A DNA stretch of 64,000 nucleotides from Gyrodactylus bullatarudis (lineage: Eukaryota; Platyhelminthes; Monogenea; Gyrodactylidea; Gyrodactylidae), in assembly GCA_012064415.1 (NCBI GenBank), contig SSNU01000110.1, positions 310,001-374,000 on the forward strand. Reading direction: 5' to 3'. The notes beneath the pieces were generated by a model, which worked only from the letters and a program-made list of their open reading frames with translations, did not search any database and had not been told where the DNA came from. This document shows, in pieces, positions 1 to 64,000 of this stretch; positions within the stretch are counted from its first letter, which is position 1, and every line of letters starts with the position of its first letter. The translations under genes were made by a program, and so were the position numbers.

Positions 1-79
1 ATCATTATCGACTTTTATTGTGTGTGATAACATAGTTTACCTTATTAGTTAGACCCTTTCCTGCTAATTACTCGTTACT

Positions 80-275
80 TTTCATGCGACTTAATTACCC
101 TTCCTATACTTCAATGTTGAGACCCTGAGTGAAATACATGGATGTGTGTGAGGGTATGAATTTACGTTATATACCATCCAATAGACCATAGCATTCCACT
201 ATTCTTTCAACTCTACCTCTGATTTTTGATTCCACTATTCCTTAAACTCTCTTGGTGATTGACTGTAACTCAAAA
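80..275 (+). repeat. Dispersed repeat, copy 1
   Basis: This stretch closely matches the reverse complement of 32085-32252. Shared blocks include 'acttcaatgtt', 'cacatggatgtgtgtgagg' (or near), 'cattccactattct' and 'ctctcttggt.attgactgta'. There is no ORF and no terminal structure that identifies the class. It is either part of a longer transposon or a short non-autonomous element. Confidence 0.7.
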
Positions 276-514
276 TAGATTAAAAACTCACAACAGTTCT
301 GCTCAAAAAAGAACCTCCTCCAATGGTTTTCTAACTTTGCTATTAGATGAGTATTTACCAATTTTTTGATTATTGAATTTTATTTATTACTTCGATAAGT
401 TATCCATTTGGAAATTTATCCAAAACTTGTTAACCCTTGAACAAAATACAGTAAAAATTATTTCGTGTGGTTTTTAACCCATGCTTTATTTTAACCTAAC
501 ATTTTACTGATTCA

Positions 515-1648
515 TCAACCTGGTTTGTTTTTCTTCTGGCCGAAGCGTAGTAATGAGGTTTCGTCACAATAAAGATACTCGATTTTTCCTTGTTCCATCT
601 TTGTTGAGCAAAACTCATTAGGAAGAAATTTTCGAGACTTTCGGCAAGTTCCAACTGGAGATGTTTTATTCAAAGCTAGATACTTCGAGAGATCCATTGA
701 TGTGAAAAAGTTATCTGTGATAACTGTTCTTCCTTTCTTGATAAAAGGTTGCATTAGCTCTTTTACGACTCTGGCACCTTGATTCTTTTCTGCTGTGAGA
801 TTTTCTTTTCCTATATAAATTTGAGCATTTATTAGAGAAGAGTTCTTCGCATCGCAAGCAGCCCATATTTTGATCCCGTATTTGCCAGGCTTGGATGGAA
901 TAAACATTTTGAACGGGCATCTACCCCGAAAAGTCACAAGCTGTTCATCAATTGTTATTTGATCCGATGGTTCATATGCCTTCTGACAAGATAAAATAAA
1001 CTGATCGAAAAAATTACGTATTGGTCTTAGCTTTTCCCGAACGTTTTATTCCATTCTTTCAATTTTGTCATCAAAACGAAGGAACCGTTTTATGATACAG
1101 AATCTAGAGTAGGACATAAACTCATCTATTTTTATTGGACCATTTAAACATTTATATTTATTCATAGAAATTATTCGTACAAATAAGGGAACAGGGAAAA
1201 GAGTGTTCAATGTGCCCGGCGTGGGAGGGTTTGAACCTAGGACCCTGAATGAGAGGTGAGAAAGATACCAATGCGCCACACAGGGCAAATATTGATCTGA
1301 CCATTTATTACTATATTTAGCTATGTCAGCAATCATTTTCTTTGATATAAAATATTCAAAAAATTCTGTGATATCTATTAGTTTTTTTGTCTCGGCTGTC
1401 AATGCTGGAGAGAAATTGCAAATATTTCTGGCAGGAGTTCTTTGTGTAGGTCTTCGAGTTTTTCTATAGGTGTAAGTACCACACTTAGAAGTTAGAGTAG
1501 GTTCATTTTCACCAATTGCTATATCTTCTTCAGATGTAATATCCAAATTACTTATTATATTGTCATCAGAATCGGATAGGTTGGAATCGATGTAAATCTC
1601 ATTCACTAATGTTCTCGGACAGAGCAAATTTTCGTGTTGACTGGACAT
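515..1648 (-). pseudogene. piggyBac transposase, broken
   Basis: The reading frame starts at ATG 1648 and reads an acidic N-terminus, then the DDE_Tnp_1_7 core. The core is recognisable from DEQLVTFRGRCPFKMF, PSKPGKYGIKIW, and ITDNFFTSMDLS followed by VGTCRKSRK. One in-frame TAA (1046-1048) interrupts an otherwise continuous frame: the 36 codons between 1045 and 938 are open and read piggyBac sequence. Around 1190-1290 a tRNA-like sequence replaces part of the conserved N-terminal region without a stop. The frame ends at 515, just after the KKNKP segment, so the last core region and the Cys-rich C-terminus are absent. Clearly inactive. Confidence 0.85.
1214..1286 (-). repeat. tRNA-like / SINE-head sequence
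   Basis: Exactly 73 nt on the minus strand reads as a tRNA-like unit. An A-box-like TGGCGCATTGG lies at 1268-1278 and a B-box GGTTCAAACC at 1228-1237. The ends GCCCTGT and GCCGGGC pair at 6 of 7 positions, one as a wobble. The T-stem is imperfect, so a tRNA-derived SINE head or tRNA pseudogene is likelier than a working tRNA. It sits inside the piggyBac ORF. A related B-box segment recurs at 14171-14215. Confidence 0.6.
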
Positions 1649-1978
1649 AGCTTCGGGATATAATAAAAGATTTTCAACAAAAATCTAAAAATAACAACAG
1701 AACTGTTTCTATGATATCATTGATACGTAATAAATAAGCAAAAATTTGGTCTTGGGTGAAAAATCAACCATAGATACCATAGTTGTGACAAAATCTTTAT
1801 AGCACCATACCTAAAAACCAGATGTCGCAAAGAGGATTCTCCAAATAGGTTATTTTAAAACAATAGTTAGAGATAGATTAGATGTAAGGTTCAAAGCTTC
1901 ATTTTAATAAATTATCTTATTATTATTTTTTAAATTTGTTCGGGTGAAAAACAACCCGAGATTTCGTTCTAGGGTTAA

Positions 1979-3030
1979 TATCATGTAAATTAAATCTTTA
2001 AAAATTGTCTAAAATTAACAAATTTGTCATTTTAATTCTTGCTAAGCTAAAGAAGAACTTTTGTGAAATCCAAATGTATTTTCTCTTGTTGAGTGAGCTT
2101 GGTTCAGGATTGCTGCGATAAAAACAAGGGAGCTATGACTACACAAGCGAGGATAGAAACTGTCTCTGGTCCTATAATTTTAACTTTTATCACAAAAAAA
2201 TTGAATTGCAATTGTCCACTGAGCGCTCTTCTTTGTCGATTTTGGTTGCCTTACTTTCATATTCATTCCAAAACTGAAAATTTACCTTCAGATTCTATTT
2301 GATAAGATTATCGTTCAGAATAAATTTCAACGAATTAAATTTTTTTACAGTCATTCAATACAAAAAACCTATGAATCATTGTTTCCAGATTGATTGTTTC
2401 TGAAATGATATTTCATCTATAATACCGTAGTGGTTTCTTTGAAACTATGAAATCAAATAAGTGTTACCTATTTGGTAATACCTAACAGAACTTATTTCTG
2501 TTGTTATAAGTTGAGTCGAAATTTCACGTCAATCTTGAATGTCCACTGAAACCGACGTGAAGTGCAAGTTTATCTATGGAAGCTTTCAATTAATCTTTAG
2601 AAAAATCTATTATTTCCTTCAAGCTTGGGACGAAGGATGCTCACATGATTTTACATTTAAAATTTTCATATACAATCCTATCAATTACAAGATCACATTG
2701 AACTAAGTGAGAGAATTCCGCTACATTCTATCCGCATTTATTTCTCATGATGCTCTAAATCCTTTAACTTGTAAAATGATAGATAACAAATCTTTTAATT
2801 ACTTTTTTTATCTCTTATCCATGTCTTTAATCCTTAGGGAGTCACTTTTTTTCAGGAATCCAGCATTCTTAGGATTATTATTTTAAAAAAGCACAAAAAT
2901 TATAAATAATTACTTACAAGTTTAACTTACCAATTAAGATACGTATTTAAATATCAAACAGACAAAAACATAAACTTGGAGAATTGAGAATTGATGCTTG
3001 TATTGATCAGAATTTTTAAAATTATTTCAG
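1979..3030. other. No gene seen
   Basis: AT-rich sequence. A 69-codon open frame at 2093-2302 has no recognisable domain and no splice context that supports it. No repeat partner was noticed elsewhere in the window. Confidence 0.5.
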
Positions 3031-3397
3031 ACTTATTTCATTTGTGACAAATCTTCAAGTGTCGGAGTCCAAAATATTCCACCACCAATGCATCTGCTAA
3101 ATCTTGATCGTTTGATGAACCATCAGACAAATTTATTAACAGACCAGCAAACTCAGGATCAAAATCATTCGTCTCCGTCCTATTTAAATCCTATTTTGAG
3201 TTCTTTTGAAAAAATGCTCAAGGAAAAATCACAATCAGTAGAGCATCAATTTCCCCAGGCTCCTCCCGAAGATTATCATCAAATTCAGAATATTGAAATT
3301 TCTACACGTGACAGTGGACTCAGCTCACATTCGAGCAATAGTGGTCAAGATGTTATAGGAAATTTAAATTTTACGCGAAGGAAATTTGTCAAAAAGA
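3031..3397 (+). CDS. Candidate internal exon of an unidentified gene
   Basis: A 367-nt open segment is bounded by a good acceptor (attatttcag, ending 3030) and a consensus donor (GTAAGT at 3398). It is open in one frame from its first base (ACT TAT TTC). It encodes a hydrophilic, Ser/Gln/Asn-rich stretch with PPP near the start and a low-complexity DSGLSSHSSNSG segment near the end. No domain is recognised. Base composition and splice-site quality differ from the surrounding transposon debris, which suggests a host exon. No partner exon was found in the window, so the gene would extend outside it or across large introns. A chance ORF remains possible. Confidence 0.4.
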
Positions 3398-4873
3398 GTA
3401 AGTTTCTCATGAACAAGATTAGCCTACTTAAAATATCTATATTTTTAACCTGTTATTTCAATCTAAAATACATAAAATACCTCTTTTTTCACTTTTAAGC
3501 GAGCATTCGTATTCAAGTTCTTTTTCACAGAGTTGTTAAACATTTTAACCCTTCCGTAGCCATTGTACCCTGGAGGGAACATTGCATTCAAAATGCATTT
3601 TTAGATCAAAAATTTGCATTTTCACAAAAAGTTTTATTCTCATTCTATTATTTAAGAAATGCTCTTTAAGATGATATAAAAACCAACTTTATTTTTGATT
3701 TAAAAAAATTAAAAAATTTACATTGAAAATCGGAAAGTTGAATTCCTTCAATAAAATATTTTCAAAATACAAATTATCTGATTGTGAAAACTTGACTAAT
3801 CTTAAATTAGTCATGTCCCACATCAGATCTAACCTTGATTATTCCAAGTCTTTGCTCTATTCTCATCTTAATTAGTAATTACTGCCAGATGATTAATGAT
3901 TTGCTTTCAGACACTAGAGTTTCTGTTGATCCATTGAAATCCAAAGGCTTTATCTAACAAAAAAAAATTAGGTTTAGTATGGTACAATACAATAATGCTA
4001 GACTATCATGATTTTATTTTCAACAGGTTAGCGTTAAAATTTAATTCGATATTCAATATCTTTCGCTGATACGTCTACTTTTGATACAGGGTGACCTGTG
4101 TAGTACTCTCCTCTCTGCCCCTTTTCAATATCCAAAAATGAATCCTCAGACTACTTAAAAGTCATAACTGAAAAATACTCAAAAAATTAAATTTTATTGA
4201 AATTGATACCATACGAAAGACCTTTTTTCGCTGATTCGATCAGTCTAGTATTTTAATAATCTCTCAAACATGGTTTTCCCGCGAGTTAACTTCAAAGATC
4301 TCAAGAAATGTATTTTAAGATTCAAAAAACTAATTTTCTTTCCAAACTCCGAAAACGTTTGTCTTATCCCCAAAACAAACAAACGAGTCATCGATGTATG
4401 ACGCAAAGATAGGCTAACAAACAGATGTTGAATAATTTTAGAAGAATATAAAACTGGAGAGAGCCTATGGTGTTGAAAAAAAAGTTGTGAACCGAATGTT
4501 TTAAAATTATTCATTAATAATTTACAATACGAATTGATTTGTTCTCACACTATTTTGCTTTGGTGATAATTTAAGGATCAATTTTTCCAGTCATATACAA
4601 AATGGTGTGAAAAACTCAATTTTTCCAGATGTGTAAAATCGGTTTCTTCAAAAAATATATCCGAATAGGACTCTTCTTATTGGCCAGATCCTAATTTATT
4701 TTTGCTTATAAATATTCTTGCTCCAAGATCATCATTCATGAATCCCTTAGAAACATTGAGAATCTTTAAAACCTAAACTAATGACAGGGTCTTTTCTTTA
4801 ACCAATAAGAATATTCTAACTAAAGAATATTATCGAAATAAGTACAATTATCATCATATAGGAGTTTATTTCA
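3398..4873. other. No gene seen
   Basis: AT-rich DNA. A 'ttaacccttccgtag' segment at 3547-3561 resembles a piggyBac terminus (TTAA then CCCTTC), but no matching second end was found. The minus-strand open frame at 4245-4514 has no recognisable content. Confidence 0.4.
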
Positions 4874-5844
4874 TTGCAAATAATGAGTCTCATTGATAAT
4901 ATCAACCCTGATGTCAGTGCTATGGAGGATTGTGAATCAGACGAATCCTGCTTGGAAATACAAGAGGATTTACTTTCTGATGAAGAAGAAATCATTTATA
5001 CCCACAACAGGACACTGAAGTGGGAAAAGAGAGATATGAAGGAACCCATAACTGATTTCAGATCACCTCCCGAATTGGACCGATCTAGCAGAACAGTTCT
5101 AGAATGTTTTCAAGAATTCATCGCTGACGAGATGCTAGATCTTTGCTTGGAAGAGAGTGAGAAATATGCATTGCAGAACTCAGGCCAAAGTTTAAACTTG
5201 ACCAAACAAGAGCTCCGTCAGATAATTGGCATGCATTTCTTAATGGGAATAATTCGACTGCCTGCTGTCTGTATGTATTGGGAAAGTGACATGAGAACAG
5301 ATATCGTAAAATCGTTGGAAATCTTCATTTTACTGATAATCTCATGGCTACAGAAGAAACGAAGAAAGACAAAATTTGGAAGATTAGAAAATGGGTTGAT
5401 ATGTTCAATATGTCTTGCATTACTTCAAGAGATCCAGATGAATTTCAATCGATTGATGAACTGATGATTCCAACAAAAGGTAAATCCATTAGATAACATT
5501 TTTAGGAAAATTTTGTCCAGTACGATAGTACATAAAAGGTAAACCCAATCCCTGGGGAATAAAAGTGTGGGCTCGTTGTGGACCCGATGGATATATCTAC
5601 GAATTTCATCCGTATCAAGGGGCAAATAATGAAAAGTATCGAATAGGTCTTGGTGGTGATGTTGCATTTAAGCTCATTGCAAACCTTCCTGATCATCAAA
5701 ATTTCAAAATATTTGCTGATAATTTTTTTTCAAGTGTAGACCTGGTTTATGAGCTCAATAAAAGAGGCTTCCAGTACATAGGAACAATAAGACCTAACAG
5801 GCTACCTAAAGTAAATTTCATGAACGATAAAGATTTGCATATCT
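4874..5844 (+). pseudogene. Second piggyBac transposase relic
   Basis: The frame at 4874-5464 has an acidic N-terminus, then typical piggyBac sequence (LLEESEKYALQN, IGMHFLMGIIRLPAVCMYW). It then shifts frame several times near 5310-5470. Piggybac core sequence resumes in another frame at 5565, with KVWARCGPDGYIYEF and a FADNFFSSVDLVYELNKRG segment followed by YIGTIRPNR. The match ends near 5840, where Penelope-like sequence begins. It differs from the 515-1648 copy, so it is a second subfamily. No TTAA ends were identified. It is inactive through frameshifts and 3' truncation. Confidence 0.8.
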
Positions 5845-5987
5845 TGGAGTTATCTTGGATATGTCGTCATGTCCACAACATAATTTAGCGAAGTGGTTAA
5901 TTGATGTATTGAAACCAATACATACATATTATGCTAAATATGTTGTCAAAGATACATTCGCTTTTGTAGATAGAATTAAAGGCGAAA
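5845..5987 (+). pseudogene. Penelope-like RT fragment
   Basis: About 48 codons match the start of the RT core found in the longer Penelope-like copies ([20 protein letters not shown], then a YYAKYVVKDTF segment). It joins the piggyBac relic at its left and the 3'-truncated LINE at its right. Only the fragment remains. Confidence 0.75.
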
Positions 5988-7735
5988 TTTTTAATAATGA
6001 AAGCCGATCTTCTCAACCATAAGGGATCAAGTCCAGAGATAGAGATTAGTGAATTATAAGAATCAATATTAGGAAAACAGGAATGAAGAAATCTGTATTG
6101 GATCCTATCAATGGTAAGCGAATTCGAGTTATTGATATGAGGAAGGAGAGGGGAAAGGTAATCCAAATGAGGAAGAAAAAATGTTTTATAACCCGAGATT
6201 TTAAGACCAGTGGAAGAGGAGAATCTAATAATTACATAGATTAGGGAGTTAACCAGACCAATTTTAGACAAAGGAGCAATTTTTAATGAAGCATCCAATT
6301 CAAAACCTAGATCAATAGTAGTGTTGACGAACTCACCAGGAAGGTGAAGGTTAGAGAGAAAGGTATCAGGGAGACCATTTGGCAAAAGGAGTTTACACTA
6401 TTGATTTACAAGCCCATTTTAGAAAGAACATTTTTGAAGGAATCAAAATAATTATTAATTTTTATAATGTCGAGAGAGTTGTTCACATTATAGACAATTT
6501 TAATATCATCCGCGTATTTAAAAATCTTACCAATTTTGTCAGGAATTTGGATATCCAGCATGCATAAATTAAAAAGCAAAGGACCTAAAGAAGAACCTTG
6601 AGGAACGCCTGAGAAAATTTCACAATAAGAACTAGTAAAGGAATTGAATTTAACCGATTGTTTACGACGCGTAAGAAAAAGAATTATCATATTAATAAGA
6701 GAATTATCCAAACCTAAACAGATGAGTTTATTGACAATATAAGAGAATTTGAGGCGGTCAAAGGCTTTCGAAAGAACAATAAAATGAATAATCATGAATT
6801 TACTGGAAGATTTAAGAGGCAACGAGTAATTAAGAAAATCTAGTATATTAGAACTTGTACTTTTGGATCTAATAAAACCATGTTGAGTAGGATCAGGGAA
6901 GGGAAAGGGAAGTGCATCGGAAATTAAGGAGGTGAGAAATGTATCAATTATCGAAAGAAAGATATTTAAAGATGAGATCGGTCTTAAATCAGAGAAATTT
7001 GAATATTTTTTAGACTTGGGGATAGGAGTGATTGTAATGAGGAACCAATCATCAGGGATAGCGTTTGAAACGAAACAAAGGTTTATAAAATTCGCTAAGC
7101 TAATAAGAAAGCAAGGAGGGAGAGCCTTGATGAGGTTGAAGGAGTTAAAGTTGGAATCAATTCTAGTTTTAGTTTTGGCCGATTCCTTAAGGTCAATAAT
7201 AAGTGAAGGTGTTATAAAAGGCGGAGAGGAGGAACAAGGTGGTAGCTCTATATTTTCAGGCGAATTGAAAGAGGAGACAAAGTAATTGTTTACTTTCTCA
7301 CAGAATGAATTATCTTCAAGGTTAGTAAAGTTAACAATGGATGAGTGTCTATTAAAGTTCAAGAGTTGTTTGAATTTAGACCAACCTCTTCTAGGACAAA
7401 ATTTGAGATCTTTGGAAATAATTTTTTCGAAGGAATCGATGCAAACGAGATCAAGATCATCAAGGGAGTTAAGAGTTTTTCGGGAATTAATCGTAACTCT
7501 GGTAGAGTTAGATATTAGGAAATTGAAAATGAAAGAATTAAAATTATCATTGTAAAAAAGAAAGTCCTTATAACGGGAATACAGAAAGTTTAGTCTTTTG
7601 AAGTCCACCGTTCTTTTCACATTAGAGTAGAACATTGCGTATTGTGACAGACCATCAGAGAAAGAGTTAGGGATCAAGGAATACAGGCTAGTAATGAGAT
7701 CATCATCGTTGATATAGAATTTACTACCAAGAAGT
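5988..7735 (-). pseudogene. LINE ORF2: reverse transcriptase and C-terminal region
   Basis: RT motifs are in order: ITPIPKSKKYSNFSDLRPIS, QHGFIRSKSTSSN, LSKAFDRL, GVPQGSSLGPLLFNL and KYADDIKI. The residue two before LSKAFD is I-V where active elements have the metal-binding Asp (usually LDLSKAFD), so the first catalytic Asp appears lost; YADD is intact. The frame stops at 6406 and the C-terminal region continues in another frame (6385-5988) with LPHLDYLSP, IQYRFLHSC and GLDPLWLRRSAFIIKNF. It ends abruptly against Penelope-like sequence. Inactive. Confidence 0.85.
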
Positions 7736-8517
7736 TAAGTCTGAAGGAAAATGGTTATCCTGGTAAATTTGTTGACAAATTCATGAATGTATCTATGGAT
7801 AGAAATGAGGTTGTCGAAACAGATGAATTGGAGAAAGCAACTATTTTTATGAAGCTTAACTTCAAAGGTGATGGGTTCAGCAATGACATTAGAAGAAGGC
7901 TAAATGATCTCATCAATCAACATTATAATAACATACAATTGAAAATTGTATTTAAAACTCAGAGATTGTTTAGTTTAATTCATAAGGATTTACTGAAGCC
8001 AGAGGAGAAAACTCTATTAGTTTACAAATTCCAATGTGATTGTGGAGCCTCGTATATAGGTAGAACGATTAGGAAATTATCTACACGAGCGGAGGATCAT
8101 CTGAAGAAGGATACTGCGGTTACAAGGCATCTTAAACAAGAAGATCATACAGCTTCAATTTCAAATTTTTCCGTTTTATACAAAAACCCTAATGACGACA
8201 GCATAGATGTATGGGTGAAAGAGAAATTTCTTATTAACCTATATAAACCTAATCTATGTGTTCAGAAAAATTATTCCTATAATCTTCAACTCCCTTGGCC
8301 TATGTGAGCTTTTTCACTTTTCTCTCCACTGTTGCTATTTATTGGAGAGTTTTGGTGTTTTTTCAGCTTGCATTTTATTATTATTTTCTTTGACTTTACT
8401 ATTTCTTTCATGATTTGTAAAATATTATCTTGAATGAATTCTTAACTTATATCATTTTTGAAGAATTACCACTGATGATGCTTCAAGAAATGTACATTTG
8501 GTTTTAATATATCTTTT
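7736..8517 (+). mobile_element. 5'-truncated Penelope-like element (PLE) with GIY-YIG domain
   Basis: The open frame to 8307 encodes the PLE C-terminus: a linker ([31 protein letters not shown]) then a GIY-YIG endonuclease ([24 protein letters not shown]). It ends in QLPWPM and a stop at 8305-8307. A conserved 3' tail of about 200 bp follows and carries a hammerhead-like motif. In PLEs the RT and GIY-YIG domains are fused, and the latter cuts the target. Here the RT is missing. It sits in the LINE, with CCAA at both borders (about 7732 and 8518) as a possible short target duplication. Confidence 0.85.
8467..8503 (+). ncRNA. Hammerhead-ribozyme-like motif in PLE tail
   Basis: Core CTGATGA (8472-8478) and GAAA (8487-8490) enclose a short stem II (TG..CA). 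A minimal palindromic stem III follows (T-GTAC-A), and then TT. Stem I pairs ACCA before the core with TGGT after the cleavage position (8499-8502), 4 bp. PLEs are known to carry minimal hammerheads; cleavage activity is inferred, not shown. Confidence 0.5.
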
Positions 8518-8904
8518 TTCAATTTTCCAAATTATACTATCAAGAGGCGGACGATATAGCAGTATAAAGGAAAGTAAACGATTGTTCAAGAAAATACTTA
8601 AGAAAATGATTTGAGTTGGGAAAGTGATAACCTTTATAGATTTGATAGCTATTGATTCATGAATATAGAGACAGACACCACCCCCTGTAGAAAGTAATCT
8701 ATCTGATCTAATTAATTTATAGCGATTGATATGAAACATGGAATCAGGCAAACCAGGTTTAAGCCAGGTCTCAGTAATAAAGAATATAAGAGGATTATAA
8801 GAAGCAATAACATTAGAGATATGAGTAAAGGAGTTCTTAGACAATAGAGACCTTACATTCAATAAAAAGAAACCTCTTAACTCACAGAAAGGACTGTTGA
8901 ATTG
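8518..8904 (-). pseudogene. LINE ORF2 N-terminus: APE-like endonuclease fragment
   Basis: The endonuclease start reads LNVRSLLSK (metal-site Asn), ITETWLKPG (catalytic Glu), then SDRLLSTGGGVCLYI and a YRPP segment, after which it ends at the Penelope-like insertion. The catalytic second half (GDFN, SDH) is absent. ORF2 probably starts inside the end of ORF1, as the two overlap around 8882-8904. Confidence 0.75.
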
Positions 8905-10591
8905 ATGTAGCAGCTTTGCCTGATGGAATTGCATTTTGGTCACAAAGACTAGTTGCAGGGCGAGAAGAAACGTCAACTGCCTTAGAACAAAAAGAGGAGA
9001 CACCAACAACATCTTCAAGGACATCATTATCAGACTTTAAGAAATTATGAGATTTTGAAGAATCGAGGTCAACATTTGTATCCTTGGAGTCGTCGAAATT
9101 ATGGCCATGATCAGCATCAATTCTGGGAGGCATTGACATGAAGCGTTTGCGAGATCCAAGAGGCGAGCTTGACAATGAGAAAGACCTGAGTGTCCTTTTA
9201 TTTGAGGCAATTTTAGAAAGCAGTGGTGATTTGTATGATATAGAAATTTCTCTTTCCATTTGACTGGAATTGATATCTTGAGTGGAAGACATTGGAGTAG
9301 AGTGGACTGAAGACAATGGTAACTTAGCACAACACTTGGTAATAACACTTTTAACATCAGTATTGGGCAAAATTGAGGGTTTAATCAACTTGGCAGGGTT
9401 ATGACGTGAAATCGTAATTCCAAGAGGTTTGAAATGAGAATAAATCTGATTGAGAACAGGAAAGTTTACTTTCTTCTTGGAAATAATTTTAAAATTGGAA
9501 AATTTGTCATTTACTAATGGACCAGCTACTGGTCTGGCAACGAAATTTGAGTCAATGAGCTTGATATAATTAATAACAGAATTGGCAACTTCAGCAGAGA
9601 GGTTATTAGAATGAACAATGATTTTAAAGCCATTTTTCTTAGGACGGGAGAAACCATCACTGGGTTTTGACAAGTTCTTGACAGGAAATGTTTGATTTGA
9701 AATTGGGTACCAAATTATTCTTGGTTTTCATTGGATGAGAATTTTTAATAGTCATACTAGTGACATGACTGTTTGAAGGATAGACAGACAGAGGAGGAGG
9801 AGGAACATTAACATTAGGTAGTGTATGATTAAAATGACTAGTGTGAGGTACAACCATAGGTAATGGTACTAATCCTTGAGAAGGAATGCGTGGGCGAGAT
9901 GTGTAATTAGTTTGTGTAGTACTTTAGTACATGGATAGTTCATTTTCAAGGTATTTGATATGACTGTCTTTTTGTTGAATGATATTTACGAGTGTCTTTA
10001 ATTTTTCATTGATAAACGTAGATATTTCGGCAAAAAAGGGATCGCTTGTAGAGGAAGATCCAAAACGACCGCCAGGTTGAGCGTAGTTAAACCTTTTTTT
10101 TTTATTGAGACTGTTGACTTGAGAATTTTTTCACATAGGGAGGGAACATCAGTATCAGCAGGAGCATTATAAATAATCATATTATTCTCTCCATCAATCT
10201 CCCGTTTAAGCATATTGATACTTCTTTGCTCACTCATAACACCATTGTGAAGTTCATCTTTATTAAAAGTGAATGATGTAATGATAGGTCTAGTTTTAGT
10301 TAGCTTTATTTGATTCTTTAAGTCCTTAATTGAGTTTTCGAAGCATGATTTCATCGAATTAATAGTTTCGTTCAGCATCTGGTTAGAACTCTTAAGATCA
10401 TTTATTTGAGCTTGAGTGGTTGAGAGCATCAAGGAGAATTGATTATTCTGGATATTGATAATTTCTTTCAAACTATTGACAAGTTCAATGAGAGGATCAT
10501 TATTATTGCTGTTGTTAATAAAAGGAGATAAATAACCTTGATTGTTATTATTAATCATTATTATCAGAATTCGAACCGTGAGTTCAGACAA
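8882..10591 (-). pseudogene. LINE ORF1 (coiled coil, nucleic-acid-binding type), frameshifted
   Basis: Three frames together make ORF1. 10591-9998 has an Asn-rich start and a heptad-like coiled coil (about residues 35-100), then an RRM/ORF1-like start (NMIIYNAPADTDVPSLCEKI). The frame breaks near 10095. 9857-9657 and 9673-8882 carry a basic, Ser-rich C-terminal part with a second RRM-like block (NGFKIIVHSNNLSAEVANSV, IYSHFKPLGITISRHNPAKL). The latter is shared with the ORF1 end of the LINE at 53.9 kb. ORF1 proteins coat LINE RNA. Inactive. Confidence 0.65.
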
Positions 10592-10928
10592 ACAACAAAA
10601 AGATTGAAATACTTATTCCCTTCATATGGGCGAAGGATCTGAAACCCATAATAGAATTTTCAGATTCAGTGATGATTTGGTATTTCTCAGAGTTAGTAAA
10701 AAGTTTCATTTTTGATTTATTTGATGGATGTTTGGGAACTATCATAAATACGATACAAAACAATGATTCGAATGTAAAATGAACCGATAGTTATCAAAGT
10801 TAAAAAAGGGTGAGGATTTACTATAGTCTCGTCTGATAGATGATGCAATATGTTGAGTATTTTCACCAAAATTCTGACCAATCGCTTTCATTCATCTTTG
10901 ATTTGCTAATGGGGTTGAAGTGTGTTCC
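10592..10928. other. LINE 5' flank, no gene
   Basis: Probable LINE 5'UTR or flanking DNA. No open frame or repeat structure could be supported. Confidence 0.4.
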
Positions 10929-11468
10929 TCATGTATTCGGCTTGAAGTAGTCATGTATGCTCTTGTTGTTGCTCGGGATCTTTTTCCTCTGTTTTCCCTT
11001 TTGTTGCTGGGGTGAAATTGAAGCGTTTCTTTTTCTTGATGGGGTGGATGTTTCTGGTTGTGAAAAGAAACGAGTTCTGGCGATTCCGTCTGTGTGCTGG
11101 TTGTCATTCTGGGGGACCATGGTTGCTAGGATGAGTGTTTCGTCACAACTTTTTTGGGATTGTTTATCAACTAATGTTGAGGTTGGAGTTTTTGTTACCC
11201 TGGTTGTTGTGGGGGCGGAATTTGTGTTTTTGTTTCTCTGTGAGGTGGGGTTAGGCAATTGAGTTGATGTGAATTTTGGTTCAGGCGTTCTTCCAGAGGT
11301 TGTGAAGTCAACTGATGTTGATTTTGGTGATTTTTGTGCTGGAATTGGGCCTGTTTTTGTTGGTCTTGTTGAGTTAGTTAGTTTGGCAACCTTTTGAAGG
11401 ACTTTTCGAGATTTATGGAAATTGGTTCCTGTTAAACCTAGTTGTCTTCCAAGGATTTTTTCTCCCAT
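10929..11468 (-). CDS. Hypothetical Ser/Thr/Pro/Lys-rich protein with PIP-box-like tail
   Basis: A 179-codon open frame starts at ATG 11468. It is low complexity and rich in Ser, Thr, Pro and Lys. The end carries a basic cluster (KGKQRKK) followed by NKSIHDYFKPNT. This resembles a PCNA-interacting peptide (hydrophobic, two residues, aromatic pair), although the usual Gln is Asn here. Base composition is more GC-rich than the flanks. It lies between a piggyBac C-terminus upstream and the LINE 5' end downstream, so it may belong to a mobile element or be a gene remnant. No known family was recognised. A similar NLS plus PIP-like ending occurs at 28205-28453. Confidence 0.4.
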   Translation of the reverse strand: MGEKILGRQLGLTGTNFHKSRKVLQKVAKLTNSTRPTKTGPIPAQKSPKSTSVDFTTSGRTPEPKFTSTQLPNPTSQRNKNTNSAPTTTRVTKTPTSTLVDKQSQKSCDETLILATMVPQNDNQHTDGIARTRFFSQPETSTPSRKRNASISPQQQKGKQRKKIPSNNKSIHDYFKPNT

Positions 11469-11499
11469 GAAAGAACTACTTATTAGCGACCATATATAT

Positions 11500-11955
11500 T
11501 TATTTTACATGAAATTCTCTAAAACAATTTGTGGAGGGCAATAGACACATTTTTACATTGCATTTTTCACAAATCCATTCAGTCTTTAGATCGCATACTT
11601 TACATCGACTTCTACCCTCGCTGATAACAGGCATATGATCAACACCATCATACCTGATATCATCAACTGACAAGGGGAGAATTTTTCTTCTTTTTGGTGT
11701 TGGAGGTTCAGTGATACTGTCATTAAGAGGCCTGCCTCTTTTATTCTTTGGCGAGATGTTCATTAAAGAATTTGCTAGGTTGACCAAAAACTTCCTTCTT
11801 GAAAGCTCCTTCATTGGCACCCTTGGCTTAATTTGTATAATCTGAAAACTAGGAATGCATTGATGGTTGCTGATATAATTGTCTGCCAAAAAACATAAAG
11901 ATACCATTTCTTGGATTGAAGAAGGAGGAAGATCTAAGATTATATGAATTTTCAA
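11500..11955 (-). pseudogene. piggyBac transposase C-terminus with Cys-rich domain
   Basis: The frame has the typical piggyBac end: a helical segment (FLVNLANSLMN), a basic linker with KRGRPLN and PPTPKRRK, then DGVDHMPVISEGRSRCKVC. The zinc-binding cysteines continue as WICEKCNVKMCLLP and end in NCFREFH. This Cys-rich domain binds the transposon ends in piggyBac transposases. The catalytic core is absent; LINE sequence lies upstream from 12018. Confidence 0.8.
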
Positions 11956-12017
11956 AAATTTTGGCTGATTTTACAAAAGTTTTTGTGATCATAAGCTGCC
12001 TTATTTCTTGGAAAATG

Positions 12018-12464
12018 TTAGTTTGGAGAGATGTACTCAAGATTATTCAAGACAAAGGCTTTATAAGCTTTAAGTCTTAAATTAATTGACTTGGAGAATT
12101 TTAAAATTGAAAAAATTATGGTATTAATCTTAGGTAAATTAGAGAGTGGGTCAATTTTAAGTCCATCAGAAAAACTGAAACCTAGATCTGAAGTAAAGGA
12201 GACAATTTCTCCAGGAAGTAGAAGCGATTCCAAGAGGGTTGCAGGGAGACCGCATGGGAGCATAACTTTGCATTTATCTCTATTAATATAGAGCCCCATG
12301 GTCTCAAGGGAACCTTTAAGAAGACAGAAGTTATGATTTTTTTTGGTAGAAATAAAATCTGTATTGATCGTATAGAAAAAGAAAATATTTACAATTTTTA
12401 AAAATAGGAACATAGAAATGAGATATTGAATCTTGAATTGTTTATCAAAATATATATGGAGCAC
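12018..12464 (-). pseudogene. LINE ORF2 C-terminal fragment
   Basis: It matches the region after the RT of the 6-kb LINE: LETMGLYINRDKCKVMLPCG, LLPGEIVSFTSDLGF, LRLKAYKAFVLNNLEYISPN. It is truncated at both ends. The extreme C-terminus of a related copy lies upstream on the same strand (12559-12838), so the two pieces are out of order or come from two insertions. Confidence 0.75.
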
Positions 12465-12558
12465 AATAAATGAAAGAGTTTTTCAGATTGAAGTTGAGTA
12501 ATGGTTGACAATGATGAATGTCTGAAAATTAAATCGTAAATCACCTGGTTTTCTCTTA

Positions 12559-12838
12559 TTAATGCAGATCAGGATAAAGTAAGGAATTTGTGTAATCAAT
12601 TTTTGAGCGGATATGTTTAATTATAGTTTTGATAGAATATAGGTTGTTGCAGTTTAATAGGTCGTATTTCTCGTTAAGTACATTAAAGATCGAGAGTAGG
12701 TAACTATTCTCGTAAGATATATTTCTTAAATTATATGACCTTTCAATTTTGATAGAAGATTCAGTAAATTTTTTAATTATGAAGGCGTAGCGGCGGACCC
12801 ATAAGGGACTAAGACCGGACGCTGAAATGTGTAAAGAT
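12559..12838 (-). pseudogene. LINE ORF2 extreme C-terminus
   Basis: Minus-strand translation gives SGLSPLWVRRYAFIIKKF followed by about 60 residues and a stop (TAA at 12559-12561). This is the same end module (PLWLRR...) as in the other LINEs here. Its 5' border touches the LTR-like region at 12845. Confidence 0.65.
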
Positions 12839-12844
12839 TAGCTG

Positions 12845-13042
12845 TTTACGTAATACGTAAATAGTAGCCTGGTTGCAAAATTACAATGTACATGTCTGTC
12901 CACAATCCCATGCATCAAACGAATGCTTAATATGTGATTGCTGAATTGGATGTCGTTAATAAACTATAAAACGTCCAAGGACAGTGCAGTCAGGCAGAGA
13001 TTTTCTCTTAGTGTTCATAGTCTAGAATAAATATTTCTTAAT
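12845..13042 (+). repeat. LTR-like promoter region of a gag-bearing element
   Basis: About 75 bp (12905-12985) matches 42010-42085, with shared blocks 'atgcttaatatgtgatt' (or near), 'taataaact' and 'gtccaaggacag'. A TATA-like 'actataaaa' lies at 12962-12970, and a gag-like frame starts at 13043. This fits a 5' LTR with its promoter. The exact LTR borders and a second LTR were not found. Confidence 0.45.
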
Positions 13043-13988
13043 ATGATTAAGTCTTCTCTTACTATTCCAGATAGACTGAGTTATTTGGAGGATACGATTC
13101 CGCAAGGATCGGTTCTGATAGCTACTGCAGACAAAGTCTCAGAAGCAAGCACCTCAGCAGTCAAAGACTCTGGGGATAATATTATCGATGGAAAGACCTT
13201 CGATACTATACATGGTGACCACGCTACAATATCTCAGTCAACTTTGGACAACACATCCATTCTATTAGACAAAGTCGAGGAATGGTTGGAGTTGTCGGAG
13301 GATTTCTGGGTGTCAAGAGGCATCAATAGCGATAAAGTTCGCAAGCATCTGCTAAAAGCAACAATCTATAAAAGCAAGAACAGTTCCAAGGCTATCTTGA
13401 AAGACATTCTGTCGCAAGCTCTACTGCAATGCTACTGCAATTGCCATACTTGAACGCATCAGGTCAAAGACCAGAATAGATTAATCAAAGAGATTCGAAG
13501 AGATAATTGAAATGGCTGGCACAATTCAAAGTCCCCAGAGCCAGTATCTTAAAATTAAAGAATTCCTCAAGGAGGAAATAATGGTGAAATCTACTTGGTT
13601 ACGAGTACTTGACAAAAGTCTATATGCCTACATCATGCCCTTTATCAAAGATAAGCCTATCCAAGACTTGGTAGAACTGGCAGAGAAAAAATTTCATCTA
13701 AGACCAGACCATCAAGTTTTTACCGTTTTCAATGAAAACAAAAAGAAAAAGTTCAAAGAACAAAAATGTATGACGTTCAAAGCCAATGGCAAAGAACATC
13801 TGTTGTGTCCGATTCATTACAAGTTTGGCAAAGAAATTATTCTATATTTAAAATTTCATCCTTTTGAAAAATCTTTGAAGAGAAAATACGCAATTGAATA
13901 TTCGAAAAAGACGTCAAATGATATTCTTAATTTTATTTTTAGGTTTTCGATGCTCAAAATATTATTATTATTATTTTTGATGCGTTAA
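13043..13988 (+). pseudogene. LTR-retrotransposon Gag-like relic (Gypsy-type)
   Basis: Two frames. 13043-13453 ends in a capsid-like block (ELSEDFWVSRGINSDKVRKH). After a break, 13512-13988 has SPQSQYLKIKEFLKEE, a MPFIKDKPIQDLVELAEKKF segment typical of arthropod Gypsy Gag, and HYKFGKE in the place of the usual post-capsid CxxHxxFG motif. No protease, RT or integrase follows. The nucleic-acid-binding end is degenerate. Broken by at least one frameshift. Confidence 0.55.
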
Positions 13989-14164
13989 TTGAATATCTTT
14001 CATTGAATATAACGTAGTTAGCTGGCTATGTTTTCTTTTGGCTTGCATTAGTCTATATATAGAAAGATAGGTAGTAAGCGAACAACATTAAAATGAGACA
14101 TCTATGCCGAACTATTTGGTTATAAAATTATGAATCTTTTTATTAATAAATATTATATAATTAT

Positions 14165-14215
14165 ACTATTAGAACCCGGTCTGGGAGGGTTTGAACCTAG
14201 GACCTAGTTTTAGAG
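14165..14215 (-). repeat. Second tRNA-like/SINE fragment
   Basis: The stretch 'gggagggtttgaacctagga' (14180-14199) is identical to the B-box region of the tRNA-like unit at 1214-1286. The A-box half is missing. A fragment of the same SINE family. Confidence 0.55.
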
Positions 14216-14659
14216 AAAGATTCATAAGAAAAACTTTTATCATTAATGATAATCAATTAAAATTGATGTCCTAAATGATATTTCGGGGTTATGTGACTCA
14301 GTTGTCCACGCAGTTCGAAAAAATATCCCATAATTTATTTTAAAATTCACGCTTAACAATTCTCAAAAGTACTTAAAAGTCTAAACTTCGATAATAGAAA
14401 CAATATTAGTAAGAAATGTGTTTCATCTACTTGCAAGTAGAGGGGGAAATTCTTAGACAGGATCTAAAGAATCCTTTTTGAATCGAATTCTTATTAGAAT
14501 CTCATTTAGAATCGTCCCATATTGATATATTTTCTCGATTGGTTTTCTTATCGTCTTGATAGGGTTAAACATTTGAAATTGTATGTTGACTCATTGCATA
14601 AAGTTTAAAATTATTTGTAATAAAGGCTTATTCGTATTTTAACTAACAGGTTAAATAGG
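14216..14659. other. No gene seen
   Basis: AT-rich intergenic DNA without recognisable frames or repeats. Confidence 0.4.
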
Positions 14660-14965
14660 TCAAAAAATGCATTTCTAAAAGGTTCATCAGTAGTGTCCCT
14701 TTGATAATGATAGTTAAATAATTGAATGAAAATAATGATTTACAAATTATGAAAAAAAATAGTAAAAGTTGAAGAAAATTAGAATAAATGTGAGCTGAAA
14801 AAATACCAAAAATCTCCAATAAATAGCAACAGTGAAGAGAAAAGTGAAAAAGCTCACATTAGCCAAGGTAGTTGAAGAATATAGGAATAATTTTTTGAAC
14901 ACATAGATTAGGTTTATATAGGTTAATAAAGAATTTCTCTTTAACCCATACATCTATGCTGTCAG
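14660..14965 (-). mobile_element. PLE 3' end fragment
   Basis: The minus strand reads the PLE C-terminus ([15 protein letters not shown], then NLCVQK) and its conserved tail. The tail ends with CTGATGA (14684-14690) and GAAA (14672-14675), then a palindromic TGCA. Stem I of the hammerhead is decayed here. 5'-truncated. Confidence 0.7.
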
Positions 14966-15019
14966 GCAGTATGATTCTCCTGTGTAAGATATTTCAATAT
15001 AATCAATAACCCATATTTA

Positions 15020-15778
15020 CAGTAAAATATTTTATTGGAACATCATATTATTATTGGAACACGAGTAATTACCAATAACCCCCCCCCTAATCAAGTATTA
15101 TTTATCTCGACCAATCAGAATGCAGCAAGTGATTTCTATACATTTAGATAGGAAAATAAGTTAGTTTTTGTGAAAATGGGAAAATTCACTGTTTTCAGGG
15201 GAAAATGAGTGCCAAATCCATGTTCAGCACATTTTAAAAACCTTGACCATCATTAAAGAGGAAAAGACAACAAATTGGTGAGTATATACTAGAAAATGTA
15301 TTCGGTAAAATTATGTCAATTACAAAAAGTGAGATAGTTTTTGAAGGAAGAAAGGACAGGAGAAACTCTTTGAAACTTAGATTGGACACATATAGATATA
15401 GGATTTGAGCATAAAACCAAAAGCGAATCGCATAAGAATCAACACAGAAATACTCACTGATACTCCATTATTGAAAATTGATCAAAAGTTGAGCTGCATG
15501 GTTAAAGTCGACAATCAAACACATCAGTACTCATTCCTGAAAATCGTCCTTCTTTTGAGACTAAAACTAATCCTCATTTGTTGGCTCGAAGGTGGTAATT
15601 GATAAATTCGTTGGACTTATTATTTTTTCATAATATCGACATATTATATATATTCTAACAAAAATGAAAGATTATTTGAGGTTTGTTTTAAATTGCATTT
15701 TCTCAGTAAAGTTATTTTTCAAAAGAAGGAAATTTTTGGATTTAACCTTTTTATCAAATTATGATCATACATGTATCT
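15020..15778 (+). repeat. Left arm of giant palindrome
   Basis: About 759 bp, inverted relative to the right arm at nearly 99% by eye (example difference: gatatagg at about 15397 versus gatatacg on the right arm). A C-tract sits at 15080-15088. A 65-codon frame (15405-15602) occurs identically in the other arm only because the DNA is inverted; no domain was recognised, so it is not called a gene. Confidence 0.85.
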
Positions 15779-15837
15779 TAATTACTTATCACGAAATGAC
15801 TTATTTTAGTACTGTTTCGTGAAAAGTTGTATTGAAT

Positions 15838-16512
15838 TAGATACATGTATGATCATAATTTGATAAAAAGGTTAAATCCAAAAATTTCCTTCTTTTGAAA
15901 AATAACTTTACTGAGAAAATGCAATTTAAAACAAACCTCAAATAATCTTTCATTTTTGTTAGAATATATATAATATGTCGATATTATGAAAAAATAATAA
16001 GTCCAACGAATTTATCAATTACCACCTTCGAGCCAACAAATGAGGATTAGTTTTAGTCTCAAAAGAAGGACGATTTTCAGGAATGAGTACTGATGTGTTT
16101 GATTGTCGACTTTAACCATGCAGCTCAACTTTTGATCAATTTTCAATAATGGAGTATCAGTGAGTATTTCTGTGTTGATTCTTATGCGATTCGCTTTTGG
16201 TTTTATGCTCAAATCGTATATCTATATGTGTCCAATCTAAGTTTCAAAGAGTTTCTCCTGTCCTTTCTTCCTTCAAAAACTATCTCACTTTTTGTAATTG
16301 ACATAATTTTACCGAATACATTTTCTAGTATATACTCACCAATTTGTTGTCTTTTCCTCTTTAATGATGGTCAAGGTTTTTAAAATGTGCTGAACATGGA
16401 TTTTCCCCTGAAAACAGTGAATTTTCCCATTTTCACAAAAACTAACTTATTTTCCTATCTAAATGTATAGAAATCACTTGCTGCATTCTGATTGGTCGAG
16501 ATAAATAATATA
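15838..16512 (-). repeat. Right arm of giant palindrome (inner part)
   Basis: This is the inverse of 15100-15778. It is interrupted at 16512 by the Tc1-like element and resumes at 18043-18124 with the G-tract and terminal repeat. Near identity of the arms points to recent formation or to gene conversion between arms. Confidence 0.85.
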
Positions 16513-18042
16513 GTGGTCGACATAAAAAAGTATACACTTATAAAATATCTTCTAATTATTTAGAAAAAGTCATTATCAAGATGTAATATACATCATTCGA
16601 TAGGGCAGAAAATTCTACACATGAATCTGTTTACATATGTGTATTTACTCTCACCGTTATTCATTCAAACTAAATTTACTATCAATCATTAAAAATAACA
16701 ACGACAAATTAAAGTATACACTTTTATTTAGTGAAATTTCCCTCAGATAATATAACATTGAGGCATCTTTTTTGCATAGAGTTATACAGGCTATCTATGG
16801 TTTCTTTCGAGATTAAACTCCACTCCTCTAAAATTTTAAATATCAAATTCTGCCTATTTGAAAATGTTCTTCCATTTTCATAAACTTTTTGTGATAAAAT
16901 CCCCCAAAGATTTTCGATAGGATTTAAATCTGGGCTTCTTGCAGGCCATGGCAATATCTTTATCTCATTTTCCGAAAACCACTTTCTAGTTGATTCAGAA
17001 CGATGGCATGGAGCATTATCCTGTTGGAAAATCAGATCTTCAGCAATGATTTCCTGTTTAAACGCAAGCAAGTGGTCTTCAAGTAAGTTTTGGTAGGAAA
17101 TTGAATTGAGTTTTTCATCTATTATAACTAAGCTAGATATTCCTTTGCTTGTTATACATCCCCAAATCATGACACTGCCACCACCAAATCCTCGTTTGAT
17201 CTTTGTTGGTTTGGGTTGTTTTTTATCTAACCAGCAAGATGATAGACCATCAGGACCATCTAAGTTAAATTTTTTCTCGTCAGAAAAAATTATTTTAGTC
17301 CAATCCTGATTTTTGACAATTTTTTCGTAAGCCCATTGCTTTCTTGATTCTTTGTCATTTGAATTGAGATTCGGAACCATCTTAGGCTTACCCCAAAAGA
17401 GGTTCAGACTATTCTTCAATTTTCTCTCAATTGTCCTTATACTGACGTTTAAATTACATTCTGATTTAATCTGAGATGCACTCAAGTGATTTTTTATAGC
17501 CAAATCTTTGATTTTTTTCGACATAGAGTTTGGAATTAATGCCTTTGGACCTCTTTTCTTCAGGGGTTTTTTCTTCAGAAATATCTTACTTATGGTTCTA
17601 GTTGTCCTTCCCATAATATTTGCAATTTTCCTCATACTTAAGCCATCATCTCGCAGCGCTATTGCTCGATCTTTCTCTATATTTGTCAACTTCGAATAAT
17701 TCGGTATTTTGTTCTCCATTTAGGAATTTATGAAAAAAAATTTGGGAATAGAAATATTAATGCCAGATCTTGAATCTAAGTTTCTCGTGATTGAGTTTCA
17801 ATTGTTCAACTAATCAAAAAATGATCGAAATTAGTGTATACTTTAATTTGTCGTTGTTATTTTTAATGATTGATAGTAAATTTAGTTTGAATGAATAACG
17901 GTGAGAGTAAATACACATGTGTAAACAGATTCATGTGTAGAATTTTCTGCCCTATCGAATGATGTATATTACATCTTGATAATGCCTTTTTCTAAATAAT
18001 TAGAAGATATTTTATAAGTGTATACTTTTTTATGTCGACCAC
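16513..18042 (-). mobile_element. Tc1/mariner-like transposon, apparently intact
   Basis: The element is 1,530 bp, flanked by TA (16511-16512 and 18043-18044). Ends are GTGGTCGACATAAAAAAGTA and its inverse. Terminal inverted repeats are about 210 bp (16513-16722, 17833-18042) and almost identical. They contain inner repeats of the GTATAC-type end motif beside the gene, as expected for long-TIR elements with two transposase-binding sites per end. One full transposase gene lies inside. It inserted into the right arm of the palindrome. Confidence 0.92.
16724..17719 (-). CDS. Tc1-type transposase (DD34E)
   Basis: A 331-codon frame, full length for the family, begins at ATG 17719. The N-terminal half holds two helix-turn-helix (paired-like) domains: residues 9-60 (LTNIEKDRAIALRDDGLSMR, then IANIMGRTTRTI) and about 65-115, with KKRGPK between them as a GRPR-like basic hook. 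The catalytic triad is D in IIFSDEKKFNLDGPDG, D in FQQDNAPCH, and E in SPDLNPIENLWG, with 34 residues between the last two. Also present is the GFGGGSVMIWGCI block. No stop or frameshift was seen, so it may be active. It cuts and pastes the element at TA sites. Confidence 0.95.
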   Translation of the reverse strand: MENKIPNYSKLTNIEKDRAIALRDDGLSMRKIANIMGRTTRTISKIFLKKKPLKKRGPKALIPNSMSKKIKDLAIKNHLSASQIKSECNLNVSIRTIERKLKNSLNLFWGKPKMVPNLNSNDKESRKQWAYEKIVKNQDWTKIIFSDEKKFNLDGPDGLSSCWLDKKQPKPTKIKRGFGGGSVMIWGCITSKGISSLVIIDEKLNSISYQNLLEDHLLAFKQEIIAEDLIFQQDNAPCHRSESTRKWFSENEIKILPWPARSPDLNPIENLWGILSQKVYENGRTFSNRQNLIFKILEEWSLISKETIDSLYNSMQKRCLNVILSEGNFTK

Positions 18043-18249
18043 TATACTTAATTAGGGGGGGGGGGTTATTGGTAATTACTCGTGTTCCAATAATAATATG
18101 ATGTTCCAATAAAATATTTTACTGTAACAGGTGATTTTTTCATGTTTTCTCAAAAGAATATTTTTATAACAATATATTGTTATATATTTTGCCCATTTTT
18201 TCCAGTTTATAAATTTGAGAAAGTGCCTATTGTATTTCATTTATTCACA

Positions 18250-18657
18250 ATGCCAAAGACTAAACCTACTGCGTACGACGACGTTGATTTTTCTGATGTT
18301 ATAGGTATAACCATCAAAGAGGATGCCTCGCGTGGAACTGTCCCAGTGTACCAACCTTCTGAGCATAAACATAATACCCATAAACCCGTACTTGGCGGAC
18401 ATAAAAATAAAGATGATGATTTAGTTTTAACAGATGGAAAAGAAGTTATATTCATTAAGAAAGAAGGGGAAGATGAAGTTGACGCAAAGCTACCCCCGTA
18501 TCAAGAACTAGTTGACCTAATTGAGAATGACGGAGTGAATCTAGAAAGCTTCCTCGCTTTGTATGGAAAGTACATGAATAGAAAAACTCTTAAGCAATAT
18601 TGGTGTGATTGGTATAGAATAGGTATAGAACAGACATGTACTGAGGATTCTCAATAA
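18250..18657 (+). CDS. Hypothetical small charged protein
   Basis: The longest frame opens at 18142; the ATG at 18250 (MPKTKPTAYDDVDFSDVIGI) is the likelier start and gives 135 aa. The product is hydrophilic, with an acidic/basic middle (KKEGEDEVDAKLPPYQELVD) and a C-terminal helix-like part ending YWCDWYRIGIEQTC. No family was recognised. It lies just outside the palindromic element, and a dispersed repeat follows at 18698, so it may be part of another mobile element rather than a host gene. Confidence 0.4.
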   Translation: MPKTKPTAYDDVDFSDVIGITIKEDASRGTVPVYQPSEHKHNTHKPVLGGHKNKDDDLVLTDGKEVIFIKKEGEDEVDAKLPPYQELVDLIENDGVNLESFLALYGKYMNRKTLKQYWCDWYRIGIEQTCTEDSQ

Positions 18658-18697
18658 GGACGAAACGCGTCTATACCTCATGCATTACTTGTTTGAA

Positions 18698-18830
18698 TTG
18701 TTTCTTTACTAGCTTATAAATTAGATACACGCTGAGTCTTATGTCTAAGGGAAGATGTGTGACTTCTTCGGATCCAATTAGATATACTAAAAGACTTAAG
18801 CACTTATCCCTCGCCACCATAAATATCTAT
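18698..18830 (+). repeat. Dispersed repeat shared with 36747-36860
   Basis: A block of about 45 bp is nearly identical between the two places, containing 'actagcttataaattagata' and 'cacgctgagt'. A looser match ('tgtgacttct', then 'cctcgccacc' against 'cctggtcacc') follows. The family is unknown. Confidence 0.6.
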
Positions 18831-20344
18831 AACAAATAATTAAGTATCTAAAATACTTAAAAAATAAAATATATAGACATGTACATTGTACAATGCAATC
18901 AAATTTTTAAACCAGTTTAAATCAATCAAGCATGCCACTTTCTTCAAAATAATTTCGAAATTGTTACTCAAATATCTAATTTTGAGATTCCGATTTTAAG
19001 ACCTAAAAAATTGATCTTAAGACTTGATCCGGATAAAAAAAAAATAAATTCTGAAAGCAAATTCTTCGAGTGAAACTCTCTCTTAGAAAAAAATATGACT
19101 CTTAATATTTTTTGAGGCCCTATTCATCACTTAAATTTAAAAAAATTTTCGAACAAAAATAATAGAACGTAATTTAGGACAACTTAGGTATTATTATTAA
19201 TATTATTGCATAAATTGAAAATGAGAGACCATGAGAGAAATTTTTCTATTCACTCTACTACACAATAGAACTTGCAAAAATAATAAAATTTAATTTGTTA
19301 TTAATTACAGCTATGGATACAACATGATGGTATGATGTAATAATAATACTTTCTAATTAAAATAACAGTCTAGTGTAATTAATCACAATCATCATGAATT
19401 GACAGATTGGAAACAATTTTTCTTTCATTTATTAGAAATCAATTTTCCTAAACAGTATTCTAATTTAACCCTTCATGTCACAAACTATTTTTTTTTCATT
19501 ACACAAATGAAATAATTTTTAGCCTAACCAAAATAATTACGCTGATTCCAAATTCCATTTTGTAAGCCGACTCATCATTTCAAAGATAATAGAGGTTAAA
19601 ATTGGCATTTTTGGCTCTAAAACCAATTATCTTCTAAACTGTAAGAGATATCGATCAGCCGATTGTATATTTGAAATCTACGGCTATTGTTTTACGATAG
19701 AAAGTTATTTTTTTCCAAGACCTCAGCAAATAGGTTTTCAAGAAAAACGTTCTAAATATTTGACTACATTCTCAAAAGATCACCCTTCTTTATACATAAA
19801 TAAATTCCCTATTTAATGAGGAGTGAAAAAAGTATTTTAGGTATCTTTCAGCTCAAAGTATCACTTGAAAAAGTGCTGTGTTTCACTGGTGGGATAGAGA
19901 GACCACAACAAGCCAGAATACAACAACAGTCAAACATCTCCCTGATTGACCTACTTGATTCAAAATTATGATAATTTATAACATCAGAATAGAAATAGGG
20001 TGAGATGTTAACGTGTAAGATTATTCTAAAAATAAACCAAAAACTTTTTCTGTCAGAAATAGATTTTTGATTATTTTCTCTCCCAGTAGTCCAGAATCAG
20101 CGATAACATTTTTGAAATAAAGTATTGATAATGAATCTGACACAAATAGGATATTTTGTTATTATTATTTTTGTAACAATTTTGCAGCTAAATTGTTACA
20201 TTTCAGAACGTCAAACTGCTATTGTCATTTCATCAGAAACAAATTGCAACTATCCAACTACAAAGGGGTGTTTAAAAATGGTACAAATCTTTTTTCGGAA
20301 TCTAAAAATAGTTGGTCTTACTTTACAATTTTATTTAATTTACA
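18831..20344. other. No gene seen
   Basis: Very AT-rich spacer. 'ttaacccttcatgtcac' at 19467-19483 again looks like a piggyBac-type end (compare 62567-62583), without a partner. Confidence 0.4.
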
Positions 20345-21225
20345 AAATGTGTATTGATGAAAATGAAGGTTTTGAAATGCAAAGTAATGAAATAACTGAT
20401 CTCATTAGGATCTGTTGTACAAACGTTCCATTATCGTTTCAAAACAAAGTATTCATCCAGAAAGATGGGATAGCTATGAGATCACCTCTTAGTCCTCTCT
20501 TAGCTGATATCTTCCTAGGTTGGTTAGAATTAAATAAAATGTCCGATACTATCAATACTTTCACTGATTTATACATCAGATATGTTGATGACACTTTTAT
20601 TTTGATGAAACCTCCAAGATGAATTCGTTTCATCCGAATATAGTTTTTACTATGGAAAAGGAATCTAATGGTACTTTGAGTTTCTTAGATGTCAAATTGA
20701 CTAGAAGAGAAGATGGATCGATTCTGAGAAATATTTATAGGAAGAAGACTGACACCGGGAAGTATCTACGCTATGCCAGTTTCAGTCCTATTTCTCATAA
20801 AATAGGCTTAGTAATTGGTCAAACTATTAATAATAAGAGGATAAGAAAGATAGCAAGCCCTGAGGAATGGCCTAACGAAATAGAGAACGTGAAGTTAAGT
20901 TTGAAGGAAATTGGTTATCCCGGTAAATTTGTGGACAAATTCATCAATCAAACTATGGTGAGAGATGAGGTTGTCGTAACAGATGATTTGGAGAAAACAA
21001 CTATTTTTATGAAGCTCAACTTCAAAGGTGATGGGTTCAGTAATGACATTAGAAGAAGACTTAATAATCTCATCGATCAACATTATAATAATATACAATT
21101 AAAAATTGTATTTAAAACACAGAGACAGTTTATTTTGATTCATAAAGATTCACTCAGACCGGAAGAGAAAATTCTATTAATTTACAAATTCCAATGTGAC
21201 TGTGGAGCCTCATATATAGGAATCA
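20345..21225 (+). pseudogene. PLE fragment: RT core to start of GIY-YIG
   Basis: The first frame (to 20622) has [40 protein letters not shown] and YIRYVDDTFILMK, the RT motifs with catalytic YVDD. The Gly before SPLSP is Arg here (GSPLSP in other copies). A small deletion after MKP shifts the frame to 20619-21230 ([38 protein letters not shown]), ending in CDCGASYIG. The junction with a second PLE family is inside this motif at about 21226. Inactive. Confidence 0.8.
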
Positions 21226-21592
21226 ATTGATGGTTGTATTTAAAACCACAAGTCTATTCAAATTCCAGCTTAAAGATAAATTAGAACCATCTGAGCAATC
21301 AAATCTCATCTACATCTTTCAGGCTACATGTGGTGCCAAATACATAGGAAGAACCCAAAGACTGTTAGGATAAAAGAACACCTCAACAGAAAGAGTTCCT
21401 CAATAAAGAAGCACTTAGAGCAATGTGGTTGTCAAGCAAGTGAAGAGAATTTCAAAATTTTATTCAAATGTCCCAACGATAAACTTATAGACCTCAAAAT
21501 CCGAGAGAAGTTTCTAATCATGAATGAAGATCCTAACCTATGTATTCAGAAGAACCATTTACATAATTTGCAGTTACCTTGGCCCAATTGAT
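21226..21592 (+). pseudogene. Second PLE family: GIY-YIG C-terminus
   Basis: The translation is divergent from the main PLE family but equivalent: VVFKTTSLFKFQLKDKLEPS, then LIYIFQATCGAKYIGRTQRL (GIY-YIG), a frameshift near 21335-21350, RIKEHLNRKSSSIKKHLEQC, FKILFKCPNDKL and IREKFLIMNEDPNLCIQKNH, ending QLPWPN. It follows the other family without a gap. Confidence 0.75.
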
Positions 21593-21646
21593 TTTTAATT
21601 TTTTCTTTTCTACACTCATTAATAGAGAACTCTACAAATTTCGAAA

Positions 21647-21952
21647 ATGGCCAAGACCCCTGCCCTCAAAGCTCTTCTTTTCAAGTTTTATGCCAGATCT
21701 GTGGTTGAATACTGCTCTCCAATCTGGAACCCTTCGTCGATTAGTTCAACTTTCAATCTTGAGATGGTCCAGAAAAGATTTTCGAAATATTTTCGTCATT
21801 GTCATCCAAATTCAGCCCTCAGAGTTGATTTATTACGTCACAGACGCCTTGCTAGGTCTATAATTCTGTGTGATAAAAGACTCGAAACCTTATGGAATAA
21901 AGCTCAGTCAAACCCACGAACCGAAACAGACCGAAGCGCATTGAGCCTGTAA
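21647..21952 (+). pseudogene. LINE C-terminal fragment, different family
   Basis: The open frame reads KALLFKFYARSVVEYCSPIW then NPSS, ending in a segment with KRFSKYF. This is the post-RT block (RSxxEYCSPxWNP) of non-LTR retrotransposons, unlike the PLWLRR-type LINEs elsewhere in the window. No RT remains. Confidence 0.6.
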
Positions 21953-22065
21953 ATGTTATAAAGATGAAAAACATTCATTTATTAGAAAGAACTCCATCAT
22001 TCTTTAACGAGTACTCCATGAACCACAGTAAATTTGTAGGTATATAAGAAAAGGTAATTTTATTA

Positions 22066-22101
22066 ACTAAATGTACATTTCTTTATGGTTCATCAGTAGT
22101 G
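22066..22101 (-). ncRNA. Hammerhead-like motif in PLE tail
   Basis: On the minus strand, CTGATGA (22090-22096), GAAA (22078-22081), palindromic TGTACA and stem I ACTA (before the core) pairing with TAGT (after it). Compared with the 8.47-kb and 24.84-kb copies, the second stem-I pair changes T-A / C-G / mismatch, partly compensatory. Confidence 0.5.
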
Positions 22102-23965
22102 ACACATAAATAATGATAAAAAATAAGAATTCATTGAAAATAATATTTTACAAATTTTGAAAGAACTATAGTAAAAGTTGAAAATTAGATTATAAAAAAA
22201 AACACCAAAACTCTCCAATAAATAGCAACAGTGGAGAGAAATGTGAAAAAGCTCACATAGGCCAGGGTAATTGAAGGTTATAAGAATAGTTTTTTTGAAC
22301 ACACAGATTTGGCTTAAAGTGATTGATGAAGAATTTCTCCTACCCACAAATCCGTGCTGTCATCCCCCGCATTTTTATACAAAATTGAGAAATTAGAAAT
22401 CTAAGCCTCATGATTTTCCTGTTTGATGTGTCTTGTCACCGATGTATCCTTCTTTAGATGATCATTTCACCTAATTGACAATTTCCTAATAGTACGTCCT
22501 ATATAAGAAGCTCCACAGTCACATTGGAATTTGTAAATTAAAAGAGTCTTTTCTTCAGGTTTTAGTATATCCTTATGAATCAAACTGAATAATCTTTTTG
22601 TTTTAAATACAATTTTCAATTGTATATTATCAAAATGTTGATCGATAAGATTAACCAGTCGTCTCCTTACATCATTACTGAAGCCATCACCTTTAAAATT
22701 AAGTTTCATCAAGATAGTTGTCTTTTCTCCTTCATCTCTGTCGACCATTTCATCTACATCATCAGACATATTGATGAATTTGTCAAAAAATCTGTTGGGA
22801 TAACCATTTTCATTTAAACATAATTTTGACTCTTCTATTTCTTTTGGCCATTCCTCTGGACTAGCAATTCTTCTTATCCTCTTTCCTAGACCAATTACTA
22901 AGCCAACCTTATGAGATAAAGGACTGAAACTGGCATAATGAAGATATTTTCCATTATCAGTCTTCTTCTTGTAGACATTTCTTAGTATTGACCCATCCTC
23001 CTTCCTAGTTAGTTTGACATCTAAGAAACTCAAACTCTCATTAGACTCTTTTTCCATAGTAAATTTAATATTAGGATGAAACGAATTCATCTTTAAGAAA
23101 AAATCGTCTACTGAAACATTTGGCTTCATCAAAATAAAAGTGTCATCAACATATCTGATGTATAAATCAGTGAAAGTATTGATAGTATCAGACATTTTAT
23201 TTAATTCTAACCAACCTAGGAAGATATCTGCTAAAAGAGGACTCAGAGGTGATCCCATAGCTATACCATCTTTTTGAATAAACACCTTGTTTTGAAAAGA
23301 CAAAGGAACATTAGTACAGCAAATCCTAACAAGATCTGCTATCTCATTACTCTGTAGTTCAAAACCATCATGTTCATCAATAAAAGATTTAATAACATCA
23401 AGGGTCTCCTCAATAGGAACATTAGGAAACAAAGAACTAACATCTAATGAAACCATTTCGTTTAAACCAATATTTAAATCCTTAACCTTATCGACAAAAG
23501 AAAAAGTATCTTTAACAACATATTTAGCATAATAAGAATGTATTGGTTTCAATACGTCGATTAACCACTTGGCTAAATTATGTTGTGGACATGACGACAT
23601 ATCCAAGATCGGCCGGATAGGAAAAACCTCAGGAATGATATTATCTACTATCTTATGTGTCTTAGGATGTAGATATAATCTAGACATCCTCGTATGTTTC
23701 CTAGCTATAAAACTTCTGGTTTTATCAGAAATTAAATTCCTATCAAACAAACCCTTTGCTATCTTATACATGGAACGTTCCATGGATTCCATTTCCTTAT
23801 AATAAGTTGATCTATCTTGCCCTGTGTTAATAAATTTACTTTCATCAGAAAGAAAATCTAAACCTGCTCTATAATAATCCTCCTTATACATTATAACTAT
23901 CCCTTTACCCTTATCAGTAAATTTGATAAAAGATCTATTTTGAATTTTGTTAAAAACTTCTGATA
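22070..23965 (-). mobile_element. PLE with long RT open frame, 5'-truncated
   Basis: One frame of 474 codons (23891-22467, continuing upstream to about 23960) covers most of the [10 protein letters not shown], a [20 protein letters not shown] segment, [49 protein letters not shown] and LSFLDVKL, then the linker and [18 protein letters not shown] (after KLSIR) and a TAG (EA*ISN) interrupt the GIY-YIG end. The same stops occur in the copy at 24421, and the TAG also at 24959. About 30 residues before DKGKG are missing relative to the 37-kb copy. The conserved tail ends at 22070. Confidence 0.85.
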
Positions 23966-24004
23966 TTTTGATATATTTAGATATTTTGTGCCAAATATAT
24001 TTAT

Positions 24005-24200
24005 TCTATTCTATTCTAATTTTTTCTTTTCTACACCCATTAATAGAGAAGTTTTTTTGGTTTTTCATCAATTGTAAGTGTTTCAAGAATTTCACAATTT
24101 CATTAACATAAATTTCCTTAAACAAATATTTATAATCATTTAATTGAACCAGGATTAGAGATTGAAAAGACCTGGCAAAATATTTATTTCTCTAAATTAA
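24005..24200 (+). repeat. PLE scraps: tail of family 2 and a 5' terminal-repeat relic
   Basis: 24010-24050 matches the tail of the second PLE family (21595-21630, 'tttcttttctacac.cattaa'). 24160-24195 contains 'gaaccagga', then 'agacctggcaaaatat'. This is a decayed version of the motif at 28725-28775 and 27640-27700 (read on the opposite strand there). Confidence 0.45.
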
Positions 24201-24420
24201 AAAATTCTTTTTATACTAACGGTGATGAATAACTGTATGGGAATTTCGGACGTATATGTAAGTATACGTGAATATTTAATACAAAATAAATTTTTTTGAT
24301 TTTAGTGAAAAATAATAATTATTTTCTCCAATCATCTTATGAAAATTTACTTGATTTACCTTTTTTAGATGAATTTCGTATAGTTCAGTTTTCAATTTCT
24401 TAAAATTTCAATAGAATATA

Positions 24421-24885
24421 AAACAAATTCCGATGCGACTGTGGAGCTTCTTATATAGGACGTACGATTAGGAAATTGTCAACTAGGTGAAATGATCATC
24501 TAAAGAAGGATACATCGGTGACAAGACACATCAAACAGGAAAATCATGAGGCTTAGATTTCTAATTTCTCAATTTTGTATAAAAATGCGGGGGATGACAG
24601 CACGGATTTGTGGGTGAAGGAGAAATTCTTCATCAATCACTTTAAACCAAACCTGTGTCTTCAGAAAAATTACTCTTATAATCTTAAACTACCTATGTGA
24701 ACTTTTTCACATTTCTCTTCACTGTTGCTATTTATTGAAGAGTTTTAGTGTTTTTTCAGCTCACATTATATTCTTATATTTTTCAACTTTTACTATACTT
24801 AAATTTTTAAACTTTTATCATTATTTATGTGTCACAACTGATGAACCATAAAGAAATGTACATTTGGTGAATAAAACTTTTTCTT
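24421..24885 (+). mobile_element. PLE 3' fragment, inverted near-copy of 22070-22530
   Basis: The translation reads [52 protein letters not shown] and [16 protein letters not shown]. It is very similar to the end of the minus-strand PLE just to the left and shares both of its stop codons. Together they form an inverted repeat of about 460 bp. Confidence 0.8.
24832..24870 (+). ncRNA. Hammerhead-like motif in PLE tail
   Basis: CTGATGA (24838-24844), GAAA (24853-24856), palindromic TGTACAT and stem I of TCACAA against TTGGTGA (5 of 6 pairs). Stem II (ACCATAAA) is weak. Same position in the element as the motifs at 8467 and 22066. Confidence 0.45.
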
Positions 24886-24958
24886 CCATAACTACAATAT
24901 GATTTTAAGCGGATTTTCGGACGTTTTTGATAAATTACGTGAATCATATCAACGCCAA

Positions 24959-25224
24959 TATAATGTGAGCTGATAAAAACACCAAAACTCTTCAATAAAT
25001 AGCAACAGTGAAGAGAAATGTGAAAAAGTTCACATAGGTAGTTTAAGATTATAAGAGTAATTTTTCTGAAGACACAGGTTTGGTTTAAAGTGATTGATGA
25101 AGAATTTCTCCTTCACCCACAAATCCGTGCTGTCATCCCCCGCATTTTTATACAAAATTGAGAAATTAGAAATCTAAGCCTCATGATTTTCCTGTTTGAT
25201 TATATTCTTACATTTTCAACTTTT
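24959..25224 (-). mobile_element. Inverted PLE 3' fragment between long direct repeats
   Basis: It is the inverse of 24533-24770 (same TAG and same 3' tail segment). It is bounded by a perfect 27-bp direct repeat (24932-24958 and 25225-25251, beginning AAATTACGTGAATC), which looks like a target-site duplication made when this fragment inserted. Confidence 0.75.
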
Positions 25225-25559
25225 AAATTACGTGAATCATATCAACGCCAAGAATATTGTAAATTTTCAAATCGTCTGCGTATGTACGATAGATTCATTC
25301 ATCAAATGAAAATATCTTCAAATCTTTTTCGTACATGATTATGAGCTTTATATCTTGAGAGATGTAAGAAACTCTTCCATCGGCATAAACTGTTTGGAGA
25401 ATAAGATCGAAAGAATCATCTATCAGAAATTTTGAAGGCCAGAGCCGACGGGCGCCACTTGATATGGTTAGATAAGACTTATTTTAATCTATTTTGTAAA
25501 CGAAAAGTAGGTTTTCCCCTTATTGGAACAAGAGAGAATGGGGTAAACACAAATACTAA

Positions 25560-26093
25560 AAGAAAATAAATAAGAAGAGATAGATCTTCATACTATAAAG
25601 AAATAGAATCCATGGAACGTTCCATGTATAGAACTTTTAAGGGGTTATTTGATAGAGATATAATTTCTGATAGAACTTTCTATAGCAAAAAGACATACTA
25701 GGATGTTTTGATTAAACTTACATTCTAAGACACATAAAATAGTTGAGGGAGATGTTCCTGAAATTTTCCCGATTCGACCGATATTGGATATGTCGTCATG
25801 TCCACAACATAATTTAGCTAAATGGTTGATAGATATGTTGAAACTAATACATGAACATTATTCTAAATACGTTGTAAGAGATACATTTTCGTTTGTTGAA
25901 AAACATAAGTTCAAATGAGATGATATCATTAGATGTTAGTTCTTTATTTCCTAATGTGCCTATAGAGGAAACTCTTACTATTATCAGTTCTTTTATTGAT
26001 AAACATGATGGTTTTGAAATACAGAGTAAGGAAATAACAGAACTTAGGATTTGTTGTACAAATGTTCTTTTATCTTTTCAAAACAAAGTGTAA
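25560..26093 (+). pseudogene. PLE RT N-terminal fragment
   Basis: Reads [20 protein letters not shown], broken frames with the [17 protein letters not shown] region (25785-25830), then [18 protein letters not shown] and RICCTNVLLSFQNKV, ending abruptly at 26091. Frameshifts and stops; inactive. Confidence 0.75.
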
Positions 26094-27639
26094 TAACTTG
26101 ATTTGATTTTTCCCGCACAGTTATATACATTTATACACCAATCGACTAAGAATTTTCTATCTAATGATAACGGGTTGTTAATTAAATAATTTCACAAGCC
26201 TGAATCAATGTATAGAAATCCTACACATTTTTAATCAAATAACAATTCTTCTCTAGAGTTAAATTTTATAATGTCTTAGCAAGCTATCTCCCTGGTAGGT
26301 TGATATCATTAATTCTTGATCTATTATTATCAAAGCTTGAAGAACGATAGATAGGTACAATGAAGATCCTAGGTATCCTTAGAGATGGTTCTTGCGAAGA
26401 AGAAGAATTTTTATGATATAATTAGGTGATCAAACAATCACAAAAAATCATAATAAAAAAGTTCACTAGTAAGAAGTCTTTTGCTGTTGAAGGCCTAAAA
26501 TTGAAATTTCGGCTATATTTTTTCACCACTTAAAAAAAATTCTTGAACATAACTCGTTACATCTTACACTATTGAATGATTTGTAAGGCTAAGCATTTTG
26601 TAGTTTCTAGGGCCTTAGAAAAATGCCAGCTATTTTAACCAGCTATTCCCTCTGTTCTGAAAACCATTTAAGACAAGTTTGAGAGATGATTTCATTCATT
26701 AAAATAACAATCTTATAAGCTCTAAAATAACCATAAAGATAATAATTTTGATATTAAATCGATTTTTTAATTTAATTTCGACACTAATTCATTTTTCATA
26801 TCTATATTCGGTTTACTTGTAAGTAGTTTACTTGAGACATGGTAAATACGTTGAAATCAAAAAATATCTTTTTTCTAAGATTAAAAAAAAATAATTCTTA
26901 TTTTTAGTGTTCTAGTAAGTTTTTAAAAAATGAATTCCTGAAATCTACTCCTTATGATCAGGGGTTTTCCTCGAAATCTCTTCAATAAATTTCATAAAGA
27001 AAATAATAATATTGTATTCAATATTTTTATACTTTTTCAGTTTTTAATGTGACAAAAAATATATCAATCTTGCCAATTGCAATTACGGCAAGAATTACGG
27101 TAAAAAGATTTCTTGGTCAATAATTTAGTCCTTCTTCTTGTCTTTAATCTGGCAATGTTCATATCCTTCTTTTGCAAGATTGACTGGCATTTAATAACAA
27201 CAATGAATGATGAAATGAATTGTAATTGTTTTATCAATTTAAAATCATTTTTGTAATACTTTTTATACAGCAATTAAAACATTTTTCTCTCATTAGATGG
27301 CTTGTTGTTCTCCATTTATTATTTAGGAAGCATTGACTTTCATAGTTTTTGTTGCCTTTGCCGTTTCTACGTTGAGAAGACATTCCACTGACTGGCTTCT
27401 GGATAGACTATCATTACTCTCGATACTAAGTAAATATAGAATAATTAATTTAATATAGATCAAACGAACTTGAATCTGATTGGTTAGTCTATTTACGTTC
27501 TAAGAATTTTATTTACGTTCTCTTGAATGAATCAAGTTTTCTAATTCTGAATTAGATAATATGCAATGAATATTGTTCATTTTAATGAAAATTCACGATT
27601 ATAAGAATAATTGGTTATTTTATAAAAAGAATTTTATAA
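26094..27639. other. No gene seen
   Basis: AT-rich spacer. Minus-strand frames around 27064-27410 (basic, Cys/Lys-containing) show no recognisable family or splice context. Confidence 0.4.
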
Positions 27640-27720
27640 GAGAAATATATATATTTCGCCAGGTCTTATCAGTCTGTAATTCATCCAATTGATGAAAAAT
27701 CAAAAAACTTCTTCATTCTT
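27640..27720 (-). repeat. PLE terminal-repeat relic with hammerhead-like core
   Basis: The minus strand reads CTGATAAG-ACCTGGC-GAAAT followed by the palindrome ATATATAT and TTTCTC. This is the same order as at 28725-28775. The conserved CTGANGA core has one change (G to A). An adjoining 'ttgatgaaaaatcaaaaaac' is shared, in reverse, with 24060-24085. Confidence 0.45.
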
Positions 27721-28204
27721 GATTTGTTTAAGTATAGAGAAGAAAAATTTAAAAAATCTATTGGGCCAAGTCAATTCAACTGCAAGTCATGAATGCATAG
27801 GTTTGGATTCTTTCTCATTATGAAGAACTTTTCTCTTATTTTAAGTTCTGTTAGGTTGTCGTTTGGGCATTTGAATAAGATTTTGAAAATTTCTTCATTT
27901 GTAATAAGAATAATTATTCTAACGAGATACGATGAAACGAATTTTGTCTTATAGCAAGAAGAAATAAAAATCTTCAGCGCTTTGATTCAGTGGTAAAGCA
28001 AATGGACGAAATCTCCCAACATAAAAACTCATGATAAGGCATGTTTTTCATGGGAAAAAATATGTAAATTTTTCCTTTGTAGATATCTCTAGTAATAATT
28101 GTTATCTAATCTGAACGATGAAGGGAATAAAATATTTTTATTAGATAGAAATATACGTACATTTTCATATACGTCCGAATGACTGAAAAAATTGATCAAT
28201 TAAA

Positions 28205-28453
28205 AAAGTAGTTGAATCTACGCCTCCCCTAAATGATCTCCAGTCTTCGGCCCCAGTAACAAGTACAATTGAGATTGAAAGTGAAAATTCAGACAAGTCA
28301 ACGGTAGTTGATAATCTAATTAAATCTCAACCTGTAATTAGCAGTATTCAAAGCAAAAAGAAGGCTGCACCTGCGATTATCAAAAGAGGTAGAAAACGTA
28401 AAAGTCTAAGTGGGCAACCAACGATGGACAGATACGTGAGGAGGAAACAATGA
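28205..28453 (+). pseudogene. C-terminus of an unidentified protein with NLS and PIP-box-like tail
   Basis: An open frame with no start of its own reads Ser/Thr-rich sequence, then KKKAAPAIIKRGRKRK (nuclear-localisation-like). It ends GQPTMDRYVRRKQ at a TGA (28451-28453). QPTMDRYV fits the PCNA-interacting pattern Q-x-x-hydrophobic-x-x-aromatic, and basic residues follow. The 5' part is missing. A CCAAT/TATA-like stretch and a hammerhead-like core follow within 140 bp. The link to PLEs is suggested only by position. Confidence 0.4.
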
Positions 28454-28544
28454 TCGTGGATACTAGCAACCAACCCTCCCCTGTTGTACTCGGGAATGAT
28501 AGAACCAATCAGAGGATATTATTGTACATTTTATTTATTATATA

Positions 28545-28600
28545 TATCTAGCCGGTGTAATAGTCTGACGAGATCCGGTGAAATATAAGCTTTATTACTA
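28545..28600 (+). ncRNA. Hammerhead-like core
   Basis: CTGACGAG-ATCCGGT-GAAAT at 28571-28591. Upstream TATAT before a UC can pair with ATATA after GAA (5 bp), giving a possible type III stem III, but stem I is poor. A related degenerate sequence (AATAGTCTGATCAG) is at 44180-44195. Confidence 0.3.
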
Positions 28601-28724
28601 AATATCCACTTGACTTCCAAATCCTCTAAATGAGTCTCTCATTTGAAACTAAAAATATTTTCGAAGAAGCTCGGCAGTTCTTTCCCAACAATTAAAATTA
28701 TAACAAAAAAAATATTTTCAAAGA

Positions 28725-28775
28725 GATATGTACATTTCACCAGGTCTCGTCAGCCTCAATTCCTGGTTCAATATT
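28725..28775 (-). ncRNA. Hammerhead-like motif in PLE terminal repeat
   Basis: The minus strand reads GAGG-CTGACGAG-ACCTGGT-GAAAT-GTACATATCTC. Stem I GAGG/TCTC gives 4 bp with one wobble. Stem III is the palindrome ATGTACAT. Stem II is only 2-3 bp. PLE hammerheads are typically this minimal and may act as dimers. Structural inference only. Confidence 0.45.
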
Positions 28776-28807
28776 ATTGAAAATTGTAAAAGATTGAAAA
28801 GATACTG

Positions 28808-29460
28808 TTAAGTTTGATTCATTAGGATTTGCTGAAGCCTGAAGAGAAGAACCTATTAATTTATAAATTCCAGTGTAATTGTGGTGCTTCGTACATAGGA
28901 AGCAAATTGTCTAAAAGATCAAATGATCATCTTAACATAAGGATACTAGGGTTACTAGACATCTGTTGTGGTTAAGTAAAAGTATTACTTATTAAGTAAC
29001 AACACACGTTATATAAGAAGTAGGTAATTCGTATATTTACAGCATTTAAAGCAAAAATCTCTATGAGAACGATTATAAGATAATATATGTTTATATCGGT
29101 TAAAATAGGTTTGTCTTCAATATGTATTATCAATCTCGTCGATCCTCAACAACAACTTAAGCAGGAAAACCACGAAGCTTCAATTTCAAATTTTTCCATG
29201 TTAAGGAGAAATTCTTCATTAACTTATACAAACCCAATCTATGTGTTCAGAAAAACTATTCCTATAATCTTCAACTACCTTGGCCTATGTGAGCTTTTTC
29301 ACTTTTCTGCTATTTATTGGAGAGTTTTGGTGTTTTTTCAGCTCACATTTTATTCTGTATCTTTTATTATTTCTTTGAAAATTCGTAAATTATTATATTC
29401 AATGATCTTTTAAAATTAAATCATTTTTAAAGTGACACTACTGATGATCCTTCAAGGCTC
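28808..29460 (+). mobile_element. PLE 3' fragment carrying a 191-bp insertion
   Basis: Reads [28 protein letters not shown] and SNDHLN, and is then interrupted at 28964-29154. It resumes with LKQENHEASISNFSML and the usual tail (TNPIYVF frame, CTGATGA at 29441-29447). The tail lacks the GAAA half of the motif. The arrestin 3' end begins 55 bp beyond it. Confidence 0.75.
28964..29154. repeat. Insertion in PLE, possibly solo LTR
   Basis: The insert begins TGTTGTGGTTAAG and ends ...CCTCAACAACA, an LTR-like TGTTG...CAACA pair. The interrupted PLE reads through it (gacatc | ttaag). No clear 5-bp target duplication is visible, so a solo LTR is only a suggestion. Confidence 0.35.
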
Positions 29461-29514
29461 AATTGTAATCAAATCAACTGAATTTGATAGTAAAAAAACA
29501 ATAAAGAAAAGTGA

Positions 29515-29851
29515 TTACTCTTCATGAAACTCGTGGATTTGGCAATTCTCTTTGTCATCGTCTATTTTGACCTTGTTCATAAAGTCATGCATCCTCTCCA
29601 GGGTTGAATTGTCAATGTGATTGCTCAGATTGCTACAATTATCGGCAGACTCTTTGTCATTTGGATTGACTGTGAAGCTCTTGATTGGCATCGGATCTGT
29701 AAGATCGTTCTCTGAGCTTAAAGGATGACACAGAATGAATGGAAGATCGAGTTGAATTGGCCTGGCTGTGAGGCCAAAGCATAACTTTGCACTGACTACG
29801 TAGCGTATGATTATGCCAAGGGATTCGCTTGTAGCATTTTCATTCGGAAGT
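29515..29851 (-). CDS. Arrestin exon 8 (terminal)
   Basis: 337 nt from acceptor [23 protein letters not shown], then [13 protein letters not shown] matches the last C-domain strands. An acidic tail follows, with stop TAA at 29515-29517. Confidence 0.9.
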
Positions 29852-32800
29852 CTAAAAGATTTGTTGAGAGGATTTAAATTTATTAATAAATTTTGTATTT
29901 ATGAATATATTTTCAACCTGTTCCTAGTCCCTGTTTTTATGGAAACACATTTATATCTAAGTTATAAAATTTTGAGTGGATACCTTAGCATTTCGGTAAA
30001 TTTGACCCTTGATGTGAAATTTTTCAAACAGAGGAACGGAATATTTTCTCGAGCGATAATCTGAACTGAAAGAAAGCATGTTAGAATTCAAAATTTGCCA
30101 ATTTTTTACTGATTTTTCATTCTATGAGGGAAAAATGAACGTAACAATAACAATTTTTACATTCCTGTCAGTAAATAACTAACAGCTAATAACTACGAGT
30201 ATAGAATTGAATTGGCCAATAGAAATTAAGGAGTTTAATTAGTCTGATCACATGGTTAAACAATTCATATTCTATTGTGAAAACCTCTTAGTAGATTATA
30301 AATTTTAGTGTGAGAAGTCTCCACAATCACGATGGGCATTGACAAATCAGAATTCAACTTTATATTATACCAATAACATTTTTTCTATCATTTGAATATC
30401 TCACCGGCAGATATTCTCCTGAAATAAAGGACCCCTTTGAATGTGTTAAAACAATGTTTTTGAAGAAAAAAACAAATTCTGCATCAAAAAACAACAAGAT
30501 ATGAGTGAAGAGATAGTTTTTCTTTGAAGTGGAAACTCTTCCCTTGAGCAAACTCAATCATGAAAGTTCTAAGTAGAAAAAACAAGGAATTTAATGGAAA
30601 GAAAAATTTATTTTATTGTTAGAGAGTAAGAAAAATGAGAAATTCACGTGAATTTTTAAAAATTTAACCGAAAATCTACTTAATTTCTTTTGAATGTAGA
30701 CAATTGGAAATTAAATGATGATCGTTTAATTCAAGGATTTTTCAAGAGTGACAGATTTTCAAGAGATTTCGAGAAAGAATCGTGCTAATTTCCAAATTTG
30801 AGATAAAAATATTTTATTTTATTCTGTTAATCACAACAATTCGATTGATAGGTTTAAGGAGTAAAAAAGAGTCAATTTTAGGCTTCTTCTTAAATTTTAT
30901 TATTAAACTTATAAGTTATGAGCCGATTTGTGAAGAAAATTCCTGGAAATGCTTTTATGTGCATTTTATTTTATTCAAAAGCTCATGAGTTCATTGATGA
31001 AAATATCGTACAGTACTCCCTCTTTAATAATTGTATAAAAGTTATCACCCTAATTTCTACCCCTCAAAAATCTCTTTCGTTATCGTGACTACTTGTGAGC
31101 AGAAATATTTACCCAAAAATAGGCTATAAATTAATTTTTAACTAAATTGAAACCTTTCGAAACAGATTTTTCTGCTGATCATTTCTATACCATACTTAGT
31201 ATGGCTATTTCTAATAGAATTTGCAGAAAGCAACTTTAAAAAATCTTCTTGAAATTGAAAATCAGAATAAAAAATTGAGAAAATCTTTCTGACTATTTTT
31301 CTCACATGGGATAAACATTTTTCTCTGAACATCCTCACATCTGATATAGTGATTTTATTCACTCCCTCAAACTCAACTTAACTAAGATGGATTTTTGATA
31401 ATTATAATTATTATAATAAACAAGAACTATTTATAGTATCAATGAAATTTCTATTATTTCATTTACAATTTTCATTCAATCACTTAAGAATAAATTAAAT
31501 TTAGGTATTACTCTACAATTTTTCATTTAAAAATACAATAGATTTTCAATTAATAGATGAACAATTAACGAAAAAACAATGATTATTATTACTATCTATT
31601 ACTGTCTATTCTTGATTTGAACATGTGGCTTGTGACAGAACATTGAGAAGAAGCAATAAGCCAAGATTTATAATTCTATCTGAAGAATTAGTGTATTTTA
31701 ATGACTGTAATAATATTATTATGTAACTAATTGGTTCTTTGATCTTGAATTGATTTCAACAAGCCATTTAACTAATTAGCAATATTAACTCAATTAACTT
31801 GAGAATCTGAATCTCTTCAGAATAGATATTCAGAAACCTTGACAAAGATTGCAGCTACAGATAAGATTGAGATGAGGTGATACCTAAAAGAACGCTAAAA
31901 ATGAAAAGTGACGAGCGAGTATTCTGGAATCCCAATAAAACTACACGCCCAAATCATATCACAGAGGTCATATATGATCTATATATGTTGAAACCAACTT
32001 TTTCCAACGATTTTAAAACATTGTGAGAACCTTACGAATCTAAAATTAGTAATGTTCTACAAATGTCTTTACGAATTACTTTGCCTCAAAAACTACAGTC
32101 AATAACCAAGAGAGAAACAAGAATAGTGGAATGATATGGTGTATTCGAAGGTATAAGGCAATTTCATATCCTCACACACATCCATGTGTTTGACTCAGAA
32201 TCTTAACATTGAAGTATAGGAAGGAAGTATATTATAATTAAGTCGTATGCAATGTAAGATGCATTATTTCAAATATTGACAATTATGAACATTTATGAAC
32301 AGATTTACATTTTTTTCTTTTTTGATAAGATATCACAAGCTATCTAGAATTGCTATCATGCTAAAGTGTTGCTAGCAAGGCTCTCTTATGGCTTTATTAT
32401 AATAACTATTATTAAAGCTACTTGATAAAAAGTTGGGAATCTATGATTTTAACGAAAGCCTCGATTTTTTTTATCAAAAATTCGAATATGTTAAAGAGTT
32501 TTTGGAATCCTAACTCATGTTTCCCACTTTTACGATTTGACGAAAAATATTCAGAAAAAAAATTTCTAATGAAAAATATGGCAATTTTTCGAATTTCAAT
32601 TTGGCGCCAAAATCCCATTATTTCGAACTTGGAGCTGAAAGTTTTTATTGATTTCAAAGCGAGAGAGGGAAATTCGATAAAACCATGTTGCCATTTATCT
32701 GACAAGGGCTTAGCAAAAAAAATAACAATTAATTAGTGGAAAAATAGCAATCGATTTTGAATAGCGGAAAAATAGCAAAATTATTTTCGTGAGGAAATCT

Positions 32801-35800
32801 CCTTGATGCTCAGGAATGATAATGTTCTCATGAAAAAATATCAAAAATAGCATTTTGACCGCCCTACTTATAAGTGATGCTAAACTTAAGTTTTCTTGCT
32901 CACAGTTGTGCCCCAGTTTTGGTGTATGAGAAATCGCAGCACCACTACACCCTATTAAAATTCGTCGACTGAGCATGTAAAATCTTGAAATAAAATAAAA
33001 CGCTTTGATTATTAGTAGTGGGGTTTAAATATTTTAGTCAGTCACTCTTCTTTGTATACTTTTTTTAGGAAGTTTACTGTATTTTTCATGGGAAAAAATT
33101 GAGATGTAGGATTTCTCATACACCAAAACTGGAGCACATTTCAAGGTCATATTGTTTCAAAATTACATCCGGATAAATTTGAAATAGAAATTTGTGAATA
33201 AAAATTCTATCTAGTGTCGTGACTCTGGAGACTTAATGGGGGTTTAGGGGTACTGATAGAATCAGGAGAAAATTGAGACCAAAAACTGGGAATACTTGTA
33301 CAAAAATTTTAATTTTAAATATATATTTTCCTACTTCTTAGTAGATCTCCAATAAGAACTCCCATAAGTAAGTATTAATGATCATGATTAACAGAGAAAC
33401 ATTCAGCATGAATTTTTTTGGTTACAGCATAGAAGGCATAGAATGTTTCTTTAAAGAAGCTCAAAATAGGATAAAATTATCTGACGTAAAAGGTATTCAT
33501 GAGTACGACCATCAATTTTCAAAAATACTTTTAGAACCTCATGTATTCTGAAGCGCCAAATAGGGCTTGAACTTCACAATAAAATAGTAAAAATTTGTAT
33601 TTTGGCTAATATCACTATGCTCCATAAGCGAAATATTTTTTTCGTTCTACATCAATAAAAATAAATCCATCTGATGCAGAATGAAAAGTTGTTCCACTTG
33701 CCCAAATTTTATGCATCAATATCATAATCGGTGAAAACTAGACGAGTTCAATGATCGGGATTTTCGTTTTCGAATAAAAATCGATAATATTCCATTTTTA
33801 GTTATGGACCCCCCGTTTTTTCTTACTGATGACGTCATATCATGTAAGCTTTGCAATGTTTTGCAAATACGAAAATTTGGAATTTTCCCAAAAATAAAGT
33901 TACTGGTTGAGTTCCTCCTTAATAAACAGTATTGAAATATTTTAGCCATATGGAAATATTTTCCCTTTTAAGACGCCTAAAATAATTTATCAAGGGAATT
34001 TTATCTATTGCCCTCGTGATACAATGATTATTCAAATTATGCGAGTCTTATTCACAGATCAAGATTCAAAATTTAGATCGAGGAAAAGTGAAAACAGGGA
34101 TTTTTTCTATTGGAGAGACTAAATAATTTATGTTCGAATTATTGATTTGTAAGAATTCCGTGCGATAAAAAAAGAAGATAAAGAACATGAAATACTGTTT
34201 TTTTCATTTTTTAAAAATTTTTTTCCCGAGATTGATTTTGAGCAGAAAAAGATTAACTTACACTGTGGTTGAAGCCAAGTTGGTGTCTTCTGACTTTAGC
34301 TTCCCATCTAAGGCTAGACCACTTTTCTCCCGATTAAAATGATTCAAAGCTGGCAATAATGTGTACTCATGGCACCAACCTGTTTGATACGGCATAATTG
34401 GCATTCCATCACTGTTTTAAAGAGTAAAATAAATTAAAAATATGAAAGAGATAATTTGATTATTACTTGATGAGAGTAATCTTACATTGTATCTATGACT
34501 TTGGGAAATAGGCTTTCAAAAGAACGTTTTAAACAAATACTATTTTTTTGAAAAAAAACAACTTTCTTTGAATAAGTATAGCAAGCGTTTGACGATTACA
34601 GAGCTGAGATCTTTGTGTATCCCAGAAGATTGATAAATTTTCTATCGAATGAAAGGTTAACGAAGCATATATTGAGACTTGATGATAACCCAGGGGAACT
34701 TTGAGGGTTACATAACATAGATCAACTGATCATCGAAATTAAAAAACTATGGTTTCAAACAAAACTGATGCCAAAAATTTCAAACTGATTCTTTAAATCT
34801 GGACGAAATGACCCACTTTTATCAGTTAAAAATCTGGAAAAGCTAAAACTCCCATTTTACGAAATTTGACATGGAAATTTATATTGGTTGAAAGTGTAGG
34901 GTGGCTAAAAGATTTTTAGGATCAAAACTAGATAGGCCTATCGTTGGTTGGAGAATAATCTCAGGTACGAGGGGCAATAGAATTTCGATCGATTTTACTG
35001 CTTGAAAATTGGTGAAATTTCGATGAATTAAGATCCAAGAACAAGTCTCGCTGAGATTTAGTTTCCTTGATTAATATTAATATATTTATCTAGCCAATAT
35101 CTCAGTTTTAAATCTAAGGTCGATAAAAAATAAAAAATTTGGCAACATTATTCATATGAAGAAAATTTTCCAAGTTACTTTTCTTACCTAGTTGACATGA
35201 AGATGAGAATTTACTATTTTTACAAAAAACGCAATATTTTTCTTCAGATTCACAGAAAAAAATTATTTTTCTGAATTCTTAAACGGAATGAGCTAAAAAA
35301 TTCAATCTGACCAAAAATTAGGCCGTTTTTCGAATTTCGAACTTCAGTAAACTTATGCAGGTGAATTCGAATTCTTCGTTCAATTTTGATCCCAAATATC
35401 AGTATTCAATTGCTTCGAATCATCGAAATCGATAAAAATATTGAGCTTAAAAGTTGAAAAAGTGGAAATTTGATGCATTTTCGAAATTCGAAAAACGGCC
35501 TAATTTTGGACGGATTTAATTTTTTTTGAATATCAACAACTTATTAGCTCGTTCCGTTTTAGAATTCAAAGAATTATTTTTTCTGTGAATCCGAAGAAAA
35601 ATATCGACTTTTTGTAAAAATAGTAAATTCTCATATTCATGTCAATTAGGTTTAGGTAAAAGTGAGTCACATTAACTAGAATCAGAATTTTTCTCTTTTT
35701 TCTGATATACCAAAACACTTCAATTTTTAATAAAAATAAAAAATTGGAAATTTTGGTGATGATCCTTTACGATGTATTCTCAAGCTGTAGGCCATTTAAA

Positions 35801-38800
35801 ATTGTTATTATTCTAGATAATTATTCCCAAATTTAAAAAATTAATTTTCGCAAAAACCATAAACTTTATCCTATCAATTTTTTCGCAATTGGATTAAAAT
35901 TTAAATTCTGTGTCTCATGTGTAGTTAGTTCTTTTTTTTTAAAGTGATGCTTAATAAGAAAACTGCTCAATTTTTTGGGCTTTTTTTGTGAAAATTTTGT
36001 CATGTTTTTCCGATAGACATTCTGACAAGATTTTTCGAAATTTTAAATAGATCAAAATTTTATGAGCTTTCCAGATCTGTTATTGGCTTTTCCTTAGCTT
36101 ATCACAAACAGGTTCAAAATTTGAAATTTTTGAAGTGTGATTTTTTCTTCATTTTTTCCATTTTCAGTTTTAAATTTTAAATTTTAGATCAAGCTATCTT
36201 CAAAATCAAAAAAGTTCATATTTTCAATTTACTCAACTGATTATCTCAACGGTTGATGAAAAACCAAAAAGGTGAAATAAATAAGTAGATCAAGAAAATA
36301 TAAAAAACCGACAGTTCAAATTTTGAGACTTATTTTATTCTAAGGATCCCATGGCTTCGAAGATTACTAAAATCATTAAATAAATATTCATGTTGATTAA
36401 CTATTTTCTTTGAAATTTCGTGAGTCTTTGAATTAAGACATTGAGAAGTATCATCATAAAAACAATTTTATAATATAACAATAGAAACAAAAATTAACGG
36501 GATGAAAAATTTACTGAATTTAATTCCGGCCACTTTTCTCGTGATCATGTAGCTAAAATGCTTGTCAATGCAGTGTGAGCGAAATATGTCTCAAGTATCA
36601 ACTATTTCTTTTAAAAGCCTAGAATTTTTACGAAAAGCTCAAGGTGTACTGCCTCCCCAACAGAACAGACTGGTCATAAAATAGGACTAAAAGAATTTTT
36701 CAAATTGTGAATATACTCTAGAGAAACTTCCTGTCGTACATGTTTCAAATGTTTCTTTACTAGCTTATAAATTAGATACACGCTGAGTCAAGATATGTGA
36801 CTTCTCCGCTCCGAATCATAGATAATAAAGAGACCATAGCTCTTATTCCTGGTCACCGAAAGCCAGAAAAAAATTAAATCTCGCATCTAAAATTTATAAA
36901 CTCTTCTCTTTTCTTATGGGATTCAAGCTCTATATAATTATTATTATCGGAAATGTTTCAAATTTCCACTTTTTCAACTTTCAAATCCAAAATTTTTATC
37001 GATTTCAAAGATCTGAAGCAGTTAAATATTGATCAAAAATAGGAGTTTTGATCGAAAACCTCTAAGATCTAGTTTACTTACTGATAAGCATTTTGTAGCA
37101 TTAAAAGAACTTAAATCTAATGAAAACATTTTTCTCACCAAACCTGATAAAGGAAAGGGGATAGTTATAATGTATAAGGATGACTATTATAAAGCAGGTT
37201 TTGATTTTCTCTCGGATGAGAGTAAATTTGTTAATACTGGGAGAGATAGAACAACATATTATAAAGAAATGGAATCCATGGAACGATCCATGTATAAAAT
37301 AGCAAAGGGATTGTTTGATAGGAATATAATTTCTGATAAAACCAGAAATTCTATAGCGATGAAACATACAAGGATGTCAAGATTATACCTAGATCCTAAG
37401 ACACATAAGATTGTAGATAATGTAATCCCAGAAGTTTTCCCGATTCGGCCGATCTTGGATATGTCGTCATGTCCGCAACATAATTTAGCAATCTTAAAGC
37501 CTATACATAATTACTATACTTAATATGTTGTAAAAGATACGTTTTCGTTTGTTGATAGAATTAAGGATTTAAATATAGGTTCAAATGAAATGATTACATT
37601 AGATGTAAGTTCATTATTTCCTAGTATACCTATAGAGGAGACTCTTACTATCATCAAATCTTTCATAGATGAACACGATGGTTTTGAAATGCAAAGTAAT
37701 GAGATTGCGTCTCTTATAAGAATCTGTTGTACTAATGTTCCATTGTCATTTCAAAACAAAGTTTTCATTCAAAAAGATGGGATAGCTATGGGCTCACCTC
37801 TTAGTCCTCTCTTAGCTGATATCTTTTTAGGTTGGTTAGAGATGAAGAAGATGTCTGAAACTATCAATACTTTCACTGATGTTTACATCAGATATGTCGA
37901 AGACACTTTTATTCTGATGAAAACTAATGTATCAATAGATGATTTTTTCTTTAAGATGAACTCATTTCATCCGAATATTAAATTCACTATGGAAAGAGAA
38001 TCTGATGGTATTTTGAGTTTTCTAGATGTAAAACTAACCAGAAAAGAAGATGGATCAATTTTAAGAAATATTTATAAGAAGAAGACTGATAACGGGATGT
38101 ATCTTCATTATGCTAGTTTCAGTCCTAAATCTCATAAAATAGGCTTAGTAATTGGTCTAGGGAAGAGGATAAGAAGAATCGAGAGTTCTGAGGAATGGAC
38201 AAATGAAATAGAGAATTCGAAGTCATGTTTGATGGAAAATGGTTATCCATCCAAATTTGTTGACAAATTCATCAATCAACCCATGGTTATAGATGAGGAA
38301 GTTGAAACAGAAGAGGTGGATAAAATTACTATTTACATGAAGCTTAACTTCAAAGGGGATGGTTTCAGTAATGATATAAGAAGAAGACTTAATAATCTCA
38401 TCGATCAACATTACAATAATATACAATTGAAAATTGTATTTAAAACACAGAGATTGTTCAGTTTGATTCATAAGGATTTACTCAAGCCTGAAGAGAAAAC
38501 TCTATTAGTTTACAAATTCCAATGTGATTGTGGAGCCTCGTATATAGGTAGAACGATTAGGAAATTATCTACAAGATCGAATGATCATTTACATAAGGAT
38601 ACCGACATCTTAAACAAGAAAACCACTATGCTTCAATTTCAAATTTTTCCGTTTTATATAAAAACCCTGGAGATGACAGCATAGATGTGTGGGTAAAGGA
38701 GAAATTCTTTATCAATCAACACAAACCTAATCTATGTGTTCAGAAAAACTATTCATATAATCTTCAACTACCTTGGCCGATGTGAGCTTTTTCACTTTTC

Positions 38801-41800
38801 TCTCCATTGTTGCTAATTATTGGAGAGTTTTGGTGTTTTTTCAGCTTGCATTTATTCTTATTTCTAAAATTTTTACTATTTCTTTCATATTTGTAAATTA
38901 TTATTTTCATTCAATTATTTTAATCTTATCATTTTTAAAGATTTGGTTTTAATATATCTTTTACTTCAATTTTAATAAATATTGATATTCAGGATCAAAA
39001 TAGACGAAGATTTGGAATTTGGCCGTAGAATTTGAGAGAAAATTACTCTTACCAAGAAAAAGTTTAATCTCTATATTTTGGATCATTTTCCCTCGTGATA
39101 ATCGAAAAATTCAAATGGTTCGATTTCCCAACGTAATGACGAATTTCTGTGAATTCCTGCAGGCGAATTCGAAATCTTAGTCTAATTTTGATCCTGAATT
39201 TCAATATTTAACTGCTTCAGATCTTTGAAATCGATAAAAATTTTGGATTTGAAAGTTGAAAAAGTGGAAATTTGAAACATTTCCGAAATTCAAAAAACGG
39301 CTCAAATTTGATCAGATTAAATTTTTTCGGAAATTATTTTTGTATTCAAAACTAATCAGCTCATTTCATAGTGGAATCCAAAAAATAAATTTTTTCCTGA
39401 CTTTCTGGATAAAAATATTGAGTTTTTTGTAAAAATAGGAAATTCTCATCTTCATGTCAATTAGGTTTATATTATATTATAATGATCAGAGGTATGAAAA
39501 ACTCACGTGAATTCTTGGCTGTCAATGGTGCAACGATAGAAGGCTCTATTGAACAACATTATATCAGCTACTTGATTTACTATAGGAAAATAATTGATTA
39601 AATTTTTTGCACGATAATATTTTCGAAATTTATCAAGAATATTATTTGATTCTGAATTGATAAGGAAGTTCAGAATCAATTAATGAAATTTTTATTTAAT
39701 TTTTTTACAGCCTTATATACATTATAGAGATTGAACTGAAGAAAATTTCCAAGAATACGAACTAAATATTGAGAACTCTATCAATTCAATAAATTTCCCA
39801 TACCCATTTGGGATAGATTTTTCGTGTTTTAATGTGTTCAATTTTATTTTACATAAAATGTATAATTTCCCCCTTTTATACATCATTCGAATTCTCTCGA
39901 AGAGTCCATTCAGATTCTGACCCAGGCTAAAAATAATTAATTTGTACAACCTACCTAAAAAAGACTAAACATAAATGAAAATTAACATTTTTTCATAAGT
40001 CGTTTACAATCAAACCATTGATTGAGCTGGAGGATTTTATCCCTTCGCAAGAAAATTGAAAATCACTAGAATCATCTCACAAATCTACGACAAAGAATTT
40101 AGATTTTGTCAATGTAATTTTGACAATTTGAAAAATAAAATTTGACTGAATATTAGAGTAGGCCAAATTTTTCAACTTTTCCCAGCTTTCATCTCATTTT
40201 GAAGACTATCGAAAACTAAGCATTTTTTCCTATAAAACTATACGTTTTCGAGTTTGTTCTGATAACCAAAATCTCCATTGAAGATGACAATTTTTGAACA
40301 CGCGCCAATATTTTTTCAATGAATTTCACTACGAGAAAGGACAAAATTAAGATTTCTAGATAAAAAATTTTGAGGTTATCAACTAGAGTGAACGATCGTC
40401 TTAAGAAGGATACAGCGGTGACTAGGCATCTTAGACAGGAAGGACACAAAAATACAAGGGGGTGGCAGGACAGACATTTGAGTGAAGGAGAAATTCTTTA
40501 TTAATCTACTTATAAAACAAACTTATGTGTTCAAAAAAACTATTCTTTTAATTTTCAACTACTTTGGAAGCTTTCTCAACTTTGCTATTCATTGGAGAGC
40601 TCTGGTGTTTTTAGCTTGCATTTCTTATTTTCTTTGACTTTTACTATTTCTTTCAAAATTATCTTTAATTATAATTAGGGCGGCTAAAAATAGCATTTTT
40701 TCAGAAAAAAATAGCACAATTTTCAAAAAATATGGCATTTTATAACATATGAAAATATATAATATGTTTTATACGACTTGTAAGTAAATTATAAAAAAAT
40801 ATTTTTTTCGTTTGGGCAAGACAGAACATTGCGTCCAAATGTGTTATCAGTGATCACTGATCAGACATTTTATTATGGAGCGACTGAGGTTAAATAATAT
40901 CCCAAGCTAAAAAAATTTTCTCCGACCAATGAAAAACCTTCAGAAAAGGCCCTATTATAAGATTGAGACATTTCAGCAACAGCTTGATTCAAATGAAGAG
41001 ATGATGGTAATCAAGAAAAATAAGATTTGTTCTCATGTTACTATTTATCTGACAAGGTCTTAGCCCGAAGAAATAGCAAAATATAGCAATTAATTAGTGG
41101 AAAATAGCATTCGATTTTGAATAGCAGAAAAATAGCAAAATTATTTTCATCAGGAGATATCCTTGATGCTCAAGAATGTTTATTTCATAAATCTCATTAA
41201 AATTCTAGCAACATATCAAAAATAGCATAATTATAATTAAAATGAAGTCTTACTTTATATCATTTTTTATGCTTTTAGGAATGTACAATTGGCCTCAATA
41301 CATATTAATTCTAATCAAGCCTAAAATATAAATTTAGTTCTGTAAATTTAATAAAAACCTTCAGCATACTTTAATCTCAGAGCATAAAAATATATTATTT
41401 TTTTATTCCAACGAATTCAACTTACTGGATAGTTTGAGTTTCTTCACTGTCTTGACAGAATTGTTATCAATAGTTATTTGTACACGAATAGACTCTCCAT
41501 GGAAATATTTCTAAAATAGAAAAGATTTCTTGTATTTCAAAGTTGAAAGAACAATTGCAATTACTTTGGTATCAACATGTACTTTTTGAGTTACTCGAGG
41601 TTCTGTTACCCCAATACAACTTCTGAGCTAAGAATCAAATTATTTGAGATATTTTGAAACCCCATTCAAATAAAAAGGAGGGTTTATTTTCAAGAATAGT
41701 AAAAGAGTAGAGATATGAAAATTGATAGTTAAACTTCAATATGCAACTTTTGTTAGACCATATTTTTCCATGAGTTCCATTAATTCCATTCAAAAATAAA

Positions 41801-44800
41801 TTCATTGATAAATCTGGATTGAAATATTTTCAGACATCTCAATGGAATAGATTAAGTAAAAATCTTTCTGAGAAATTGACCGTAAAATTTGTATTATGGC
41901 TTGAAGAAATGATTTAACGCCTGAAAAATTTTTTTTGTCGAAAGCAGTTGATCACTTTGAAATTGAAGTACACCAGTTATTGAATTATGTTTGCTTTTAT
42001 AGCTTTTATATTCACATGCCATCATACAATGCTTAGTATGTGATTACTACTATTGGATGACGTTTAATAAACTTTAAATAGTCCAAGGACAGAACAAAAA
42101 GGAATGTTTAGCATCGTTCAAAGTCGTAAAAGTTGCAAAAACTAGTGAAAAATCATAATTTTGTCATATCTCGTAGTAAAATTCATTGAAAAAATCTTGC
42201 CACATATTAAAAATTTGGGTTAAATTAGAGAACAGTTGCCCCCTCTTATTTCTCTCCAAGTTAACTATGAATCGTGTAGGTCTTTTTATTATTGATGACA
42301 TGAAAACTCACCGCAAGGGATTCGTTTTCATTTCATCGATGTTAAAAAGCCTTTGGTCTCTTTTTCATTTAGAAAAATTACTGCAAATGTTTTATAGATT
42401 AACCAAAATTTGTCATTTTCAATCGAGATTTTGTATATCAGTAAAAACTTGAAAACGTATAGGAAAATATTTTAGTTTTCAGCAATCTTCAAAATGAGCT
42501 GGGAAAAGTTGAAAAATTTGGCTTTCTCTACTTTGTAAATATAACTGTTATACCTACAAGTAGTATAGAGATAGGTTAATCAATAAAAATTAATTTACAG
42601 TAAAAATATTTCTATTGAAACATCTTATTTTTATTGAAACACAGTGAATTTTCACATTTTCACAAAAATTCACTTTTTTCCTATCTAAATGTATAGAAAT
42701 CACTTGCTGCATTCTGATGGGTCGAGATAAATAATTAGGGGGTAAATATTCGTGTTTCAATAAAGATAAGATGTTTCAATAGAAATATTTTTACTGTAAA
42801 ATTTTCTCGGTACAGGACTTAACCATTCTGCAGGATTTTAAATACTCCTGGCTGACTTCCTTAGATGTAAGATTTAGAATTCTAAAAGTTAATACCAACT
42901 GGAAGAAATAATAATCAGTATTATTTGAGCAATGGTTAGAGAGAGAAAAATGGAGGAAATTCTTCAATCCAACCAAGAAAAGATGTATTTTTAATCTTTT
43001 AATGTTGTTTGCTTTTATGATATTTTCCTTCATGGATTTATATTATACATGGGAAAGTTATCCCATGTTATCCAAAGTAACAGATTTATATTTCCTCATG
43101 AATGAATGAATAAGGATAATAACATGAAAATTATCCTTATATATGTTTGTTTGTTGCCTAGATTATCGTTATGTAAACTCCTAGATCAAAGTGAGATTTC
43201 CATCATCTCTATGCCTAGTTTGTATTCTTCTCGAGTAGGCAAGATAATTGAGTCTAGTTTTCTTTGTTTTATTTCAATTTTTACAATCAGAAAATGTGTA
43301 AGCTTATACAGAGAAAGTTTTTTTATAAATCTTAATGCCGTGTTAAATGTCGGGGGTTAAATTCAAACAACTTACAGAATACATTTAAGCTATAAAAAAA
43401 ATTTTGATCAAAAAATAAATTTTGATTAATCATGAGATTCAAGAAAAAATATCCTTGAATTCTTCTTATGTCTTAGTGGAATTTACAAGTTCAAATTCGT
43501 TACTACTTTTTAGTAAGTAAATTATTCATTGATTTTGTTTATTCAATGAATGGAGTAAATTAGAATGAAATTCAACTGACAACTTACTCCTTTATCCAGA
43601 GTCATTTCAAGTTTGATAGATCCGCTAGACATGAGGAAGTCTTTGTTAATAAAAGCATTTGGTTGTGGGACCTTTAGCTCAGTGGGAATGTAGTTGAATT
43701 TTCTAATGACCAATCTTACAAAATTTCTGTTAAAAAAAGAAAAGAAAAGTCTGTATTTATGATTGAGATAATAAGAGAGGAAAACAAAAAAAGAAATATA
43801 TAATATATTCAATGTAGGCCATTTTTTAATAGGGATAAAAGAAATTTCTGACAGAGAATAAACTGAAACGGATATGTATTTAATATTAATGAATAGGACA
43901 TTTATTCATTTAATCGAGATAATGGGATGGAAACAAAACTACTAATGAACTCAAAGTTGATCGTTGGTTCTTTGTACAACATATCGAATGGATGAAATCA
44001 ATTAAAAGGATGAATTTATCCATTTTAAAGGAGCATGAAAAGCGATGAACTCGGTGAATCAATTTCGTAAACTCTTGAAAGTTATAACTACTTTTTCTTG
44101 AAAATGACGAAAAGTGTACCTATGGAATCGGTTTCCTTCACTTGATGAACCATTGCACAAAAATTTGATAAATATACCTAGTCAGTTTAATAGTCTGATC
44201 AGAGCCAGTGAATCTTTCATCAAGACCAGAAGATAAAGAATAGAGCGACCCCTCCTTCTCAAATACTAGCAAAATTAATTAACCATTTAAGCCCCACTGG
44301 TTCATATATGGGACAGGTAACTTTTGCAACTAGTTCTAGTAAGAAGAACTTATTTTCTTTCGAATGGACTATGACTTATCAAGATAAAATATTTTATTGA
44401 GAAGTTATGACAATTTAGAAAAGAACGTTTTTGAAAATTTTTCAAATGTCCTAGAAAAAATAAAGAACGTTTTTTTGAAAAACCATTCGCAAAGATGGAA
44501 GAGAAAAAAGAAAAAAGTCATATCTTGAAATTAAAACGTTAGCCAATTTTGTTTAAATACAGAAAAACGAATACTGAAACATAATCCAACAGTTTAACTC
44601 AATGCTCAACACAGGAAATAATTTCTCTTGATCTGATTAAAAGGCAGACTCTGGGGAAAAATGAGAGAAACTTGACCTCTCCACGAATGATTATTTGAAT
44701 TAAATAAAACAATCAGAGACCATAAAGAATCAGCATTCAATTTTGATGAATGGGCAAGATTTCTTATTGGGATAATTAAAAAACAGAGAAATCAATTTAG

Positions 44801-47800
44801 TTTTTAATGAAGTGCAATTAATTCATGTCTTTTGATCTCAATATGCTCTGTGTATTCAATAAATGTGATGCATTGAAATTCCCTGTGATAGAATAGGAGC
44901 ATTATGGGATTATTGCATAAAATTTTAATGGCGGAAGTATTGTCAATGTGTCATATGAGCCATATTACAAGAGATGGAGGAATTCATTCTAAATAAACTT
45001 GATTTGAAGAGGAAATATGATTATGATAATAGTAATTATGTCTGAATTTTTAAATTAAAATACATTTTTCATCACCCGGAATTTATGACATTTTAAAAAT
45101 ATCATTGGTTGAGAATACGTTTCAAATGTATATCAACTGATTTGATAGAAAATGTCTTTAAATAATCCATAATTTAAAATCAAGAAATACAAGACTACCA
45201 AATGTATATTTCTTAAAAAATGGTACTATTTATAAAAATAATAATTTTGAATCGAATAGTGTTTCAAAGAGCTGTTCGTCATGTATTGAGTAAAAATTAT
45301 AAAAATGAATTCAATGATGTAATTTACAAATTTCCAATGAAAAATAGTAAAAGTTGTAGAATATAATGCAAGCCCAAAACTCTCAAGAATAATTAGAATG
45401 AATCGAGAGAAAGCTTAAACTTAAAAGGCCAGATTATCTGAAGATTATATGAGTAGGGTTGTATAGTTTCTCTACCTATAATCAAAAACAATGCCTGAAA
45501 ATTTTGGACCAAGATCAGCAAGTGCGCAAAATTGATCCACTTTTTAAAAAAATCCATTTGTTTTAGTGAAAAATGTCTTCAAAATTCCGTGAAATTACTC
45601 GACTCATTTATGCCGGAGAATTTTTCATGAATTTTTAATTCAAAAAGATAATTATTCTCTTTTGGCAGGGGGAAAAAAATAAATTAAATACTGGATTATC
45701 TGGTAATAAATCAAAAAAGGATTCATTTCTAAAATGAAATTTACAATGTAATTTAATCTCGTAGCGTATTTACGTCTTATCAGTTAGCTATGAAAAAGAT
45801 AAAAGCACTTGATTTACAATCTAGAGGATTTTCCCGGAGAAATCCTACTTGAGATGCACTCTTTCCCAGAGTTTATTTAGAGATTTACTAATTAGTTTAG
45901 AGTTGCAAGAAAGAATCCTGGATAGATTCACAAGAAATACCAGACTTTACTGTTGAATGTTTTTGCGCAGCTTGCAGTCCATCTTCATGTTCTTGATATG
46001 ATACAAAAGAAATTCTTGACGCTCTAGATCAGACAAATGCTTAGAGGAAAAAAATTCGAAACACATTTAATTTCAGTGATTAAGTAGTAATAAAATTCAT
46101 TGAAAATTGAGCCAAGATTTTTAAACAAGAATTACTTATAAGGAAGTTTAGAGAAAACGAAAGAATATTTTAGTGATAAACAAGAGGTTGGGAGTTTCGT
46201 CTCGTTTTTCACTTTCTGTCTCTTAAGGAATGCATCGATTTGTAACTGCCCAGTGGACTTTCTCCTCGGTTTAGTCACTGAGCATTTTTCTCGATAATAA
46301 CAGGTTGGCTTGTAATTTGCTTACCAACTACAGTTTCAATTTTTGCCAATTCGTAGAGTATGAAGAGACCAAGCGAAATATAACGTTTGTCACTGAAATA
46401 TTCGTTCGTTTTCACTAAATTGTGGATATTGTGGGAAAAATGGGCAATGACATAATGGAGAATGACTTTCACGCTTTAAAAATATGCAAAACATAATCTG
46501 AGTACTAAAATTTATCGGAAAAGCAAGTCCTCTCGTGAGTTGCTCGGAGAAAAGAAAATTTGCCCCTAGCCAGTGATCTTTGTGGACTTTATTAATTCTT
46601 AAAATCAAAAAAATTCTTTTTAATTTTCTATAAATTATTTTTCGCAATCAAAGTAAGGTATCCCTAGAAAAAAAGTTTTTAGTTCTTGATCGAAAAGTCA
46701 TACTCAAAAATCGTTCAGTTGATTCTAGCAATCTTTTCCCAATTTAATTTCCTTTTTCCCCTATACAAAGTTTTGGAGTCGGTTGCTCATCTTTCATTCA
46801 AGATGAAAAAAGCAAATTCTCCTCAATTCAATCCAGACTTGGGATTTATTAAAATTGGGAAAATTGAATTCTTTTTTTGTTCATTTTTCCTTGTAGATGC
46901 TGATGCGAAATAATCAAGAGTAATCAAAATTTGTTCTCTGCAGCATGCAATGAAAAACCAGTATACCAACAACAAAACTGTATTTCATATCCAATCTCCC
47001 TCATCATGACATTCAAAGAAATATAATACATAACCAAAAAGTAAAATAAAAACATGATTTTCAATTCCCCTCTCTCCAGAATATAAAATATATACTTTGA
47101 GGATGAGGATGGCATAGTTGACATAAAACATGATAATTTACTAATTTTACAAAGAATAGACTGAAACGTTTGAGCTCAGAATTTTGGCTGATTTTTTAAG
47201 ATTTAAAACAATTCGATGTTTTGAAAAGTAGAAAAAAGGGTATATTTACACCAAATATACATTTCCCATCATCAGTGTCTCTTTGAATACTAATTTACAA
47301 AGAAATAGTAAAAGTCAAAGAAAATAAGGATAAAATGTAAGCTGAAAAAACACCAAAACTCTCCAATAAATAGCAACAATGGAGAGAAAAGTGAGAAAGC
47401 TCACATTGGTCAAGGTAGTTGAAGGTTATTGGAATAATTCTTTTGAACACATAGATTGGGTTTGTATAGATTTATCAAGAATTTCCCCTTTAACTCAAAC
47501 GTCTGTTCTAGTTATCTTTCTTGATCCTTCCCTCGAGTAATAAATTTCATACCATCTGAAAGTAGAATAAATTTTGAACGTAATGGTTGTTTTTTTTTTT
47601 ATTTATTCCGAAAGGTTTTTAGACTGTTAAAAAACGAGCCGTAGAAAAAAAAGTCTGCAAAGTTTTTCAGAAAATTGCTAAAATTTTGGGCAGAAAAATT
47701 TGGTTTTCTCTGAAACGAAAATAAAAATTCCAAGTTTTATCCGAGTTTATTGTAAAAAATTCAATCTTCTAGCATTGTTACCAACAATTTTTTAGTTGAG

Positions 47801-49640
47801 AAATTTTTTCGAATTATGTTTATTCATGGTTTTTGCTAGTATCAGGTTTTCTCAAATTTTAGAAATTCTCTCTCCTGATTGGTTCATGCAGTGAATCTTG
47901 TTTCAACCAATGAGATGGCAGAATTTTTCTTCATCATCTGCATTGAAGATTAATTTTAACTTAAAAATTCATCGAGTCCAATCTAAATTTAATTAAATAG
48001 TAGAGATGTAACCTTTTTTTTAATCAAAGTTTTCCGAGAAATATCCACATACAATTTTGATAAAAATGATGTGTGAGATCTAAATTAACTGAAAATTCGT
48101 TCGCAATCCCATGCAAACTTGAATATTATCACGGACAAGCATTTTGATACTTGATCTTATATGAAATAATGTTAAGAACTCATAGTATTATCATTTGAGT
48201 TGGTTTTTAAAATAGGTTGAAAAATTTTTTAAATCTCTATTAAATAGCTTTTGCTATCTACAGATACGATAGTTGAGCGTATTTAGTTAGCGAATCGCCC
48301 AGAAAGTTGTTCGGGAAAAAAATATTTTGTATTTGTACCATAATAATTATATAAAAGTAGAGAGATTATTTATCGACAAAAATTTTGAACTAAAACGTTG
48401 AAAAATGTGGAAATTTTGGGGCATTCTCAAAATTACAAAAATAAAGTTTTTCGGGAATTTACTTTATTCAACAGCTTATTTCAAAACAATAAATTCTTTC
48501 GTGACTATAAAGATATATCTGGGAAGAAAAATGAGGTTTTCTTTTGGAATAGTGAATTATCATCTTCATGTCAACTTCGTTATCTTTTGATCAAAACTAG
48601 ATGATAGCCTCTTTGCACTGCAAAAATCAAAGCAAGTTTTTACTGTTTAGTCTAATTAGAAGGACCGTGTTTTCCCTTTTCCTAAAAATTAACGTTTTTT
48701 TTAAAAAAAGAGTTTTGCACTGCAAAGAGGTATCTTTTCTGATATATTGCATTTGGTGTATTTATAAATTATTCTCACTTTTGAATTTCTAAGTCAGGAT
48801 TCAACCTTGTGAAATAAAAAGTTTAAAAACTCAATTTACACCATTACTAATGAGTAGTATTCGTCAATATAGTAGGGTGAAATTGGAATAAAAGCTCACT
48901 TTTTTGCTTTTTTCATGTCAGCCTCGTCATAAATATATGTTCTCAACTCGTAGTCGATTCCACAGGGCTTGCCCTCCTCAGTTAGACCAGACTGAAGCGT
49001 GATTGATGCAGGTGACTCTGGAGGCAAAATAAAATAAAAAGGAAAAGCCTTCTTTCCAACTTTTTTTGTAATCTTTTCCTGGAGTATTGTCAATGGACGA
49101 TAGTTTATAGTTTGAATTTCATTTGGATCTTCAATAGATTCTTGATTGTTTGCGAAGGAAAAGATACTTTGCTTAGGATCTTTATTACATGTAGCTGAAT
49201 TGAAACAAATTGGGATTCCGTTTACATATTTTGTGGGATCTTGGGGATCCTGTATAGGCGGATAGACTTGTACTGTACTAAAGAATAAATATTTCCGAAA
49301 GGTGAGACCGAGAACATCCAAGGCTTCTCTACCGTAGCGAAAAGATGCTAGGACATGGCAAAAAACCTTTTGATCCTTGAACTCATCAGGATCCAAAATA
49401 ATTAATCCTTCTAAAAATTTTTAATAATAGTTTATATTTTAAAAATAAATAATATATATAGCAAATAGCTTACCAACAGGATCTGCTTTTTTCTCGAAAC
49501 CAATAAAGTATCTTTTACTGAGATATGTGGTAATCTAGAAATAAAATTAATACTCGACTGACTTTTCCATTTGCACTACTCTTCTTAAAAACTCGAAATC
49601 CGAATTTACGATTAGGATCTTGCTCTGTTTCAGAAGTCAT
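29515..49640 (-). CDS. Arrestin (beta/visual arrestin family), complete 8-exon gene
   Basis: Eight exons joined in phase give 478 codons (477 aa): 49640-49563, 49534-49474, 49410-48900, 43726-43588, 41510-41426, 39579-39507, 34411-34262 and 29851-29515. All introns begin GT and end AG. Arrestins bind phosphorylated GPCRs. The N-domain phosphate-sensor lysines (FRVFKKSS), the [17 protein letters not shown] block, the polar-core Arg (VRLVIRK) and Asps ([16 protein letters not shown]) are present, as is the C-domain ([10 protein letters not shown]). About 50 extra residues sit between VQVYPP and RPLTILQEK in the N-domain. The acidic tail (HDFMNK...HEFHEE) shows no obvious clathrin box or AP2 motif. 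Visual versus beta type was not resolved. Transposons fill the introns but break no exon. Confidence 0.93.
32085..32252 (-). repeat. Dispersed repeat, copy 2
   Basis: Reverse-complement match to 80-275; see that entry. Confidence 0.7.
32690..32870 (+). repeat. hAT-like repeat fragment, copy 1
   Basis: About 85% match by eye to 41045-41240, with shared 'atttatctgacaagg.cttag', 'caattaattagtgg' and 'aaaatagcaaaattatttt'. It ends AAAATAGCATTTTGACCGCCC, the inverse of the start of the other copy, so this looks like a right terminus. Confidence 0.6.
32908..33133. repeat. Short inverted pair
   Basis: 'ccagttttggtgtatgagaa' at 32911-32930 and its inverse near 33111-33130, about 180 bp apart. Could be the ends of a small non-autonomous element. 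Confidence 0.45.
34262..34411 (-). CDS. Arrestin exon 7
   Basis: 150 nt; [20 protein letters not shown], then [14 protein letters not shown], one of the most conserved arrestin segments, holding both polar-core Asp residues. Acceptor TTAAAACAG; donor GTAAGT. Confidence 0.93.
35186..35651. repeat. Foldback repeat with arms of about 160 bp
   Basis: The left arm (35186-35343) and right arm (35485-35651) are inverse, roughly 88% by eye. Both end 'cctaRttgacatga' and contain 'aattaggccgtttttcgaa' at the inner edge. The unique centre is about 140 bp. Related copies: 36946-37033 with 38977-39062 (reverse), 39170-39471 (centre plus right arm), 48375-48590 (diverged). Confidence 0.75.
36747..36860 (+). 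repeat. Dispersed repeat shared with 18698-18830
   Basis: Same block as described for 18698-18830; here it lies in an arrestin intron and has no ORF next to it. Confidence 0.6.
37034..38785 (+). pseudogene. PLE RT / GIY-YIG polyprotein, most complete copy
   Basis: A single frame from 37029 to 38684 is broken only by TAA at 37521-37523. Motifs: [67 protein letters not shown] and YVEDTF (the catalytic site, Asp to Glu at 37899-37901; other copies have YVDD). [18 protein letters not shown] and the linker follow, then [18 protein letters not shown] (GIY-YIG). A deletion near 38605 shifts the frame before [10 protein letters not shown] and QLPWPM. PLE proteins prime reverse transcription at nicked targets. 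This copy should be dead. Confidence 0.88.
37034..38976 (+). mobile_element. PLE with 10-bp target duplication
   Basis: AAATATTGAT occurs at 37024-37033 and again at 38977-38986, exactly bracketing the element. The host sequence on both sides is one reversed copy of the foldback repeat, so the borders are certain. The PLE is 5'-truncated near the start of its ORF and runs through the conserved tail to 'tcaattttaat'. The 3' hammerhead segment is deleted (about 38940). Confidence 0.88.
39170..39471 (+). repeat. Foldback repeat, half copy
   Basis: The centre ('taattttgatcctga', 'aaagttgaaaaagtggaaat') plus the right arm, ending 'catgtcaattaggttta', of the 35186-35651 family. It ends only 36 bp before the donor of arrestin exon 6. 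Confidence 0.7.
39507..39579 (-). CDS. Arrestin exon 6
   Basis: 73 nt; [20 protein letters not shown] aligns with arrestin QFADICLFSTAQYKCxVA. Acceptor TTCCTATAG; donor GTGAGT. Confidence 0.88.
40375..40665 (+). mobile_element. PLE 3' fragment
   Basis: Degenerate match to the PLE end: 'gatcgtcttaagaaggat', 'ggtgactaggcatctta', 'gtgaaggagaaattcttta' and the tail 'attggagagctctggtg'. Frames are broken. Confidence 0.65.
40667..41245 (+). repeat. hAT-like non-autonomous element, copy 2
   Basis: Begins GGGCGGCTAAAAATAGCATT at about 40679. The right end of copy 1 (AATAGCATTTTGACCGCCC) is its inverse, so the TIR is roughly GGGCGG..AAAATAGCATTTT. The flanks share 'aattataatta' (about 40668-40678 and 41230-41240), an 8-11 bp duplication; 8 bp would fit hAT. 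The right terminus of this copy is shortened. Confidence 0.5.
41426..41510 (-). CDS. Arrestin exon 5
   Basis: 85 nt; [20 protein letters not shown] then TVKKLKLS matches the C-domain strand (YYHGExIxVNVxxxNNSNKTVKK). Acceptor CTATTTTAG; donor GTAAGT. Confidence 0.92.
41565..41627 (-). CDS. Possible arrestin cassette exon
   Basis: 63 nt (21 codons, phase 0 at both ends) with acceptor GATTCTTAG and donor GTAATT, lying between exons 4 and 5 with a 54-nt intron before exon 5. The peptide ([18 protein letters not shown]) is open, but it would lengthen the LDK-YFHGE loop and is not recognised from other arrestins. Optional exon or decoy. Confidence 0.35.
41985..42085 (+). repeat. LTR-like fragment
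   Basis: Matches 12905-12985 ('atgcttagtatgtgatta', 'taataaactttaaatagtcc', 'aaggacag'). There is no gag next to it; likely a solo LTR remnant. Confidence 0.5.
42598..42796. mobile_element. MITE, short form of the giant palindrome
   Basis: 199 bp between TA dinucleotides (42596-42597, 42797-42798). Ends are CAGTAAAAATATTTCTATTG and the inverse. About 48-bp TIRs correspond to those of 15020-18124 (CAGTAAAATATTTTATTGGA). The middle 'ctatctaaatgtatagaaat' plus 'cacttgctgcattctgat' is shared with 15128-15107 in inverse. Confidence 0.85.
43588..43726 (-). CDS. Arrestin exon 4
   Basis: 139 nt; [13 protein letters not shown], then [20 protein letters not shown] matches the hinge and start of the arrestin C-domain. 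Acceptor TTTAACAG; donor GTAAGT. Confidence 0.92.
44165..44200 (+). repeat. Relic of hammerhead-like sequence
   Basis: 'agtttaatagtctgatcag' then AGCCAGT and GAATC parallels 28556-28591 ('ggtgtaatagtctgacgag' then ATCCGGT, GAAAT). Core positions are mutated. Confidence 0.35.
45300..45480 (-). mobile_element. Decayed PLE 3' fragment
   Basis: Loose match to the inverse PLE tail: 'aaatagtaaaagttg', 'caaaactctc', 'gagagaaagctt', 'ctgaagattatatgagta'. Confidence 0.5.
47250..47515 (-). mobile_element. PLE 3' end fragment
   Basis: The minus strand carries the GIY-YIG end and the full tail. The tail finishes CTGATGA (47269-47275), GAAA (47262-47265), then TGTATAT and TTGG; five bases are missing from stem II compared with other copies. 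Confidence 0.7.
48375..48590 (+). repeat. Diverged foldback-family copy
   Basis: 'atcgacaaaaattttgaact', 'cgttgaaaaatgtggaaatt' and 'catcttcatgtcaacttcg' follow the order of the centre and right arm of 35186-35651 and 39170-39471. Confidence 0.5.
48900..49410 (-). CDS. Arrestin exon 3 (most of the N-domain)
   Basis: 511 nt with the arrestin core [17 protein letters not shown], the unusual insertion (Asn/Asp/Pro-rich, with three Cys), and [19 protein letters not shown] plus [10 protein letters not shown]. Donor GTGAGC at 48899 is followed by an intron of 5.2 kb. Confidence 0.93.
49474..49534 (-). CDS. Arrestin exon 2
   Basis: 61 nt encoding [20 protein letters not shown], matching the arrestin LTVYLGKRDF...DPVDG strand. 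Acceptor TTTCTAG; donor GTAAGC; phase 1 exit into exon 3 (E-G-L-I-I-L-D-P-D). Confidence 0.88.
49563..49640 (-). CDS. Arrestin exon 1
   Basis: ATG at 49640; 26 codons ending [12 protein letters not shown]. The donor GTCAGT follows, and the intron (49535-49562) is only 28 nt. Without removing it the frame is lost, so it must be spliced. Confidence 0.85.
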
Positions 49641-50397
49641 AATAAAATTATAAATTGTAATAGTTCTAGTTTAATTTCATTAATATTTGATTTGGTAAAA
49701 CAAATGCTTATTTCAAATCGCTTTTGTTTCTAACGATCTACCAAATCAAATTTTTCTAAAAATTTTTTACTCAAGATTAATTATTTTTCTTATAATAAGT
49801 TATTATAGACTAGTTAAGTTAACTTTCATTTTGTGAACTTGAGGAATGTTACTGTTTTTTGCTTAATAATGCCATAATAAGATGTGCACAAATAATAATA
49901 ATAATAATAGATATGCTACAACGTATAATGGGATTTTTTAATAATCTATTGAAATAGTTGAAGTTACTAGTTGAGTCAAATTATTTTCGATAATAATTTA
50001 TCAAAAGTAGACAGAAACTTAATGGTGAGCTCCTTTATATTTTTAAAAAATGGTAAGCAAACTCTGTAAAAATCTGTGTAAAGTTCAAGTTTCTGAATCA
50101 TCCTCCTTCATTAATTTGTTGTTTCTAGAGAATAAACAAAATTCCCATCATGAGGAGAAAATCCCCGGATCAAGGAGTTTTGGAGAATCCTTTCTTAAAT
50201 ACCTTTGAGATCTGAGCTTGAGATACGAAAGGGTTTCCCTCCAGAATATAGATTTAGTTTACATAAATAAAAGTATTTGGTTTCTTTAATGGGTTTTGAT
50301 AATGAAAATTTTTGATTGAAAAGCCAAAATTTTGGTTAGATAATCTAACATTGATGCATATATTTGCATATGATCACTATTTATGCTAAATTGTTAT
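49641..50397. other. Arrestin upstream region
   Basis: 757 bp between the arrestin ATG and the COX7C-like stop. It contains an (ATA)n-type microsatellite at about 49890-49912. The arrestin promoter is expected here, but no element could be assigned. Confidence 0.4.
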
Positions 50398-50679
50398 CTA
50401 TTTAGACATGTGGTGTAAAGCACAATAGAAAGGATAAGCAAAACCAGTAGCCATATAAATCCACATATTGACAGCTAAACGAGTTGTGTTTTGGGTCTGA
50501 AAAGGAAAGCAAGCACCAGGTTTACATTCTTGATCAATGTGTTCGAGACTTTTCATGTAGTTGTAAAACTTTTCTCTGAGACCACCTTTTGGATGGATAG
50601 GAATACTTGAAAGTCTTCGCAAAGGTAGTTTTCTAATTGCCTATTTAAATAAAGGGAGTGAATAACAACATACTTGCAT
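50398..50679 (-). CDS. COX7C: Cytochrome c oxidase subunit 7C-like
   Basis: Two exons. The first contributes only ATGCAA (50679-50674); the donor GTATGT starts a 33-nt intron (50641-50673, ending AAATAG); exon 2 is 50640-50398. Product: 82 aa. The start MQAIRKLPLRRLSS is basic and acid-free, a good mitochondrial presequence. The end (PFQTQNTTRLAVNMW then YMATGFAYPFYCALHH) aligns with the COX7C pattern PF...N+W...YxxSGFxxPFxxxxHQ, one transmembrane helix in the inner membrane. The protein is longer than human COX7C (63 aa) in the part before the helix. Identification rests on this short region, but the fit over it is good. Confidence 0.72.
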
Positions 50680-50856
50680 TTTCTAAAGTGCGCCTTAAAA
50701 GGACTTTTGTTTAATCTTTAATCTTGTAAATAAATAGCATTTTGTTTTACAGTTCTGCGATAATATAAATTTTAATAATTAAAATTTTTTAAATTTTCAA
50801 ATAGCTCCTATTTTACACGAGTTAGCAATACATAAATTTCAGTAATATGCATAAGA

Positions 50857-50862
50857 TTTATT
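50857..50862 (-). terminator. Poly(A) signal for PRPF4
   Basis: AATAAA on the minus strand about 80 nt after the PRPF4 stop and 180 nt before the COX7C-like ATG. Confidence 0.5.
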
Positions 50863-50943
50863 CAAAAGATTTTTTTCAATCTTAAGATTATTATTTTCAG
50901 ATGTTTAAAAAAATTTATATACATAAAGATAATCAGATGATGA

Positions 50944-52552
50944 TCATTTTCTGCTCCATAACTTGAATGTGCAATCATGAGAACACGTTGCCAAGTAATC
51001 TCCGCCTTTTGGACTTATATCAACATAAGATATTCGATTAGAATGTCCTTCTAATGTCTTTAGGCAAGTCCATAAAGGATGCCCCCAGATTTTGCACGTC
51101 TTGTCGAATGACGAAGTCACAATGTAGCCATAATTCTTAGGTTCAAATTTGGCTGAAGAGACAACTGAATTGTGACTGGGGATTATGTAGATGGGTTGTT
51201 GTTGCCTTAAATCATATATGCGGACTGTATTATCAATTGAACAGGTCAAGGCATGAACTCCGTTATCTGCAATATCGACACCAATACAATCTTCCAAGTG
51301 CCCTTCAAAAAACATGATACAACGACCTGTCCTCAGATCCCACATTCTTGCATAACTGTCCATGGAGCTAGTTAGAGCCAAAGAGCCATCCGGATGGAAT
51401 TTGATGTCGTAGAGAGGCTTTGTGTGACCTTCTTGGTGAAGGATTTCATCGCATTGCTAAAAAAATGATGAAAATTAAAAAAAAATACTTTTACTTCAAG
51501 ATCCAACAGACGCCAAGATTTATCGTGGCATGTTGTCCCGAGAAATCTGCCACTTGGGTGGAATGCAACCCTAGTGACGCGATGTGGCCTATGTCCCTCA
51601 ATGTCAGCCAGAGGTTCTTCACTATCCAAGCTCCACAACTTTACACTCCCATCGTAGCTGCATGATGCCAGATTAATGGAGCAACGATCTTGATCGATGG
51701 TTGCCCTTGGATGCCATGCTATGCATGAGGCATTTGTTTCATGACCGCGAAGGCTACTAATAGGGTTCATTGAAGGAATTTCCCAGATGCGACAAAGACC
51801 ACTCCAGGATGCTGTGGCCAAAGCTTCACCGTTTGGAGAGAAAGAACAAAAGACAATTGGACGGTTATCGCCAATCTGACTTCCATGTAAATTCATGCCT
51901 GGTAAAATTAATTTTTACATCAAAGAATTTGAATAAAAAATTAGATTTTGGTTTACTTTTTTGATTTTTATGATGCTCGTGCATTTTGGCTTTCCTCTGG
52001 GCCTCTGAATTATTGGAAAAGTAGACTCTGGCTTCTTCAAGGCGTTTCTTTGTCCTTTGTAGGGAGTATTCTGCAATCCAAAGTCTTGCAATTCTCAAAC
52101 TCTCAGGACCCTCGTGGTACCAGACAGTGTTTTCATTCTGGGAATTTTCTCCATGAACAGCTGTTGAAGATCCTTCTATATTAATTATTAGGAAAATGAT
52201 TTAATTCACAATGACTATGACAGAAAAAAACACATTTGAGAATGAACAACGAATTCAAAATAAGTCATTTACCTGATAAATTGGGTCGCTGGGGATTCAG
52301 ATTTCTTGTGACGCACAGCATTTGCAATCGACTTCTTCGCATGGCTGGATCTTCCCCAAAGAGAATTATGGGCTCACCTAACTGTCTGAGATAGGCTTTC
52401 ACCTCGGAGTCTTCTGTGGAAACATGCATTGATCTAGCTTTTTTGCGTAATTCAAGAATCTGAAGGGCCTCTTCTTCCGCTGTAATGTGCTCTGTGATTT
52501 CCATTCTCTCGCCAGTCCCTTGACGAATGTTTGCACTAAGAACCTCTGTCAT
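50944..52552 (-). CDS. PRPF4: U4/U6 snRNP protein PRPF4 (Prp4)
   Basis: Exons 52552-52273, 52175-51957, 51898-51495 and 51456-50944; introns 97, 58 and 38 nt; 471 aa from the first ATG. The N-terminal SFM (splicing factor motif) region has [20 protein letters not shown] and [14 protein letters not shown] linker follows with [20 protein letters not shown]. Then come seven WD40 repeats, with typical [68 protein letters not shown] and a final [13 protein letters not shown]4 scaffolds U4/U6 snRNA with PRPF3 and PPIH in the tri-snRNP. About 50-60 N-terminal residues of the human protein are not seen. TTGCCTTTAG directly precedes the ATG, so an upstream exon or spliced leader joins there. Confidence 0.93.
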
Positions 52553-52563
52553 CTAAAGGCAAG
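52550..52563 (-). promoter_or_regulatory. 3' splice acceptor abutting the PRPF4 ATG
   Basis: The minus strand reads TTTTCTTGCCTTTAG then ATG: a polypyrimidine-like tract and AG immediately before the start codon. No coding exon is visible in the 142 bp up to the TMEM248-like stop. Confidence 0.55.
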
Positions 52564-52639
52564 AAAATTAATTAGAAATATTCAAATAGTATACAAAAAA
52601 TAATATATGCTAAAAAGGATATGCTTTGGATGATAAAAT

Positions 52640-52645
52640 TTTATT
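52640..52645 (-). terminator. Poly(A) signal for TMEM248-like gene
   Basis: AATAAA on the minus strand 50 nt after the TMEM248-like stop and 88 nt before the PRPF4 ATG, showing how closely the two genes are packed. Confidence 0.5.
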
Positions 52646-52694
52646 CAAATATCTCTCTTATAGTTTGGCAAACTGGTACAAATTCGAGATGAAT

Positions 52695-53564
52695 TCAGGG
52701 ATTATTCTTTTTCCTGAAGATCACATAGAGGGAATCAATCAAAAGACAAGAACAGACAAAGACAAAAAATAATCCGAGATTGAATATTCCTCTAGCGATT
52801 CGAATACGATCATCTTTAGGCAGTTCTGATATTACATCAACACGAGATTTCATTTTTGTAACTAGACGTGGAGCATCTCCGCAAATATAATCATTCAATT
52901 GATGAATTTTATGCCAGGTAATTTCAGAGTTGACAAAACTTTGGCCATTCTTAACAAAAGGGCAATATCTAGAGAAGGTACTTTTGGAGAAAATATTAGA
53001 GGGTGCACTGATTCTTAGACAAATGTCAACATTTGTTTCGTTACAATTGTTATTGGGACAATCCAAATGGTATTTCGGGGGAACATCAAGGGTAAGGAAG
53101 ATGGGATCATTGGCAAAATCATTTTGAAGACCAAGGTTACGTCCATAGAGTACTGTGCTCATGTTGTAATGAAGGGAAGAATTGAATTTTTCAATAGGGA
53201 AGATTTTTGCATCTAAACGTAGATCATACAAAGTATATGGTCGACCTGTTTGTTTTGGAAGGCTGAACAGAGAATCCAAATGACGTTCATTGACCTTTTT
53301 TTCGTTTGAAAGGCAAAATTCTATCTGAGATAGATACTTTTCAAATTTATCCCAATTGAGATCAGAACTAAAGTCCTCCAGAACAATGTCAAAATAAGCA
53401 ACTTTGTAGGAAAGATAGAAAAACGAGAGAGCTGCAAAAAAAGCTGAGGCGAAGAAAACAACAATTGGAGGATTAAATTGAGTTAACAGCATTTTACAAA
53501 CATTGAATATGTTGTTGCAAAGTCTAAATTTTGCATCATTTAAAACAATTTCAATTCTCTTCAT
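52695..53564 (-). CDS. TMEM248-like membrane protein
   Basis: An intronless frame of 289 codons. A cytosolic N-terminus leads into transmembrane helix 1 (about residues 30-55, FNPPIVVFFASAFFAALSFF). A long lumenal part with Cys pairs (CLSN, CPNNNCNET, CLRI, CPF, CGD) and Asn-x-Ser/Thr sites follows, including DPIFLTLDVPP and STVLYGRNLGL. Helix 2 is at residues 260-280, with a basic tail RKKNNP. The layout, NPP(I/L)VVF start and DDRxxI... before the last helix match TMEM248/TMEM219-type proteins. The molecular role of the family is poorly known. The C-terminus is shorter than in human TMEM248. TTTTTTCCAAGCAG ends 9 nt before the ATG. Confidence 0.72.
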   Translation of the reverse strand: MKRIEIVLNDAKFRLCNNIFNVCKMLLTQFNPPIVVFFASAFFAALSFFYLSYKVAYFDIVLEDFSSDLNWDKFEKYLSQIEFCLSNEKKVNERHLDSLFSLPKQTGRPYTLYDLRLDAKIFPIEKFNSSLHYNMSTVLYGRNLGLQNDFANDPIFLTLDVPPKYHLDCPNNNCNETNVDICLRISAPSNIFSKSTFSRYCPFVKNGQSFVNSEITWHKIHQLNDYICGDAPRLVTKMKSRVDVISELPKDDRIRIARGIFNLGLFFVFVCSCLLIDSLYVIFRKKNNP

Positions 53565-53854
53565 TTATAAATTCTGCTTGGAAAAAATCTTAATTTAATT
53601 CAACTTGAATTATTCAAGTTCAATCAAATTGATCAATCAACTTACTAAATTTTAAGATTCTTAAATTAAGAATCTTAGACCAAGATCTGATAATAGAATG
53701 CAGAATCCCCGTTTTTTGTCTGAGTTCGTAGTGCTGGGATCTAGGATTTTGTGTAGTTTCATAGATAAAGATTATACAAGTTATTCCCAACTACACCTGT
53801 ACCTCATCGTACCACCAATCGAATCCTGAACCCAAAAATCACTACTTCAAGATA

Positions 53855-54238
53855 ATGGGGTCTCAAATCATCCCGACAGAACTCCTTATGCAAATCAAAA
53901 ACCATTTCAAAACCTTAGATGTCACTATTTCACGTGCAAAACCAAGGTACGAACTTGCCAAACTCTTAAACCGTAAGACTTCTCCTCAACCTGAGACCAG
54001 TGAGACTCAGGTAACGAGGACTTCAAACAATAATCTTCAAAGTAACACGGAAACGTCTCAACCCACACACTCTTCTTTGAATCACAATGTTGTAACTCCC
54101 AATCCAAATTCAAACTCAAGCATTCACCAACCAAACCTTACTCAAACCAGACCCAACAGACGTAGTCTCTCTTTCAAACGTCATCCCTCAAAATCGCCAC
54201 CAAACCAGAATCAGAAAATTTTTCGAGAAGAGCCTTAA
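53855..54238 (+). pseudogene. LINE-A ORF1 C-terminal part
   Basis: The frame reads KNHYFKIMGSQIIP, ELLMQIKNHFKTLDVTISRA, then a Ser/Asn/Pro/Thr-rich basic tail. The first part corresponds to the IYSHFKPLGITISRHNPAKL block in ORF1 of the 9-kb LINE. The frame is open upstream of the ATG, so the ATG is internal and the element is truncated. Confidence 0.65.
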
Positions 54239-54243
54239 AGTAA

Positions 54244-56676
54244 TACTTTGGAATGCATGCTCTCTCCTAATTAGCTATAACCCAGAAACCAGATATTATT
54301 CTTATAACAGAGTCATGGCTCAAACCACATCACCTCGACCCTGATATATAAATTCCGTCCTTCTCTTCAGTCCGTAACGACAGAACCTCATCTAACGGCG
54401 GCGGAGTCATTGCCTATATACACAATACAATTGACTACAAAATAATCTCCAAATCCAATAACATATCAGAAATCTTAGCACTCGATCTTCCAGACCTCTC
54501 AATTCGCATTATTCTACTCTATAATCCTCCACCGGTTTCTTTAACTTCAGAAATCCTTATTACCGAATTCATCAGAAATCTCCCACGCAGTAATACCACG
54601 GGAACAATAATCACAGGGGACTTTAATCGACCAAATTATTCTCCGTATCTGCCTCTCCCCCCTTCTCTGCTAATCTCATACTTAAGTGAACTCGGCCTAA
54701 ACCAAATCACAACAATTCCATCCAGACCACGTTCAAAAAGTTTTCTTGACCTTTGTTTCACCAACATCTCAAGCCTGAACCTAACATCATCCATATGCCC
54801 TCCCTCTTCAGATCACGCAGCACTGGTCTTCTCTAATATGGATCACTCTCAATATTACAACTCATCCAGCTTTCACAAAGTCACAGATTTCAACTTACTC
54901 TCATCACTTATAAATCAGAACATCAGCTATATCTTCTCCAACAACTTTAACACAGAAAAATTCTACGAACTAATACTTGCAGCTGGAAAAATATCAATTA
55001 ATTCAACCTTAAGTAATCAATTTCCCTCACAAACAATATTTGAACAATCAATTATTGGGGATCTAAAAACTCACCCCAAGAAGGCTTGGAGGAAAATAGC
55101 CTTCTTAACTAACAAGGAAAAACATCACTCTATCCAAACAAATATAACTGCAACAGCCCTCAATGACTTCTTCATCAATGTCTTCTCACAGAGAACCTCA
55201 CCTCCACTCATCCCCACAAATGAAGACACAAGCTTTCCGACAATCACTACTGACCTAATCTTCAATATCCTCCTTGAATCAAAATCTAAAAAAAGGAAAG
55301 ATGTCCATCATAACTCAATCGAATTACTTTTATCACTACCGATATCTTTTTTCAACAGATTTGTTCAATTCCTCAACGAACTTATCTTCCTCAACCATAT
55401 TCCCTTGGAATGGACAACCATAAAAATCACTCCAATCCCGAAAATCAAGAAACCAACGATTCCATCTGATTATCGACCCATTTCCAACCTACCAATCTTC
55501 CTCTCAGTGATAGATAGTGTCATTTCTCATTTCCTCAAAGAACAAGTTAACATCCCGAATATTGATCCATCACAACACGGATTCTGTGAAAACAAGAGCA
55601 CTTCTTCTAATCTCCTATCTTTTCTTGACACAGCCCATGACCTCATCTATCAAGGAAAAACTGCGGCAGTACTGTATCTGGACATCTCAAAAGCCTTTGA
55701 TAAACTCCCTTTCTCTACGATCCATGCTGCTCTCATTAAAGCCAACGTTAATCCATTTATCATAAATTGGACCATCAACTTTCTCACATCAAGATCTCAA
55801 TTTGTAAAATTTAACGATGAATGCTCAACTCCTCACCCTATAACATCAGGTGTTCCTCAAGGAGGTATTTTTGCCCCTTTACTCTTCAATCTAGTATTCT
55901 CAGAAATTCAACCTAGCAGCTCTCAAATTATTTATTTCAAATATGCTGACGATATCAAAGCCATTATCCCATATAACAATGACCCAACTCCTATACTCAA
56001 TGAACTTCACTACATCAAAACAAAACTTGACTCAATTGGCCTCGAACTCAACATGTCCAAAACGAAACTCATGCTCTTAGGACCTCATTCACCTCCCCCA
56101 CCATCCCTTATTGACATCACTACCCAAACAATAAACGATCTGGGCCTTACCTACAACTCCAAGCTTAACACTTCTCAACACATCTCAGATGTAATCAAAG
56201 GGCTTCACTACCGAACCTACCTCCTCAGGAAGTTTGTCAAACACCCAAATCTCAGACTACAACTCTATAAAACTTTTATCATTCCCATACATGAATATGG
56301 TGCAGCCATCTTTTCATCAATCAATGCTGCAAAAACCATAGCCCTTGAAAGAATCCAATATATCATGCTCTGCAGCTGCTTAGGCCCTCAAAGCTACAGA
56401 TCAGCACTTCAAATTGCCAACCTTACCCCTCTTTGGCTCCGAAGGACCGCAGCCATCATAAAACTGCATCTCCAACACTCATGCCAATCTAGATCTCCCC
56501 ATCAAACTCGTAATAACTCTCGTTACTCTATCCTGACAAGGACTACCACCACAGTCAGATTAAAGCACCGGCTCAACCTCAACACTTTCAGGTATCAATC
56601 CACAAAACAGATTGCCAATTTCCTTTTTGAAAAAATCCCAGATGAACACAATCTTTTTAAAAACTACTATTTATGA
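54244..56676 (+). pseudogene. LINE-A ORF2: endonuclease and reverse transcriptase
   Basis: The endonuclease begins VILWNACSLL, has a short deletion, then reads QKPDIILITESWLKP, a TAA at 54349-54351, NGGGVIAYI, YNPPP, TGDFNRP (about 54613) and SSDHAALVF (54805-54831). From 54352 the frame is open for 774 codons to 56676. RT motifs: ITPIPKIKKPTIPSDYRPIS, LYLDISKAFDKL (catalytic Asp 55681), GVPQGGIFAPLLFNL and YADDIKAI (55942-55956). The C-terminus has ERIQYIMLCSCLGPQSYRSA and LTPLWLRRTAAIIKL. All three RT Asp residues are intact; the endonuclease is damaged by the stop and deletion. Confidence 0.88.
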
Positions 56677-56837
56677 TTTCAAGATTCAATATGTATATAT
56701 TTATTTTCACTTCGATTAAAATCAAATAAAGAAAACTTTCTATTTCAAAAAATCTGTCATACTTATTTATAACCCCCCCCCCTCCTGCAAACTCGAATTC
56801 CGAGGTTTTAATAATAAATAAAATCCAATTTTTTTCA

Positions 56838-58735
56838 AGAAAACTCCATGGACACGTTATTCTCTGTGGTGATTTTAATAAACCTAAGTACACTCCCAAT
56901 ATGATTGACTATGCCTCGCCCACCAGAGAATCCCCAGCCTCATTCCTGGATCTACTGTTTACAAATCTTCCAAGACTTCGCTGCTGCTCGTCTATGCCTT
57001 TGCCAACCTCAGACCATCTCCCAGTATTTCTCAACCGAGTGCCAGTCCAATAACTATCAGACTGAATCTACCCACTTGATAACGTCTTTTTCGCATTTCC
57101 CGCAACTCTGCCTCTCAATGGAACATCATATCTTTGACTCTGGATTTAATACTGACCTTTTCCACTTCCTTATCCTTAGGTCTGCCAGAATGTCAAAAAA
57201 ATCCATTAATGCTACTCCATCAGTATCTCAAAACCTATTCGAAAGCTCCATCAGAGACGATCTTAAAACTCATCCTGCAAAAGCCTGGAGCAAACTCAAA
57301 TACCTAACAAATAAATCCCAGAAAAACTCTCTTCCCACTTCGACCTCAGCTGAATCACTCAATGCCAGACTCCATCCTAAATAAAATTGCTACTTTCCTA
57401 TCCGCTGCCCTTTCAAACAACTTTATCCCCGACGAATGGATGAGAACAAAAATCACTCCCATCCCTAAGAAATTCAAACCTGAGGCAGATTCTGACTTCA
57501 GATCCATCTCTAATCTATGCATATTCCTAGGTCTAGTTGATGGCATATGCAATCATCTCATCCGCCCACTTATTGACATAAAAAGCTTTGATCCTTCTCA
57601 ACATGGTTTCCTAAAAGGACGCAGTACCTCCACCAATCTGTTATTCTTCTTCAACAAAGTCGATGACCTTAACTATAAACGTATCCCCTGCTTAGTCATC
57701 TTCTTAGACATCTCCAAAGCCTTCGATATACTGCCTTTCAAAACAATCCAAAATGCATTGTTCAATTGCCACGTCAATCCCTTTGTCATAAACTGGATTA
57801 CTAAATTCCTATCAACAAGGTCACAGGAGGTCCATTTTGACGGACAGATTTCATCCCCAACCTCTATTAACTCGGGAGTCCCACAAGGATCGATTATTGG
57901 TCCTCTCGTATTTAACCTAGTTTTCTCCACAATCAAGCCATCCTCTTCCGGCATCTACTATTATAAATACGCAGATGACCTTAAGATACTAATACCCAAC
58001 TACTCCAATGACAAAGTTCGTAGAGAACTAGACCATATAAATAATTCCCTTGATGAAATCGGACTTAAAATCAACCAACTTAAGACTAAAATAATGGTCC
58101 TTAACCCAATCTCGACAATAATTGACATTGGTCCTGAATTTGCAAACCTTATTGTCCATAAAATCAAAGATCTTGGCCTATTCTACGATCACAAGATCTC
58201 GATAAAACCTCACATAAATGAGCTTATTAAAACTCTCAGATACTCAACGTATCTTATCACGAAATTCATCACCTGCCCCCAGCTTAAACTCTTGGTCTAT
58301 AAGAGTTTCGTTATCTCAAAATTTGACTACGGTCCAGCCCTTATAATTGGAATTACGAATGAGTCAACCAAGAAGATCGAACAAATCCAATTCAAATTCC
58401 TCAGGTCCTGTTACGGACCTGTCAGCTATAAAGCAGTCCATGACCTTTCTTCCCATTATCCTATCTAGCTTAGAAGAATTGCTGCTTCAACAATTCTCTA
58501 CAACAACTATAAAAAGAAGGAAAGTACCCCTGCATACAATACCCGTAACAAGCGACCTTTCTCAATTCTACTCAGGAACATTTTAACTTTTAAAACCAGG
58601 TTCCAAATTGTGTTAAGGAATATTCCATCTTCCAACATCAATTCCTCATGTGATTTCCTTTCCAAAATGATCCCCGAAAACCATAACCCATTTTCAAACT
58701 TTTCCTTATGAACTCAGATCACTATGTATATTTTA
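56838..58735 (+). mobile_element. LINE-B, 5'-truncated, directly downstream of LINE-A
   Basis: Starts inside the endonuclease (HGHVILCGDFNKP) and runs to the end of ORF2. It belongs to the same family as LINE-A but differs throughout, so it is a separate insertion in the same orientation. A C-tract (56771-56783) separates the two. Confidence 0.8.
56850..58706 (+). pseudogene. LINE-B ORF2, frameshifted
   Basis: Endonuclease end: GDFNKP, SFLDLLFTNL, TSDHLPVFL. A shift follows, then DDLKTHPAKAWSKLKYLTNK (to about 57350), another shift, and the RT from 57362: ITPIPKKFKPEADSDFRSIS, IFLDISKAFDIL, GVPQGSIIGPLVFNL, YKYADDLKI. The frame ends at TAG 58466-58468, where the conserved W of PLWLRR should be. 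The end module continues past it (LRRIAASTILYNN...) to about 58706. Inactive. Confidence 0.85.
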
Positions 58736-58898
58736 TATGAATTTTTTTACATATAAATTTCTATTCTGCATTGAATATGTGCCACCTTGTCTTAAAACAA
58801 GGATCTAGTTTATGAAGTCATTATGTTTAAGTGTTTGTTTTAATAAAGATATATATTCAAGTCTTCCCTCAAGTTTAAGTTCTCATTAAGGTCAAATA

Positions 58899-59318
58899 AT
58901 GGCGACATGGGAATCCGATATTCCAAGGAGCTATCAGGAGCGTGTAAAGTATTTTTTCAGATTCGAAAGAAAGTGGGCTACGTTCAAGTCTGTTCATGCC
59001 CTGGAAGAATCTGATATGGTCAATCACTGGCTGGGGACCCTTAACCCTGAAAGTTTTGACCTGGTGCTCAAAGTATTTCCAATGAACGTGGTTGAGAAGA
59101 AAACATTTACGGCAATCAAGGAAGGTTTACTGTTAAAGTTGCAATTAACCCTTTATGAAACCAACCCAAGCTTATCGTTTGAGGATATAGTTCAAGAAAC
59201 GAGACAACGTGTAAAGAAAGAAAAATTGAAATCAAAAATCGATTTTGAGTACTATCTTGATATGGATGAAGTAGCAGAAAATTTTTTCAAGGTAACAAAT
59301 TTTCCTGGGTGCTCCTAA
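58899..59318 (+). CDS. Hypothetical 139-aa protein, possibly Gag-like
   Basis: ATG 58899. An all-helical-looking, charged protein with aromatic residues (YFFRFERKWATFK, ESDMVNHWLGTLNPESFDLV, then FTAIKEGLLLKLQ). The alternation of helices and a late FTAIKEGLL segment recalls retrotransposon capsid proteins (which end with a 'xALKEALLERF'-like helix), but no definite family match is claimed. It lies between LINE-B and a LINE C-terminal scrap. The frame is intact, without RT or protease downstream. Confidence 0.4.
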   Translation: MATWESDIPRSYQERVKYFFRFERKWATFKSVHALEESDMVNHWLGTLNPESFDLVLKVFPMNVVEKKTFTAIKEGLLLKLQLTLYETNPSLSFEDIVQETRQRVKKEKLKSKIDFEYYLDMDEVAENFFKVTNFPGCS

Positions 59319-59469
59319 AAAAGGACCGTGACCTTTCTACATTTGTTTATTTGTATGTTTTCGTGTATTGCATAATAATCTAATGTAAAGACATGGGAAA
59401 GGCTGTGCTTATCAATGTATTTTATTTATTCATGTCCAGCACACATTCAACATATTATTCATGTGATCC

Positions 59470-59890
59470 AATATTAGACTAAATCTCCTCAAAAGTGTTA
59501 TTCTTCCACACTTTGACTAAGCCGCGTGACTTTTATGTCCTATTCCTCAAAAACATGCAAGAATTTGGAAAGAATCCAATTCATTTACCTCCGTGCTTGT
59601 TTGGGTCCCTACTCCTACAAAAACCTTCTACAAAAGGCAAAAATGTATCCTCTATGGCTGAGAAGAATAGCAGCAGCTGCATCACTTTTCAGTAGAAGAG
59701 CTCCTACTTCTCCTTCAAGATATAATCTCAGACAAGGAAGTGGATTTTCAATTTCGTTATTCAACATCCTTTAAGAGCCAGATTCCAGATTGATTTATTA
59801 ATTTTCAAAAACATGAAACTATCGCAGATATGCAGCTATCTTCTTCAATCTATACCAGATTTGCATAATTATTTTTGTAACTATTTTAAA
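59470..59890 (+). pseudogene. LINE C-terminal fragment
   Basis: Broken frames read LLKSVILPHFD, LERIQFIYLRACLGPYSYKN, MYPLWLRRIAAAASLF and the terminal YNLRQGSGF...NYFCNYFK segment, the same end module as LINE-A. Contains stops and a frameshift. Confidence 0.75.
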
Positions 59891-60642
59891 TAATTTTACA
59901 CTAACAAATAAGAATCTATTATAATTATTCATTCAAATCTTAAATCATAAATTTCCAGAAAATGGTGTATTTCCTAGTTTTTAATCGAAACTTAGACGTT
60001 TTTTCAAATTTTTAAATCAGATTCATAAAATTCAACTATTTTCACACAAGCCAGTGTAAGGAAAATTTCCTGCGCCATGCCTGACAGTTTCAAAAAGAGA
60101 TTTGAAATTTATGATTTTGCTAAAAAAACCGAAATTAGAGAGATACCATCGAGCCTAACTTCTAAACTAGAGCTGATAGCTGAAAAGTTTGAAGCAACAA
60201 GTTGTAGAGAATTTTTCCCAGTTTATTTCAATTCTTTAAGAATTTTAATGCGAGCTTTAATAAACTTTTTAGAGCAAAAATAAGACCTTAAATTCAGTCA
60301 AACACAAATTCGAATATTTCTCGAAATCCAAACGCTAAAAAATTTTCAAAATTTCAGAATCTCATTATTTTAACCTGACAAGCATACTGTAAACATTTAA
60401 CTGAGTATAAAGAAAAAAAGTGTTAATTTGCTAGACTGTTATATATTATATAATAGACTCGTCTGTTTTGAAAATTTAAATAAGCATAAAGATAGAATAC
60501 TAAAGAACTCAGATAAAATTCTAAAGAATCCTGTGTTGGCGATAATATTCGCAAACAGTACCTGAAGTTGACAGTGATAAAGAAGATCCTAAATCAATCA
60601 TAGGAATCATAATTATAATCTATTATATTAGAAGAGAGTTTC
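59891..60642. other. No gene seen
   Basis: AT-rich. A 68-codon frame (60077-60283, MPDSFKKRFEIYDFAKKTEI...) shows no recognisable family. Confidence 0.4.
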
Positions 60643-60885
60643 GTGTCGGAACTTCTGAAGGAATTGGCTAAAAATCAGTTCGAAATATTGAAAGAAAAAT
60701 TTATTTCGTCCGTAGATGTAAAAGAAGAGGAGATGTCGTTAAGACAGCTAAATGCCAAATTCTCATTGATGGGTGGCCAAGGTTTATTTAAATGTAACTG
60801 TGTAAAAAATTGTCGAAAGCAAACTTGCAAGTGTAAATAAATAGACGTTTATGTGGATCTCGCTGTCATATATAAGATATATATA
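60643..60885 (+). pseudogene. Cys-rich C-terminal domain of a transposon-type integrase, frameshifted
   Basis: The frame 60643-60840 reads a helical lead, then GGQGLFKCNCVKNCRKQTCK. A 2-base shift at 60835-60842 hides the continuation NRRLCGSRCHI and stop. The full pattern KCNCxxxCxxxxCxCxxxxxxCxSxCH is the small Cys-rich tail often found at the end of GIN/Ginger- or KRBA2-like integrases. Only this end remains. Family assignment is from memory of the motif and moderate. Confidence 0.45.
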
Positions 60886-60891
60886 AGATTT

Positions 60892-61580
60892 TTATTTGAA
60901 AAAGTTAGTAAAATAGTTATGATTATCTGGTACATAAATTGAAATAGTAGCAATAATCTGAGAGATCTTTAGGTTTTTAAAAACATCAAAATTAAGTTGA
61001 AATCTGTGTCTTAAGGGATGAAGCGTTTTAAGAAGGATCGTAAAACCCCTAGAGAAGCGAAGGTGGTAATTTCGATTGGCAGGCGGGATTTTTTGATAGA
61101 GTACAGCAGAAAATGCGATTCTTCTCAGCCAGATGAGGTAGAGATCAACCTTGGCTAGAAGTTGTTTATATGAGAAAGGGCCAAAACATGCCGGAGGAAT
61201 TGAAATTGAAGGTTCTCAGTTTTCTTAATTGTTCCGGCAGGGAAGTTAGATACTATCCAATAGGAGGGAGGCTCCATAGTCCAGATGGGGTAGTATGCAA
61301 TGCATTGCTTAAAATGGAGTAACCGCAAACTGGGGGAGTGAACAAATTTTCTAAGAAAATAGGATTTGATTTTTAACGTTTTGAGAATAGTAGTAGCATG
61401 AATCGAGGTGTCAAGTTTGTTAGAGTAATTTAGTCCCAATGAAAAGATATTGAAATAACAGAAAGGTTTTATGTACAATAGAACGAATGGATAAAGAATA
61501 AAAAAGGAAAAGTTCAACAAAGAAAGGGGAATGTTCCAAAATAAAAATGTCAAGAGCACAAATGAACCGGTTCTAGACAA
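60892..61580 (-). pseudogene. LINE C-terminal fragment
   Basis: The minus strand reads SLGLNYSNKLDTSIHATTIL, SYFLRKFVHSPSLRLLHFKQ and ENLQFQFLRHVLALSHINNF. After a frame break it continues IWLRRIAFSAVLYQKI and NHNYFTNFFK with a stop (TAA at 60892-60894). Same end module as LINE-A, opposite orientation. The region upstream (61580-61760) is unclear. Confidence 0.75.
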
Positions 61581-61779
61581 TTGACAGGACGAACAGAAGG
61601 AGGAAAGCGATAGAATTGGGACAACGATTTGAGAAACTTTGCATTTGCTGAACGATATTTTAAAGAGATTAAGTAAGGAAAGAATGTAGATTCATTTGGA
61701 ATGACATGTTGAAAGTCTAAGACAAAAAAGGTTGGGAATACGATCTAAAATCGAAAACAAAGACTTGAATGCATAAGAG

Positions 61780-62450
61780 AGATTAGTTTGGTTCATCAAT
61801 CATTATTTGAAACAATTACTCTCGTGTCAGACTGGCCAAACTCACCTTAATGCCTGCCAGACATTACCTGCGGGAAACTCTTCCGGCAACCTCATCTCCG
61901 AGTCGTCGACTCCGAAAACCCTGCACTAGAGAGATTGGTTTAGTTCAACAATCATTCATTATATGAAACACATGCAAAATGCAACCTTAACTTACTCTTG
62001 TGTCAGACTGACGAAACTCACTCTCGAGAAGCATCATCACACAAGCCACTAGAAGCTGGGAGGAAAATTAGAAAAACCCTACTCTCTATACCCCTACTCA
62101 AAAAATACCTCTAACCAAAAATATATCAACTCAAGAAACCAACAACTCAAACACATAAAAACCTGCTAGCTCAGAACCAAGACGAAAGAAAGGAAGCCAG
62201 AAGAAAGACACCAAAAAATCACAGCTTCAATACCTGAACTACACCTCTCAACGAAAAATACTCAAGACCACCATCTCAACAACCTCAAACCTTGATTCAA
62301 TCATGAAAGAAAAAAATATATAAATAAAAATATATGGGAAAAATAAAGCTTACTTCAAAGACTGCAAACTGTTCCTGCGGCAAACACCTCCCGCCACCTC
62401 TTCTCCGAGTCGTCAACGCCAAGAATTCTTGAACTCTTCTTTCTCTATGT
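61780..62450. repeat. Repeated blocks, possibly LINE 5' region
   Basis: 'tcgtgtcagactg.c.aaactcac' occurs at about 61822-61845 and, as a close variant, at 61994-62017. 'cctgcggGaaac.cttccggc' with 'tctccgagtcgtc' occurs at 61868-61914 and 62376-62419. Locally GC-richer than the surroundings, with an imperfect tandem arrangement. No frame. Confidence 0.5.
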
Positions 62451-62570
62451 TGTATATAATGACACTTCTGCACCACACTTATTCGGATAGAATATTATTC
62501 ATTTTATTTTCGACCAAACATTTATAAAATCCTTTCTCCAATATTGCTTCATATTCTGCTGATTAATTAA

Positions 62571-62636
62571 CCCTTCATGTCCCATTGTTCCACCAGTGGA
62601 ACACAACTCTTTCTCAGTATTTTGAGACATGAAGGG
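62571..62636. repeat. 66-bp hairpin with piggyBac-like ends
   Basis: TTAA|CCCTTCATGTC at the left and GACATGAAGGG|TCAA at the right (11-bp perfect inverted ends). Inside is GTTCCAC-CA-GTGGAAC (62587-62602), a near-perfect small hairpin. The layout recalls the TTAA-CCC ends and subterminal repeats of piggyBac, as a tiny derivative or a single compound terminus. Confidence 0.5.
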
Positions 62637-62640
62637 TCAA

Positions 62641-63152
62641 ATCAAATTTGAATTTCACAGAGTTTCTTTTTTAAAACAAGTTTTCTAATATAGTATTTGT
62701 GTATTTTCAATTTTGAATGTACCATACAGGTTAATCGATAATTTTTTCATATCTTTGGATTAGAAATTCATATTTGAAAAAAATTCACAAAAATTCATAG
62801 TTTCATTTAATCATGAAAATTAGTTTTTAAATTAGTTGTATAATTCTCTGGGACTAAAGGGTTGAGATTAATTTGGTACATACATTAATTTGGTATTTGT
62901 TCATAGTTGGATTATCGTTCTCGTTTTCATCCAACTTTCCTAACATAATCCTTTCAATGACCATTAGTCTTTTTTTCAAATAAAATTTTTGATTATTTTT
63001 TCACTGTAATTTTGATTGTATTTTATTTTCGGGGTAAACGCTACTTCATAAATTATGACTCAATCTTGATTTCATGAGTAAGTTTTCATTGACAACATAA
63101 ACAAAAATGGCTATTCCATTCCCTTATAAGGTTAGATTTTTGACGGTAGTAA
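62641..63152. other. No gene seen
   Basis: AT-rich spacer. 'gggactaaagggttgagattaa' near 62851 could be an opposite piggyBac-like end for the hairpin above, but pairing is weak. Confidence 0.35.
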
Positions 63153-63154
63153 TA

Positions 63155-64000
63155 CAGGTAAAAGCTCTGTAAAGTGACACGACTTGTGTGAAAATTGAAG
63201 TGTAACTTTCACTCCAATTTGGACCAATAGAATTGCGTTATTCTTCGACCAATCAGAACGAAGCAATATTCTTCCGAAAATATTACCAAATTTAATGGGT
63301 TTCAAGAATTTTTCATTTTATGCTAGATTACTGAAATTTTCTAGATAATCTCAACTTATATTTCTGATTAATTTAAACTTCAAAGTATCTTTATATCACA
63401 CCAGCAAGTGGTTTTAGCAAAAAGAGCTAAGATAGCAATCAGATGCACTAAATTTTAGTATCACTAGATTCAGCGAAAAATTCTGAGACAATGGTTAGAT
63501 TTTCAATTCTATATTTAAGAATTTGTGGCTACAATTTAGTTTTAAAACCAGTTTCAGATTTCAAATGATTGAGATTAATAATTTCAAAGTCTTTTTTTCT
63601 CTATCATACACAATCACAGGATGTGTCATCCCTTGTTGAATGCTCGTATAATGTGGGTGTGTGTGTGATGTACATTGATGTGTAAAAAGATGTCAATCAT
63701 AGCTTAAATCTCTCCCCCCTTTGCAATACTTGCGTTATGCCTTCTTGTTTGTCAAACCTTGTTTGTATCACGCTCTTTTCCCATGCATCCCCTCTTAAAA
63801 TTTGGGGGAACTTGTACAGAGAAGGATACACATTGACATCACTATTTAGAATAACTCTTTCATACATTTATTTTGATCTCACGATGCCTTATACGAACCT
63901 TGAAAAGCTAGATATTCTTCAAGAATTGAACGAGACGAAGAATTCACCGAAAATCATTGCGGATAAGTATAACGTTTCCGTTAGAACCATTTATAACTGG
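63155..64000 (+). mobile_element. pogo/Tigger-like transposon, left part
   Basis: TA (63153-63154) then CAGGTAAAAGCTCTGTAAAG is a pogo-type left terminus. A non-coding stretch follows, with CCAAT-like boxes (63223, 63240), then a transposase ATG at 63884. The right half lies beyond the window. Confidence 0.6.
63884..64000 (+). CDS. Transposase N-terminus (CENP-B/Psq-type HTH), runs off the window
   Basis: ATG at 63884, 39 codons to the window end, no stop. MPYTNLEKLDILQELNETKN, then IADKYNVSVRTIYNW is a Psq/CENP-B N-type helix-turn-helix with the usual 'xxxKYxVSxRTIxxW' recognition helix. Pogo, Tigger or another Tc1-related family; the catalytic domain is not visible. Confidence 0.65.
   Translation, partial: MPYTNLEKLDILQELNETKNSPKIIADKYNVSVRTIYNW

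Follow-up and report, generated by a model that had tools for sequence, protein, structure and literature searches.

A near-perfect palindromic transposon copy in the Gyrodactylus bullatarudis genome and its probable Tc1/mariner-superfamily origin

A long, near-perfect palindrome in the genome of the monogenean Gyrodactylus bullatarudis is very probably a Tc1/mariner-superfamily transposon copy that has lost its center by internal deletion and is non-autonomous. The complete form would carry a transposase gene between terminal inverted repeats (TIRs) of about 0.8 kb. The palindromic element occupies positions 15020–18124 of the window, by which we mean the whole 64,000-nt stretch of DNA analyzed (contig SSNU01000110.1, positions 310,001 to 374,000); coordinates below are those of the window unless they belong to another locus. 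Sequence comparison across the family indicates how such a copy could have arisen, namely by loss of the transposon center together with copying of one arm onto the other.

Structure of the palindromic element and its surroundings

TA lies immediately outside each end of the element (Table 1). At the left junction, ...CCCATATT-TA gives way to CAGTAAAATA at position 15020; at the right junction, TATTTTACTG ends at 18124 and is followed by TA-ACAGG. With the nested Tc1-like insert set aside, the element measures 1,569 bp and consists of a 759-nt arm, a 60-nt loop, and a 750-nt arm. Only 2 of 748 aligned arm positions are mismatched (substitutions at 15092 and 15401), and the arms further differ in length by one 11-nt indel (15203–15213) and by 2 nt in a C-run. 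A reading made from the sequence alone had described a TA-flanked hairpin at these coordinates, with near-identical arms of about 755 bp and a 60-bp loop, and our measurements bear out that description, the ends falling exactly where it had put them.

A repeat search recovered inverted pairs that are 99–100% complementary: those of 71, 111, and 565 nt build the arms, as distinct from a fourth pair of 214 nt that represents the TIR of the nested element itself. The outermost pair passes the TA by one base per side (15017 and 18127). Because 1,651 inverted 20-mers were observed in the 4.2-kb stretch and none in 20 single-base shuffles of it, the arm palindrome is not a product of chance.

Table 1. 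Coordinates of the palindromic element and of the transposon nested within it
Feature	Position in the window	Strand	Remarks
TA target-site duplication, left	15018..15019	.	TA before CAG at 38/41 ends scored
Left arm (long TIR), 759 nt	15020..15778	+	Starts CAGTAAAATATTTTATTGGAACA
Loop, 60 nt	15779..15838	.	
Right arm, inner portion up to the nested insertion	15839..16510	-	
TA duplication of the nested element	left 16509..16510; right 18045..18046	.	
Nested Tc1-like transposon, 1,534 bp	16511..18044	-	TIRs ~0.2 kb; TA on both sides
Open 331-aa transposase of the nested element	16724..17719	-	DDE_3; Sleeping Beauty catalytic domain E 1.5e-33
Right arm, terminal portion	18047..18124	-	Ends ...TATTTTACTG
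TA target-site duplication, right	18125..18126	.	

The nested Tc1 copy had likewise been read correctly. This insert has TA on both sides and an open Tc1-like transposase on the minus strand, the match of which to HTH_38 falls below the cut-off. Its own TA duplication and its absence from the left arm show that it entered the right arm later. In a comparison of ends only, its paired ends were also found, with 99% identity, at C436:128867–130404, C261:21789–23326, and C137:160995–162532, each time spaced by 1,538 bp with TA counted. These three further places suggest that the nested transposon has been recently active.

We take the open reading frames (ORFs) at 20125–21230, 22467–23891, 37029–38684, and 7783–8307 to be Penelope-type reverse transcriptase-like, with a GIY-YIG-like end, and those at 5897–7677, 54838–56676, and 57362–58468 are presumably non-LTR-like reverse transcriptases. 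Strong GC skew (−0.42 to −0.45) marks the region from 54 to 58 kb. Host-gene-like pieces at 52695–53564, 48896–49396, and 50944–51896 resemble a TMEM219 domain, an arrestin N domain, and WD40 repeats, respectively; the TMEM219-like ORF protein had no homologue at E ≤ 0.001 in a large database. The window holds no tRNAs and no Rfam families at gathering score. Exact TTAGGC ×4 and TTAGG ×5 arrays were not found, and a search for SL1 RNA gave no match, nor did it give any in control genomes.

The transposon family and its transposase

Searches covered the 77.3-Mb genome (471 contigs). A 781-nt probe spanning arm and loop returned at least 86 matches, which correspond to at least 39 loci, that of the window included, and at least 38 elsewhere; these locus counts are lower bounds, as 40 of 283 candidates were scored. 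Long matches of the probe show 84–96% identity to arms elsewhere. For comparison, we used copies from 40 loci (38 from the arm-probe search and two others) and then seven more. At 14 of the 40 loci, one arm starts at the terminus (position 29 or less) and extends to position 757–759; two such full arms were present at none, and the remaining 26 hold shorter pieces. The full family arm is placed at about 0.8 kb by loci L020 and L025, in which the inverted part reaches inward to family position 824–825, beyond that of the window copy. The center of L025 (1720–2000) contains a reverse-transcriptase-like fragment that visually resembles the ORF at 57362–58468 of the window, and on that likeness it appears to be a foreign piece between the arms.

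At locus L015, two arms, the second of them shortened, surround a minus-strand transposase with one frameshift. Its two frames, joined with an X, match DDE_3 (E 3.6e-28), and the catalytic residues D143, D224, and E259 align with those of relatives. D224 and E259 are invariant in an alignment of nine sequences and are separated by 34 residues, a spacing that we take to be that of the D34E class. Of 30 proteins from a search of a large database, the best 22 share 30–34% identity and DDE_3; one is from the mite Brevipalpus obovatus. The claim in the sequence-only reading that the element has no transposase is thus right for the palindromic copy and wrong for its family. That reading also did not recognize the element as any described kind, and it allowed that copies with a transposase between the arms would prove it a known family; L015 is such a copy, with a Tc1/mariner-superfamily enzyme in that position.

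A second, more broken transposase lies next to a single arm at L022. Altogether, 11 contigs match the family transposase at 77% identity or more, and in 10 of them (C163, C53, C64, C328, C468, C230, C428, C194, C130, and C270) the match is inside or next to a family arm. The fragment on C149 (L074) had no arm alongside within the 3.2 kb examined. No intact family transposase was found in genome searches with two transposase pieces, for which all 76 and 103 candidates were scored; at high identity, the same searches gave broken or partial copies only. A transposase acting in trans could cut the palindromic copy and paste it into TA sites, since both ends are kept, although no intact autonomous copy of the family was found.

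The termini behave as expected for insertion at TA. Of 41 copies (window included), 28 had scorable ends, and these provided 41 ends, 38 of them with TA directly outside CAG. The three exceptions are the right end of L012, the right end of L037 (probably mis-scored), and the left end of L042. An empty site for L012 is available at L055, which aligns uninterrupted to the joined flanks (94% over 143 positions) and has a single TA; the right-hand TA of L012 is now TG, and we read the pair as an insertion with TA duplication. L042 was considered as a second empty-site case and rejected, its left end having no TA and its junction not being a simple TA duplication. Across L009–L048 and the window copy, the family terminus takes two forms, a short one of 18–20 nt to the GGAACACGAG motif and a longer one of 36–38 nt with an extra ATTGGAACA unit; one copy may hold two alike or one of each.

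Thirteen copies, including that of the window, have both ends scored. In the window copy, 100% of bases pair in inverted orientation within the copy, counting the loop and excluding the nested insert, with the arms alone accounting for 96%. The corresponding values for the other 12 are 13–64% (inserts left in), so near-perfect symmetry characterizes the window copy and not the family. Among the copies compared, there was no second palindromic copy of the same form that would show movement of the window copy since it became palindromic.

Origin of the near-identical arms

In family coordinates, the right arm of the window copy matches to position 809 and the left arm to position 764. The other copies identify the last 45 nt of the loop as the inner end of the right arm, and the first 15 nt match none of them. 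These unequal arm limits, with junction nucleotides that belong to neither side, could reflect a central deletion in an element that had two full arms. Such a deletion would have removed the whole center and a small part of one arm, leaving the arrangement of arm, loop, and arm.

In the window copy, 14 bases are common to both arms and absent from the 40 other copies (counted over columns covered by at least 10 of the 40), and only two differences separate one arm from the other. The count remained 14 when six more copies were added and L069, a partial relative, was set apart. Arm-to-arm divergence amounts to 2 of 676 compared columns (0.3%), against 32 of 687 (4.7%) for the nearest full-arm copy. 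Comparison with the other copies assigns both one-arm substitutions to the left arm, as changes there, and the 11-nt deletion to the right arm. Independent mutation of the two arms would not account for the 14 distinctive bases being present on both sides in a single lineage. The changes common to both arms instead suggest that one arm templated the other, by gene conversion or by break repair inside the inverted repeat, either just before the central deletion or soon after it. Recent copying of the window arms onto each other within their lineage would be the simplest account of these comparisons.

Against this account, some partial copies are closer to the window copy than the 4.7% of the nearest full-arm copy. 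Between L069 and the left arm, 11 of 468 columns differ, and 12 of 497 do so between L069 and the right arm, which makes L069 the nearest partial copy at about 2.4%. It covers nine of the distinctive bases, has five of them, and does not have the other four. Some distinctive changes thus predate the split from L069, and four are younger or were lost in L069. The right arm of L027 differs from the window copy by 1.5–2.5% over 204 compared columns. In a tree made without L069, the two arms of the window copy are sisters with support of 0.994; of the nine copies that it includes, only four (L011, L021, L026, and the window copy) have their two arms as sisters.

The arms might also be alike simply because the insertion is very young, the arms of its source having always been alike and no copying between arms having occurred. 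We regard this as rather unlikely. The small number of arm-to-arm substitutions is in keeping with it, as is the existence of a subfamily relative, L069 (on C222), that matches the inner arm and loop at 98% identity across 281 bp and has five of the nine distinctive bases it covers. However, a young insertion leaves the same question to be answered for the source, whose lineage must still have gained the 14 bases, four of them absent from L069, in both arms.

Recent arm-to-arm copying thus remains our preferred account for the window copy; as a general rule of the family, such copying is less clear in the other copies, and several results speak against it. In a comparison of 15 copies, several of which offer few columns, copy-private changes numbered 26 in both arms versus 18 in one arm, and the window copy contributes 14 of the 26. 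In five of the 15 (L011, L012, L013, L021, and L028), the left arm has a closer match in another copy than in its own partner arm, with a margin below 0.05 points in L012 and L013. Fourteen shared bases against two differences nevertheless represent a countable instance of arm exchange, and counts of this kind could be used to gauge how frequently long TIRs are homogenized.

Hairpin potential, assembly, and comparison with known systems

The predicted RNA fold of the element has an energy of −1266 kcal/mol and 766 pairs, and formation of a cruciform or of double-stranded RNA (dsRNA) is possible in principle. A silencing role is possible, though unlikely, and nothing observed points to a host function. 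One broader scenario holds that the arms of this transposon family repeatedly overwrite each other by break repair inside the element and that the palindromic by-products, if transcribed, give long dsRNA against the whole family. We consider it very improbable; if true, the palindromic copy would be a natural hairpin silencer of the entire family, and maize Mu killer follows a comparable logic. The specific proposal that this locus is a source of long hairpin RNA silencing its own transposon family is very unlikely as well. It draws on arms of about 750 nt that are predicted to pair almost fully, on their 84–96% identity to arms elsewhere in long matches, and on the failure to find an intact family transposase. 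Set against these points, the nested Tc1 now interrupts the hairpin, and the arms carry no transposase sequence.

Near-identical inverted arms are also a classic assembly artefact, and the palindrome could in theory be an inverted chimera of a single arm. This explanation is highly unlikely, as the symmetry breaks off where the transposon ends, one base past the TA, and the flanks beyond are different. Only one arm contains the nested element, which has a TA duplication of its own, the arms are set apart by an 11-nt indel and two substitutions, and elsewhere in the genome L015 and L011 also have two long inverted arms. In assembly and annotation work, this locus is best treated as a transposon copy, and neither as an artefact nor as a regulatory hairpin, unless new data indicate otherwise.

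In architecture, the element recalls Tc4, a fold-back transposon of C. elegans that measures about 1.6 kb and is mostly inverted repeat with a short loop; the 1991 Tc4 paper has "unusual fold-back structure" in its title. The window element is built in the same way, with 1,509 of its 1,569 nt in the two arms. Membership in the Tc4 type has next to no probability and is ruled out by target site and catalytic triad, as PMC11071193 describes for Tc4 a duplicated TNA within CTNAG and a DDD transposase, whereas here TA is duplicated and the family enzyme is DDE, with E259 as its third residue. Tc4, like Tc4v, remains an architectural analogue.

Galileo of Drosophila offers a parallel in life history. 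According to PMC3573991, Galileo has two-TIR copies produced by deletion, the TIRs of one copy are 98–100% identical, and a repair-based extension of TIRs has been proposed. Long TIRs and a similar history are thus shared with the window element, whereas superfamily (P in the case of Galileo), family size, and TIR length differ. The family transposase is DDE_3 and not P-type, which sets the element outside Galileo and the P superfamily. Miniature inverted-repeat transposable elements (MITEs) are comparable in being non-autonomous, in consisting of TIRs only, and in their TA target. With a usual MITE limit of 600 bp given in the same source (PMC3573991), the element at 1,569 bp is not a MITE, nor was a set of near-identical copies found (4.7% to the nearest full-arm copy, 2.4% to the partial copy L069).

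A further family in the same genome, represented by L066 (C251:545411 region), shares CAGT...ACTG ends and differs in sequence, in its shorter TIRs, and in the presence of a transposase. The L066 element (444–2265) has 325-bp TIRs that are 100% identical and built of short TTAGTGGACA-like repeats, with TA on the right side only. Its open 334-aa transposase is distantly related, 29% identical to the family transposase over 241 aa, and is hence the enzyme of another family, not the intact enzyme of this one. Long TIRs therefore occur in this genome in one or more further families whose enzyme is related.

Likeness to the Tc1/mariner (IS630-Tc1-mariner) superfamily extends to the TA duplication, the inverted termini starting with CAG, and, in the relative L015, a DDE_3 transposase with D34E spacing between the same TIRs. 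We take D34E, along with D34D, D37D, and others, to be catalytic spacings typical of this superfamily. The window copy departs from its usual members in having no transposase of its own, and the family TIRs of about 0.8 kb are far longer than is usual in the superfamily. None of the literature matches listed gives a published account of the element, which is weak evidence of absence for a search made without species name or repeat library. Our verdict is that the element is known in kind, as a fold-back, non-autonomous Tc1/mariner derivative, and new as a member. A striking palindrome of this sort can therefore be an ordinary by-product of a long-TIR transposon.
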